A stretch of 41,228 nucleotides of DNA from IMG/VR virus record IMGVR_UViG_3300044681_001056, positions 1-41,228 of that record. The stretch is one strand, 5' to 3'. Positions 1-41,228 of this stretch are shown here, in pieces. The position numbers and the translations under genes were made by a program. Every line of letters begins with the position of its first letter. Positions within the stretch are counted from its first letter, which is position 1. Source of the DNA: a virus. The notes under the pieces are model-generated. The model did not search any database and was not told where the DNA came from. It saw nothing but the letters and a program-made list of their open reading frames with translations.

Positions 1-117
1 GACTACAACGACAGAACCCACAGACACGGGTATGGGGAGAACATAGACGGAACCAGGGCCACCTATGGAGCGGGAATTTCTTCTGGCTCGACCATTGACT
101 TGTCGGTTAAGAAATGA
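1..117 (+). CDS. C-terminal end of an unidentified protein (5' truncated)
   Basis: An open frame runs from base 1 to a TGA at 115-117 and codes for the last 38 residues of a protein whose start lies outside the window. The visible part is rich in Gly, Tyr, Arg and His and ends in DLSVKK. The stop overlaps the next start codon as ATGA (114-117), which is typical of coupled phage genes and is the main reason to believe the frame is real. A Gly/Ser/Thr-rich C-terminus of this sort is common in virion proteins, but nothing here identifies the family. Confidence 0.6.
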   Translation, partial: DYNDRTHRHGYGENIDGTRATYGAGISSGSTIDLSVKK

Positions 118-821
118 CAAAAATAACCCTCAAAAAAACTGAGACCAATGCACCTCAGATAGTTCAATCGCGCTTAAAGCGTGACTGGATGGACGAAACC
201 TACAAAAAGCACGCATATCAGTGCATGCCCATGACGGTTGCAAATGTCCTTGGATGGGAAATCCAAATGCAGGAGGACCTGGTCGTGAAGTGGGAGGGCG
301 GAAATACCGTTCCTAAGATTTTGTCAGGAGAAGTCGCTTCCAACGGCAGAAGGCAAGCAACTTCATCAATCATTGGCATGATATCGATACATATGGGGTG
401 GATAATCAACACGGAACCCGGAGTTGAAACATGGTTCTCTCCATCGCCAAACTATTTTATAGATGGCGCAGTCGGTCTTTCTGCCACAATCCCATCGTGG
501 TGGTGGCCTGATGAGGTTCAGATGAACTGGAAAATCACCAAGGTAAATGAGGAAGTTGTTTTCCCGGCTGGCTCACCTATGTGCTTTTTCACCGTTTACT
601 CCCCACAAATTGTTCTTGATGCGCAATTCGAGGTGACAAGTCTCTGGGACGATAGGGAGTTGGTCCAGTCAAGGTCCAAATACGGGCAGATGAAGTCAAA
701 GAACAACCGAGAAAACCCTTGGACATGGACAAAGGGAATTAAGACAGGTGTTGACGCAGACGGAAAACAGATTGGCCCAACATTCACCGGTTTGCCGACC
801 CTTTCTGAGCCAATGGTATAA
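114..821 (+). CDS. DUF6065-like protein
   Basis: This 235-residue protein is soluble, with no signal peptide or membrane segment. It has an aromatic-rich core: CMPMTVANVLGWEI near residues 37-50, ETWFSPSPNYF near 105-115 and IPSWWWPDEVQMNW near 126-139, followed by FPAGSPMCFF. From memory this pattern matches DUF6065 proteins, which occur in phages and bacteria and are often found beside 2OG-Fe(II) oxygenases. No biochemical function is established for them. The start overlaps the upstream stop (ATGA), and the gene heads a run of co-directional accessory genes. The family assignment is recognition of the pattern, not an alignment, so the call is moderately sure and the function is unknown. 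Confidence 0.7.
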   Translation: MTKITLKKTETNAPQIVQSRLKRDWMDETYKKHAYQCMPMTVANVLGWEIQMQEDLVVKWEGGNTVPKILSGEVASNGRRQATSSIIGMISIHMGWIINTEPGVETWFSPSPNYFIDGAVGLSATIPSWWWPDEVQMNWKITKVNEEVVFPAGSPMCFFTVYSPQIVLDAQFEVTSLWDDRELVQSRSKYGQMKSKNNRENPWTWTKGIKTGVDADGKQIGPTFTGLPTLSEPMV

Positions 822-822
822 T
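792..822 (+). promoter_or_regulatory. Possible sigma70-type promoter
   Basis: A perfect TATAAT lies at 817-822, overlapping the stop codon of the DUF6065-like gene, 33 bases before the next start at 855. The best -35 is TTGCCG at 792-797 with a long spacer of 19 bases, so the -35 is weak. A GGAG at about 843-846 would serve as the ribosome binding site of the next gene. The -10 could have arisen by chance. Confidence 0.35.
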
Positions 823-854
823 TCTCAGCAAACAACGCAAGCCGGAGACTAACA

Positions 855-1076
855 ATGGAATTCTCGTCCCAGTTGACAAATAACGAAAAGCGTGGCATTT
901 TTGAGCGCAGCCTGCGCGACGCCGAGAAGCTTCTCTTTGAGCGACTCATCGGACACGGCATAGACCCAGACACATTCGACATTAACGGTGAGCACAACTT
1001 TGATGTTGCTGTCCTCAACGAGTCAATAAATGCCGTGAAGTTGATTAGACGCAAGCTGAGCGAGCTCAACTCGTAG
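855..1076 (+). CDS. Small hypothetical protein (73 aa)
   Basis: A small, charged, probably all-helical protein of 73 residues. It contains LLFERLIGHGIDPDTFDING in the middle and ends in KLIRRKLSELNS. I do not recognise the family. Its arrangement (helix, then a short Gly-Ile-Asp-Pro turn and acidic stretch, then a helix rich in Leu/Ile) resembles the proteins at 1081-1335 and 1338-1556, so these could be diverged tandem copies. A possible promoter lies just upstream. There is no membrane segment, no metal-binding cluster and no obvious DNA-binding motif. Confidence 0.6.
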   Translation: MEFSSQLTNNEKRGIFERSLRDAEKLLFERLIGHGIDPDTFDINGEHNFDVAVLNESINAVKLIRRKLSELNS

Positions 1077-1080
1077 CAAA

Positions 1081-1335
1081 ATGGAATTCGGGATTTGCAA
1101 ACAGGCCAGAATTGCTGCCAGGTACAGACTTCGTCAGCAGTTGATTAATGCCCAGATACACACGCTTCTCTTGAGCGCAATAGACCCCACCGAAGTGTCC
1201 GAGGAAGAGTTGATGGAGAAAACAAAAATTCGCGATTCCGAGAATCCAACGCACAAAGACATGCTGCTCCGACAGGTCGGCCACCTGCGAGTAGCCTCAA
1301 ATCTCACAATGAGCACAATTAAGCAAGGGGAATAG
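1081..1335 (+). CDS. Small hypothetical protein (84 aa)
   Basis: An 84-residue protein starting four bases after the previous stop. It has a basic N-terminus (KQARIAARYRLRQQ) and a middle segment LLLSAIDPTEVSEEELMEK that resembles the Asp/Asn-Pro-then-acidic turn of both neighbours. The rest looks helical. The function is unknown. The main evidence for it being real is tight packing between two other same-strand small genes. There is no strong Shine-Dalgarno sequence, so it may be translated by coupling. Confidence 0.5.
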   Translation: MEFGICKQARIAARYRLRQQLINAQIHTLLLSAIDPTEVSEEELMEKTKIRDSENPTHKDMLLRQVGHLRVASNLTMSTIKQGE

Positions 1336-1337
1336 TC

Positions 1338-1556
1338 GTGGCACTTTCCGAAGAGCAGAAGCAAAAAGCCCGCGAAGAGGCGCGTCAGTATCTCGAGTAT
1401 TCCATTTATGTTCTGGCGCTGTCGCTTGGCATTAACCCTGAAGAGCTTGACGAAAATTTTGAGAATCCAGAAACACCAGAATCCGATATGGCGAGGTATA
1501 AGTCTTTCAATAATCTGATTCGACAGATAGAGTCGCTCTCAAGATTGTCGGAGTAA
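1338..1556 (+). CDS. Small hypothetical protein (72 aa, GTG start)
   Basis: A 72-residue acidic helical protein. The start is GTG at 1338, chosen because AAGGGG lies about eight bases upstream. It has a charged N-terminal helix, then LALSLGINPEELDENFENPE, then a C-terminal helix ending in IRQIESLSRLSE. The pattern resembles the two preceding small proteins, and the three may be paralogues. No known family is recognised, and no catalytic or metal-binding residues stand out. Confidence 0.6.
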   Translation: MALSEEQKQKAREEARQYLEYSIYVLALSLGINPEELDENFENPETPESDMARYKSFNNLIRQIESLSRLSE

Positions 1557-1563
1557 TGCGGAC

Positions 1564-1872
1564 ATGGAGCTTCGCATGCCGCCAATCAAGAAAAGCATCC
1601 CGCTTGTTGATGCCGCAATAGCCACGGGCCAGTACAACATCTGCCCGGAGCTCTCAAAGTCGGAGCCCGATATAACAAACCCACTGGACAATCCAGACAG
1701 AAAAGACAATGTTTCGAGATGGAATTCAAAAACATTTTCGTTTGTTCTCCCGGATGGAGCAGCTGTTTTTTGTGAAAGACTGCAAGGCAACGACCCAATG
1801 GCGCAATTTGGATATGACCCGGTAAGCAAAGAAGAGGATTGGACGGAGGAGTTTATCGATGAGGCGGAGTAA
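1564..1872 (+). CDS. Hypothetical protein (102 aa)
   Basis: A 102-residue acidic protein with a Pro-rich N-terminal third, a likely small beta segment (KTFSFVLPDGAAVFCERL near 56-73) and an acidic end (EEDWTEEFIDEAE). It is not similar to the flanking helical proteins. Its last 14 bases overlap the next gene, which starts at 1859. The overlap and strand agreement support a real gene. The function is unknown, and the start at 1564 is the first in-frame ATG after the previous stop. Confidence 0.55.
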   Translation: MELRMPPIKKSIPLVDAAIATGQYNICPELSKSEPDITNPLDNPDRKDNVSRWNSKTFSFVLPDGAAVFCERLQGNDPMAQFGYDPVSKEEDWTEEFIDEAE

Positions 1873-2167
1873 AACACTAGGCGGGCAGCCCCTCTTCGAC
1901 GCCGAGGCGAATCTTGACGAAATAGAGGAAGAGCTTGCAAAAATACTGTACATATGCGGCACTGAGTTTGAGCAGATTTCTGACGTAGATATGGATACTA
2001 TTTTCTTCAACCTCCGCCAATCATTTCATATGAGCAGCACCACATTCAATATGCATGGCAGGCCATATTTTGACTTCACGAGAAAAATGAATTTCCTGCT
2101 CACAAACAGGGCAAGACATCTTTGGTTGCAGAGACAGATAGTAATGGCGGTATTACAAAATGGATAA
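1859..2167 (+). CDS. Hypothetical protein (102 aa)
   Basis: A 102-residue protein with a basic N-terminus, then an acidic helical stretch (ANLDEIEEELAKILYICG) and a C-terminal half rich in Phe, Arg and His. It overlaps the upstream gene by 14 bases and the downstream methyltransferase-like gene by 8 bases. No family is recognised. A length near 100 residues and the lack of cysteine clusters or membrane helices fit a small accessory or regulatory phage protein, but that is only a guess. Confidence 0.55.
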   Translation: MRRSKTLGGQPLFDAEANLDEIEEELAKILYICGTEFEQISDVDMDTIFFNLRQSFHMSSTTFNMHGRPYFDFTRKMNFLLTNRARHLWLQRQIVMAVLQNG

Positions 2168-2885
2168 TTTCGCAATCAGAAGCGCCCTCGTGACGCAGCA
2201 GTCATCCAGGGTGATGATGAGCACTAATCTTGATTTTTCAGCAATAATGACCGAAGCGGGAGAAGCAGCTTCAGCGTGGCTTACGTCAATAAACATAGAT
2301 AAAAGAAATGTCGCTGTTGGCGGATTGAACACGTACTGGATTTATGAACTCATCAAGAAAATGGAGCCAGAGTGGGCTGCAATAATCGAGTCTGAGTACA
2401 TTGCCCAGGAACAGGTGCTGATGACGAAAAAGCCGAACTCTGTTCTTTTTGTTGACGCCGACAACATGCTATGGACTGTTTACAAGAATAGATTCCCAGA
2501 TGCGGAACTGTGTTTTGTCAATAACCACACACTCTTCTTCATGGAGAGCGTCGCCAATAACCTGGATTACCAAGGTGCAAAACTTAGCGAGATTTCTGAG
2601 TATGACGTAGTCGACTCCAGTGACATTGGAAACCACAAATTTGATATGGCCATTTGCTGGGCATGGTCGATTGTTGGTAGCGACAAGATGATTAAAGACC
2701 TGGTCGACTCCCTTAATCCTGGAGGAGTGCTTCTGATTGGCATGTCTAATCACAACACGAAACTTTACAGAGAAGATTTCCACATCCATCCATATTCGAG
2801 CATCCACGAAATTCTTCAGAACTCCGACGGCAATACATACCATCTAGCGAACGGATACGGTCAGACTGTATTTGTCAAAAACTGA
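2160..2885 (+). CDS. Class I methyltransferase-fold protein
   Basis: A 241-residue protein whose second half reads like a SAM-dependent methyltransferase (Rossmann type). There is a hydrophobic strand ending in an acidic residue (SVLFVDADN, about 94-102), a FDMAICWAW strand (161-169) in the position of motif II/IV, and the characteristic LNPGGVLLIG (185-194) seen after motif III. A clear glycine-rich motif I (GxGxG) is missing, so SAM binding is uncertain and the protein could be an inactive or divergent member. It sits directly before the oxygenase cluster, so it could act on the same substrate. The start overlaps the previous gene by 8 bases. Confidence 0.55.
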   Translation: MDNFAIRSALVTQQSSRVMMSTNLDFSAIMTEAGEAASAWLTSINIDKRNVAVGGLNTYWIYELIKKMEPEWAAIIESEYIAQEQVLMTKKPNSVLFVDADNMLWTVYKNRFPDAELCFVNNHTLFFMESVANNLDYQGAKLSEISEYDVVDSSDIGNHKFDMAICWAWSIVGSDKMIKDLVDSLNPGGVLLIGMSNHNTKLYREDFHIHPYSSIHEILQNSDGNTYHLANGYGQTVFVKN

Positions 2886-2916
2886 CAATTTATTAAAGAA
2901 TCAGTAGTGCTAAGAT
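2872..2916 (+). promoter_or_regulatory. Weak hairpin followed by possible extended -10 element
   Basis: TTGTCA (2872-2877) and TGACAA (2883-2888) can pair around a five-base loop at the end of the methyltransferase-like gene, followed by TTTATT. This may act as a weak terminator. Further on, TGC-TAAGAT (2908-2916) looks like an extended -10. If it is used, the transcript would start almost at the ATG at 2926, which lacks a Shine-Dalgarno sequence, implying a near-leaderless message. Both elements are weak. Confidence 0.22.
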
Positions 2917-2925
2917 TTCAAAATT

Positions 2926-3645
2926 ATGGAGCGCGAACCAAGATTTTGGGATGATTTAATTAGGTCGCTTCCCGTATGTTCCCAAATCGAAGAGAACTGG
3001 GAAAAAATTAGAGACGAATATCTGGAGTACGAAGAGACACAGCATCCGTACGCAGCTACCGGAAACAGGGTCTCCCTCCCTGCGCCGAACGTTACTCTTT
3101 CTCATTCGCAATACGAAAATGCCGAACTGACATCAGATAGGGACGGTAGTCATAAGTTGTATACTGGTTCTTGGGATGTCGCTGTTGCTGGCACCGCCCC
3201 AGGTGGAGACCCAAAACAATGGGCAAACACCGAAATGGTGAAGAAGATACTCAAGTGGAAAACAAGGGTTGACCTCGATACTCACCTGGAATATGTCCGC
3301 CAACAATTTAAAACATTTAATTCAATTGTTGAGCAATACGCAGACCGGAATCAGTGCTCTGGCGGAATGTTTAGCATCATGCATCCAGGTGCAGTGGTGA
3401 ACCCACATTTCGGGTCTGACGAAATGATGCGGTGTCATCTATGCCTAATAAATGACACCGGTTGCAAAATAACTGTTGGCGACGAAACCAGAAATTGGGA
3501 AGAGGGGAGAATACTTGCATTCAAAGATGGCCGACCGTTCGAGCACTCCGTTAGGCACGACGGTGAGTCAAGAAGGCTCGTTTTGATGTTTGATTTTGAT
3601 ATGGAGTATTTGAGAACAAAATTCCCGGGCGCACAGTATTTGTAG
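2926..3645 (+). CDS. Aspartyl/asparaginyl beta-hydroxylase-like 2OG oxygenase
   Basis: A 239-residue cytosolic protein of the AspH type (PF05118-like). This group uses Fe(II), 2-oxoglutarate and oxygen to hydroxylate Asp or Asn side chains. The C-terminal half carries the family pattern: HPGAVVNPHFGSDEMMRCHL with the first metal His at H161, R169 and H171 for 2OG binding, then DGRPFEHSVRH with the second metal His at H207, and an Arg pair at 216-217. AspH enzymes use two His and no carboxylate, so the missing Asp is normal. The N-terminal 100 residues are not assigned. It is the first of seven oxygenases on this strand. The protein target is unknown. Confidence 0.8.
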   Translation: MEREPRFWDDLIRSLPVCSQIEENWEKIRDEYLEYEETQHPYAATGNRVSLPAPNVTLSHSQYENAELTSDRDGSHKLYTGSWDVAVAGTAPGGDPKQWANTEMVKKILKWKTRVDLDTHLEYVRQQFKTFNSIVEQYADRNQCSGGMFSIMHPGAVVNPHFGSDEMMRCHLCLINDTGCKITVGDETRNWEEGRILAFKDGRPFEHSVRHDGESRRLVLMFDFDMEYLRTKFPGAQYL

Positions 3646-4317
3646 ATGATTCTCGTAGAGGATAACTGCGTAACGGGCGAGCTGTACAAAAGGGTTGCCG
3701 ATACAGAAGATTTTTTCGCAGTAAATTTTGAAAACGACGAGCAAATAGCGCGCGAGCTGAACTCCTACCACGGCGAGTCCAAGGGAATGTCCTCGTACAT
3801 GTTCTGGGGAGGCTGGATTAACGACAAAGAGAGGACAATCAAGCATGAGGTCATCCGACAAATCTGGGATGGGAGGCTCCCGTTCCCGGTTGAGGATGTC
3901 ATCGGGTTTGAGTACTGGACGCGCACATTCGAGCCTGGTCAATTCATAGGGCCCCACGTCGATGAGGACACATTCGCATATCGATTGACAAAAACGTTTT
4001 ATGGCCCGAGAATCGGGTGTGTTTGGTATGGCCGCGACAATGGAGATGGCGGATTCCTGGAGATACACCAAAACCCCATAGAAGATGGCTCCACATTGGC
4101 GCTAGAGCCCTCTAGGATGCCCCAGTTTGCGTCAGAACCGCAAAATAGGGAATTGGTGGCATACAAGGGAAATAGGCTCGTCATATTCGACTCTGGGCAC
4201 GTTCTCCATAGCACCACTCCGGCTGGTTCTGGACTCAGGCAGGTGATGGTGATTAATGTATGGACGAGAGATTTGCCCCCTATGGGATTAGCTACAGGAG
4301 AGTTCGTTTATGAATAA
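3646..4317 (+). CDS. 2OG-Fe(II) oxygenase (P4H-like fold)
   Basis: A 223-residue oxygenase with a full set of ligands: H104-V-D106 in FEPGQFIGPHVDED, H188 in FDSGHVLHST, and R198 in SGLRQVMVINVW for the 2OG carboxylate. The double-stranded beta-helix strands are recognisable around them. It starts immediately after the AspH-like stop codon and overlaps the next gene by 8 bases, so the genes are probably translated together. It does not belong to the four closely related paralogues further along. Substrate unknown; protein side chain, glycan or small molecule are all possible. Confidence 0.85.
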   Translation: MILVEDNCVTGELYKRVADTEDFFAVNFENDEQIARELNSYHGESKGMSSYMFWGGWINDKERTIKHEVIRQIWDGRLPFPVEDVIGFEYWTRTFEPGQFIGPHVDEDTFAYRLTKTFYGPRIGCVWYGRDNGDGGFLEIHQNPIEDGSTLALEPSRMPQFASEPQNRELVAYKGNRLVIFDSGHVLHSTTPAGSGLRQVMVINVWTRDLPPMGLATGEFVYE

Positions 4318-4924
4318 CGGTGGTTGGATTTGGCTCGTTCCGGTAAGGGCGCATGAATCTTTCATAAAAGGTCTTGACTACCCCAAAATCGCCCAGCAGA
4401 TACTCGAATCCAGAATCCCTCCGGATTTTCCTGACGCAAAAGAATTCGTAGACGTACAGAGTGGCGTTGACTACGTACTTCCAGACACCATTGAATGCAC
4501 AGTTCTGAAAGAGGAAATAGAGCGGAGAGCAAATGACGTTCTTGGCGAGCTGTACTTGGCCGACATATGGTGCGGGATTTTGGAGAAAGGGCAGTCCACT
4601 CCTTACCACCGTCACAGCTCAAATGCCCACCTGTATCCAGAAGAATATTGGTCTGGCGTTATCTACATAGATGCCGTCGGTCCGGGATGCAGACTGTGTC
4701 TCTACGCCGATGCAATGAACGCATACAACATGGTCACAAAAATAGAGCCAGAAACGGGCAAGATTGTCTTCTTTAATTCATTTGTTCCGCATCAGACAGA
4801 GAGGCACAATGAAGACAGGCCACGAGTTTGCGTAAGTTTCAATCTCTACCCGAAGAACCCAACAACAACAATTTATCCAGACATGAGCCCGTGGGCGCGA
4901 CGAAAAATTGAAGAGCTTGGGTAA
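4310..4924 (+). CDS. Putative 2OG-Fe(II) oxygenase (PF13759-like)
   Basis: A 204-residue protein resembling the putative 2OG-Fe(II) oxygenases of PF13759. Features include W-C-G-I-L-E-K-G before YHRHSSNAHL (99-108), SGVIYIDA (115-122), KIVFFNSFVPHQTERH (151-166) and RPRVCVSFNLYP with R172. The likely metal ligands are His in YHRHSS and H161 or H166. There is no clear HxD, and the first site reads H-R-H-S-S, so the metal set may be two or three His. Oxygenase activity is therefore less certain than for its neighbours. It overlaps the upstream gene by 8 bases. Confidence 0.7.
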   Translation: MNNGGWIWLVPVRAHESFIKGLDYPKIAQQILESRIPPDFPDAKEFVDVQSGVDYVLPDTIECTVLKEEIERRANDVLGELYLADIWCGILEKGQSTPYHRHSSNAHLYPEEYWSGVIYIDAVGPGCRLCLYADAMNAYNMVTKIEPETGKIVFFNSFVPHQTERHNEDRPRVCVSFNLYPKNPTTTIYPDMSPWARRKIEELG

Positions 4925-5227
4925 ATGTTTTCTGGTTCCTGGCTAGCCGATGTCGACACACCGTTCGGTGTAGAGACATACGAACTAAATGTAAACCAAG
5001 ACGGTTCAATCAAAATTGGGTCAAACAGGGGTTCGGTAGATGTACCGCCAGGCAATGTCGTTTTTGGTGAGTGCGGCGAAACTCTCCGGGCGACATTTGG
5101 TATCGACGCTCCGATGATTACCACGGTTCAAATAGATTTTGACTCCAAACACCTCGCCGGAGCGGTTGTCATTGGGGAATTCCTTGGGACGGCATTTAGG
5201 TGCAGAACGGTCGAGGAAAATGTCTGA
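4925..5227 (+). CDS. Small beta-rich hypothetical protein (100 aa)
   Basis: A 100-residue protein beginning right after the preceding stop. The sequence FSGSWLADVDTPFGVETYEL, then a DGSIKIG turn, reads as an antiparallel beta sheet or small barrel of the kind seen in ligand-binding or lipocalin-like domains. This is a fold guess only. It has two cysteines (in FGECGE and FRCRTV) and no signal peptide. It ends by overlapping the GPx-like gene as ATGTCTGA. Its location between oxygenases and a thioredoxin-fold protein suggests a binding or accessory role in the same pathway. Confidence 0.55.
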   Translation: MFSGSWLADVDTPFGVETYELNVNQDGSIKIGSNRGSVDVPPGNVVFGECGETLRATFGIDAPMITTVQIDFDSKHLAGAVVIGEFLGTAFRCRTVEENV

Positions 5228-5834
5228 ATCAATATTTGACATAGACATAAATTCAATAGACGGCTCCGGTGGTCTGCTCGACAAATTGCGCGGGCAAGTT
5301 ATTCTCCACGTAAACATAGCCAGCAAAACCGGATATTCACCAAGATGCAGCAAGTTGTGGTCATACGCAAGGACATCAAGGAATTTTTGGGAATTGCAAC
5401 AAATACATGAACTGTTCTCCGGGGATGGATTCAGTGTTGTCGGATATCCGTGCAATCAATTTGGCCAAATGGAGATAGGTGATAACCAAGAGATACTGAG
5501 TAACATCAGGAAAACATATCCTTTCGTAAGCTTCCCAATTGCAGAAAAAGTCATCGTCAATGGAGACGGCGAGCACCCTGTCTATTCCTTTCTCAAGGGG
5601 ACACTGATACGCAATTTCAGCGATAGCAGGGCGGACACGAGCCAAGCCGCAACCGATGGGCAGAACAAGGCAGGTCAGGTGGCAATGCGCGTCCCACACA
5701 ACTGGGAGAAGTTTCTAACTTCCAGAGAGGGGATTTATGTCGCCAGATTTAACTGGGCAGAATCTCCAGTTTCTGATGTGCCGATGTTCGGGGGAGGGCA
5801 GTCAATCAAGGAAGCCATAAAGGGGCTTTTGTGA
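5220..5834 (+). CDS. Glutathione peroxidase-fold protein lacking the usual peroxidatic Cys
   Basis: A 204-residue thioredoxin-fold protein of the glutathione peroxidase family. It has VNIASKTGYSP (31-41), the second GPx signature GYPCNQFG (75-82) and HNWEKFLTSREG (160-171). In ordinary GPx the residue after NVASK is Cys or Sec. Here it is Thr37 (codon ACC, so not selenocysteine), and the Trp of the usual W-N-F-x-K-F is His160. Relative to typical GPx there are about 13 extra residues between the first site and GYPCNQFG, including Cys43. Peroxidase activity by the standard mechanism is doubtful, though Cys43 or Cys78 might serve. I place the start at ATG 5220, with GAGG just upstream, rather than at earlier in-frame codons, because it gives the normal GPx length and a phage-like 8-base overlap. 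Confidence 0.8.
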   Translation: MSESIFDIDINSIDGSGGLLDKLRGQVILHVNIASKTGYSPRCSKLWSYARTSRNFWELQQIHELFSGDGFSVVGYPCNQFGQMEIGDNQEILSNIRKTYPFVSFPIAEKVIVNGDGEHPVYSFLKGTLIRNFSDSRADTSQAATDGQNKAGQVAMRVPHNWEKFLTSREGIYVARFNWAESPVSDVPMFGGGQSIKEAIKGLL

Positions 5835-6667
5835 ATGATGCAATCAATCACGGATTTGGCATAGTTGAATTTCAAGACATCGTAAAGTTTGATTTTGCCG
5901 ATATCGAGACAGAGATAAACAGTCTCGCCGATAAGGCCATATCGGAAAACTTCAAAATAATAAGAGATGAAGACGGCACCCCAATCCACGCCGTGAACCA
6001 AGGTGGATTTATCTACTCCATCGAGAACATGAATTTAGCCCCATTGCGCCTCCAGGCCCTCGGTCCGAATATCTACAATATTTTTGAGCCTGCTATTTAC
6101 TCTGCGCTTCTCCAGTACATAGAAATATTCCCAGCGATACTCACATGTCTTTGGTGGAGGACTACCGGTCATATCCTGAAGTACTCAAAGGGCGGCTCGC
6201 TGGGTCTCCACTCAGACAATGATGTTAATTACAGGTACGGTTTTGAACCCAAAGAAGAGCACGCAACAAGAAACGTTGTTAGCGCAATTGTGTTTCTCAA
6301 CGACTGGTCTGAGCACCCAGAGGAGGGCAAGTTCACTGGCGGGGAGATGATTTTTCCTTACGCTGACGTAACAATTTGTCCTAAGTCAGGAAATGTTCTC
6401 ATGTTCCCGGCCAATTACGTGGCAGCGCACGAAATAGCAACGGTTACGAGCGGAAGTAGATACACATATCTTGGCTGGTTTGCCCAGGGTTCGGCGATGC
6501 CAGCAAAGGGCATAAGCCCTCAGCCGGACATATCTGTCAATGGGGGACAAGTGTGGCTCAACTCGCTGGTTGAGGATTATGATTCGTACATAAATTCAAA
6601 GTATGGCGGCAATCCACCTGACGTGTCAGTTGCCCACAGGTCCAGGAGCAATGACCATGAACAATAG
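5831..6667 (+). CDS. 2OG-Fe(II) oxygenase, P4H-like paralogue A (GTG start)
   Basis: A 278-residue 2OG oxygenase starting with GTG in a GTGA overlap with the previous stop. The catalytic set is complete: H127-S-D129 in LGLHSDND, H200 in NYVAAHEIATV and R210 in SGSRYTYLGWF. It also has WWRTTGHILKY before the first site and TGGEMIFPY between strands. The same framework occurs at 6657-7559, 7560-8345 and, on the other strand, 9905-10978, so this is one of four paralogues. These resemble prolyl 4-hydroxylase-type enzymes acting on peptides, but the substrate is not known. Confidence 0.88.
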   Translation: MNDAINHGFGIVEFQDIVKFDFADIETEINSLADKAISENFKIIRDEDGTPIHAVNQGGFIYSIENMNLAPLRLQALGPNIYNIFEPAIYSALLQYIEIFPAILTCLWWRTTGHILKYSKGGSLGLHSDNDVNYRYGFEPKEEHATRNVVSAIVFLNDWSEHPEEGKFTGGEMIFPYADVTICPKSGNVLMFPANYVAAHEIATVTSGSRYTYLGWFAQGSAMPAKGISPQPDISVNGGQVWLNSLVEDYDSYINSKYGGNPPDVSVAHRSRSNDHEQ

Positions 6668-7559
6668 GTTCAATGACGTGGAGATGGTTGAGATGGGCGG
6701 GGGAGTTTGCCTATTCCCGAAAGCAATCGACTGCGATTGGAACTTTGTTTACGAGACCTCTAGGGGGCTGGTGGACAGGGATGCTGGAGATATGTATTCA
6801 GAGACAGTGCATCCAGAAACAGGCCAGAAAGCACTTATAAACAGGAGTGGTTATATTTTTGACTACGAAACATTCCTGTCAATGCCCAGTAGGTGCTCAT
6901 CTGCCCACCAGAACTGCAGCGATGAATTTAGGGAAATTCTAGAGTTTTGGGAATCATCCAAAGACAAGTATTTGCTGAAGTACATGCTCAGATATCCGTT
7001 GGCATATAAAAACATATGGTGGAAGGTGAAAGGCCACATAGTGAGGTATGGCTCATTCAATGGTAAATCCAGGGATAACCAATATTTAGGAATCCATTCG
7101 GACACAAGCGCCGATTACGTCTATGGGTACAGCCATCCGTCTGACCAGCTGGCAACGAGAAATACCCTTTCCTGCATCGTCTACATAAATGACTGCGAGG
7201 AGCCAAGAACATCCGAGATGGCGTTTTCTGGCGGTCACCACTATTTCAATGAGTTGGACATTGATTATCGCCCAAGCAAGGGCGACATATTGATGTTTCC
7301 TTCAAACTACATAGCCTCGCATGAGGTCAGGCAAGTTACCTCCGGAGAGAGATACTCCTATCTCGGATGGTATTCACACGGGAGTCCGAACGGGGACTAC
7401 AACGAACACATCGCCGACCCGGCAACAGAACCAGACACCGCACGGGTGTCGACAAATGTTTACTTGCCGAACCTGCGCAAGGACTTTAGGGATTACATAG
7501 AGAAATGTGGAGTTAACAAAAACAACTACGCATACTCGCTAGTTGCGGACGGGTTTTAA
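6657..7559 (+). CDS. 2OG-Fe(II) oxygenase, P4H-like paralogue B
   Basis: A 300-residue oxygenase. The preferred start is ATG 6657, with AGGAG nine bases upstream. ATG 6651 in the same frame is possible but too close to that site. Ligands: H147-S-D149 in LGIHSDTSADY, H222 in NYIASHEVRQV and R232 in SGERYSYLGWY. It shares WWKVKGHIVRY and SGGHHYFNE with its paralogues, but the second reads GGHH where the others have GGE. It overlaps paralogue A by 11 bases and is followed directly by paralogue C. The N-terminal 100 residues differ from those of the other copies, suggesting a different substrate. Confidence 0.87.
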   Translation: MNNRFNDVEMVEMGGGVCLFPKAIDCDWNFVYETSRGLVDRDAGDMYSETVHPETGQKALINRSGYIFDYETFLSMPSRCSSAHQNCSDEFREILEFWESSKDKYLLKYMLRYPLAYKNIWWKVKGHIVRYGSFNGKSRDNQYLGIHSDTSADYVYGYSHPSDQLATRNTLSCIVYINDCEEPRTSEMAFSGGHHYFNELDIDYRPSKGDILMFPSNYIASHEVRQVTSGERYSYLGWYSHGSPNGDYNEHIADPATEPDTARVSTNVYLPNLRKDFRDYIEKCGVNKNNYAYSLVADGF

Positions 7560-8345
7560 ATGAGAGCAACACATCTTGGAAGTGGAATTGTCAAGTTCGA
7601 TGGTGTTCTGTCGACTGATAAAAATGATGTCATGTCCTTTCTGGCTAGTCTTTTGTCGAATACAAAGCCCGAAGGATACTCGGAGCCACAAGATGGGATA
7701 GAGAGAAATTCTGGTGGATACCAGCACAGCTCAAGTCAGGTGAAGCTCGCGCCCGACAGATATATAAATGTAAATTTTGAAGGAATCCAACAGGCAGACA
7801 AGGAAACGCTCATCGACCTGGAGAACTCCACAAATATCGCTGTTCTTCAGTACTTGAAGCACTTTCCGTCGGCGGCAACGTCCGTCAAGTGGAGAACAAG
7901 GGGTTATGTAATCAAATACGAGCGTGGGCAAATGATTGGGCCACACTCCGATGCCTCTCTTCCATACGCCGATGACGGTATGACACCACTGACAATGTTA
8001 CCCATAACAAACACCCTGACGTGCAGCATTTTCCTGAATGACGACTTTGGTGGTGGTGAGCTTCACTTCAGGCCTTGGGGAATTACGGTAAAACCAGAGT
8101 TTGGTTCAATAGTTGTTTACCCATCCAACTTTTCTGGGTGTCACGAGATAACCCCGGTCACCAGTGGAACGAGATTTGCATATTTGTCGTGGTTTTGTCA
8201 TGGGGTGCTGAATGTTTCTCCTCCGTTTGGGCAAAAGTGCGATGACATGGGGAACTTTTCTTACTATCTCGAAGACATTTCGGACTTTCCGGTGAGGTAT
8301 GAGCAGAAGATGGTCACGGTTGGCAATCTTGATTGGATTGCATAG
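7560..8345 (+). CDS. 2OG-Fe(II) oxygenase, P4H-like paralogue C
   Basis: A 261-residue oxygenase that begins at the base after the preceding stop. Catalytic residues are H129-S-D131 in MIGPHSDAS, H195 in NFSGCHEITPV and R205 in SGTRFAYLSWF. It keeps the GGGELHF turn and the ten-residue spacing between the second His and the Arg that all four paralogues share. The N-terminal region is shorter than in the other copies. The substrate is unknown. Confidence 0.86.
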   Translation: MRATHLGSGIVKFDGVLSTDKNDVMSFLASLLSNTKPEGYSEPQDGIERNSGGYQHSSSQVKLAPDRYINVNFEGIQQADKETLIDLENSTNIAVLQYLKHFPSAATSVKWRTRGYVIKYERGQMIGPHSDASLPYADDGMTPLTMLPITNTLTCSIFLNDDFGGGELHFRPWGITVKPEFGSIVVYPSNFSGCHEITPVTSGTRFAYLSWFCHGVLNVSPPFGQKCDDMGNFSYYLEDISDFPVRYEQKMVTVGNLDWIA

Positions 8346-8347
8346 CA

Positions 8348-9178
8348 ATGGACGTGGGAATTGTTTCTCCAGGGAGAATGGGTCTGACCATAGCTCGGTC
8401 GCTGCAGGAACTCGGTCATTCTGTATTTTTTGCATCTGTAAATAGGTCTATGGAGACGATTGAGAGGGCCTCGTGCGGCGGAATTGAGAATGTATTTAGT
8501 CTCGAGAGAATGTCCAAACGATGTAACGCAATCATATGCATAGGCACTGGTGATGCTGCTTTTGAAACCGTGAACAAGGTGCACAAGGATGGTTTCAGTG
8601 GTTTGTATATCGACTTCAACTCACTGAACGGAGAAGATGAAGAAAGAAAGTGGAGAACTATAACATCCAACTACACGGACAATTTTGCAGAGGGAGCAAT
8701 TAGGGGTTACCCAATTGAAGGAAACAATTTGAATGACGGGCTGAGCAGGCTGATGATTCTGTCCGGCCCAAAGGCTGATGAGGCCGCTGCTCTATTTTCC
8801 GGAGGAATATGGGATATACAGGTATCGGCAACGGCGGCAAAATCTGTCAATCGACTCATGGCATCAGGTGGCAACACCGTGATAAGAGACCACCTCTACC
8901 AAGACAAAACAACCCAAAAAGACGAGCACTGGGAAGATGAGATGCTCAACATAATTGCTAATAAGTTCTACGTTGACGGACGCACTGGAGCAGAGACAAT
9001 GGTGTACATATGGGAGCAAATCAGGGACGGAAAACTCCGCGAAATATGCATAGAGCTTGGCTTCCCCGAACAGCTGGGGTTTATTCACGGCATAAATACA
9101 TTTAGCAAGAATCTAAGAATTAACAACTCTCTCGATAAGCCTCGAGGCGAGCTCCCGCTTTGGCAGGAGCCAAGATGA
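8348..9178 (+). CDS. NAD(P)-binding dehydrogenase-like protein (beta-hydroxyacid/6PGDH type)
   Basis: A 276-residue protein with an N-terminal Rossmann domain: VGIVSPGRMGLTIARSLQEL has the G-x-x-x-x-G-x-M-G layout of 3-hydroxyisobutyrate/6-phosphogluconate dehydrogenases, followed by a second strand with Ser/Asn in the position that often contacts NADP phosphate. A mid-protein segment (VSATAAKSVNRLMASGGNTV) is where these enzymes keep a catalytic Lys, and a Lys is present there. The C-terminal half would be the helical domain. It lies between two oxygenases, so it may oxidise or reduce a product of theirs. Start at ATG 8348, two bases after the stop of paralogue C. Confidence 0.65.
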   Translation: MDVGIVSPGRMGLTIARSLQELGHSVFFASVNRSMETIERASCGGIENVFSLERMSKRCNAIICIGTGDAAFETVNKVHKDGFSGLYIDFNSLNGEDEERKWRTITSNYTDNFAEGAIRGYPIEGNNLNDGLSRLMILSGPKADEAAALFSGGIWDIQVSATAAKSVNRLMASGGNTVIRDHLYQDKTTQKDEHWEDEMLNIIANKFYVDGRTGAETMVYIWEQIRDGKLREICIELGFPEQLGFIHGINTFSKNLRINNSLDKPRGELPLWQEPR

Positions 9179-9936
9179 ATAAGAGTTATTTTGAGCACTA
9201 TTTTGGTATGGACGGATACATGGTTTTTCCAAATGCCGTCCCAAGAGAGCTCCTCGACGCATACAGAGGTAAGTATCCACGCGATGTGGTCATGAACAGC
9301 GCGCCGTATTCGTCGTACTTTTCGTCTAGGTTCGAGTTCTTGGATAACAAGGAGATATTGGACATCGCCTGTTTGCCGATACTCAACAAAGTTTTCGCAT
9401 ACATGGGAAAGTATTTTCGTGTTCACATGAGTGAGGCGAGAGTCGGTAGCTCATCCATCAAGTGGCATAGGGACTTCAATCCGAGCCACATCGGCTACGG
9501 TTCGTCCGGCTACATAGAGAGCGGAGATGAATACATGGGCCTGCTTGTCGCTATTTCCGATGCACAGGAGGGCTCCGGATGCTTCGAGCTTGTCCCAGGT
9601 TCACACAAATGGGAAACAGATTATTCGGTAGTAACAAGAGAAAATCTCCTGAATAACCCAGATATCTGTTTTGATTATTACGAGAAACTCATACACGACA
9701 AACGCGCTACCACATTTGAATTTGCTCCACGAAGTGGTGACATGCTCTTATGGCATGGGAGCCTGATTCATAGAGGGAAACAACCCGACAGGAATGGACT
9801 TGAGCGAGAGTCTTTACTTATTCACTACGCCGGAATTTCACACGATGACGTTATTAGAAATACGTATGAGGAGAGCGACTTGATGGCAAAGGAATATCCA
9901 GGTTCTAGGATGATTCTCCAGGGACTTCCCGAATAA
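9175..9936 (+). CDS. Phytanoyl-CoA dioxygenase (PhyH)-like 2OG oxygenase
   Basis: A 253-residue PhyH-family protein. It has the first metal site H98-R-D100 in IKWHRDFNP, the typical GSGCFELVPGSHKWE (133-147), then RSGDMLLWHGSLIHRG with the distal His at H199, and R211 (GLERESLLIHY). PhyH enzymes hydroxylate small molecules such as lipids or secondary metabolites rather than proteins, which sets it apart from its P4H-like neighbours. The start is ATG 9175, overlapping the previous stop as ATGA with AGGAG upstream. The 3' end overlaps by 32 bases the convergent gene on the minus strand. Confidence 0.87.
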   Translation: MNKSYFEHYFGMDGYMVFPNAVPRELLDAYRGKYPRDVVMNSAPYSSYFSSRFEFLDNKEILDIACLPILNKVFAYMGKYFRVHMSEARVGSSSIKWHRDFNPSHIGYGSSGYIESGDEYMGLLVAISDAQEGSGCFELVPGSHKWETDYSVVTRENLLNNPDICFDYYEKLIHDKRATTFEFAPRSGDMLLWHGSLIHRGKQPDRNGLERESLLIHYAGISHDDVIRNTYEESDLMAKEYPGSRMILQGLPE

Positions 9937-10978
9937 GCTGCTCCGGGTATATTTTCCCGCGATTTTCCGTCTCTTCAATAATCTTTTTGGCCTCATACCG
10001 CTTGGATAAACCATTTTCCCCTTCAAGCGTTCTGTTTTGGAATACTGGATTTGTTTTCATTACATCGAAGTCTGATTGGCCAAACTCTGCATGCTTCGCA
10101 TATAGCGAGTAGTCGTCGTAGAGGGAATCAATCCAGTGGGGGCGACACCAATCATCAACTTCGTCCGGCTCTGAAACATTTATCAAAACATCATCATGCG
10201 ATGAGCCCTGCGAAAAGAACTCTAAATAACCGTAGCGCTTCCCCGATTTGACGCTATGCACTCCGTGCGTGGCTATGTAGTTGCAGGGGAATATGACGAT
10301 ATCGCCGGCCTTGGCCTGATGTGTTATTCCAAGATATGGGAAGAATAGTTCGCCCCCCGTATAGTTCGTACCATCAAGCTCCGCAGAAGTGGAAACGCAG
10401 TCGTTCACATACAGCATTACGGCAACAACTTGCCGCATCTGCACCTGGCCCTTGGGGACGAATCTCTCTCCTCCCGTTGCTCTGTAATTTGAGTCGTTAT
10501 CGTTGTGTACGCCAAGATAGTCGCCCTCGTCATATCTGAGTAGATGCCCCCTGCTTCTCCACCAGATTGTTCCGACAACGAATGGGAATCTATGAACGTA
10601 CTTGAGCAGGCATTTGTATATCTGGTCTTCCCAGTCCCTGAATATTTCGACCATCTCCGGCTCCGTAGCTTTTGTTACCGGCTGAAGAACTCGGATTGGA
10701 ACCTCCTCGACTTGCTCTATTGAGAACTTGTTACCGTCCTCGTTAACCGCATACATCTGCCCAGATTCGTCATACTGATACTTCCATCTCTGCTCGTGTG
10801 CTGCTTGCGCGTTTCTGTCGGCCCACGGCATAACGATTTCTTTTTTGGTGTCGACTGCATTCCTAAAACAGACAACTCCACCGCCAAGGTGTATGTCTTC
10901 GAGCGAATCAATTTCAAGCACTTCCTTTTTGCCTATTTTGGGCGTGCTTCCTATCAGGGCGGGGAAGTCAAGACTCAT
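9905..10978 (-). CDS. 2OG-Fe(II) oxygenase, P4H-like paralogue D
   Basis: A 357-residue oxygenase, the longest of the four P4H-like paralogues and the only one on this strand. Ligands are H158-N-D160 in YLGVHNDNDSNY, H238 in NYIATHGVHSV and R248 in SGKRYGYLEFF. It also has WWRSRGHLLRY and TGGELFFPY. It carries a longer N-terminal region and about 60 extra charged residues at the C-terminus. Its start overlaps the stop of the GT60-like glycosyltransferase by 4 bases (ATGA), so the two are almost certainly co-expressed at the end of the tail operon. This makes it the best candidate to create the acceptor for that glycosyltransferase. Confidence 0.88.
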   Translation of the reverse strand: MSLDFPALIGSTPKIGKKEVLEIDSLEDIHLGGGVVCFRNAVDTKKEIVMPWADRNAQAAHEQRWKYQYDESGQMYAVNEDGNKFSIEQVEEVPIRVLQPVTKATEPEMVEIFRDWEDQIYKCLLKYVHRFPFVVGTIWWRSRGHLLRYDEGDYLGVHNDNDSNYRATGGERFVPKGQVQMRQVVAVMLYVNDCVSTSAELDGTNYTGGELFFPYLGITHQAKAGDIVIFPCNYIATHGVHSVKSGKRYGYLEFFSQGSSHDDVLINVSEPDEVDDWCRPHWIDSLYDDYSLYAKHAEFGQSDFDVMKTNPVFQNRTLEGENGLSKRYEAKKIIEETENRGKIYPEQLIREVPGESS

Positions 10979-11916
10979 TCAAAACAACTCCTGTAGTCAA
11001 GTCCCATCTCACCACAATACTCGATAAAGGAATCTAGCGTTTCCGCACCGAAGTAACCTATTTCATTTGCGGAAAGTATCGACCTGTAGTGCCGTGCGAA
11101 CTCCCTGTACGCAGACGTTATGTGGATTCCACCTTCGTCATGTCTTTGGATTCTTGACTTCCAGTCATCCAAACCAGGCCCGCTGAGATATTTCTCATTT
11201 TTTCCGAGGTGGTAGGCAATTTTTTCTTTAATCGCAAAAATTCTGTATCCCCTTGTCCACGCTCTTATTGGAATAGTATGTTCCTCTCCGAAAAACACAA
11301 CCCGAGGGTCAGGGAACACATCCTTCACGAATTCGCCAGTTGTAAAAAAGAAATGACCAGATATAAACATATGACGCACGTAGTATGGGAGGTCGCCCCA
11401 CTCGCCCGAATCTACTATTGGTGAGGTCATGTCTTCTGTGTATTCTGTAATATTCTTTATGTACTCGACAGACTCTGCGTCGTACCCGAGTGGATTTGCA
11501 AGGGAGTCGTGGAATACCTCGGTTCCATCATCCATTTTTTCAAACCATGGAGTCCTATTGGATATTATTATCTTGCAGTAAGCCCTATTTAAATATGTGT
11601 AGGCGAGAACCAACTTTCTATCCCAGTTCTCCTCCATGCGCATATGGGCATCGAGCCGCATGAAGAAATCCTGGCCATTCCAGAGCATTGATGCTTCAGC
11701 GAATTGAAACCCCAGGCCACGCAAAACATTTGTGTGTGTATTTATGGACCTTACGTTTGTGTATTCAGAAAAGTCTTGGAAAATTCCGTCTGTTCTTTGG
11801 TTCGATACGCCTACGTAGATTTTGTCGGGATGTGCGGCATTTGAGTAAATGCTTTCAATCGTGTTTAATAGGTCATCCTCGTCGAGAGACGGAATGGCTA
11901 TAAATATTGATGCCAC
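10975..11916 (-). CDS. GT60-like (Skp1 GlcNAc-transferase-type) glycosyltransferase
   Basis: About 313 residues. ASIFIAIPSLDEDDLLNTIE is the N-terminal strand and helix, FFMRLDAHMRM (about 84-94) holds the D-A-H metal site typical of GlcNAc-type transferases (PF11397), and VVFFGEEHTIPIRAWTRGYR is the conserved acidic segment near the C-terminus. Characterised GT60 enzymes add GlcNAc to hydroxyproline of Skp1 in Dictyostelium, and other family members modify mucin-type proteins. The frame is open further upstream, but that part overlaps the zinc-binding gene. I prefer GTG at 11916 (TAGTG overlap), with GTG at 11922 also possible. It is cytosolic, with no membrane anchor. Confidence 0.82.
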   Translation of the reverse strand: MASIFIAIPSLDEDDLLNTIESIYSNAAHPDKIYVGVSNQRTDGIFQDFSEYTNVRSINTHTNVLRGLGFQFAEASMLWNGQDFFMRLDAHMRMEENWDRKLVLAYTYLNRAYCKIIISNRTPWFEKMDDGTEVFHDSLANPLGYDAESVEYIKNITEYTEDMTSPIVDSGEWGDLPYYVRHMFISGHFFFTTGEFVKDVFPDPRVVFFGEEHTIPIRAWTRGYRIFAIKEKIAYHLGKNEKYLSGPGLDDWKSRIQRHDEGGIHITSAYREFARHYRSILSANEIGYFGAETLDSFIEYCGEMGLDYRSCFE

Positions 11917-12143
11917 TACCACTTGCCAATTGGGCAGACCGCGCCTTCCAGGGTCACCTTCATCGGCATTATGCATCCGCACTCCCTGCATTGCCGCGTC
12001 GACTTTATGAGACGTGGGCACTCCAAGCAGATTGCATACCTGCGCTCGGACTCCTCTTTTTCTACCTTTTGCACTCTTGGGTCAATCACATCCCATGGCC
12101 TGGTGGAGCCAAGCTTCTCCTTGTATCTTTGCCAGGCGTTCAT
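11916..12143 (-). CDS. Small zinc-ribbon protein (DUF6171-like)
   Basis: A 75-residue protein with Cys39-x-x-Cys42, Cys52-x-x-Cys55 and Cys70 in the order ICLECP, QCRECGC and AVCPIGKW. It therefore probably binds one zinc or iron. The ending CPIGKW preceded by an M-K-x-K-like stretch is a common pattern in phage proteins near tail fibre genes (DUF6171-like, from memory). The role is unknown, perhaps a fibre-assembly or DNA/RNA-binding factor. It overlaps the glycosyltransferase start and is three bases after the 79-residue gene, within one operon. Confidence 0.75.
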   Translation of the reverse strand: MNAWQRYKEKLGSTRPWDVIDPRVQKVEKEESERRYAICLECPRLIKSTRQCRECGCIMPMKVTLEGAVCPIGKW

Positions 12144-12145
12144 TT

Positions 12146-12385
12146 CTATACCCCTTCAGGAGCGTTGAAATGTTCTCCATCCCAAATCCAGCCAGGTCTA
12201 GCACCCTTGGCCTGCTCTGGGGTTATCGGGATTATTGTTGGATTAGATTCAAGGGCGGCAAGAAGACCTTCCATCTCTACCGACTGAGCAAAAACTATTG
12301 GACCGGCATATTCACCGTCCACCAGAACGGCAAAAAATCTCACTGGTCTTGTGTCTGCGCCTTCTGGGATTTCCATAAGTGGCAT
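12146..12385 (-). CDS. Hypothetical tail-associated protein (79 aa)
   Basis: A 79-residue protein: FFAVLVDGEYAGPIVFAQ, then a helix and ESNPTIIPI, ending in RPGWIWDGEHFNAPEG. The C-terminal G-W-x-W-D-G motif is frequent in small phage proteins encoded beside tail fibres, where some act as fibre chaperones. That role is inferred only from context. It has no Cys, signal or membrane segment. Confidence 0.6.
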   Translation of the reverse strand: MPLMEIPEGADTRPVRFFAVLVDGEYAGPIVFAQSVEMEGLLAALESNPTIIPITPEQAKGARPGWIWDGEHFNAPEGV

Positions 12386-12397
12386 ATCTTCTCCTAT

Positions 12398-12410
12398 TTG
12401 AATAATTCAA
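12398..12410. repeat. 13-base palindrome between genes
   Basis: TTGAATAATTCAA is a perfect palindrome around a central base, placed in the 32-base gap between the FN3/PPFF gene and the next gene. It is too short and AU-rich to be a good terminator. It could be a protein-binding site or chance. Confidence 0.3.
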
Positions 12411-12417
12411 CCTAATA

Positions 12418-13056
12418 CTAACAGCCGAACGGCAGGTCTTGCCACAGGCTCCAATCGGTGAACGACGGGCAACTGCAACCAGAGCATGCTCCGCCGCATC
12501 CGGTCCCAGACGAGCCACTCGCCCCACACGAGCCGTCGTAGTAGATACCGGTTCTTCTCTGTACATTCGGGTAATTGCATCGGTACTCTTCCACGGCCTG
12601 ACCGACACAGCATACGCATGGTGGCGGGAAATCCGGCGGGAAGAACGGCGGGAAGAATGGCGGGAAGAACGGCGGAAAGAATGGCGGAAAGAATGGCGGG
12701 AAAAACGGCGGGAAGAATGGCGGGAAGTAAGGCGGAGCAACGGTAGTTATGCTGTTTGAAGACGAAGAAGACTGACTATTGACTCCATATGAAGTCTGAG
12801 CAGCAACTGTGAATGTGTATGTTGTCGAAACCGTCAGACCATTTACCGTTATTGGAGATGTTGTGCTTGAACCAGTAATCCCACCAGGGCTGGAAGTGGC
12901 GACATATGTAACTGTCCCTCCCTTTCCGGTATAAGAGGGTGGGGTGAATGCAACGGTTGCCGAATTCGCTCCAGTTGCCGTTGCCGTGCCAACGGTTGGC
13001 GAGCCGGGGACGGAGCCACCGGAAACAGCGCCTGGACCTGGGCGACCTGGAATCAT
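12418..13056 (-). CDS. FN3-domain virion protein with (PPFF)n stalk and Cys-rich tip
   Basis: 212 residues in three parts. Residues 17-107 form a fibronectin type III domain (PGSPTVGTATATGANSATV, TVTYVATSSPGG, GLTVSTTYTFTV). Residues 108-146 are a tetrapeptide repeat: PPYF, seven PPFF, PPDF, PPP. Residues 147-212 hold about ten Cys among Gly/Ser (CVCC, SGTGCGGACSGCSC). The repeat should form an extended, hydrophobic polyproline-like rod, and the tip may be disulphide- or metal-stabilised. It follows the fibre gene by a TAATG overlap, so it is probably an adhesin or tip protein of the tail. The prolines and Ser/Thr-rich linker are plausible sites for hydroxylation and glycosylation by the downstream enzymes (inference). 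Start ATG 13056 is chosen over an upstream in-frame ATG that would overlap the fibre gene more. Confidence 0.75.
   Translation of the reverse strand: MIPGRPGPGAVSGGSVPGSPTVGTATATGANSATVAFTPPSYTGKGGTVTYVATSSPGGITGSSTTSPITVNGLTVSTTYTFTVAAQTSYGVNSQSSSSSNSITTVAPPYFPPFFPPFFPPFFPPFFPPFFPPFFPPFFPPDFPPPCVCCVGQAVEEYRCNYPNVQRRTGIYYDGSCGASGSSGTGCGGACSGCSCPSFTDWSLWQDLPFGC
12635..12730 (-). repeat. 12-bp tandem repeat encoding PPFF
   Basis: Eight adjacent 12-base units on the plus strand read GGCGGGAAGAAT or variants with A/G and C/T changes, ending with GGCGGGAAGTAA (the PPYF unit). On the coding strand each unit gives Pro-Pro-Phe-Phe or Tyr. Such an array can gain or lose units by slippage without breaking the frame, which would alter stalk length. 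It is inside a coding region and is not a CRISPR array. Confidence 0.9.
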
Positions 13057-13856
13057 TACGATACGCTCAAATCGCCTATGAGAATCCACTCGTCTGTGGC
13101 GCGCTTAATAAGCGCGGCAGATGAGTACTGAGCGCGCAGATAGACCCCAGGATTCGACCTTATTGTTGTTGTTGCTGGGACTGCTGCAACAACCTGGGTC
13201 TTGCCCGCCCCATACTGGAAAAGGGTTATCTGAGTACCAACCGGAAAAGCTACTGATGCATTTGTCGGCACAGTCACCTGATTAGCCGAGGCAACATTCA
13301 TTTCTACAAGTTTATTTTTATCAGTGAGCACAAGTGTGTAGCTCGCTGTTCTGGTATTTATCGATACGTCAGCGAGTTTGCCAATCTCGATAGCCGCGGA
13401 TGATGAAATATCAGCATTGACGATTGTTCCATCAGCAATTTTGTCGGTAGTAACCGAATCTGACGCAAGTTGAGATGCCCCAACCGCCCCTGCAGCAATC
13501 TTGGAGGCCGTTACGGCTCCAGAACCAATTTTTGCTGCCGTTACGGCACCTGTTCCAATTTTATTTGCGGTAACTGCTCCATCAGCGAGTTTTTCTTCTG
13601 TTACTGTTCCGTCACCAATTGTGAACTGCTGAGCAGATTGCCATTCTGAACCGTTGAAGTACTGGACGTCGTCGGTTTCGTCGATGTAGCAGAAACGGCC
13701 CTCGGTTAGAGACGGCTGACCGGAACCGCCATAAGCGGCGTCACGTGCGGCCTCGGTGGAGAACCTGGCGATAACCTGGTCCATTAGGTAGCCATTCACC
13801 TGAGCGGCAGTGAGCACCTCTCCTGAAACAAATACTTTTACTCCTGCGCCTGCCAT
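13056..13856 (-). CDS. Tail fibre-like protein with repeated GAVT-x-x-KI motif
   Basis: A 266-residue virion protein. The N-terminus (VFVSGEVLTAAQVNGYLMDQ) resembles the attachment segment of phage minor tail or fibre proteins. Residues about 80-160 repeat a ten-residue unit (DGAVTANKIG, TGAVTAAKIG, SGAVTASKIA, AGAVGASQLA), the pattern of a triple beta-helix fibre shaft. The C-terminal 100 residues are beta-rich (VTVPTNASVAFPVGTQITLF) and look like a small head domain. It lies after the I-like baseplate gene, where phages of this architecture put fibres. The receptor is unknown. Confidence 0.78.
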   Translation of the reverse strand: MAGAGVKVFVSGEVLTAAQVNGYLMDQVIARFSTEAARDAAYGGSGQPSLTEGRFCYIDETDDVQYFNGSEWQSAQQFTIGDGTVTEEKLADGAVTANKIGTGAVTAAKIGSGAVTASKIAAGAVGASQLASDSVTTDKIADGTIVNADISSSAAIEIGKLADVSINTRTASYTLVLTDKNKLVEMNVASANQVTVPTNASVAFPVGTQITLFQYGAGKTQVVAAVPATTTIRSNPGVYLRAQYSSAALIKRATDEWILIGDLSVS

Positions 13857-13901
13857 TATCTATTCTCCTTGGAAAATATGGTGAATATTATCATTTTTGA
13901 T

Positions 13902-15440
13902 TTAACTCGTCGTGAAGGACACCGGCACGGATTCATCCGCCCCAGTTCCAAACTCATTTTTTGCTTTAAGTTTCACCCAGTAAGTTGTTGCTCCAGACAA
14001 ACCGGAAATCGTTATTGGTGGTTGTCCTGCTTGTGGGCTATCCGTTGGTGAATAGTCGGCATATGCTCCATATGTTGACCCATCTGTTGACAGGGCATAT
14101 TCATAATTCACAATTATTCCGCCAGCATCATCACCCGTGGCTGACAGTGGGGTGAATGCAAGTGTCACCGTGGAGCTTGTTACCGAGTCAACAGAGACAT
14201 CGCTCGGGGCAGACGTTGGGGCGCTTTGGACTGGCGCCAGTGGGAATTGTCCAATCAGTCCGATTGTTGTGTCATTGAGGGTCATGTAGAACTCATCAAC
14301 CGTTAAGTGGATGATTTCGTATCCAAGCGGCCTTGCCGGTTCTATTGCGTTAAGAACAGAAACGCTCGATTCTCCTGCGTCTGCGTCACTCGTCTCGTTT
14401 TCGAGTGTCTGCACAAGAATCTTCCACGGGTCATCAAGGTAGCGCGGGGTGACAGAAACTGAATATGTTGACTGCGTGTCATCTTTTGTATGTGCTAGCG
14501 CCTGCTGGGCTGATGAAATTATCGCTTGGCGAGTTCCTGCACCCCTTCCGTACTGACCGCTCACTAACTGCCATTCAATAAATGCCCGCTCTTCGGACGT
14601 GCTGTGGAGAAGGTTGGAGCCGGAAGAATTTTTGATATTTCGTATTATTTTTGTTCCAGTAAACTGAGCGAGCCAATTCACGTATTCATCACGAACGTAA
14701 TTAGGGTCAACTAGCTCACTTCGTGACCACGGTCCATCGAGTAGCGACTGGGAATAAATTTCATAAGAGTCGTGTGGGACGAATTCAACATACTTGTCAT
14801 AGGCGTCTGCTGCTGCGGAAGTCAGAACATCAAGCAGTTTATGGAATGGGGCAGTGGGGAATGACTGTTGATTATCTATATCCCAGTAGAAATCAGGCAA
14901 TATATTTCTGGACTGATACACGAACGGGTTCGAATAAAACGCCCTGTCATCTATCAGGTTGGGCATAGTCATGTATACGTTAAGAGCCTGATGACCAGTT
15001 ATCGTAAGAACAATTGTTGCATAACTAATTTCGCCATTATCGGGAACGGTCACGGTGTTTGATTGGACGGCGTTATACCTGCCACCAGAAAGTGATGTTT
15101 GATGTCCGTCTGGAATATCTTCTCCGTCTATGGATAGCTGAGCATCAACCACAACGGGCGATTCTGCTTTTATTCGAGCATTAAAAGAAAGGACTTTTCC
15201 ATTATTTTCTTCGGCTATTTGGACTCCGCTTAGGGTAAGCGTTATGGCTGCGGATGTGGATGGGGCAACTCTCAATGCGTATCTTTTTATGTTTACGAAT
15301 TCTGTTGAAATAACAGATATCGTTGAGTTGGTTGACACCCAGTTGTTGTACTCATAGACAGATAGGTCGATTCTCTCTCCGGCATAGGAAATGGCGTAAA
15401 GCCCTTCCGTGTCGCTAAGAAGATTGAATGTTCTGGCCAT
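13902..15440 (-). CDS. Tail protein I-like baseplate protein with C-terminal FN3 domain
   Basis: 512 residues. The first 180 are beta-rich (possible carbohydrate-binding-like sandwich). The middle, with FYWDIDNQQSFPTAPFHKLL, a stretch about an ordered helical YVNWLAQFTGTKI, and a gpI-like arrangement, fits a baseplate-to-fibre connector. Residues about 408-512 form a fibronectin type III domain (SAPSDVSVDSVTSSTVTLAF, ISGLSGATTYWVKLKAKNEF). Position directly after the J-like gene supports the call; similarity to P2 gpI itself is weak. Confidence 0.65.
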   Translation of the reverse strand: MARTFNLLSDTEGLYAISYAGERIDLSVYEYNNWVSTNSTISVISTEFVNIKRYALRVAPSTSAAITLTLSGVQIAEENNGKVLSFNARIKAESPVVVDAQLSIDGEDIPDGHQTSLSGGRYNAVQSNTVTVPDNGEISYATIVLTITGHQALNVYMTMPNLIDDRAFYSNPFVYQSRNILPDFYWDIDNQQSFPTAPFHKLLDVLTSAAADAYDKYVEFVPHDSYEIYSQSLLDGPWSRSELVDPNYVRDEYVNWLAQFTGTKIIRNIKNSSGSNLLHSTSEERAFIEWQLVSGQYGRGAGTRQAIISSAQQALAHTKDDTQSTYSVSVTPRYLDDPWKILVQTLENETSDADAGESSVSVLNAIEPARPLGYEIIHLTVDEFYMTLNDTTIGLIGQFPLAPVQSAPTSAPSDVSVDSVTSSTVTLAFTPLSATGDDAGGIIVNYEYALSTDGSTYGAYADYSPTDSPQAGQPPITISGLSGATTYWVKLKAKNEFGTGADESVPVSFTTS

Positions 15441-15443
15441 GAC

Positions 15444-16895
15444 TCAGATTGTCACCGAAGTGTAAGTGAAGTAAATATCGTCACTTGAAAGAATTGGGAG
15501 AGTGCCCTTATTCAAGAAAAGCAGGTCGTCGGTATGCTGCGGGAGCCACCCATCTCCGGTGCCAGACATGGACAGCGACTCGACGTAAACAACTCCAGGT
15601 ATTGAGGTGATAAGAGATATGAGTGTTGTTTTTCTTATTCGCGACTCAAGATATGGAAAATTCGCAGGGCTGAGGTAGTTGACAAGAGCATTTTCAATTG
15701 TGTCAGAAACATCTGTTTCATTGAACTGCGCATCTATTATTATCGAACCAGAAAGCTCCAAAGTGACCAATTCTGGGTCTCTCACGTTGAATGTGAGTCC
15801 GGCCACTGACCTGTTTGCTATATCTGTTGCGATTTCCGTTTTCTCTTGTGCCGTCAAGAATGTATTTCGCCCATAGGAGAAAACGGTTACATACCCAGCA
15901 ATGTCAACTCCAGCGTAAGCTGAGCCGGTAACAGAATTACTCGCGCTATTTCCTGCGACCTTTACGAAGCTAAATGTCGTGTCGGATGTTGCGGTAATTG
16001 TCTGCTCTCCGTTAAATGTTGCTCCGCAGTCCTCGATATCAACCACATCGCCAACGACAAAAAGGTGATTTTCCGAAGTCTCTACGGTAGCCAAGTCGTC
16101 TTGGAGGAATGTGGTTATAATTCCGATGGAGCGAGACGTTGTCACATCACCGAGGTCTTCGTCACCATTAGTGAGGTCATAGGTTTTTGAACGAGTGATT
16201 AGTTCTGGGTAATTGGACAAAAGGTATCCATCAAGTTGGGAAGCCTTGTTTGTGGCAGAACTGAGTGAGCGGAGGTATGTGGCAGCTTTCGACAGATACT
16301 CAAAATCCGTGTCTTCATTGATTCCGTTAGAGAAATTCGCAAATGTCTCAGCGCTGAATATGTTTGTTCCGGCGCTTATTACCGACAGCTCGGTCCCAGG
16401 GGTGGGTATTGGTGGAATGATTCCGGGCGTGAGACAGACCACGGTTGCAGATGCACTTGGAAACGGTGTTTCTTCATCCGGGTCTTCCACCGCATCAATT
16501 GTTATTACTGATGTTGTCTGGAATGCATACTCCTGGACCTCGTCCTCGAATACTGTCTCATAGCTGAATATTGTCCCCGCCGGTATGGTCCCACCACCGT
16601 AGTTGTCCAAGGTGATGGTTATGTCCACTTCTGCGGCTATTGCGTCCTGTCGGTCGAATCCCATCATCGCAACGATTCCACCCATGAGCCTGTCTGGTAT
16701 TCGATTTATCGACGCAATATTGAGGGAGCTCACAAAAGCCATTGCCTGGAACATCGCATCTTCAGGCGTTCCGACTCTAAGGTTGAATTCTGGAAGAACC
16801 AGCTGGGCATACTCAATTGAGTCAAGATAAATGTCCCCAGGCTGGGCATCGAAGACGCGAAGGTCTACGTATTGGGAAAAATCTGCTGCTGCCAT
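15444..16895 (-). CDS. Baseplate J-like protein
   Basis: A 483-residue protein with the Baseplate_J (PF04865-like) layout: an N-terminal helical part containing EFNLRVGTPEDAMFQAMAF, a beta-rich region with GGGTIPAGTIFSYET, a helical EDTDFEYLSKAATYLRSLSS and a C-terminal region with FPYLESRIRKTTLISLITSI and GVVYVESL. These proteins form the wedge ring of contractile baseplates. It is three bases after the gp25/W-like gene and before the I-like gene, the same order as in P2- and PBSX-type tails. Confidence 0.88.
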   Translation of the reverse strand: MAAADFSQYVDLRVFDAQPGDIYLDSIEYAQLVLPEFNLRVGTPEDAMFQAMAFVSSLNIASINRIPDRLMGGIVAMMGFDRQDAIAAEVDITITLDNYGGGTIPAGTIFSYETVFEDEVQEYAFQTTSVITIDAVEDPDEETPFPSASATVVCLTPGIIPPIPTPGTELSVISAGTNIFSAETFANFSNGINEDTDFEYLSKAATYLRSLSSATNKASQLDGYLLSNYPELITRSKTYDLTNGDEDLGDVTTSRSIGIITTFLQDDLATVETSENHLFVVGDVVDIEDCGATFNGEQTITATSDTTFSFVKVAGNSASNSVTGSAYAGVDIAGYVTVFSYGRNTFLTAQEKTEIATDIANRSVAGLTFNVRDPELVTLELSGSIIIDAQFNETDVSDTIENALVNYLSPANFPYLESRIRKTTLISLITSIPGVVYVESLSMSGTGDGWLPQHTDDLLFLNKGTLPILSSDDIYFTYTSVTI

Positions 16896-16898
16896 GAT

Positions 16899-17201
16899 TT
16901 ACGCCTCCAGAATGTCGAACGAAAAAGTGACCCGGGTATTTCCAAGACGTTCGTCAAATTCAGTGTCAAGAGTTCTAATTTGTATTTCGGGGACATATTT
17001 TGATGCGATTGTCACAAACGCACCTCTATCTATTCCACCGAATGTTGGGTCAAAAACACCGAATCGCGGGTTGAAAACCATTGTTTGCGGTTCGGTCAAA
17101 AGCGAAATGCTGAGGAGTTGTGCAAAGTAGTCGTATGAGCCTTGCTGCAGCTTTCTGAGCCCTGTGCTATCGAATTCAATGGGGAATTTCATCATGTCCA
17201 T
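16899..17201 (-). CDS. Baseplate wedge protein, gp25/W-like
   Basis: A 100-residue protein of the gp25-like/W family (PF04965). KFPIEFDSTGLRKLQQGSYD begins the domain, GVFDPTFGGIDRGAFVTIAS is the central part, and VPEIQIRTLDTEF, then TRVTFSFDI form the C-terminal strands. This size and order are normal. It nucleates sheath and wedge assembly in contractile tails. Confidence 0.85.
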   Translation of the reverse strand: MDMMKFPIEFDSTGLRKLQQGSYDYFAQLLSISLLTEPQTMVFNPRFGVFDPTFGGIDRGAFVTIASKYVPEIQIRTLDTEFDERLGNTRVTFSFDILEA

Positions 17202-17203
17202 AA

Positions 17204-17563
17204 TTACTCTGCCTCCAGTGCTTCTATGCGAGCTTCAAGCGAGTCGACTTTGGCCTGGAGTTGCTCGAATAAAGTCTTTTTGGCGAATACGTCTGCCTTA
17301 ACTTTGCTTGAGCCAAAGACAACTATGTTTTTGAAAAATTCATCTGTGAATGTACATACGACAGAATCGCCAACAGACATTCTTGAGTAGGGAGTTGCTC
17401 CAACCGGTATGGCCGGACCGAATGAGCTATTTAGGCTTGCCACCCTCACTGTAACTTGCCCATTTGTGCTTACCGAAGTAACAACACCGTTATAGAACCG
17501 ACCTGGGGCGAGCGGATAGGACGCAGCGTTCTTTCTGTTTATTTGCTGTGGTCTGTCTCTCAT
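17204..17563 (-). CDS. Baseplate spike protein, OB-fold with C-terminal coiled coil
   Basis: A 119-residue protein. The centre (about 22-88) is an OB-type beta barrel: RFYNGVVTSVSTNGQVTVRV, PVGATPYSRMSVGDSVVCTF, FFKNIVVFGSSK. This is like the N-terminal domain of gpV/gp5-type spikes. The last 25 residues (TLFEQLQAKVDSLEARIEAL) are a heptad coiled coil, suggesting a trimer. No lysozyme domain is attached. Start ATG 17563 has GGGAG about seven bases upstream and lies 17 bases after a TACAATTG motif, better than the earlier in-frame ATG. Confidence 0.72.
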   Translation of the reverse strand: MRDRPQQINRKNAASYPLAPGRFYNGVVTSVSTNGQVTVRVASLNSSFGPAIPVGATPYSRMSVGDSVVCTFTDEFFKNIVVFGSSKVKADVFAKKTLFEQLQAKVDSLEARIEALEAE

Positions 17564-17580
17564 CGAATTCTCCCAAACAA

Positions 17581-17590
17581 CAATTGTACA
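17581..17590 (-). promoter_or_regulatory. TACAATTG motif upstream of the spike gene
   Basis: On the minus strand this reads TGTACAATTG and lies 17 bases before the start at 17563. The same octamer precedes the sheath, connector and basic-protein genes. It resembles a -10 box, but no TTGACA-like -35 is found at the expected distance. The upstream 40 bases are AT-rich. Confidence 0.4.
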
Positions 17591-17630
17591 CAAAGGATAT
17601 TTTTAATTATTCGTAAATTAATTGACATCA

Positions 17631-19238
17631 TTATTCAACACCTTGAGTTGTCGGGATGTCAGAGATTCTGGAGTACTGGGGAAATCTATTTTTTAGAATT
17701 GCGACTTGCTGCATAGAGATGAGTTTTCCATAATCTCTTGCATTTAATATGCAATTCTTCTTTGTCGTACCGGCAACCAAGGCGAGAAATTTCCCATCAG
17801 ATTCAAATTTTGCTATTGCTGCCGACTCGCTGAGTTCCGAAACCCCACCGGAACCGTTGTTCCATATTGGGGTTATTAAATACGCCCTCCATTCACCGCC
17901 AGTCTCAAATGGTTCCATCGTTATCGAATATGTAGTTTTTGGGCCTTCGGCGGTTTGTAGAACAGGCCTCTCCCATATGTCTATATTCCCGGTCGTTCTC
18001 AGCTTGTCAATTTCAAATGAGCTCTTGGAGAATTCCGGAACAGTTTTTGACAGGTTCGCCGTTTTCATTCTCGGATACCTGTTTGTGCGGTTTGACGCAT
18101 CCGGAAGGGGGAAGATTCGCGCATCCGGCTGGATGGTTGAATCTGCTCCGGAAACCTTGCTTGTAAGTACGGTATTTGACGAGCTAAATATATTTGTGAC
18201 AGGGAGGCTGTTCGAAATTATCTGTGGCGTTTTCTTGCCTACTGGTAATTGTTTAATCTCTTTCGGTTCTTTTTCTGGAGTCAGAAAAGAAACGCTTACT
18301 GGGTCGGGCGTCCTGTCGGAGAAAGAAACGTTGTTAATTAGGAAAAAACCTTCCAGATTTGGACATGGACCAACCCATGCCGTCATGCCAGGGCGGAGCG
18401 CCACTCCATTTGTTCTTTCAACAACGGCCGAGCCGTCACTAGCCGAAAATGGGTCATTGTCGCTTATGGTGATATTCGGGTATTCGAGTGTTTCTATAAC
18501 CCCTGGTCGCCCCTTGACTATTTCGGGGAATTGAATTGGAATCCATTTTCTTACTTTGGTTACAAACGGTGCGTTCTTCTTTCCATCTTTCCTAACTCGA
18601 ACAGAGTCGGTGTCGATTCCCCACTTGTGCATCAGCCATTTTTGCGAGCCGAATATCAAGTAGCCATCTGCTTCGAAGACAACAAATTTTGCGTCGCTGG
18701 CGAGTCTAGTTATGACATCCCAGACCGAATCTGCCTGCCTATCGCCACTCGCTTTGGTTATGCTTTGTTTTTTGGTGGTTTTCTCTCCAACGTATTTCAA
18801 CCCATATTTTCGAGCCGCATTTTGAACATACGCCGAGCCAGTCCCTTTTATTGTGCCCGGCTTCTTGTCGCGCTTCATCTGCTGGATTGCCTTGGGGTAA
18901 CATTTGATGTCAAATACAGGGCTGTGTCCGGGTCCATTCGTCAGACTTACCTGAGCTATTTCAAAAACCTGAGAGACACGGTCAATGTGCGGTGAGGCAG
19001 AATCAAAAGACACAACAGCCTTAATGTCATATATGACCTCACGACCAACCTGGAAGTAGTTGGCAGAAGCCATTAGAAAGCTTGGGTCTATTATTCTCAT
19101 GCTCAATTCAGACGACATGTCCATTGAGTAGCTGACATCGATACTGAGTATCGAGTCGTCAATCACCTTTTCCTGACCGGAGGATATGGAAGCGATTCGA
19201 ACGCTTCCAGCTATGTATGGTGGCTTAAACGTAACCAT
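17631..19238 (-). CDS. Baseplate hub protein, gpD-like
   Basis: 535 residues. The first two thirds match the layout of hub proteins of the late control D / XkdQ type (gp27-like). Features are ILSIDVSYSMDMSSELSMRI, then FDIKCYPKAIQQMKRDK, VQNAARKYGLKYVGE and SVWDVITRLASDAKFVVFEA. The last 150 residues, with RYPRMKTANLSKTVPEF and GGEWRAYLITPIWNNG, are not recognised and are longer than in simple hubs. Location between the tape-measure block and the spike supports the role. Confidence 0.75.
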   Translation of the reverse strand: MVTFKPPYIAGSVRIASISSGQEKVIDDSILSIDVSYSMDMSSELSMRIIDPSFLMASANYFQVGREVIYDIKAVVSFDSASPHIDRVSQVFEIAQVSLTNGPGHSPVFDIKCYPKAIQQMKRDKKPGTIKGTGSAYVQNAARKYGLKYVGEKTTKKQSITKASGDRQADSVWDVITRLASDAKFVVFEADGYLIFGSQKWLMHKWGIDTDSVRVRKDGKKNAPFVTKVRKWIPIQFPEIVKGRPGVIETLEYPNITISDNDPFSASDGSAVVERTNGVALRPGMTAWVGPCPNLEGFFLINNVSFSDRTPDPVSVSFLTPEKEPKEIKQLPVGKKTPQIISNSLPVTNIFSSSNTVLTSKVSGADSTIQPDARIFPLPDASNRTNRYPRMKTANLSKTVPEFSKSSFEIDKLRTTGNIDIWERPVLQTAEGPKTTYSITMEPFETGGEWRAYLITPIWNNGSGGVSELSESAAIAKFESDGKFLALVAGTTKKNCILNARDYGKLISMQQVAILKNRFPQYSRISDIPTTQGVE

Positions 19239-19251
19239 ATTGTTTCACCGT

Positions 19252-20847
19252 TTAAGACGCCAAATAGTCAGAAGAAATTGTGCGCCTTGTGCCATAGGAT
19301 GGCGGCAGAATAGACGGGGGCCTTTCGACAGTGGGCTTAAATGTGAGCTTCGGCATTTCTATGACACTCACGGTCTCAATTGGAAGCTCTTGAAGCGTTA
19401 TGTCGACTGTCGCTCTGTTTATTTTATTGTCGGGTGTTCTGTAAACAGAACTTATTGACATCTCACCAATGGCGAATTCGACAGTCTGCGTGTCAGAGAA
19501 CGGGAATCTGAGGTCGTTATTGAACATTTCGTCAAATCCATATATGACAACCGGGTATGGCGAGGTTGCCATCTGCCGGAGAACTTTCAATTCATTATCA
19601 ATTGAAGTTGTAAGGCGCAGCGGGTTACCCACCACAAACTGGAAAGATATTTTCATCAATTTAAAGTTTTTCCAGTCGACAATCGGTATCTTCCCAGACC
19701 TATCAATTTCTGTCCATTCCGAACCTATGTTTGTATAGTTGACGTTTGACGGCCTAAGGAAGAATGTAAACCTGCGTGGTGGCTGTGGGTTTATCCCGTC
19801 ATTGCTGAAGTATTGCACCATCTGTGGGAAAACGCCAGAAGTACCAAAGTCGTCTGTTTCTGGCACCCTCGGGTCCTGCCCTGGGGCTACATAACCGAAC
19901 CTACCGCGAAGTGTGACAGTTGTAGATGTTTGACTAGTTGAAGCCGTTGATACACCATTGTCCGTGGCCCCTCTGCCCAACGGAGAGGACGGGGTGGTTG
20001 TCGTGTTCGTCCTAGATGTTGAAGACGTTGGGGCTGCGGTGTCGGCGCCCTGGACAATTTCTTTCTGACCGAATGCGGCACGCGCCTGCGCCTCGCTGTA
20101 TCCGCTTCGTATCAAGAATTGAACACGAGCTTCAATCATTTGTCTGCGAGCCTCTTCGGTCGTCGAAGTGTCGCTAATTTCTAGCAAATATGCTTTCTGT
20201 GCTGCCGCAAGAGAGGCTCTCGCCGCGGCATTCAGGGCATCGGATATTGATTTTCCGCCACCTGTGTAGAAACTTGAAGGGAACGCAGCAAATGTTTTTG
20301 CCTTTGGGTTGTACCAGTAGAGAGTTTTTATTTCCTTTATGTCGGCAGGCTTGGTCCATATTCGTATGTAGTTTCTTGTATATGGATTGGTGGCATCACT
20401 CCTCAGAGTGTATTGATACAAAACCGTGTAAACAGTAGCAACATAAGCTTCATTGTTGTACATCTTTGTTGTGCCAGGGGAAAAATCTATGGATGTTTTC
20501 CCCTCAGCGGTAAAGATGTGAATCGGGTCTCTCTGCGCAATTGTGATTGAATTTTTTGGATTTTTCAATTCAAGGTATTCGTCGCCATCGGAATACGCAT
20601 AGAAGTCGAGATTCCCTGACGCCGAAAATGGCTGCCAATACATTGCATCGGCATTATTCCCACCGTATGAAACACGCAGTAATCCTGGAATCGTATTTCC
20701 ACTGCTATCTGTTGCAAAAGTGTCGAGAAGTTTGAAGGAGGCATCTAGTATTTTGAATCGCCCAAACAGGGGGTAATGCTCAAAATTTGCTCCAGTAGCG
20801 GTGCTTCTTCTAACCCTAAAAAAGTCTTGTGAGCCTACAGATGCCAT
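19252..20847 (-). CDS. Tail/baseplate structural protein between tape measure and hub
   Basis: A 531-residue protein. The C-terminal half has RRFTFFLRPSNVNYTNIGSE, EIDRSGKIPIVDWKNFKLMK and ISFQFVV, the arrangement found in the N-terminal part of XkdP/LysM-type tail proteins located before the hub. An Ala-rich helix (about 190-250) and a Thr/Ser-rich linker (STSRTNTTTTPSSP) separate it from an N-terminal beta-rich domain. No LysM repeat is visible. The job is likely to connect tube and hub. The Thr/Ser linker is a possible modification site. Confidence 0.6.
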   Translation of the reverse strand: MASVGSQDFFRVRRSTATGANFEHYPLFGRFKILDASFKLLDTFATDSSGNTIPGLLRVSYGGNNADAMYWQPFSASGNLDFYAYSDGDEYLELKNPKNSITIAQRDPIHIFTAEGKTSIDFSPGTTKMYNNEAYVATVYTVLYQYTLRSDATNPYTRNYIRIWTKPADIKEIKTLYWYNPKAKTFAAFPSSFYTGGGKSISDALNAAARASLAAAQKAYLLEISDTSTTEEARRQMIEARVQFLIRSGYSEAQARAAFGQKEIVQGADTAAPTSSTSRTNTTTTPSSPLGRGATDNGVSTASTSQTSTTVTLRGRFGYVAPGQDPRVPETDDFGTSGVFPQMVQYFSNDGINPQPPRRFTFFLRPSNVNYTNIGSEWTEIDRSGKIPIVDWKNFKLMKISFQFVVGNPLRLTTSIDNELKVLRQMATSPYPVVIYGFDEMFNNDLRFPFSDTQTVEFAIGEMSISSVYRTPDNKINRATVDITLQELPIETVSVIEMPKLTFKPTVERPPSILPPSYGTRRTISSDYLAS

Positions 20848-20849
20848 AA

Positions 20850-23800
20850 TTACGCCCTTTCCCTATGGCTTCTCTCGGCCTGCTTAATCTTTGTCATAAC
20901 TTTTGCTGCGAGTTCTTCTGCGTTCATGCCTGATGTCCCATTAACAGTGATGTTATATGTTGCACTCCCGGCCCCACCGGATGACGGAAGAGTCATTGGG
21001 CGAGTCATCACGGGAACGGCAGTATCCCCAACGCCGCCGGCACCCGGGACCACATGCAGATGTCTACTGCCGGCAACCCCGTGGAATTCCGCAAACCCAC
21101 CAGTGTTGCGCACTAACTGTTGGTAGGCGCCAAGATTCTGGCCAACTAGGTCGTATGCCCGACCTGTTACGTGGTCTGAGCTTGGGGAGCCAAGCCCCCA
21201 TGTTCTGTAGGAGGATGTAACTGTTCTCTTTCCGGTCAGCTGAGAATCCATGGACGCGTGCCGCGACATTGTCTGCGACAGCCTGCTTGACGTAGTGTCG
21301 CCATACAGCCATCCGCGTGGCGAGCGCGTATCTTTCACGGTTGCAGCAATGGTTTTGATGAACTCATTGGTCATCCACTCTGGCTTCTCTTTTAGCTTGC
21401 CAATGAATATGTCATTCATCTGAGTGTTGAACACATCGACGGCAGCCTTGAATTCTGTCGAAGCAGTGTCCATCGATGTGGCCACTTCATTCAAGTCTGT
21501 TTTATTTATGACTTCAGTCAAAACGCCGCCAAGGCCAATAGAGCTGAGTGCACCCGTCAACCCGCCTGCGCCAGCGCGTCTTTCTGCTGCGTCAGTAGCC
21601 GCGGATGGTGAAGTGAGGAGATTCCCCGAAGATATTCTCGAAAGTGCCGTTTGGAGTTGCTCATCGCTCATCCCGCTAAGCGCAGCGACAACTTGCTCTC
21701 TGTTTATTGTTTGATTCTGCGAAGCAGCAATATTTGCAAGATTGTCTGCGCCTTGCCCAATGAGTTGTGTCCTTACCGAAGCAAGACCCTTTGCTGTTCT
21801 GGGGGCGAGAAGCCCACCCATTCCCTCGAGGGCTCCACCAGCACCATAAACAGCGCTTGTCTCGGTCCCAAGTTGACTTGCGACCGTGAAGTAGGCCTTT
21901 ACTGCGTCTCCGCCGAATAGCTCAATGGCGTCAGACATAGCGCTGGACAGGTATTCATCCATGTCCGTTTGCTCGAGAACACCCTCTTCAAATTTGTCAC
22001 GAAGGGCTCGTGCTCGCTCATCTATGACCTTAGACATCTCGGCAGCTTTTACCGACTTCTTGAATGGGTCTTCGAATGCCAAAACTATGTCTGTATTCGC
22101 GTCTTTCATCTGGGCGGCGGTCTTGAGCATGTTGGCGCCGAGCTTTGTTGCCAGGTCGTTGAATTCAGTAGTTGCGTCGTAAAGATTGACCCCAAGCTCG
22201 TGGGCGAGCTTTTCAATTTCTGGCCGAGACTTACCCGTCATCTTTTCAAGAGTTTCAAGTCTCTTATTGTTTACTTCATCAAGTTTTTCAAACGCACCAG
22301 CGCGCTCTTCCGCTTGTTTGATTATTTCTTCAAGTCCAGTTACGGTTGTTGTCCAGCCTGAAGAAAGTGCCTTCTTTTGGTCTTCCGTAAGCTTCAGGCC
22401 CATATTTTCGAGCTCGGGGATTACGTTGGCCCCAAGGTACTTCTCTCTCTTGCGCTTTGCATATCCTGGTGTGAGAACGCCAAAGTCACCGCTGTCGGTC
22501 CCTACATTTACGGATAGTCCTTCTCTCGCGATTCGAGCGGCCTCACGCATCTTGTTGGCCATCTGTTGTCCAGCGCCTTGGAATGCACCACGACGACCAC
22601 TTGTGGATATTCCCGCCTCGATGTCAGCATTGTTCTTCGCAAACACGTCATAGCGATTCGTCAGGATTCCTTGGAACATTGTCGTGAATGCTCCGTCGAT
22701 TGCCTTACGCGCTTCCGACGCCTGCTTCTTGGCCTTATTGATGTGGCCTTTGATTCCGCCGAATATTCCGCCAATTACTCCGCCAACGAGGGCCCCATAC
22801 GGGCCGCCAACCATAAAACCAAGCGACGCTCCACCACCAGCTCCGGCAAGCATTCCTGAGCCAGCACCTTGAGCGTTTAGCGCGCCACCAAGTCCGCCGA
22901 TGGCAAGACCGGCCATTGGGTTAAATGAGCCGACCATTCCGCCAAGAGCCAATGCCCCACGCATTTCCTCTGGGGCCACCTGACTGAGGGCGGACATTCC
23001 AAGACCAACACCCATTTTCCCGGCCAGGCTCCCCTGGAAGCCTCTAATGCCGAGTCTTTCATTCCCCATTATCGCTGCGCCAATCCGCGACTCAGAGCGG
23101 GCATAGCGCATGTAATTCCTCATGTTGCGAATGCCAGCAAACCTTCCTGTCACGTTTCCTGGCACAAGCCCAGTCATTCCCTCCATCGGTGTCCCAGCCC
23201 TGCCCATGGCTGGCGACATCATCCCCATGCCGGGGATGACTCTTCTTACGCCAAATGGCCCCCTGAGTGGCGATGGGGGGCCATGCATCGGTCCCATTCC
23301 GCCAGCCGGTGCACCCATGACTGCGCCGGATGCAAGCGATGCTGAGCTGGCAAGGCCATTTAGCGCAACCGCTGCCGAACTTGCCGCAGCTGTCATTGGA
23401 GCAAGTGGCATCCCGCCGCCAGTTGAAAGGAATCCACCCTTGGTTCCCGCCATTTGTCTTCCCACCACGAAAAGACCCATGAGAGCTGCAAGTGAGCCCA
23501 TTTGGCCCCCTCCGCCACCAAGCCCACCAAACATTTGTCCGAGCATTCTTACGGCAGATGTGAGTCCAGAAAGAAGGTCATTGATTATCGGGAGGATGTC
23601 GAAGATTGCATCTTTGATTTTCTGCGAAAGGACAGACACCTCTTCGATAAGTGTTTTTATTCTCTCACCGAACTCAATAACTGTATCTCTATTGGCGAGC
23701 AGGTTGTCTCTGAAATTGTTTAAGTTGTCCGCACCGCCCTGTATGAGTGCTCCAAAAATTGGCTTAAAAGCTTCTTCGATTACTCGTGCGCCATCAATCA

Positions 23801-25028
23801 TCGGGCGCATTTTCTCCGTGATTATCTTGAAGCCTCTTACGGTCCTATCCCACCAGTCTCCAATCTTGGAGAAGTAGCCGTCTGTTCTTGGAAGCCAGTC
23901 ACGAATGAGCTTGACGAAAAAGTTGCTTGTTTTTTCGACGACGCCGACAAGGCCGTCGAGCATTTTCCCAGTGCCGAATGTCTGTAGCGATGCCGCTGTT
24001 CGCTTAAGGTCTTTGTTTATTATTTCGTAAATTCTCTGGAATGCCTCTTTTACAGGGTTAAGAAATTGCTGACCGAAGTCGGCGAACTGACCACGAAGAA
24101 GATTAAAGAATGTTTTTGCCTGACCTATGAGCGTTTGGTTAACAGCATCAAACTGGCCGGCAACACCACCAATCTTTGCTAGTTCTCCAGAAAGAATTAA
24201 TTGCTTCAACTGCTCCTTAGTCTTGACGTTTGCCTTTTTTAGGGCTTCTTCCATTTCGGGGCCAAGCGCCTTGGCCGCAGTCACTACGTCCCCGAGTCCC
24301 TTCTTTTGATTAAATAGTGCGGCAACAACCTCACCAGCTTTTTCTGCTGCCGCAGCAGGGTCTTGACCTGCTGAGCCGAAGTCCATCAGGTTCTTTATGA
24401 ATTTACTGCTCGCGTTCAACTGCTGAACATTCATTGTCTTCGACATTGTCGCAAATGCTTTGTTGAGGTTCTCAACCCCCAATCCGGCGAGCGATGAATC
24501 CATTTGAAGCGCACGCATTGCAGCGCGAATCTGATTTATTCCGCCACCGAGCTCCCCTGCGCCTTTGCCGCGGTATGCAAACATGGCAGCCTGCTGTTCT
24601 CGTATGGCGGCTGCAGCAGTACCGATTGCCACGGCAGCTGCAGCAGCACCTCCCGCAAGGGTCTGCATGGCTCCGGAATAGATTTTTGCTAATCCTTTTC
24701 CGATAATAAACAGACCGTGTACGGCAAGCATTGATGCGCCAAGAAGGCCCATTTCTATGGTCACGGCCTTGAGTGAGAACTTAACGAACCCAGAAAGGGT
24801 CTTGCCCAATAGCTGAACAGACCGGTCCATCATGTCGAAGTGCTTGACCCATCTGCTTCTCATGCGTCCGGCTGCAGAATTTGCCTGGGAGCCAAGCCTG
24901 TTTAGCGCTGCGCCGCTCGAAAGGCGGCTCTCCATTTTCTCAAGAGCCTTGAGCTGGGCAATGACCTTAGTCAGCTCTTTAGTTTTGGCGTCAACCTTAA
25001 TTACTATGTTGACTTTTTCGTCAGCCAT
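20850..25028 (-). CDS. Tape measure protein with C-terminal M15-peptidase-like domain
   Basis: 1392 residues, the longest gene. It has helical N- and central regions (QLKALEKMESRLSSGAALNR) and hydrophobic Ala/Gly-rich segments (LAGGAAAAAVAIGTAAAAI near 125-145; a Gly/Met/Pro-rich part around 510-760 with possible membrane-inserting stretches). Near the C-terminus, SSDHVTGRAYDL (about 1283-1294) and SRHLHVVPG (about 1321-1330) match the S-x-H-x-x-G-x-A-x-D and H-x-H zinc site of M15 DD-peptidases (H1286, D1293, H1325). Length sets tail length. The peptidase would open peptidoglycan during DNA entry. Confidence 0.88.
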   Translation of the reverse strand: MADEKVNIVIKVDAKTKELTKVIAQLKALEKMESRLSSGAALNRLGSQANSAAGRMRSRWVKHFDMMDRSVQLLGKTLSGFVKFSLKAVTIEMGLLGASMLAVHGLFIIGKGLAKIYSGAMQTLAGGAAAAAVAIGTAAAAIREQQAAMFAYRGKGAGELGGGINQIRAAMRALQMDSSLAGLGVENLNKAFATMSKTMNVQQLNASSKFIKNLMDFGSAGQDPAAAAEKAGEVVAALFNQKKGLGDVVTAAKALGPEMEEALKKANVKTKEQLKQLILSGELAKIGGVAGQFDAVNQTLIGQAKTFFNLLRGQFADFGQQFLNPVKEAFQRIYEIINKDLKRTAASLQTFGTGKMLDGLVGVVEKTSNFFVKLIRDWLPRTDGYFSKIGDWWDRTVRGFKIITEKMRPMIDGARVIEEAFKPIFGALIQGGADNLNNFRDNLLANRDTVIEFGERIKTLIEEVSVLSQKIKDAIFDILPIINDLLSGLTSAVRMLGQMFGGLGGGGGQMGSLAALMGLFVVGRQMAGTKGGFLSTGGGMPLAPMTAAASSAAVALNGLASSASLASGAVMGAPAGGMGPMHGPPSPLRGPFGVRRVIPGMGMMSPAMGRAGTPMEGMTGLVPGNVTGRFAGIRNMRNYMRYARSESRIGAAIMGNERLGIRGFQGSLAGKMGVGLGMSALSQVAPEEMRGALALGGMVGSFNPMAGLAIGGLGGALNAQGAGSGMLAGAGGGASLGFMVGGPYGALVGGVIGGIFGGIKGHINKAKKQASEARKAIDGAFTTMFQGILTNRYDVFAKNNADIEAGISTSGRRGAFQGAGQQMANKMREAARIAREGLSVNVGTDSGDFGVLTPGYAKRKREKYLGANVIPELENMGLKLTEDQKKALSSGWTTTVTGLEEIIKQAEERAGAFEKLDEVNNKRLETLEKMTGKSRPEIEKLAHELGVNLYDATTEFNDLATKLGANMLKTAAQMKDANTDIVLAFEDPFKKSVKAAEMSKVIDERARALRDKFEEGVLEQTDMDEYLSSAMSDAIELFGGDAVKAYFTVASQLGTETSAVYGAGGALEGMGGLLAPRTAKGLASVRTQLIGQGADNLANIAASQNQTINREQVVAALSGMSDEQLQTALSRISSGNLLTSPSAATDAAERRAGAGGLTGALSSIGLGGVLTEVINKTDLNEVATSMDTASTEFKAAVDVFNTQMNDIFIGKLKEKPEWMTNEFIKTIAATVKDTRSPRGWLYGDTTSSRLSQTMSRHASMDSQLTGKRTVTSSYRTWGLGSPSSDHVTGRAYDLVGQNLGAYQQLVRNTGGFAEFHGVAGSRHLHVVPGAGGVGDTAVPVMTRPMTLPSSGGAGSATYNITVNGTSGMNAEELAAKVMTKIKQAERSHRERA

Positions 25029-25096
25029 AACCTTTACGTCTCCGATGATTGTTAATCAGCGTGAGTGTAAAAGCTGCCGAGCTATGAAGCCTGCGG

Positions 25097-25327
25097 CTAC
25101 TGAGTCTTCGACTTTTGCTCTTGCTCTTCGCGGTCGTTAGCTATAACTTTAGCACAAGCCAGCCTTATCAGCCAGTCAGTGTCGTCTGACGCCAATATCT
25201 TTATTGGGTCAGTGCCAAACAATTCCCCAAGTCTTGCAGCCGAAATAACTGAGGAGTCCTCAACTAGTTCGTCGAAGACTCCTTCGTAGGGTCCACCGCG
25301 TTGACCGTATCCGAGTATCCAGCAGCA
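25097..25327 (-). CDS. Frameshift extension of the tail assembly chaperone
   Basis: In the -1 frame relative to the chaperone gene, an open frame runs from 25327 to a TAG at 25099-25097 and has no good start codon. Its last 60 codons read as a normal protein (ARLGELFGTDPIKILASDDT, DWLIRLACAKVIANDREEQE). Two overlapping frames directly upstream of the tape measure are the classic arrangement for a programmed -1 shift producing the long chaperone. The shift must take place between 25327 and the upstream stop at 25266-25264. I see no canonical X-XXY-YYZ slippery site, but AAGGAG at about 25278-25283 could act as a stimulating internal Shine-Dalgarno sequence. Confidence 0.6.
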   Translation of the reverse strand, partial: CCWILGYGQRGGPYEGVFDELVEDSSVISAARLGELFGTDPIKILASDDTDWLIRLACAKVIANDREEQEQKSKTQ

Positions 25328-25800
25328 TCAAGGATTGCGAGAGCAGCAGACTCAATGTGTGGGTCTACACCGAAGAATGCTCGAATTGTGTCAGGAATCG
25401 GCCGAGTTGTCTCGGTCATGTCCTGAATCATTTGCGAGCCGAATGTTAGCTCATTACCGTTTTCGTCGTAAACCTCTTCCTTATCGAAGCAAATTCCGAC
25501 TGTGGTGTGGCCAATTACCATGGTTGCAAACTTGGTTGCATCCAGGCCATTCCTCGAATCCTCGCCAGCCTGCTTGCGCCATGAGCGCATTTGGCTCTGC
25601 GTGATGTTTGGGCTTACCTTGATGCTTACGCCAGGTCGCTCCGGAACGTCAATGAATACGGTCGGTCTTTCAACCTTCTTCTTCACTGCATTGCGCAACT
25701 TGTCGAGAGCTGTCTCTTCGACTGGTGCCTGGACTGCCTTGGTCTGCTTGCCCTTGGGCGCAGCAGAATCTTCTGTTGAATAAAGTGCGTTATCGCTCAT
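25264..25800 (-). CDS. Tail assembly chaperone, short form
   Basis: A 178-residue acidic protein between the tube and tape-measure genes. Its first 40 residues are a charged low-complexity tail. The folded part includes RPTVFIDVPERPGVSIKVSP, SQMRSWRKQAGED and TIRAFFGVDPHIESAALAIL. Position, size and the overlapping -1 frame identify it as the G-type chaperone that coats the tape measure during tail assembly. The end, VNAVDPTKESSTN, is the part replaced in the long form. Confidence 0.75.
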   Translation of the reverse strand: MSDNALYSTEDSAAPKGKQTKAVQAPVEETALDKLRNAVKKKVERPTVFIDVPERPGVSIKVSPNITQSQMRSWRKQAGEDSRNGLDATKFATMVIGHTTVGICFDKEEVYDENGNELTFGSQMIQDMTETTRPIPDTIRAFFGVDPHIESAALAILDAAGYSDTVNAVDPTKESSTN

Positions 25801-25847
25801 GCGTGAGAAACTAGCACACCGCCGTGGGGCAGTGGGGAACTAGTTAA

Positions 25848-26339
25848 TCAGTCGTCGCCGGCGAGGCTCTGAATCGAGAAGGTCAGAGCGAACGTCGATG
25901 GGGCGCCCGATGACGAGTCGCCCTCTGGCTCGGTGAGGCCAACCAAAAGGGCCTTCGGGTAGACACGGTCATTCGACGGGTCACGGAGGTCGCAATTGTA
26001 AATGGATACCGTGATGTCGTAGTAGGCCTGGCCGACGTACTTGCGGAGCTTGGTGAGCTTGGCGCGGAGGCCACTGTCGAGCTCGCTGTACTCGGCATTG
26101 TCGTCAAAGTGGGCGGTCAGTGTGATGTCGCCGATTTCTGCTGGTGCGCAGAGAACGGTTGGACGGCGCTGACCACCTTCGTAGAGCTTCTCCACCGATG
26201 CGGTGATTTCACCGCCCGACACCTGGGCGAAGCGGAAGTTAGTCCACTTCGGCAGGTTGGGGAAGATTTGTGACGCGTTCGTGGGCTCCGAGCTTGGTGC
26301 AACCGTTGCCAGAACTTGTCTCTGAGCTACTTTGGCCAT
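25848..26339 (-). CDS. Tail tube protein
   Basis: A 163-residue protein directly after the sheath. It has the tube-type beta barrel pattern: FRFAQVSGGEITASVEKLYE, ITLTAHFDDNAEY, YYDITVSIYNCDL, ALTFSIQSLAGDD. This is the normal length for T4 gp19/P2 FII-type tubes, and the order sheath-tube-chaperone-tape measure is conserved in contractile tails. The 14-base gap from the sheath gene implies co-translation. It carries an internal copy of TACAATTG on the coding strand near 25993-26000. Confidence 0.85.
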   Translation of the reverse strand: MAKVAQRQVLATVAPSSEPTNASQIFPNLPKWTNFRFAQVSGGEITASVEKLYEGGQRRPTVLCAPAEIGDITLTAHFDDNAEYSELDSGLRAKLTKLRKYVGQAYYDITVSIYNCDLRDPSNDRVYPKALLVGLTEPEGDSSSGAPSTFALTFSIQSLAGDD

Positions 26340-26354
26340 TTGCTATTCCTCCGA

Positions 26355-27815
26355 TTAGACGACTGATGCCGTGAGATTGGACTTAACGATGTCAACCTCG
26401 ATTTTGTCACCGACGCTGCTGACGCGAACGCCGACTCTTGCCTTAACTGTGCCGTCAGCAAGCTGCGACACTGGGTTGAGGGAAGAATCGCACTTGACCG
26501 TGAAGCCGCCGTCGATTTGGCGACCATTCGCGTCGAACGCTGCATACAGCGCTCCGGCATCGCGGAGTGGAGCAAGAATTGCCACCAGGCGAGCCTGAAT
26601 TGCGCTGAAGATAGTGTTTCGACCGTCAATCGTGCTGAAGACGAGGTCTTCAAGCGAACGGTATGCGTCGGAGACGATTCCGTTGATTGTGTCTTGCTGG
26701 GTGATGAATCTGAAGTTGTCGGTGTCTGAAGAGAGTGACCGAGCACCATAAATTCGCACCGTGTTCTGAATGATTCTGATTGCATTTACGCCAGCCTCAT
26801 CGAGGGTGTCTCCGAGTGTGCGGTCAATGTCAGAAACAACACCGGAGACGAATCTTGCAACTGTCAAAAGACCCGCTGCAGGAACGTGTGCTCCGGTCTG
26901 ATTGTGTGCGAGGGCACGCTTTGCGGCAACGTAGCCAACCGGTGGTATCTCGCGGCTTACGCCAGCCACCGTTGTCGGCACCTCAACCCATGGGTAATAG
27001 AGGGCTGCGTGCTCTGCGTTGTCTTCGGCTGCAACTTCGCCAGCCTTCTCAATGATTTCTGCAGAAGTGGCATCTGAATCACCGTGGAGAAGAGCAACTC
27101 TGTTGTATGAGTTTGCATGCTCAACCAGTCCAGTGGAAACAGTTGCTGCTGATGACTCTGGGCAAGCAACCGCACCTGAGCCAAGCGCATCATTGAACAG
27201 GGAGAGACCAGTTACGAAATCTGCATCTGTCACCGATGTTCTGTCGTCGTCTCCTGCCGAGAACGGAGTCTGAGCAAGCACTGCCGGTATGGTTGTCGCA
27301 GTCGCAGATGGAAGCGCAACAACATAACGTGAAGCAATGGCGCTGAGATTGATTCGTCCAGCAGCCTGCGCCACCGATGAAACAGTGCCAGTCGTGTAGA
27401 CAAGTGAATCCTGGAAGTACAGGTTCACCTTGAAAGTCGATGCAGATGGATGAGTGACTGCAACGTCGACATCGGAGCTCCACGCGCCGGCGCCATTTGC
27501 AACCAGGTCGAGAACGACTTCCTCGTCGTCATCTTCAAGCGCAATCCCACCTATCGTGGCGCTTGCGCCTACGACTCTACCGACGTAGCAGCGTGTGCCG
27601 CCCTCTTCGAAGAATGTCTCAACAGTCGGGTGCAGATACGAGTACGACTGATAGCCGCCGTAAATGCTTTCGAACTCGGCAAGGCTCTCAATGAGCGATG
27701 CAGTTGTTGATGGGCCGCGCTCGGCAAGACCGACAACAAACAGCTGCGATGACTCGCGAACAGTAGCTGATGATGGGCCGGTTCTAACCGCTGTTGATAT
27801 GACTACACCGGGCAT
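26355..27815 (-). CDS. Tail sheath protein
   Basis: 486 residues with the sheath hallmarks. The N-terminus MPGVVISTAVRTGPSSATV, then FVVGLAERGPSTTASLIESL, FESIYGGYQSYSYLHPTVET and GGTRCYVGRVVG are typical. The C-terminal domain has GVNAIRIIQNTVRIYGARSL and FITQQDTINGIVSDAYRSLE, DGRNTIFSAIQARL. It contracts on infection to drive the tube. The 135-base leader upstream holds a TACAATTG motif and is the largest gap in the tail operon, which suits a highly expressed gene. Confidence 0.93.
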   Translation of the reverse strand: MPGVVISTAVRTGPSSATVRESSQLFVVGLAERGPSTTASLIESLAEFESIYGGYQSYSYLHPTVETFFEEGGTRCYVGRVVGASATIGGIALEDDDEEVVLDLVANGAGAWSSDVDVAVTHPSASTFKVNLYFQDSLVYTTGTVSSVAQAAGRINLSAIASRYVVALPSATATTIPAVLAQTPFSAGDDDRTSVTDADFVTGLSLFNDALGSGAVACPESSAATVSTGLVEHANSYNRVALLHGDSDATSAEIIEKAGEVAAEDNAEHAALYYPWVEVPTTVAGVSREIPPVGYVAAKRALAHNQTGAHVPAAGLLTVARFVSGVVSDIDRTLGDTLDEAGVNAIRIIQNTVRIYGARSLSSDTDNFRFITQQDTINGIVSDAYRSLEDLVFSTIDGRNTIFSAIQARLVAILAPLRDAGALYAAFDANGRQIDGGFTVKCDSSLNPVSQLADGTVKARVGVRVSSVGDKIEVDIVKSNLTASVV

Positions 27816-27865
27816 AAGACCTTCCTGTTTTCTTGTCCGAGGGTTTCAATCCCGTCTGCCGAGTT

Positions 27866-27875
27866 CAATTGTACA
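27866..27875 (-). promoter_or_regulatory. TACAATTG motif upstream of the sheath gene
   Basis: Minus-strand TGTACAATTG, 50 bases before the sheath start, in the 135-base gap 27816-27950. TTGCAT lies 21 bases further upstream, too far for a standard -35. Nothing else is seen in that gap beyond AT-rich sequence. Confidence 0.4.
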
Positions 27876-27950
27876 GATACATCACGGGTATTCGATGCAA
27901 CTGCTAAAAAGATTGAATGTAAATAGTTAATTTCAAAAGTCACAGAGAAA

Positions 27951-28556
27951 TCATTCGCTGAATTCTGGCATTTCTTCTTCTGGGCCGACATTCAAAACTC
28001 TCAAATCAATCTCACCAACCGTTCCCAGGTCGAGTCTCGTAACAACCTCGTCTATCTCGAGGTTGTACGAAACATACGCTCCAGCAAGAAATCTGTCACC
28101 CTTGAGAAGGGTCAAGTCGGAGAACTCCTCCCGCATTGTCCCTTCATCAATCATGACCTTAAATGAGTCCCTTTCGTCTATGGCCTTTAGGCACGGGTAA
28201 TCAAGCAGGGCCGAGCGGAGAACTGTGGTCAGTCTGTCCCTCATGAGGGTGCATTCCTCGGCGTGCTCGGTCCTGACCCAGGCATATGTGCGCATTGAAT
28301 ACTGGACCCGATATAGGGGGTCTGCTCCGTCGTACCCAATCCTGCTCATAGAATTAGTAGAAATAGCGACAGTTATTATTGTCGGCCAATGGTCTAGTGC
28401 TACCGGTTCATACGACAGGTATTTGAGTGGGTCAGGGAGCGTTATGTCATCAACGTTCCACCCGTTCCTATATCTAATTAGGCGTATTGGCATATCTTGC
28501 TGAAGATACGAGGTCACATAGTTCTTGGCAAAGTGTGGGCCGTGCATCAAGCTCAT
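27951..28556 (-). CDS. Tail terminator/neck protein (putative)
   Basis: A 201-residue protein between the gpS-like morphogenesis gene and the sheath, where contractile-tailed phages place the tail completion or terminator protein. It contains MPIRLIRYRNGWNVDDITLP, HWPTIITVAIS, YRVQYSMRTYAWVRTEHAEE and a C-terminal strand AYVSYNLEIDEVVTR, an alpha/beta pattern consistent with such proteins. Recognition rests mainly on position. It overlaps the upstream gene by 4 bases. Confidence 0.6.
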   Translation of the reverse strand: MSLMHGPHFAKNYVTSYLQQDMPIRLIRYRNGWNVDDITLPDPLKYLSYEPVALDHWPTIITVAISTNSMSRIGYDGADPLYRVQYSMRTYAWVRTEHAEECTLMRDRLTTVLRSALLDYPCLKAIDERDSFKVMIDEGTMREEFSDLTLLKGDRFLAGAYVSYNLEIDEVVTRLDLGTVGEIDLRVLNVGPEEEMPEFSE

Positions 28557-29038
28557 GAGAGGATGGCGCTCCCGTCGACAACGTACTTGGCTATTTTCTC
28601 GCCAAGGTCACTGGCGAAGCCGCGAGGTTCAAAAACTATTTTTCGTTTTGGCATTTTGGACGTTCCGTATTGATGGAACTTGGCATACTCGACGGTTGTT
28701 CCGAACTGAGCACTCGTTTTCGTTATCACATTTATCGCAGAATCATTTAGTTCGGATATACTCCTGAATAGTCTTCCAGTTCTTACCATCATAGGTGCTC
28801 CGGGGAAACGGGCAGCCTTCCATGATGCGTAACTTGGACTTAGTGGGTCCCACCCACCAGCAAGAAGTCCGCTGGCCGCAATATTCGCCGCATAACTCTT
28901 CTCGAGTTCTCGCTTGGCCCATCTGAAAACTGGTCTTAGGTCGTGCGCCTGCTCACGCATATCTTCCATGCGCTCGATTGTCTCGTCGGCATCAACTTTT
29001 AAGTCGATTGCGATATAGGCACTACCACGCCGTGCCAT
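28553..29038 (-). CDS. Virion morphogenesis protein, Mu gpG/P2 gpS-like
   Basis: A 161-residue protein of the tail completion family (PF05069/HK97 gp10-like). Diagnostic is the C-terminal FGTTVEYAKFHQYGTSKMPK followed by RKIVFEP, preceded by PMMVRTGRLFRSI. The N-terminal half is helical. It sits between the connector and terminator genes and overlaps both by a few bases. It likely joins head and tail or completes the tail top. Confidence 0.78.
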   Translation of the reverse strand: MARRGSAYIAIDLKVDADETIERMEDMREQAHDLRPVFRWAKRELEKSYAANIAASGLLAGGWDPLSPSYASWKAARFPGAPMMVRTGRLFRSISELNDSAINVITKTSAQFGTTVEYAKFHQYGTSKMPKRKIVFEPRGFASDLGEKIAKYVVDGSAILS

Positions 29039-29682
29039 TATGCAACCCGAACGCGTCTATATTTTCTCACAGAAGAAAGTTCAGTGTCCAGAAATCCAGT
29101 CGCGACTGGAGCAACGCCCCTCGGGTTGAGGTCCTTTACGCCGACGACGTCATCATGCATGTTTTGCATTTCTCTGGTCGCTGCTCTAAGTATGAGCAAC
29201 TTGAAGAATGGAATTGATTCACCGTCTAGCCCTGCTGTATAGGTTACGGTTATGAGGTCGTTCGCATAACCAAAAAAATAGTCAAGGCCCCATGGCTTCT
29301 TGACGTAGTCGACTTCATTCACGAGAGTTCTTACATTCCCATGTATCGGCTTAACTGTGACCTGCGATATTTCGACTATCGGAGTATTTTTTAGGTAAAT
29401 CGACTCTGGGGGCATAGCAAACTGTGTCGTGTTGACGCGACTGCCCGTATAGAAAGAATCATCATATGGTTGGTCGTTGGTGAGGAATGACGACATTGGC
29501 ACTCCGGTGTTGCCGGAATCAAGGCTTATTTCCTCCACAAACTCCGTGGGCTCAACCGGCCTCCTAAGGTAAGCCTCGAGTTCCCCCTGTAGGCCAGCTA
29601 AAACCAACTCAGCAGCATCCTGTTGACGCAAAGAGAGCGAGATGTCCATGTATGTGACTAGGTCGGAAACGCTTACAAGCAT
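29038..29682 (-). CDS. Head-tail connector protein
   Basis: A 214-residue protein with the layout of gp6-type connectors. The N-terminal helices (LVSVSDLVTYMDISLSLRQQ; AELVLAGLQGELEAYLRRPV) are followed by a beta part (STPIVEISQV-like strand, VDYVKKPWGLDYFFGYANDL, ITVTYTAG) and a helix (PFFKLLILRAATREMQN). These form the ring below the portal. It is preceded by a TACAATTG motif and an 82-base gap, so a transcription unit may start here. Confidence 0.75.
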   Translation of the reverse strand: MLVSVSDLVTYMDISLSLRQQDAAELVLAGLQGELEAYLRRPVEPTEFVEEISLDSGNTGVPMSSFLTNDQPYDDSFYTGSRVNTTQFAMPPESIYLKNTPIVEISQVTVKPIHGNVRTLVNEVDYVKKPWGLDYFFGYANDLITVTYTAGLDGESIPFFKLLILRAATREMQNMHDDVVGVKDLNPRGVAPVATGFLDTELSSVRKYRRVRVA

Positions 29683-29716
29683 CTATTGCTTCTCCTGTGG
29701 GCTACAAATCCAGAAG

Positions 29717-29726
29717 CAATTGTAGC
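29717..29726 (-). promoter_or_regulatory. TACAATTG motif upstream of the connector gene
   Basis: Minus-strand GCTACAATTG, 34 bases before the start at 29682. The upstream 35 bases are strongly AT-rich. No clear -35 hexamer is present. Confidence 0.4.
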
Positions 29727-29764
29727 AGTTCTTTAAAATTTATTTTTATTGTTAACTAGTTCAG

Positions 29765-30301
29765 TTAACGGGCGGCACGCTTTCTAGGTGCCTGACGCTT
29801 TCTGGGCGCCGCCTTCTTTGCTGCCGCGCGCTTCTGTCTGCGCTTCTTGTTGGCGCGCTTTCTGGCTGCAGCCCGCTTCTTCTTGGCTGCCTCGGTATTT
29901 CTTTTCGCCTCGCGCTTTCTGGCTTCTGCCAGCTTGACAATTCGACTACCAGTATTCCCCCTGATTTCCTCAAGCTTCACACCAGAAGCCTCACGTCTGC
30001 GCTTGTCAAGGGCCCTATAGTTGGGGATTGCTGGTCTGGCTCTTTCGGTTACGCCAGCAATGGTTCTACTACGACCACTTGGGTCGTAACCCATCCTTCG
30101 TCGCGAGTACTTTGAGTACTCATTGAGAATCTTCTCGTTCCCGAAACCGGCTTTGACGGCGCGGAGATATCTTTTGAGTTCTGCCTGTCGCCTCTGACTG
30201 AGCTTTCCCTTGGAGCGCCGCTCTTTCCTCAGCGAGCCAATGGCGCGACGAAGCATGTCTGCATCGTCGGTAATGTCAAGACCGTAGCGAACACCCGGCA
30301 T
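29765..30301 (-). CDS. Basic K/R/A-rich protein (histone-like tail)
   Basis: A 178-residue, very basic protein. The first 120 residues are a charged helical region (SLRKERRSKGKLSQRRQAEL; SKYSRRRMGYDPSGRS). The last 50 are almost only Lys, Arg, Ala and Pro (AAKKKRAAARKRANKKRRQK; APRKRQAPRKRAAR), resembling histone H1-type C-termini. It may bind DNA, condensing it or acting inside the head, but this is inferred from charge only. It is at the head of the head-tail block. I see no catalytic motif. Confidence 0.65.
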   Translation of the reverse strand: MPGVRYGLDITDDADMLRRAIGSLRKERRSKGKLSQRRQAELKRYLRAVKAGFGNEKILNEYSKYSRRRMGYDPSGRSRTIAGVTERARPAIPNYRALDKRRREASGVKLEEIRGNTGSRIVKLAEARKREAKRNTEAAKKKRAAARKRANKKRRQKRAAAKKAAPRKRQAPRKRAAR

Positions 30302-30330
30302 TTCGAACCTCTCACAACTAGTCGATGTTG

Positions 30331-30340
30331 CAATTGTACC
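30331..30340 (-). promoter_or_regulatory. TACAATTG motif upstream of the basic protein gene
   Basis: Minus-strand GGTACAATTG, 29 bases before the start at 30301, in a 57-base gap between the ParB-like and basic protein genes. It marks the boundary between the DNA-transaction block and the virion block, which fits a promoter for the latter. Confidence 0.42.
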
Positions 30341-30358
30341 ATCGACAGCTTGTTGATT

Positions 30359-30907
30359 TTAGCGGTCAGGATTTGGCGGGGACTCAATTAGTGGTTCATC
30401 GTCGAATGCGCCCGGTGGGGCCTCCACCGGAACCCACGCTCGAGAGTAGGTGTGTTCGTGTATTTTGCGAACTTTTATTATCGAGCCATCAAGCATTAGG
30501 GCCAATTCGTCAGGCTTCATGCATAGGATTCGTTCAAAATCTTCCCGCGCATATTTCTTTGACTGCTTCATTTTCCTTATAGATGTTGACATCTTTTTGG
30601 CAACGACCGAACCTCTCCCCCTATTCAGGCGGAGATGCATCATCATCGCCTCAAGAAGGTCTACGTCATGGAATACGACAGGAATTTTGTTTCCGACTTT
30701 CTTCTTTATCGCAGAAACATTCTTTGCCAAAAGGACTCGCTCGCTTCCGTCTATTACCTCTTTTGTCGATTCGCGCACATGAATTGGCTGGATAAACCCC
30801 AATTCAGAAAGAGAGCCAGACAGAACTAGGAGGTCTGGCCTGAGTATGTGTGTTGTCTTCCATTCTGGGACAATCAGCTCGTCAATGTCAATGTGTTCAA
30901 TTTTCAT
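30359..30907 (-). CDS. ParB/Srx-fold protein (IbrB-like position)
   Basis: A 182-residue protein with the ParB/sulfiredoxin pattern: IDIDELIVPEW, then LSELGFIQPIHVRES, KEVIDGSERVLLAKNVS and KIPVVFHDVD. The G-S-E-R replaces the usual G-x-R of partition ParB proteins. The C-terminus is Pro/acid-rich. It overlaps by 11 bases the PAPS-reductase-like gene, which itself follows another ParB-like gene. In enterobacterial prophages the pair IbrA (PAPS-reductase-like) and IbrB (ParB-like) regulates other genes. Whether this pair does so is unknown. Confidence 0.72.
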   Translation of the reverse strand: MKIEHIDIDELIVPEWKTTHILRPDLLVLSGSLSELGFIQPIHVRESTKEVIDGSERVLLAKNVSAIKKKVGNKIPVVFHDVDLLEAMMMHLRLNRGRGSVVAKKMSTSIRKMKQSKKYAREDFERILCMKPDELALMLDGSIIKVRKIHEHTYSRAWVPVEAPPGAFDDEPLIESPPNPDR

Positions 30908-32042
30908 ATGTCTCCACGTTTGCCTGCTCTTGTTCTATAACCCGAACCGCATGGGCCTTTGTTTTCGGCCCAACCGGAGTTGGCGAGTTGACGTCAATGT
31001 CATTAAGCAAGAGGTTTCTTATCAACCACGAGACCGGATAACCGAGTGGGTCTTGGTTGTGTTTTGTTCTGAAGCGCGAAACAAACGCTCTCGCATCTCT
31101 CTGTCTTTTATCCCCAATTAGGTAATCGTCTATAAACAAACTTGCACCGTCAAATCCGTATGCAGAGTATTTCCCTATTAGCTTCTCTACGTCAAAATCC
31201 GGCCACCATCGTCTCTGTCCGTCTATGTACGGAAAACACTCAAACAGCCTGTCGTAGAATTCTGGTTCGGTTGCTATTACGTCGCCGATTCTTCTAATCG
31301 CAATACTGTGCAGGGGTATCCCCACTCGGGTATTACTTCCGGTCATTGCTGCCATGTCGTAGTAGTCGCAGAATGTCGCCCCATGTTCTTCGACTATGAA
31401 CTTGAATACGTCGTTCGTGTTCCAGTCGTAAATAACTTTGGCAAACTTCAATGGAATTGTTCTTTTTAGTTTGTATGGGGTGACTATGTAGTTCTCGTGT
31501 AGTTTTTGCACGATTGAGCGGTAGCGAATCATCGACTCGCTAGCCCTAACGCCGGTAAGGAAAGCTACGTTCCCGCGTTTACCCTGCATCGTGTAGTAGT
31601 CGGTTGGCTCCGGCAGCGAACGAGAATGGTCAAGCCCGAAATGGTATGCACTAATAGCCCACGGCGGCATGTCTCTTACTAGACGACCCTCTTGCCTTCG
31701 TCTCTCGCTCCAGAGCAGTGTTGTCTCTCTTCGTCCGAGCACCCAAACCTCAGCCGGGTATGGAAGGCAGTACCACTCCATATCCACCCAATCAAAGTTT
31801 CTTACCTGCTCTACGTACTCAACAACCGAGGGGCTGACCATCTCCTCATCTCGGAATATCACTTTCACTGGCCCGAGCCCTCGCTCCTCGTGGACCTCCT
31901 TGGCTAGGTAGAGAATTGCCGTGCTGTCCTTGCCACCAGAGAACTGAACACACACGGTGTCGAAGGTGTCGTAGACGTGTCGTATCCGCTGCCGAGCAGC
32001 ATCGACACACGACATGTCAAGGAAAAGGCGTTGTCGGGTCAT
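30897..32042 (-). CDS. PAPS reductase-family PP-loop protein (IbrA/DndC-like)
   Basis: 381 residues. The PP-loop SGGKDSTA (35-42) identifies the adenine-nucleotide alpha-hydrolase fold of PAPS reductases and related sulphur-transfer or ATP-pyrophosphatase enzymes. RGNVAFLTGVRASESMIRYR is the second conserved segment, with the R-A-S-E-S signature. KVIYDWNTNDVFKFIVEEHG follows. The usual C-terminal ECGLH cysteine of sulphate-assimilation enzymes is absent, so ordinary PAPS reduction is unlikely. Phage proteins of this type are often paired with ParB-like proteins, as here on both sides. Function in nucleic-acid modification or regulation is inference. Confidence 0.82.
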   Translation of the reverse strand: MTRQRLFLDMSCVDAARQRIRHVYDTFDTVCVQFSGGKDSTAILYLAKEVHEERGLGPVKVIFRDEEMVSPSVVEYVEQVRNFDWVDMEWYCLPYPAEVWVLGRRETTLLWSERRRQEGRLVRDMPPWAISAYHFGLDHSRSLPEPTDYYTMQGKRGNVAFLTGVRASESMIRYRSIVQKLHENYIVTPYKLKRTIPLKFAKVIYDWNTNDVFKFIVEEHGATFCDYYDMAAMTGSNTRVGIPLHSIAIRRIGDVIATEPEFYDRLFECFPYIDGQRRWWPDFDVEKLIGKYSAYGFDGASLFIDDYLIGDKRQRDARAFVSRFRTKHNQDPLGYPVSWLIRNLLLNDIDVNSPTPVGPKTKAHAVRVIEQEQANVETYEN

Positions 32043-32842
32043 TCGCTCTCTATGAATTCAGAAGCAAAGTTGGAAAGCTTTTCACCGTTCGTGGTTCCAG
32101 AAATTGATTCATTCGCACGAAGCCATCTCATAAAGTCATACCAAGTCGACTGTTGGTCTGGATTATCAAAAACAATCGTGTACTGAACAACGGCCTGCGG
32201 TGCGGAGCCATGGGGTATTACGGTTGCACCCCTTGTGGCCAGGTCAGTCTGATTTGTTTCCGACTTTTTCGCAGCTACCTCGCGAGCCAATCTCATCTGG
32301 GCCTCAACATCTTGGGCGCGTTCTGCGGTTGATACAAATGGATTGTTGACAGGCTCACTTATTGATGGTGTTACGTATTCTCCTGTCGACTGAAGTTCAC
32401 TTCCGGATTCAACTATTGCTTCTTGCTCATACGCTGCAAGCTCGAATTCATCCCATTCGAGTTGTTCTAAAAGCTCTGGATAAACGTCGCTGATTTCAGT
32501 AATCAGTCCGGCGAGCATGTCCGGCTCGGTGTAGCCAAGCTCCATTGTTCTATTGTCAGCAAGGGCGAAAGCGATTGCCCGCTTGTCATCGGCATCAAGG
32601 TACACAACGGCTATTTTGTCCCAACCTAGCTCCATGGCCGCCTGAAGCTGATGGTTACCCGCTATCACGGTGGATGTTCCGTCGTCGTTTTTCTTTGCGA
32701 CAATTGGTTTCACTTGGCCGAATTCTTCGTACGACGCCATTATCGCGTCGATGTTTCCAACTCTCGGATTCCTGTCGAGCAATTCCAATTCGTCGACATT
32801 AACGGCCATTGACTGCAGGGATGGATGTATTTTATTGCTCAT
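32039..32842 (-). CDS. ParB-like nuclease-domain protein
   Basis: A 267-residue protein with a clear ParB N-terminal domain: VDELELLDRNPRVGNIDAIM, EFGQVKPIVAKKNDDG, VIAGNHQLQAAMELGWDKIA and VVYLDADDKRAIAFALADNR. The last 140 residues include an acidic linker and YTIVFDNPDQQSTWYDFMRW near the C-terminus. It starts the ParB - PAPS-reductase-like - ParB trio and overlaps the PAPS-reductase-like gene by 4 bases. No partition ParA or parS site is visible. Confidence 0.8.
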   Translation of the reverse strand: MSNKIHPSLQSMAVNVDELELLDRNPRVGNIDAIMASYEEFGQVKPIVAKKNDDGTSTVIAGNHQLQAAMELGWDKIAVVYLDADDKRAIAFALADNRTMELGYTEPDMLAGLITEISDVYPELLEQLEWDEFELAAYEQEAIVESGSELQSTGEYVTPSISEPVNNPFVSTAERAQDVEAQMRLAREVAAKKSETNQTDLATRGATVIPHGSAPQAVVQYTIVFDNPDQQSTWYDFMRWLRANESISGTTNGEKLSNFASEFIESE

Positions 32843-32844
32843 TG

Positions 32845-33183
32845 TTATTGCACCTGTGTTCTGACGTTTGCATTAAGTGTTCGAATTGCATCCATTGATG
32901 ACCTTATCGAAAGCAATGATTCTCTTTTCGCCTTAACCAGACCTTCGGCTATCTTGAAGTCATAGTTTTGCTGGTCCATTTTGTAATCGGCCCAAGCTTC
33001 TCGCTCCTTGATTGAGCCCTTGGCGGAAAGATATTCTTTCGCCCAGTTGCTCTTATAAAGCGCTTCCTTCTTTGCGCACTCAATGGCGGCGGCTTCAAAT
33101 TCTTCGGTTTGCTTTTCAAGTAAATCCATCAAGCGCAAAAGTTCCTGTTCAATTTCTACTTGACTGATTGGGGTATTTCTCAT
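32845..33183 (-). CDS. Helical hypothetical protein (112 aa)
   Basis: A 112-residue, almost entirely helical, coiled-coil protein (EQELLRLMDLLEKQTEEFEA; then KAKRESLLSIRSSMDAIRTL). The start ATG 33183 overlaps the RuvC-like stop (ATGA). Small coiled-coil proteins next to resolvases are common in phages and may be recombination accessory proteins, but there is no direct evidence here. Confidence 0.6.
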   Translation of the reverse strand: MRNTPISQVEIEQELLRLMDLLEKQTEEFEAAAIECAKKEALYKSNWAKEYLSAKGSIKEREAWADYKMDQQNYDFKIAEGLVKAKRESLLSIRSSMDAIRTLNANVRTQVQ

Positions 33184-33755
33184 TGTTCGCCCGAACCTCT
33201 CTCTTCTATTGCCACCCAATCTACTTTGTCCAGTGCTGAAAGATTGATTTGGGGCCAGTCAAAACGCTGCCTGCCCAATTTGGCGAAAACCATTTCTTCC
33301 AATATCCACGCATCGCATTTATCGTCTGCACCGGGGTTGTTCCATACAATTCCGGTCTTGGCGGAAACAGCGGATATAACCTCATTTTTTGAGGCGTTCC
33401 CCTTGCCTGTAGCGAATTTCGCCCTGCATGTTGGGGGTATGACGATATAGGGTATCCCCCGTTCCCAGAGCAACAGCCTGATTACGCCACCGAGCTCCCC
33501 TATGGAGTGGGCTTGCGAGTTCCGAGACGCAAAAGAGTAGCCCTCCATGACGACTACATCTATTTTGAACTTGAGTGCAAGTGACTCAACTTCCTGTCTA
33601 ACCAGACGAAGTCGCTCTGGCCCCTTTTCGTCAAAGCCAATTATCCCAGATTCGCCATTGTGGCAATAACCGGTTGAGGTGAGGGAAAGGTCGAGAGCAA
33701 GTACATTCACGACTCGCAAGCATAGTCCGGGGGACGCAAGAACCGGGCGCTGCAC
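33180..33755 (-). CDS. RuvC-like Holliday junction resolvase
   Basis: Up to 191 residues with an RNase H fold. LALDLSLTSTGY has the first catalytic Asp (D22 with the long start), VVVMEGYSFAS has Glu71, and NPGADDKCDAWIL has the last acidic residues (D144/D145 and D148). IPYIVIPPTCRAKFATGKGN resembles the RuvC segment before the last motif. It would resolve branched DNA before packaging. The start is uncertain. GTG 33755 has AAGGGG upstream, while GTG 33710 would remove a Pro-rich 15-residue extension and give a typical length. Confidence 0.8.
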   Translation of the reverse strand: MQRPVLASPGLCLRVVNVLALDLSLTSTGYCHNGESGIIGFDEKGPERLRLVRQEVESLALKFKIDVVVMEGYSFASRNSQAHSIGELGGVIRLLLWERGIPYIVIPPTCRAKFATGKGNASKNEVISAVSAKTGIVWNNPGADDKCDAWILEEMVFAKLGRQRFDWPQINLSALDKVDWVAIEERGSGEQ

Positions 33756-33783
33756 GGTTGCCCCTTGCGCCCGGCCCTTACGC

Positions 33784-33800
33784 CTATAACGGTCCTAAGG
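33784..33800. other. 17-base match to the 23S rRNA helix 69-71 region / I-CeuI core
   Basis: CTATAACGGTCCTAAGG on the plus strand is identical to a universally conserved piece of bacterial 23S rRNA that is also the core of the I-CeuI homing site. It lies in the 129-base gap upstream of the RuvC-like gene. The leftward transcript from the adjacent promoter would carry the antisense of this rRNA segment near its 5' end. The identity to the rRNA sequence is from memory. A chance match is possible: my rough estimate is about 1-2% for any 17-mer of a 2.9-kb rRNA. Confidence 0.55.
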
Positions 33801-33801
33801 A

Positions 33802-33832
33802 TTATTAGTGTACACAACTTTTAATCTGTCAA
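33802..33832 (-). promoter_or_regulatory. Candidate sigma70 promoter for the RuvC-like operon
   Basis: On the minus strand, a perfect TTGACA (33832-33827) is followed by ACTAAT with a 17-base spacer (33809-33804) or TAATAA with 19 (33807-33802). It sits in an AT-rich gap and points to the RuvC-like gene. The transcript would begin near 33797, inside the rRNA-like 17-mer. This is the best consensus -35 in the window. Confidence 0.5.
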
Positions 33833-33884
33833 CCACTAATAATTGAACAATTTAAGAAAATGTAATTTCAATTTCTTTATTTAA

Positions 33885-34265
33885 TTATTTTTCCCATCCG
33901 TGTTTCGCGAGGCCGAGGTCGAAAGCCAATTGCGGGTACGCATTAATTCTTGTGTGGCATGGCCTGCAAACTGCAAGAACATTTTCTTCTTCGATGATTG
34001 AGCCACCCTGTGAACGCCTAACCAGCTCGTGAACATCTCTGCTCATGTGTTGGAGGTATGTGCTTTTTTCATCGTGCGACGCGAAAACTTTACACGCTTC
34101 GCATAGTGGTCTCTCTTTAAGAATGCGAGCAACAAACTCCCTACGGACGACATAAAGGTCTTCCATTTTTTTGCTGCGTTTGCGAATCGGTTTCCGCTGC
34201 TTCTTTTTGATTGCAGAACGCTTTAGAGGTGCTCCTCGTTTTAGCGGTTTCTTTCTTTTCAGCAT
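33885..34265 (-). CDS. HNH endonuclease
   Basis: A 126-residue protein with a highly basic N-terminus (residues 1-33, poly Lys/Arg) and a C-terminal HNH domain. The domain has C55-E-A-C58, DVHELVRRSQGG with H79-E80, EENVLAVC with N95 and C100, and C103-H104. The two Cys pairs bind zinc and the His/Asn set is catalytic. HNH proteins act in phage DNA packaging, recombination or as mobile endonucleases. It ends in the AT-rich gap next to the rRNA-like site. No intron or intein boundary is visible around it. Confidence 0.85.
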   Translation of the reverse strand: MLKRKKPLKRGAPLKRSAIKKKQRKPIRKRSKKMEDLYVVRREFVARILKERPLCEACKVFASHDEKSTYLQHMSRDVHELVRRSQGGSIIEEENVLAVCRPCHTRINAYPQLAFDLGLAKHGWEK

Positions 34266-34301
34266 GGCCCGTCCTCCATGCCGAGAGTGGGTGATGGTTA
34301 T

Positions 34302-34820
34302 CTACAGGGAGTCAATGTCAATTGAATCAAACGTCCACTTGCTGTCCAGTGTAGCCCACAAGGCCTTATCGATGGCCGTAGCTTCCAAATCAAATTCCCT
34401 CATTAGGGACCTATGTGTTGCTATTGCCTTCTTGTAGAACTCGACCTGCTGCCACCCGTCCGAGGAAAGGGCCTGACCTGTTTCAATCATTGCGCAAACG
34501 TCGTCAAGCCTTCTATCGACGTGAAACAAAAACCGTTCGACCTTTGAGCGCCTCGACGCGTATGCGCTTGCAGCCTCAAGTGCCAAGCGTCTTCCGGGAC
34601 GCCCCATCCCCTCGTATCTAATTCTGTCCGACTCCGCATCGATGTCGATGGAATCAAGCTGGTCTTGAAGATTGTCCACCAATGCGACTAGCGCATCCTT
34701 CCAGCGCCCCCAGTTCTCTGGCTCCATTAGGAACTTCTTGTGAAGTGGGGACAGCTTGTTCTTAACTTCCTCTGCGACCATGCGCGCAAATGAATCGTCT
34801 GAGTGTATTTCTGTTGTCAT
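34302..34820 (-). CDS. Hypothetical helical protein (172 aa)
   Basis: A 172-residue protein, mostly helical and acidic, with LHKKFLMEPENWGRWKDALV, RRLALEAASAYASRRSKVER, then KAIATHRSLMREFDLEATAI and a Ser/Asp-rich end. Not recognised. It lies between the HNH and the RecB/Cas4-like nuclease genes in a recombination block, with its start abutting the upstream gene's stop (34820/34821), so a role in DNA metabolism is plausible. No metal-binding or membrane features are seen. Confidence 0.6.
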   Translation of the reverse strand: MTTEIHSDDSFARMVAEEVKNKLSPLHKKFLMEPENWGRWKDALVALVDNLQDQLDSIDIDAESDRIRYEGMGRPGRRLALEAASAYASRRSKVERFLFHVDRRLDDVCAMIETGQALSSDGWQQVEFYKKAIATHRSLMREFDLEATAIDKALWATLDSKWTFDSIDIDSL

Positions 34821-35600
34821 TTATTTGCTCCACGCAGGGCAGATTGTTTTGTAGGAACACCAGTTGCAAAGAATCGAAGTGTTTGGCTCAAAAACGCCCT
34901 CCCCACATCGAAAATCTATCTCTTCTTTTGTTTCAACGACTATTTCCAATGTCTCTTGGAGGCTTGATTTAGTTACTGGTTTCGTAAACCGGACACCGTC
35001 TTTTAGGTAGAGCAACTCAACAGTGGCCACATCTCCGATTCCCGTTGACTGAGCGAGATGGGAGTAAACAAGAAGCTGGAAAAACTTGTCATCTACGTAG
35101 TTGGGTTTTGGTGTTTTCCCGGTCTTATAGTCGGAAATTTTGATGAATGTTGTTCCGTCATCAAACGAAAACCTATCTATAAATCCCTTTATGGTTACTC
35201 CACCAATTTGCCCATAGAGTTCGTGTTCTAGTCCCTGTGGGTGCACTTCTTGTGGGTTTTCTAGTTTCCACAGGTTTTCAACACACCACCACGCAGCCCA
35301 TCTGAATTTCCTAATCGCCTCATTGCCGTGGACTGTCTCGGCGGACTTTTCCCCCCACTTATCACCCCATAGGTTTTTGGCGATGATTCGCGCATTTTCT
35401 ATGGTTCGATACTCGGGCTCAAGCTTATACATCTCCTCCAACACGTCATGGACGAAGTTCCCCATGACCGCAGCCTCTTGCGGCTTTTCTGGTATTAAGT
35501 CAATTTTGCTGAACTTAAATTTGAGTGGGCACTGACGGAACGTCGATATTGACGACGGCGAAAGGTGCGGTGGAGGCGTTAAATCATTCCGGGGTGACAA
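34821..35600 (-). CDS. PD-(D/E)XK nuclease, RecB/Cas4-like with Fe-S Cys set
   Basis: A 259-residue nuclease with a complete core: MGNFVHDVLEEMY (H51), GLEHELYG (E125), KGFIDRFS (D142), ISDYKTGK (D157, K159) and FFQLLVYSHL (Q175). Four cysteines, C24 in FRQCPLKF and C245/C248/C254 in CNWCSYKTIC, match the iron-sulphur cluster of Cas4, AddB and viral exonucleases. It probably makes 3' single strands for the Rad52-like annealing protein encoded next to it, a two-gene recombination system. It overlaps that gene by 17 bases. Confidence 0.88.
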   Translation of the reverse strand: MSPRNDLTPPPHLSPSSISTFRQCPLKFKFSKIDLIPEKPQEAAVMGNFVHDVLEEMYKLEPEYRTIENARIIAKNLWGDKWGEKSAETVHGNEAIRKFRWAAWWCVENLWKLENPQEVHPQGLEHELYGQIGGVTIKGFIDRFSFDDGTTFIKISDYKTGKTPKPNYVDDKFFQLLVYSHLAQSTGIGDVATVELLYLKDGVRFTKPVTKSSLQETLEIVVETKEEIDFRCGEGVFEPNTSILCNWCSYKTICPAWSK

Positions 35601-36273
35601 TGTGTGTACCGTTGAACTTAATACGAACTATTTCAGCAACAAGTGATTCAAGCATCTTCATGTCTGCTGTGGCCTTCGTCGGCTTGGGCTTTCCGCCACT
35701 GTACGACTCCCAGTATGAGTTGAGTTGAGACTTCTCGTCTGCGGAAAGAGACTTGCTGAGACCAACAAATTCTTCCCACTTCTGAGATAGCTCGTCATTT
35801 TGTGCTGGCACCTGCTGCACGGTTCCTCCATTTTCTGCATCAATTACTTGTTCAATTTCGATTGCGTCTTCGCTTCGTGCGAGATACAAGCCAACGCCAA
35901 GCGTCTGGGCAGCCTTTTTGAGAGCGTCAGAGATTGCGCCTTTGAACTCGTCTCCAAGGTCGACGATTCCGCCTTGCTTGTTACGCTTAATTTTCTGACC
36001 ACCAAATCCATCGCGGGTGACGATGTTGAAATCTTCCCCAACTGCCGTAGTCCACTCAAGGCGCACGTGGGCGACAACAAAATCCGGGTCCGATGCATCA
36101 CGCTCGCAGCGAACAATCTTGAATGACCACTTGTCCACACCGAGCACCTTGTTGAGTCGGTTGATTACTTCGCTGACGGGAATGTAGATGAGGTTTACGC
36201 CACTCTTCGTGAGAGTTCGCTCCATCTCTACGGGGAACGCCTCCGAAAGTGCCTGATAAGTGTTACCGCTCAT
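35584..36273 (-). CDS. Rad52-like single-strand annealing protein
   Basis: A 229-residue protein. The N-terminal 150 residues match the Rad52/Rad22 family (PF04098): YIPVSEVINRLNKVLGVDKW, VVAHVRLEWTTAVGEDFNIV, and GDEFKGAISDALKKAAQTLG followed by VGLYLARSED. These proteins form rings that anneal single-stranded DNA. The C-terminal 80 residues are a variable, charged tail. Placement beside the RecB/Cas4-like exonuclease supports a phage recombination pair. Confidence 0.87.
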   Translation of the reverse strand: MSGNTYQALSEAFPVEMERTLTKSGVNLIYIPVSEVINRLNKVLGVDKWSFKIVRCERDASDPDFVVAHVRLEWTTAVGEDFNIVTRDGFGGQKIKRNKQGGIVDLGDEFKGAISDALKKAAQTLGVGLYLARSEDAIEIEQVIDAENGGTVQQVPAQNDELSQKWEEFVGLSKSLSADEKSQLNSYWESYSGGKPKPTKATADMKMLESLVAEIVRIKFNGTHIVTPE

Positions 36274-36767
36274 TATTGATTGTCTCCTTTTCTTACGATG
36301 ATGCTCGTTTTGAGTTCGCCCGACTCGCAGTAGTTGTCCGCATTGATGCCAATGCTGTTGAGTTCTTTGACACGCCAGTACGACGGTGCGCAGTATGTGA
36401 GCATTGACTGAGCGATTTGCTCTGGCGTCATCAATACTTCACCAGTATCCATGTCGACTGACATCTTGACCAGCTTGTCGGCCACAGCGTTTGCGAGCTC
36501 TTTGTGCTGCCATGTCTTTCTGTCGTATGCAGATTTCTTTTCGATTTGAGCACCATTTGGCAAAGAGATATTTTGCGAGTTGCCCATGATTTCGGAAATC
36601 AACATGGCAAAAACATCGTATGTGCTGCTGAAATCCCTTTTGGCAAGATTCAACTGAAGAAGAACCTCGCAGGCCTTCTCCACCTCGGGTGTTTGAGTCG
36701 CGTAGTTGCGGAGCTCTTCTTCGAGGCGCATAAACTCGTCACGAAGGGCAACAATTCTTTCAAGCAT
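36273..36767 (-). CDS. Hypothetical recombination-block protein (164 aa)
   Basis: A 164-residue protein with an N-terminal helix (MLERIVALRDEFMRLEEELR), a middle helix VFAMLISEIMGNS and a conserved-looking WQHKELANAVADKLVKMSVD. Then TPEQIAQSMLTYCAPSYWRV and IGINADNYCE follow. I have seen similar short proteins upstream of phage annealing proteins, but no function is known. Its last base is the first base of the Rad52-like start codon, so the genes are coupled. Confidence 0.65.
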   Translation of the reverse strand: MLERIVALRDEFMRLEEELRNYATQTPEVEKACEVLLQLNLAKRDFSSTYDVFAMLISEIMGNSQNISLPNGAQIEKKSAYDRKTWQHKELANAVADKLVKMSVDMDTGEVLMTPEQIAQSMLTYCAPSYWRVKELNSIGINADNYCESGELKTSIIVRKGDNQ

Positions 36768-36781
36768 GTCAGCATTTCCTT

Positions 36782-36803
36782 TTTGAGTTGGTTAGTACTC
36801 AAA
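36782..36803 (-). other. 7-bp inverted repeat at the terminase end
   Basis: TTTGAGT (36782-36788) and ACTCAAA (36797-36803) can pair around an eight-base loop, overlapping the terminase stop codon. No T-run follows on either strand, so it is a poor intrinsic terminator. It might attenuate read-through into the recombination genes or be chance. Confidence 0.25.
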
Positions 36804-38106
36804 TGACTATAGCGACACGCTTCCTCTGTGGCAACCCCAGACCCGTAAGATATGTAAATGCGCCAACCGCCGAGTCAACCTGGTCGTCGTGGTCGCAAGC
36901 CTCTGGGAAAGAAGAAAACTCGTCCAGCCAGTCAGTGAGCCAAGGCCCCCGAACCACTCTGACGTTGCCATTGGCCATGGCGGCCGCAAAAGGGCGAGCC
37001 CTTGTGACCTTATCCCCGGTCGACCTGTAGGCCTCAAAATCGTACCCAGGAAGCACGTACCTTGCGTACTGGTCCATGAGGGCCTTGCCCGACGAGCCCG
37101 GTTCCTGCTCCATCCTTATCGGGACGGTCACCCCGTCCTCATAGGCTGTTTGGGCTATTTTCTGCTCTACTTTTTCGCCTTTTAGCCTAAATCTCTTGAC
37201 ATCCAGGACGTAGGCAATCCCCTGGTCAAACAGCATTAGGGTCCCCACCGTGTAGTCAGGGTCGGGGTAGGAATTGGTCGGCTCGGTGGCCGCAAGGTCC
37301 CAATACCTGACCACTCTGGCACTGCTTGTAAGTGGAGGGACTTCATTGTTGTCAAGTATTATGACAGATTCACGTTCGAACAAGGTACCCAGGGTCGTAC
37401 TCCACCAGTCGCCCATCTCCAGGCGCCTTCTTTCAACAGGGTCCAGCGCCTGAAGGGCCTGGCGGTATGAATCTGCGTCGATTCCGGGGTTATCGGTCAG
37501 CTTGGATGGCACAAATATGCGGTTTTCCTGCTTCCCCTCGACTATGAACCGCTGCCTAACCCAGTTCGGGGCGGGGTTTGACGCAGCCCTCATTCTCAAT
37601 GGGACCTCGGATAGGGGGCCGCCAGCCGGGCGGCGTAGTCGCGAGAAGAGGTATCTGTAGTCAGATTCCCGAATCTCGGTCACCTCGTCCATGCCTATGA
37701 ACTGAAATTCTGAACCCTTGTATCTCAGGTAGTCGCCAGAATTGTTCAGGTATCCGAATGAAATTCTTGCCCCTGAGGGGAACGTGGCTATGAAGCTGTT
37801 GTTATTCCAGTGAACATCGTCGTAGTTGGCAATCCAGGATTTGAAGCGGTCCATGAGGGCTCCGGGGAGCGACAGGTCGGCGAACGTTCTTCTGAACAGA
37901 ATTGCGGAATACCCAGGAATATCAACGTATTGAAGGGCGGACATCAGCAACGCAGAAGATTTCCCCCCACCGGCAGCTCCACCAAAAAGCGCCTCGATTG
38001 AGTTTGTCCTAAGAAAAACTCTCTGGGTAATGGATGGTTCCTCCGGGCAAAATAGAGGAGTCTTGGGTTTTAAAAATTCCAGTACTTCATTCCAATTGGT
38101 CGTCAC
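36799..38106 (-). CDS. Terminase large subunit
   Basis: 435 residues. The ATPase has Walker A GGAAGGGKS (42-50) and Walker B FQFIGMDE (D140, E141). The nuclease domain has YWDLAAT (D270), MEQEPGSSGK and the final CDHDDQVDSAVG (D407/D408, D411). The start is GTG at 38106. It pumps DNA into the head and cuts it. The gene is on the minus strand, divergent from the portal, unlike most phages. No small terminase is recognised in the window. Confidence 0.93.
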   Translation of the reverse strand: MTTNWNEVLEFLKPKTPLFCPEEPSITQRVFLRTNSIEALFGGAAGGGKSSALLMSALQYVDIPGYSAILFRRTFADLSLPGALMDRFKSWIANYDDVHWNNNSFIATFPSGARISFGYLNNSGDYLRYKGSEFQFIGMDEVTEIRESDYRYLFSRLRRPAGGPLSEVPLRMRAASNPAPNWVRQRFIVEGKQENRIFVPSKLTDNPGIDADSYRQALQALDPVERRRLEMGDWWSTTLGTLFERESVIILDNNEVPPLTSSARVVRYWDLAATEPTNSYPDPDYTVGTLMLFDQGIAYVLDVKRFRLKGEKVEQKIAQTAYEDGVTVPIRMEQEPGSSGKALMDQYARYVLPGYDFEAYRSTGDKVTRARPFAAAMANGNVRVVRGPWLTDWLDEFSSFPEACDHDDQVDSAVGAFTYLTGLGLPQRKRVAIVI

Positions 38107-38131
38107 ACTTGTCTCTGTTCTGTTGTGTCTG

Positions 38132-38161
38132 CTGTTAAGTCTCTATATGCGCTACTGTTAA
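38132..38161. repeat. CTGTTAA direct repeats in the divergent gap
   Basis: CTGTTAA occurs at 38132-38138 and 38155-38161, 23 bases apart (about two helical turns), in the 59-base gap between the divergent terminase and membrane-protein genes. TATATG lies between them. It could be an operator for a divergent promoter region. The evidence is spacing and placement only. Confidence 0.3.
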
Positions 38162-38165
38162 AGTC

Positions 38166-38390
38166 ATGCCCGCGAAGCGAACAGACAAGATGTTGAAGTT
38201 GAAAGCAAGGGTTAGGAGCGTAAAGAACTTTATTAAATCATCTCTAAATAGAGGTAGCTTTGCAAACTTCTTCATGTTGTCATTTATACTATTTACCGGC
38301 ATTGGTGCGGCACTAATCTCTGTACCAATAGGTCTGATAGTGGCTGGAGTCGCATGCGGTATTTTCGGATTTCTACTGGGTCTTGAGTAG
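38166..38390 (+). CDS. Small membrane protein (74 aa)
   Basis: A 74-residue protein with a basic first 30 residues (KMLKLKARVRSVKNFIKSSL) and two closely spaced hydrophobic helices (FFMLSFILFTGIGAALISV, about 35-53; IGLIVAGVACGIFGFLLGL, about 55-73). The N-terminus should stay in the cytoplasm. The shape fits a small holin, but no lysin gene is adjacent, so this is not proven. There is no Shine-Dalgarno sequence. It precedes the portal by ten bases. Confidence 0.65.
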   Translation: MPAKRTDKMLKLKARVRSVKNFIKSSLNRGSFANFFMLSFILFTGIGAALISVPIGLIVAGVACGIFGFLLGLE

Positions 38391-38400
38391 TAAGTAAAAC

Positions 38401-40497
38401 ATGGCCTGGAACTCGTCTAAAAACAAATCCATATCCAACGGCTCCGCCAAGGCGATTGGGCCTGGGTCTCCCATTGCCCAAAACCCGAACTATGCGGGGA
38501 AACCGTATAGAGACTCGTGGGACATAGAGCGCGCATACCGCGAAGGCATGCAGAAAATCACCTGGGTGAACAGGTGTGTTGACGCAATCGCGGGAAACCA
38601 AGCCCGACTTCCAATCATGCTTCGCAGAGACAATTCACCAGACGGAGAGGTTGTCACCGGAAGGGAAGCGGCAAGAGCAGAAATACTCGAGGTGCTCAAC
38701 ACCAAGGCGAATGTTGGCGAGAACGCTTTCATTTTCAGATACAGACTTTCCGCGCAACTCCTTCTCGGCACTCGCGGTGTATTCATAGAAAAAATACGAG
38801 GTCGTGACGGCGGAATAGTTGGCCTCAATCTTTTGCCACCCCAGTCGACGGCGCCTATTCCAGACCCGAAACATTTTGTCGCCGGCTACGAAGTGCAAAT
38901 GCCATTCGGACACAAGACAGTGCTTCGCAGGGAGGATGTTGTCTGGATTCGTAGACCACACCCGCTTGACCCGTACCTATCGCTAACCCCACTCGAATCT
39001 TGCGGCGTAGCTCTTGAAATTGAAAACTTGGCAAAGTTGTACAACAGAAACTATCTGTTAAACGATGGAAGGCCGGGAGGGTTGCTTGTTCTCCGAGGCG
39101 AGATTGACGATGACGACAAAGAAGAGTTGCGCAATAGGTTCAGGGGCAATCTTGCCAAAACCGGGTATACATCTGTAATCGCTGCCGATGACGGAGTTGA
39201 CTATGTGGACACGTCTGCTTCACCGAGAGATGCTGCATACGTACAGATGCGTCAGCTCACAAAAGAAGAAATTCTTGCAGCATTCGGCGTTCCGGAATCC
39301 GTAATCGGAAATGCTTCCGGCAGGACATTCACAAATGCAGCAGAAGAAATCCGAGTGTTCTGGATGGAGACAATGCTTCCCCATCTCGAACCTTTGGCGA
39401 GAGCGCTGGATGAGCTGGATGATAAGTACTACATCGATTTTGATTTGACAGAAGTTCCGATTCTTCAGCTTTACAAGCAAGAGCGTGAAAGATATTTGCT
39501 CCAGGAGTTCCAGACTGGGCTGATTAGCAATAACGAGTACAGACTTGGCTCGGGAAGAAAAGAAGTTGAATCTGACCTTGCCGATTCACTGTTGATGAAC
39601 CCGAACCTGATTCCGATTGCTAACACAAAGAAGAAAATGGAAGAGCAGTCGGCAGAAGTTCAGGGTCCGCAGGGAATGCCAGGAATGCCTGGCGGGCCAG
39701 GGGTTCCCGGAATGCCGCCAGTTGATGGTCAAATTCCTGGGGCGGAAGGCATGCCGCCAGCTGCCCCAACCACACCTGGTCCAGAGGTAATTGACCCGAA
39801 CACAATGGCTGGGGCGCTTGCACAAACGACACTCCCGCCAGAAGCAGCAGCAGCAATGGCGGAGCCGCAGACACCAGCACCAATGCAGAACGCTGCCGTG
39901 CAGCCAGCGCAGCAGGCGTCTCTGTCAGAGCCGGAAATTGAAGAGAAGTCAGATGACATCGATGACGAGCGCCAAACAATAGCTAGATGGGAAGAAATCC
40001 TCAATAGAAGCATTGAGCGAGTAATCGAACGTCAGCAACGCGTTGTTCTGGAAAAGTCTGGCGGAGCGAAAGCGAAAAAGTCCCTCAACGCAGGAACTCT
40101 CGACATTGACGGGATAATTGTGCCGGAAGTGTGGGATAGGCAGATGGATGAAGATATACGGCCAGTGATATCGGCGATAATTCAGGATTCGTATGCCTCC
40201 TTCAACGAGCACTACGGCAAGAAGACTGGAATCAAGATTGGCAAGGGAATACCTCGGGCCGACATAGACGCCCAAATAGATTCGCAAATGAACAGAATCA
40301 AGCAAATCAACGCAGACAATCTTGCGGAACTCAAGCAGATGATGTTTGCATCCCTGTCAATAATTGGAGAAGAGCAAAGGGCTTCAGCTTTTAGGTCGGC
40401 GGTAGTTGGTCTGTACGCAAACCTGATGGCCAAAGACAGATTTGAGATGGCGGAAGACGAAACACGCCGAGCATGGCAATTTGGGCAAAGGGTCTAA
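38401..40497 (+). CDS. Portal protein (HK97-type) with collagen-like insert
   Basis: 698 residues, longer than usual (400-550). The first 400 carry the HK97-type portal core: KITWVNRCVDAIAGNQARLP, PIPDPKHFVAGYEV, DVVWIRRPHPLDPYLSLTPL, YNRNYLLNDGRPGGLLVLRG and MRQLTKEEILAAFGVPESVI. Around 422-439 is a collagen-like GPQGMPGMPGGPGVPGMP, within a Pro/Ala-rich stretch to about 510. The last 180 residues are helical and charged (IERVIERQQRVVLEKSGG). It forms the ring at the head vertex. The insert is unusual and rich in proline. Confidence 0.9.
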   Translation: MAWNSSKNKSISNGSAKAIGPGSPIAQNPNYAGKPYRDSWDIERAYREGMQKITWVNRCVDAIAGNQARLPIMLRRDNSPDGEVVTGREAARAEILEVLNTKANVGENAFIFRYRLSAQLLLGTRGVFIEKIRGRDGGIVGLNLLPPQSTAPIPDPKHFVAGYEVQMPFGHKTVLRREDVVWIRRPHPLDPYLSLTPLESCGVALEIENLAKLYNRNYLLNDGRPGGLLVLRGEIDDDDKEELRNRFRGNLAKTGYTSVIAADDGVDYVDTSASPRDAAYVQMRQLTKEEILAAFGVPESVIGNASGRTFTNAAEEIRVFWMETMLPHLEPLARALDELDDKYYIDFDLTEVPILQLYKQERERYLLQEFQTGLISNNEYRLGSGRKEVESDLADSLLMNPNLIPIANTKKKMEEQSAEVQGPQGMPGMPGGPGVPGMPPVDGQIPGAEGMPPAAPTTPGPEVIDPNTMAGALAQTTLPPEAAAAMAEPQTPAPMQNAAVQPAQQASLSEPEIEEKSDDIDDERQTIARWEEILNRSIERVIERQQRVVLEKSGGAKAKKSLNAGTLDIDGIIVPEVWDRQMDEDIRPVISAIIQDSYASFNEHYGKKTGIKIGKGIPRADIDAQIDSQMNRIKQINADNLAELKQMMFASLSIIGEEQRASAFRSAVVGLYANLMAKDRFEMAEDETRRAWQFGQRV

Positions 40498-40502
40498 AAC
40501 AA

Positions 40503-40524
40503 TTTAAAGAAAAGTTTCTTTAAA
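40503..40524 (+). terminator. AT-rich hairpin after the portal gene
   Basis: TTTAAAGAAA (40503-40512) and TTTCTTTAAA (40515-40524) form a perfect 10-base inverted repeat with a two-base centre, six bases after the portal stop. It is AT-only except for one G and one C pair, and no U-run follows, so it may be an mRNA end or processing signal rather than a strong terminator. The rest of the 107-base gap to 40605 shows no clear promoter. Confidence 0.35.
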
Positions 40525-40604
40525 CAAGCCCAATTAAAGCTAATACTTGCCATACATCCCATTTTTCTCGTTTATTATCGTTGTGGCGCAGAAAAGAAGA
40601 CGGG

Positions 40605-41228
40605 ATGACAAACGGTACTTTTTCAAATATTCAGTACAAGGCGACTGGCTCTAATCAGGCATCTGGTTCTGTAAACCTAGACGAAGCCCAGGGCATAGTT
40701 GAGTGTTTCGTTGCCGCGGTGGGCAACAAGGACTCCGTTGGGGACATAGTCGCTACCGGCGCCTTCAGCAAGAGTCTCCAGAGGCGAAAGCCAAGAGTCG
40801 TTTGGGGCCACAACTGGAATGACCCAATCGGCAAGGTTCTTGAGATTTACGAAGTACCACCAAATGACCCACGCCTTCCTGGGAAAATGAAGGCTGCCGG
40901 GGTGGGTGGACTTTATGCGCGCGTTCAATTCAATCTTCAATCCGAAAAGGGACGCGAAGCATTCTCGAATGTGGCCTTCTTTGGACACGAACAAGAGTGG
41001 TCAATTGGTTACAAGACACTTCGCTCACACTTTGACCCGAAAATGCAGGCAAACATTCTTCATGAAGTTGAGCTTTATGAGGTGAGCCCTGTTCTGCACG
41101 GAGCGAACCAGCTCACGGCAACAATCTCAGTAAAGAGCGACGAAGAAAAGATGCACATGGGTTCAGTCGCTGTGCGCGTTCCAGCTGCCGAGCCTCAAGA
41201 TTACGACGCAGACGAAAATCTGTTTGCC
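40605..41228 (+). CDS. Prohead protease (U35/HK97 type), 3' truncated
   Basis: 208 codons are visible, open to the window edge. It matches caudovirus prohead proteases: DEAQGIVECFVAAVGNKDSV, GDIVATGAFSKSL, VVWGHNWNDPIGKVLEI with catalytic His69, FFGHEQEWSIGYKT with Ser133 and HEVELYEVSPVLHGANQL. It cleaves scaffold and capsid proteins during head maturation. The normal length is about 200-260 residues, so the stop should be close to the edge, followed by the capsid gene. The start is ATG 40605. Confidence 0.92.
   Translation, partial: MTNGTFSNIQYKATGSNQASGSVNLDEAQGIVECFVAAVGNKDSVGDIVATGAFSKSLQRRKPRVVWGHNWNDPIGKVLEIYEVPPNDPRLPGKMKAAGVGGLYARVQFNLQSEKGREAFSNVAFFGHEQEWSIGYKTLRSHFDPKMQANILHEVELYEVSPVLHGANQLTATISVKSDEEKMHMGSVAVRVPAAEPQDYDADENLFA

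Follow-up and report, generated by a model that had tools for sequence, protein, structure and literature searches.

The DNA analysed here, called the window below, is the whole 41,228-nt IMG/VR virus record IMGVR_UViG_3300044681_001056, in which tail, terminase and portal genes are present; since records with similar terminases reach up to 172 kb, it is probably a fragment. Between positions 2926 and 10978, an earlier note made from the letters alone had placed eight 2OG/Fe(II) oxygenases of at least four groups, seven on the plus strand and the eighth convergent. HMM searches bear this out: all eight match Pfam (PF05118, PF13640 five times, PF13759 and PF05721), falling into four Pfam groups, and their number, coordinates and strands were correct (Table 1). 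The eighth gene overlaps the seventh by 32 nt. The AspH (PF05118), PF13759 and PhyH (PF05721) genes score above the curated cut-offs, and the product of 3646-4317 lies 1 bit under that of PF13640 (26.0 bits vs 27); 16 of 27 members of its family match PF13640 (E <= 0.001), with H104, D106 and H188 invariant in 27 sequences. This protein belongs to a family separate from the other four PF13640 members, with the same catalytic set, so the count of five P4H-like genes was right, yet four of the five form a single paralogous family. The catalytic set, noted earlier as complete in most, is HxD...H...R in six of the eight, with HxG in the AspH-like protein and HxH instead of HxD in the PF13759 protein.

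The proteins named as neighbours of the oxygenases fared unequally. The GPx fold was borne out, and in its NVASxC motif the peroxidatic Cys/Sec is Thr in the window; 17 of 21 sequences in an alignment lack the Cys, relatives carrying Thr, Ala, Leu or Tyr in its place, and the protein is thus unlikely to be a peroxidase. The dehydrogenase-like protein has a weak Pfam match, and the methyltransferase fold proposed for 2160-2885 found no significant match in Pfam or PHROG, its product being possibly methyltransferase-like. Upstream lies a DUF6065 gene, whose AlphaFold2 model (pLDDT 86) folds as a jelly roll of the trimeric dUTPase type (Z 11.4, 119 aligned, 3.0 A); a search of open-licence papers found none on DUF6065 (PF19541). 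Elsewhere in the window, a reading of the sequence places a PAPS-reductase-like gene beside ParB-like genes (30897-32842, minus strand).

The four P4H paralogues share 27-35% identity (mutual E 4e-28 to 4e-49), all match PHROG 61, and HxD, the distal His and the Arg are kept in all of them and throughout a 35-sequence alignment. The AlphaFold2 model of 5831-6667 (pLDDT 90.6) has prolyl hydroxylases as its nearest solved structures, at Z about 16: 4bqy (Z 16.1, 190 aligned, 3.4 A), 5c5t (Z 16.1, 164 aligned, 3.1 A) and 3gze (Z 16.0, 174 aligned, 2.9 A), the neighbours including chlorovirus PBCV-1 vCPH, PHD2, an algal P4H with (Ser-Pro)5 and a Bacillus P4H. On family membership and fold the paralogues are predicted prolyl hydroxylases, with proline as the putative target residue; P4H-fold enzymes can also act on other residues or on small molecules.

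Just outside 2926-10978, beyond the convergent P4H gene, lie an FFPP protein and a PF11397 glycosyltransferase gene. Specifically, a tight minus-strand run leads from a tail fibre through the FFPP protein and two small genes to PF11397 and finally to P4H, the stop of the PF11397 gene overlapping the P4H start by 4 nt. PF11397 corresponds to CAZy family GT60, whose Dictyostelium member adds GlcNAc to a hydroxyproline of Skp1 (PMC8724618), and from its sequence the protein here is a predicted polypeptide GlcNAc-transferase, for which we found no sequence-close solved structure. A conserved-peptide search of IMG/VR for close relatives of it returned none; an HMM search did find relatives. A hydroxyproline glycoprotein system would be expected to show just such a grouping, with a proline-repeat tail protein, a glycosyltransferase of a hydroxyproline-modifying family and a P4H encoded side by side in a single run.

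Table 1. Features of the oxygenase cluster and the adjoining minus-strand run (positions in the window; locus counts refer to the relatives described below).
Feature	Position	Strand	Evidence
DUF6065 protein, core	114..821	+	PF19541 E 2e-41; 66/80 P4H loci; 53/120 FFPP loci (among the matches listed)
Conserved gene	2160..2885	+	71/80 P4H loci; no significant Pfam/PHROG match
AspH-like 2OG oxygenase, accessory	2926..3645	+	PF05118 E 1e-25; 14/80 P4H loci
2OG oxygenase, distinct conserved family, core	3646..4317	+	PF13640 E 2e-5; 59/80 P4H loci
2OG oxygenase PF13759, optional	4310..4924	+	E 3e-11; PHROG 81 E 3e-24; 33/80 P4H loci
Small protein, often just before GPx-fold gene	4925..5227	+	14/80 P4H loci; gene maps
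GPx-fold protein, core	5226..5834	+	PF00255 E 2e-24; 63/80 P4H loci
P4H paralogue 1	5831..6667	+	PF13640 E 3e-11; H127, D129, H200, R210
P4H paralogue 2	6654..7559	+	PF13640 E 8e-12; aligned catalytic set
P4H paralogue 3	7560..8345	+	PF13640 E 7e-10; aligned catalytic set
NAD-binding dehydrogenase-like, accessory	8333..9178	+	weak Pfam match, E 0.003; 12/80 P4H loci
PhyH-like 2OG oxygenase, accessory	9175..9936	+	PF05721 E 2e-16; 3/80 P4H loci
P4H paralogue 4	9905..10978	-	PF13640 E 3e-8; catalytic set
Glycosyltransferase PF11397 (GT60/Skp1-type)	10975..12021	-	E 3e-29; 103 bits vs cut-off 21
Small Cys-rich zinc-ribbon-like protein	11916..12143	-	DUF6171 E 4e-6; PHROG 13558 E 6e-14
Small protein, minus-strand run	12146..12385	-	ORF; homologues at equivalent place in relatives
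Candidate substrate: fn3, (FFPP)n tract, Cys-rich C-terminus	12418..13089	-	fn3 E 2e-6; sequence
Proline tract PPYFPP(FFPP)7DFPPP	12619..12735	-	sequence; synonymous codons varied
Tail-fibre protein, directly upstream of candidate substrate	13056..13856	-	PHROG 8780 minor tail protein E 7e-27; PHROG 892 tail fibre E 1e-17

Joint occurrence of the P4H family and the FFPP repeat

The FFPP proteins vary in architecture. Among 72 that were scanned, fn3 occurs in 37, PASTA in 3 and intein-like domains in 3, and in 55 of 123 distinct FFPP proteins the tract ends 15 residues or fewer from the protein end; in several phages two FFPP-type proteins flank the cluster. In some, an intein/Hint-like domain follows the tract (L007, L024, L025). 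A variant repeat mixing FFPP and FPF (PFFPPFFPFFPPFF) is common among FFPP loci (e.g. L003, L022, L030), and in several records with this variant the P4H-type genes are all more distant ones, numbering up to about twelve in a record. Across 888 adjacent repeat units that are identical in protein, 672 differ synonymously; the repeat is maintained by selection at the protein level.

Virus stretches were selected with a degenerate DNA pattern for FFPPFFPPFFPP, which gave at least 120, and control stretches with the proline-rich pattern PKPEPKPEPK (a PKPE repeat). Among the matches listed, the P4H family occurs in 79 of 120 FFPP-selected stretches, compared with 0 of 120 PKPE controls; when whole records were searched, it occurs in 104 of 120 FFPP records among the matches listed (0 of 43 PKPE controls), and most of the other 16 are fragments. 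Reduced to non-redundant groups, 72 of 83 FFPP groups among the matches listed have the family. In the reverse direction, three [FY]FPP units were found in 19 of 20 records selected by P4H, and FFPP in 51 of 80 P4H loci. A collagen-type substrate was rejected, (GXY)8 repeats being present in only 1 of these 80 loci. Among 84,980 prokaryote genomes the FFPP pattern occurs at only 12 places, where the genuine long tracts (L428, L431, L437) adjoin P4H-type genes and most other matches are short chance frames.

Among 16 records of close relatives, picked by terminase alone at 82% identity or more, 4 have both the repeat and the P4H family, 11 have neither, 1 has P4H only and 0 have FFPP only (Fisher 0.003); the lone P4H-only record carries its P4H gene at the contig edge. 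In two records that lack the cluster, G027 and G029, both upstream tail genes are still found at the syntenic locus, as are the fibre, an fn3-type protein and the zinc-ribbon gene, and neither FFPP nor P4H is present there. As the enzymes and the repeats co-occur in many viruses related to this one, it is probable that the phage modifies its tail itself, in much the way that collagen is modified in animals and cell-wall proteins in plants; the co-occurrence may be partly due to shared ancestry of large aquatic phages. In cultured phages, neither the 3646 oxygenase nor DUF6065 nor the FFPP protein has a homologue, and the only P4H matches are distant cyanophage domains; the nearest cultured-phage terminases, from methanogen and Gordonia phages, are 41-44% identical and do not fix the host. 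Three cyanophages with distant PHROG 61 oxygenases have no FFPP repeat, so the link covers one subfamily and not all phage P4H-like genes.

The earlier note had offered two readings of the cluster, a multi-step pathway or a set of separate protein or glycan modifiers, and the relatives favour the second. Counted over 80 P4H loci, the recurring genes (in 59 to 80 loci) are those for the P4Hs, DUF6065, the GPx-fold protein and the 3646 oxygenase and the gene at 2160-2885, and the PF13759 gene is optional; AspH (14), dehydrogenase (12) and PhyH (3) come and go, which leaves the reading as one pathway unsupported, and independent occurrence in related phages, suggested as a test of the cluster, is seen for the accessory oxygenases only. 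The modifier reading holds up in that the P4H family tracks with the proline-repeat tail protein and shares a run with PF11397. The P4H/FFPP core is widespread, with GT60, AspH, PhyH and the dehydrogenase accessory to it. PF11397 itself was found in only 9 of 25 P4H records (2 of 43 controls), which makes the sugar step optional. Clusters of relatives add radical SAM/SPASM proteins, methyltransferases, a PF04488 glycosyltransferase and oxygenases of the TauD and AurF-like types, and such changing additions would be expected if this is a decorating module whose make-up differs from phage to phage. For instance, an AurF-like di-iron oxygenase (PF11583) lies within one relative's cluster (L419:7141-8250), and in two others radical SAM/SPASM genes, a possible further peptide modification, adjoin the PF11397 transferase (L422:519-1559, L423:1865-2914).

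A candidate maturation system and its alternatives

We regard it as likely that the core genes of the cluster serve the post-translational, hydroxyproline-type maturation of a tail protein of the phage itself, in which hydroxylation and glycosylation would be the successive steps. What the sequences show directly is which enzyme families are present, that a tail protein carries a proline repeat, that these genes adjoin, and that enzymes and repeat are present or absent together. More specifically, (i) the four P4H paralogues would hydroxylate prolines of the fn3 protein 12418-13089 within its [F/Y/W]FPP repeats, and the preferred proline or repeat context probably differs from one paralogue to the next, (ii) in the lineages that have it, the PF11397 transferase would then add a sugar, most likely GlcNAc, to hydroxyproline, and (iii) the catalytically degenerate GPx-fold protein might, as a guess, serve as a thioredoxin-fold partner in the way that PDI does for collagen P4H. 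The AspH, PF13759 and PhyH oxygenases and the dehydrogenase would be lineage-specific add-ons, which may modify other residues in the same or other tail proteins. Presumably the result would be a polyproline-II stalk or tip that is stiff, resists proteases and has a modified surface, with consequences for host binding.

The oxygenases could instead be auxiliary metabolic genes that act on host small molecules and form, together with the dehydrogenase and the GPx-fold protein, a pathway of several steps. Phage P4H genes are usually classed in this way (PMC9301287), mixed enzyme types adjoin here, and relatives add TauD- and AurF-like oxygenases; however, conservation is lowest for members of the small-molecule type, while the conserved ones track with the tail-protein repeat and adjoin tail-fibre genes, and we consider this explanation improbable. 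Just as unlikely, in our estimate, is that the targets are the aromatic residues (Phe/Tyr) of the repeat, or host proteins such as EF-Tu, and not the tract prolines. Phe occupies the second position in 337 of 353 repeat units, EF-Tu-modifying bacterial P4Hs are among the structural neighbours and the cluster holds several oxygenase types, but the close structural neighbours are nearly all prolyl hydroxylases, and a host-protein target would leave the joint absence of enzyme and tract unexplained. That the P4H cluster and the FFPP proteins are merely common to one phage lineage by descent is very doubtful: the records are related fragments and simple repeats evolve easily, but the family is present across most non-redundant FFPP groups among the matches listed, and both are jointly absent from the same locus in relatives with terminases at least 82% identical.

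Known hydroxylation systems and viral P4H genes

Extensins, the hydroxyproline-rich glycoproteins of plants and algae, combine a proline-repeat stalk, P4H paralogues and glycosylation of hydroxyproline, and collagen P4H has a thioredoxin-fold partner, PDI. The proposed tail-protein maturation would share the proline-repeat stalk and the P4H paralogues with these systems, and putatively also hydroxyproline glycosylation and a thioredoxin-fold partner; it differs in its repeats, which are SPPP or GXY there and [FYW]FPP in the phage proteins. In the protist Skp1 pathway, a P4H is likewise followed by a GT60-type transferase that adds GlcNAc to the hydroxyproline of a cytoplasmic protein (PMC8724618), but that pathway concerns one proline and oxygen sensing, whereas in the phage the candidate target is a tract of repeats in a virion protein and the transferase is optional.

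Among viruses, chlorovirus PBCV-1 also encodes a P4H fold, the top model match (5c5t), whose role in replication has been described as unknown (PMC7019647); PBCV-1 is an algal virus, whereas in the window four paralogues lie near a candidate tail substrate. The marine-phage family PHROG 61, annotated '2OG-Fe(II) oxygenase' and matched by the four paralogues, has already been reported to resemble EGLN3 structurally, with no substrate given (PMC12774648), and differs in that the three cyanophages with distant homologues have no FFPP. In viromes from the Baltic Sea, prolyl 4-hydroxylase was one of the abundant 'auxiliary' genes, and its viral use was called cryptic (PMC9301287). The open-licence literature that we searched gave no prior report of FFPP repeats or of a link between phage P4H and a tail protein.

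On balance, we lean towards the wider view that a widespread phage group builds hydroxyproline-rich, partly glycosylated tail proteins through a dedicated multi-enzyme pathway for [FYW]FPP stalks. A linked, sequence-defined candidate substrate makes the role of viral P4H experimentally testable. If the proposal is true, it would (i) mean that the maturation of phage tails includes a step that depends on oxygen, (ii) give viruses of bacteria a counterpart to the maturation of collagen and extensins and (iii) explain the role of many 'prolyl 4-hydroxylase' auxiliary genes in aquatic viromes.

Follow-up and report, generated by a model that had tools for sequence, protein, structure and literature searches.

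A tail protein with PP(F/Y)F repeats beside a block of 2OG oxygenases in many uncultured, mostly freshwater-type phages suggests a previously undescribed remodelling of the phage's own tail fibre

Introduction

2OG oxygenases are very common in phages, where annotations usually class them with genes for host reprogramming. Elsewhere among viruses, the collagen hydroxylases of chlorella and giant viruses, PBCV-1 vCPH and Mimivirus L230, are 2OG hydroxylases with peptide substrates, of the Gly-X-Y collagen type (L230 couples hydroxylation with glycosylation). The cytoplasmic Skp1 pathway of Dictyostelium and Toxoplasma employs a P4H followed by a GT60-type transferase, so that Hyp143 of Skp1 bears a sugar chain (PMC3515798). 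Among phages, cyanophage S-SCSM1 encodes 24 2OG-Fe(II) oxygenases (PMC9602691), pelagiphages carry 2OG-ferrochelatase clusters with several 2OG genes near each other (PMC9599517), and the Phold survey describes phage phrog_61 oxygenases with a prolyl-hydroxylase-like fold that resemble human EGLN3 (PMC12774648).

The locus studied here, in a 41-kb stretch of viral DNA (henceforth the window; a fragment; related records extend to 134–174 kb), resembles each of these systems in part. Like the Skp1 pathway it combines a P4H-type enzyme (here P4H-like) with a GT60-type transferase, but Skp1 is modified at one Pro of a ubiquitin-ligase subunit, whereas here we find a repeated PPxF tract in a tail protein, a transferase that is optional among the phages and oxygenases that are multiplied. 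The viral collagen hydroxylases differ in that our candidate substrate is PPFF/PPYF (the window tail protein has no Gly-X-Y run) and in that our viruses are tailed phages with many oxygenases per genome. The cyanophage enzymes (phrog_61) belong to the same superfamily and also occur in several copies per phage, but they came without a PPxF tract in the seven records tested, whereas in the window the tract is present and close. The pelagiphage 2OG genes are non-adjacent and paired with ferrochelatase rather than with a tail tract (PMC9599517), and the EGLN3-like proteins are annotated singly in main-text passages of the Phold survey, which note no substrate, array or tract (PMC12774648). Within the open-licence literature, we found no description of DUF6065 (a marker gene of the loci described below), of phage-tail prolyl hydroxylation or of 2OG arrays.

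Results

A first-pass annotation of the window had proposed that four features of one minus-strand unit, namely a P4H-like oxygenase, an overlapping GT60-like transferase and, two genes upstream of the latter, a tail protein with both a PPFF repeat and an FN3 domain, may form a module of modifiers and substrate. All four features are present (Table 1): both enzymes score above their Pfam cut-offs, the transferase gene ends and the P4H gene begins within a single ATGA, and ORFs of 75 and 79 aa intervene before the tail gene. The latter starts with an ATG at 13056, within a TAATG overlap, and its seven PPFF units show codon differences at synonymous sites only. What had been missed were seven further 2OG oxygenases on the convergent plus strand (2926–9936), which make the P4H-like oxygenase one of eight in the window.

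Table 1. Features of the window discussed in the text (coordinates, strand and supporting evidence).
Feature	Position	Strand	Evidence
DUF6065, marker gene of tract-linked arrays	114..821	+	1.7e-41
241-aa predicted protein, conserved in array	2160..2885	+	sequence
Asp/Asn beta-hydroxylase family oxygenase	2926..3645	+	PF05118 1.3e-25
2OG oxygenase, HxD at H104	3646..4317	+	PF13640 26.0 bits, just under 27-bit cut-off
2OG oxygenase	4310..4924	+	PF13759 2.6e-11
Glutathione-peroxidase-like protein (GPX)	5139..5834	+	PF00255 3.5e-24
2OG oxygenase, 37% identical to P4H	5831..6667	+	PF13640 2.6e-11
2OG oxygenase	6603..7559	+	PF13640 8.8e-12
2OG oxygenase	7560..8345	+	PF13640 6.7e-10; HxD at H129, H195
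NAD-binding dehydrogenase-like protein	8333..9178	+	6PGDH-type Rossmann, below cut-off
PhyH-family 2OG oxygenase	9160..9936	+	PF05721 2e-16
P4H-like 2OG-Fe(II) oxygenase, triad H158/D160/H238, R248	9905..10978	-	PF13640 E=3.1e-8
GT60-type glycosyltransferase, DxH at D89-H91	10975..11916	-	PF11397 E=3.1e-29
75-aa Cys-rich small protein (DUF6171-like / phrog_13558); recurs beside tract and GT60	11916..12143	-	
79-aa ORF, predicted only; homologs adjoin tract in several relatives	12146..12385	-	
fn3-domain tail protein, 212 aa, tract mid-protein; proposed substrate	12418..13056	-	fn3 2.2e-6
PPYF(PPFF)7 tract, 8 units of 12 bp	12640..12735	-	sequence

The catalytic residues of the P4H-like oxygenase (i.e., the HxD pair H158/D160, the distal H238 and the basic, 2OG-binding R248) are invariant across 13 orthologs. 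A sequence search of the PDB gave no match for this protein. We compared its structure model, which is only moderately confident (pLDDT 69), with the PDB using Foldseek, and the best matches were peptidyl P4Hs (E 2e-8 to 1e-6; target-normalised TM up to 0.70), namely the enzymes of B. anthracis, P. putida and Chlamydomonas (the latter in complex with (Ser-Pro)5) and the vCPH of PBCV-1. Mimivirus L230 was a Foldseek match as well. The modelled double-stranded beta-helix fold is thus closest to that of peptidyl P4Hs. The DUF6065 model showed a weak resemblance to dUTPase-like beta folds.

The link between P4H and tract is well supported across phages. Our P4H sample comprised 82 loci from one metagenomic virus collection, many of them near-identical, which we grouped into 34 clusters. 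A (PP[FY]F)n tract was found in all 19 P4H-bearing records searched, against 0–1 per record for a backwards-pattern control. Two loci (L022 and L067) showed no tract within 21 kb, but their full records contain one further away, which rules out that these close relatives are without a Pro tract; in every record searched whole, the two enzymes were accompanied by a Pro-rich tail protein, so that the finding named in the first-pass annotation as refuting its module did not occur. The association also held in the other direction: 44 of 50 contigs chosen by the tract only carried 2OG oxygenases, often several genes, compared with 1/43 contigs of a poly-Pro control (Fisher 1e-18), and no 2OG was seen in about six of the 50, these contigs being fragments. 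Every member had a 2OG gene in 23 of 29 tract-protein clusters at 60% identity and in 11 of 15 at 40%. Likewise, loci chosen by DUF6065 contained 2OG genes in 80/80 cases and an upstream, co-directional tract in 34/39.

Gene order is conserved as well. A 2OG or DUF6065 gene lies at most 2.5 kb downstream of 38/49 tracts, but upstream of only 1/38; at one locus (L126) nine 2OG genes and DUF6065 come after the tract gene, with TauD among the array genes. One array (G020) had no tract within 48 kb. The association covers at least five terminase groups that blastp does not connect with one another. Of 21 records in one terminase lineage, 18 have no array, and these are without the tract too.

The abundance of 2OG genes alone does not predict a tract, since 2OG-rich cultured cyanophages (7–13 PF13640 oxygenases) have no PPxF tract; in all, seven 2OG-bearing records from cyanophages or marine phages were tested, each without it. 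These phages rule out the notion that any 2OG-rich phage has the tract, and indicate that phage 2OGs can have other roles. A search of the phage collection found no relative of DUF6065.

The transferase behaves differently. Its PF11397 score (103 bits vs a curated cut-off of 21) and the DxH metal/donor motif, with D89 and H91 unchanged throughout an alignment of 11 phage GTs, identify the family, while a PDB sequence search gave no match and hence no solved relative. The single protein as an IMG/VR query found no relatives; an alignment as query did. GT60 genes occurred in 8/34 P4H clusters (near the P4H in most of the eight) and were missing from the closest relatives of the window, whose P4H is 81% identical, meaning that the transferase is not obligate and that the GT60 step is accessory. 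Unlike in the Skp1 pathway, the two enzymes are therefore not kept together with the substrate. The order tract-2OG-GT60 nevertheless recurs independently in two unrelated loci (L150 and L161). Most of 80 phage loci chosen by GT60 had neither 2OG nor tract nearby, but a Pro/aromatic tract was found in 8/18 of those with 2OG and in 0/62 of those without. Of the module proposed at first, the pairing of oxygenase and Pro-rich tail protein is strongly supported: the two co-occur whichever is searched for first, their gene order is conserved, and the controls within a lineage agree. The transferase is not an obligate part, nor is the module a unit of three genes: the conserved unit is larger, consisting of the tract protein, several 2OG oxygenases and DUF6065.

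The best sheath matches were to Gordonia, Brevibacterium and Arthrobacter phages (34–41%), and a genome-contig search for the host returned three MAG contigs only; an actinobacterial host is a guess.

Discussion

We propose that the window is one version of a phage operon that modifies its own tail fibre, and that its oxygenases probably hydroxylate the tract. The PPxF repeat would be the substrate, hydroxylated during virion assembly by the P4H-like oxygenase and the array of seven 2OG-Fe(II) oxygenases with DUF6065; Pro residues would be modified first, possibly also Phe/Tyr or others, with site preference differing by enzyme. In the window, as in a minority of its relatives, GT60 may then add a sugar to the new hydroxyls, and glycosylation of the tract in some phages is conceivable, if rather doubtful. 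The effect on the virion could be a stiffer or protected stalk, or changed binding to the host surface.

A full three-step scheme, in which the P4H hydroxylates the PPFF prolines and GT60 adds GlcNAc to hydroxyproline, as PhyA and Gnt1 do on Skp1, is a sub-case of this explanation and compatible with it. The overlap of the two genes in the window, their proximity in other clusters, the order in L150 and L161 and the invariant DxH all fit such a scheme. However, most P4H genomes, the closest included, do without GT60, most GT60-chosen loci show neither a 2OG gene nor a tract in the vicinity, and PF11397 is a broad family, on which the putative GlcNAc-on-hydroxyproline chemistry of the window transferase rests. 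We thus regard the complete scheme as possible, with the balance tilted against it.

Accessory genes generally collect in tail-fibre regions, and the 2OG array could be an auxiliary metabolic or host-takeover cassette that happens to sit in such a hot spot, the tract being a structural stalk only. As proposed for cyanophages, the cassette would tune 2-oxoglutarate, nitrogen or proteins of the host, for instance EF-Tu. Cyanophages do hold many 2OG genes without a tract, those of S-SCSM1 have been interpreted as host reprogramming (PMC9602691), and the P. putida P4H among our fold matches acts on EF-Tu. By contrast, the linkage we observe is specific to the PPxF tract rather than to Pro-rich proteins generally (see the poly-Pro control), it is reciprocal and ordered, and array and tract are gained or lost jointly within one terminase lineage, all of which makes a cassette of this kind unlikely.

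Even less probable is that the array decorates small molecules, lipids or glycans instead of modifying protein. The PhyH, PF05118, dehydrogenase-like and GPX-like genes of the window and the TauD of L126 would suit this, as they include families with small-molecule substrates, but we saw no scaffold-making enzymes, the P4H model fits peptidyl hydroxylases best and the tract linkage would be left unexplained. Finally, it is very improbable that the association solely reflects common ancestry within a single lineage of aquatic phages: despite the near-identity of many P4H loci and their single source collection, the association persists after clustering and across five unrelated terminase groups, and terminase sisters without the array also have no tract.

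Hydroxylation of the tail tract by the neighbouring oxygenases hence remains our preferred reading. A bolder version of it, to which we give slightly less than an even chance, is a widespread, dedicated system of tailed phages: as many as roughly twelve distinct 2OG oxygenases (with DUF6065 and sometimes GT60), encoded together with a tail-fibre protein, would achieve dense, multi-residue hydroxylation and occasional glycosylation of its PPxF repeat, tuning fibre stiffness, adhesion or recognition, in spirit like mussel adhesive or extensin-like patterning. The tract linkage offers a concrete, testable virion substrate for many phage 2OG oxygenases. If our reading is true, phages would possess a large oxygen-dependent protein-modification system, which would yield a set of new peptide hydroxylases acting on a simple repeat, and the properties of their tail fibres would vary with the oxygen, iron and 2-oxoglutarate available in the host.

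Gene content of the window

All of the features named in the first-pass annotation, which had proposed a prolyl 4-hydroxylase-like oxygenase (P4H), a GT60-like transferase and a proline-rich tail protein as a modifier-substrate module, were found in the window (see table), and ATGA is common to the stop of the GT60 gene and the start of the P4H gene. The transferase matched PF11397, the Pfam model for GT60-type GlcNAc transferases. Upstream of the tail protein, which carries a (PP[FY]F)n repeat (henceforth the tract), the window encodes another fn3 tail protein as well as proteins resembling a tail fibre and a baseplate wedge, and the presence of a sheath gene indicates that this phage, represented by a single 41-kb fragment, has a contractile tail. 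Absent from that annotation were seven more 2-oxoglutarate/Fe(II) oxygenase (2OG) genes, which run along the plus strand into the minus-strand unit and are interspersed with GPX-like and dehydrogenase-like genes.

Features of the window discussed in the text
Feature	Coordinates	Strand	Remarks
DUF6065	114-821	plus	window array
Asp/Asn hydroxylase-type 2OG	2926-3645	plus	
PF13640-type 2OG	3646-4317	plus	slightly below cut-off
PF13759-type 2OG	4310-4924	plus	
Three PF13640-type 2OG	5831-8345	plus	
PhyH 2OG	9160-9936	plus	
P4H-like gene	9905-10978	minus	2OG-FeII_Oxy_3, over Pfam cut-off
GT60-type transferase	10975-11916	minus	PF11397, 103 bits vs cut-off 21
Cys-rich protein, 75 aa	11916-12143		DUF6171 / phrog_13558
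Tail protein	12418-13056	minus	fn3 domain + PPYF(PPFF)7
PAPS-reductase-like gene adjoining ParB-like gene	30897-32842		inside structural region

Gene order here is unlike that of other tract loci, as the tract, GT60 and P4H genes are all on the minus strand and the DUF6065 array is convergent. A second tract gene could conceivably lie past the contig end, given that the contig begins at DUF6065 and that some relatives have two tract genes. The Cys-rich protein was also seen near a tract, GT60 or P4H in 53 loci of relatives.

Tracts are associated with oxygenase arrays

The proposed pairing of P4H with a proline-rich tail protein held in related phages: a DNA pattern search over whole records found the tract in 19 of 19 P4H-bearing records, with 0-1 matches per record for the reversed pattern. 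Conversely, when 50 contigs (16 kb or longer) were selected solely for (PP[FY]F)3, 44 carried at least one 2OG (many had five or more), compared with 1 of 43 poly-Pro-tract contigs (Fisher 1e-18), all contigs being metagenomic, mostly fragments, and the counts partly non-independent; the association persisted once contigs were clustered by tract protein. Across 80 tract loci we found DUF6065 in 39 and 2OG in 58 (0 and 2, respectively, in 80 controls). The order was directional, with a 2OG or DUF6065 gene at most 2.5 kb downstream of 38 of 49 tracts vs. upstream of 1 of 38; in one metagenomic locus (L126), the tract protein (4080-4973) is followed by nine 2OG genes and DUF6065, ending at 13922. 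Loci chosen solely by DUF6065 had 2OG genes in 80/80 cases and, where flank was sufficient, an upstream co-directional tract in 34/39.

Terminases of phages with tract and array fell into at least five groups without mutual blastp similarity at E 1e-5. As a lineage control we took 21 records chosen solely by a window-like terminase: 18 had no array (14 without any 2OG match, four with one or two weak ones) and the tract was absent from all 18, while it was present in two of the three array-bearing records, the third being a 48-kb fragment. The tract was likewise absent from seven records of cyanophages or marine phages, which carry between 1 and 13 PF13640 oxygenases each, meaning that 2OG richness alone does not predict it; the predictor is the DUF6065-type array.

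DUF6065, which often accompanies tract-linked arrays, comes in two subfamilies, one sharing 24-30% and the other 44-70% identity with the window copy. An alignment of 44 sequences shows an invariant R-W-M...HAY-C-P...N..GW signature, and the predicted structure, a confident one (pLDDT 92), bears a weak resemblance to dUTPase-like beta folds. A tblastn search against 50,697 phage records gave no match, and a search of open-licence literature found no paper on DUF6065.

Some tail proteins carry further sequence after the tract: a Hint/intein-like domain in seven loci (Pfam matches below cut-off for L150, L161 and L162; by eye for L103, L118, L140 and L156), which suggests self-processing of the fibre, and, by eye, S74-type-chaperone-like sequence (SDVRDK.../SDYRLKENV...) in L131 and L158.

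GT60 is an optional component

A P4H relative is encoded in at least 113 IMG/VR stretches; 82 loci in which an ortholog could be recognised, counting the window, were dereplicated into 34 clusters. Multiple 2OG genes (as many as 12, with lower numbers on short stretches) are present in most of the 82, usually with DUF6065 and GPX. GT60 was found in 8 of the 34 clusters and in no record of the closest relatives (P4H 81% identical), which indicates that P4H is independent of the transferase. The three-part linkage proposed earlier was therefore only partly upheld: GT60 is optional, but the linkage recurs in two unrelated phages (L150, L161), where the gene for a PPFF-tract tail protein immediately precedes one or two 2OG genes, with GT60 coming next. 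In L176 the tract is succeeded by a Cys-rich small protein and this in turn by GT60, whose gene (2836-3799) is apparently split over two frames by a frameshift or sequencing error.

Of 80 GT60-selected loci, 18 had a 2OG gene nearby, and a Pro/aromatic tract occurred in 8 of these 18 vs. 0 of the 62 others, although the eight include near-identical contigs and tract types (PPYF, PPSPYYA, PIPPTF, PPPPRF) were assigned by eye. In L519, L521 and L524, the PPPPRF, PPSPYYA and PIPPTF repeats adjoin 2OG and GT60; these may be other substrates for a system of this kind.

A candidate tail-protein hydroxylation system

P4H residues H158/D160, H238 and R248 are invariant in 13 orthologs (12 relatives 52-81% identical to the window copy). 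The best PDB matches of its predicted structure (pLDDT 69) were peptidyl prolyl 4-hydroxylases (B. anthracis P4H, PBCV-1 vCPH, the Chlamydomonas enzyme bound to (Ser-Pro)5, and P. putida P4H), with Mimivirus lysyl hydroxylase L230 also among the matches. The DxH motif of the transferase is invariant among phage relatives. Judging by these motifs and the P4H fold match, both enzymes look active.

From the observed linkage, motifs and fold we infer a substrate, a chemistry and a benefit to the phage. The tract tail protein, encoded beside the oxygenases, is probably produced together with them; the oxygenases would hydroxylate the tract, using O2, Fe(II) and 2-oxoglutarate, prior to or during virion assembly, and in phages having GT60 a sugar might then be added. 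The number and diversity of oxygenases suggest differing target residues or positions.

To our knowledge, the combination of a PPxF tail tract and an oxygenase array has not been described for the Skp1 pathway, viral collagen hydroxylases or cyanophage and pelagiphage 2OG genes. The nearest described systems are the Skp1 PhyA-Gnt1 pathway (PMC3515798), the viral collagen hydroxylases PBCV-1 vCPH and Mimivirus L230, and cyanophage and pelagiphage 2OG genes (PMC9602691; PMC12774648; PMC9599517). There is a real chance that the tract-array system, while kin to viral protein hydroxylation, deserves a category of its own.
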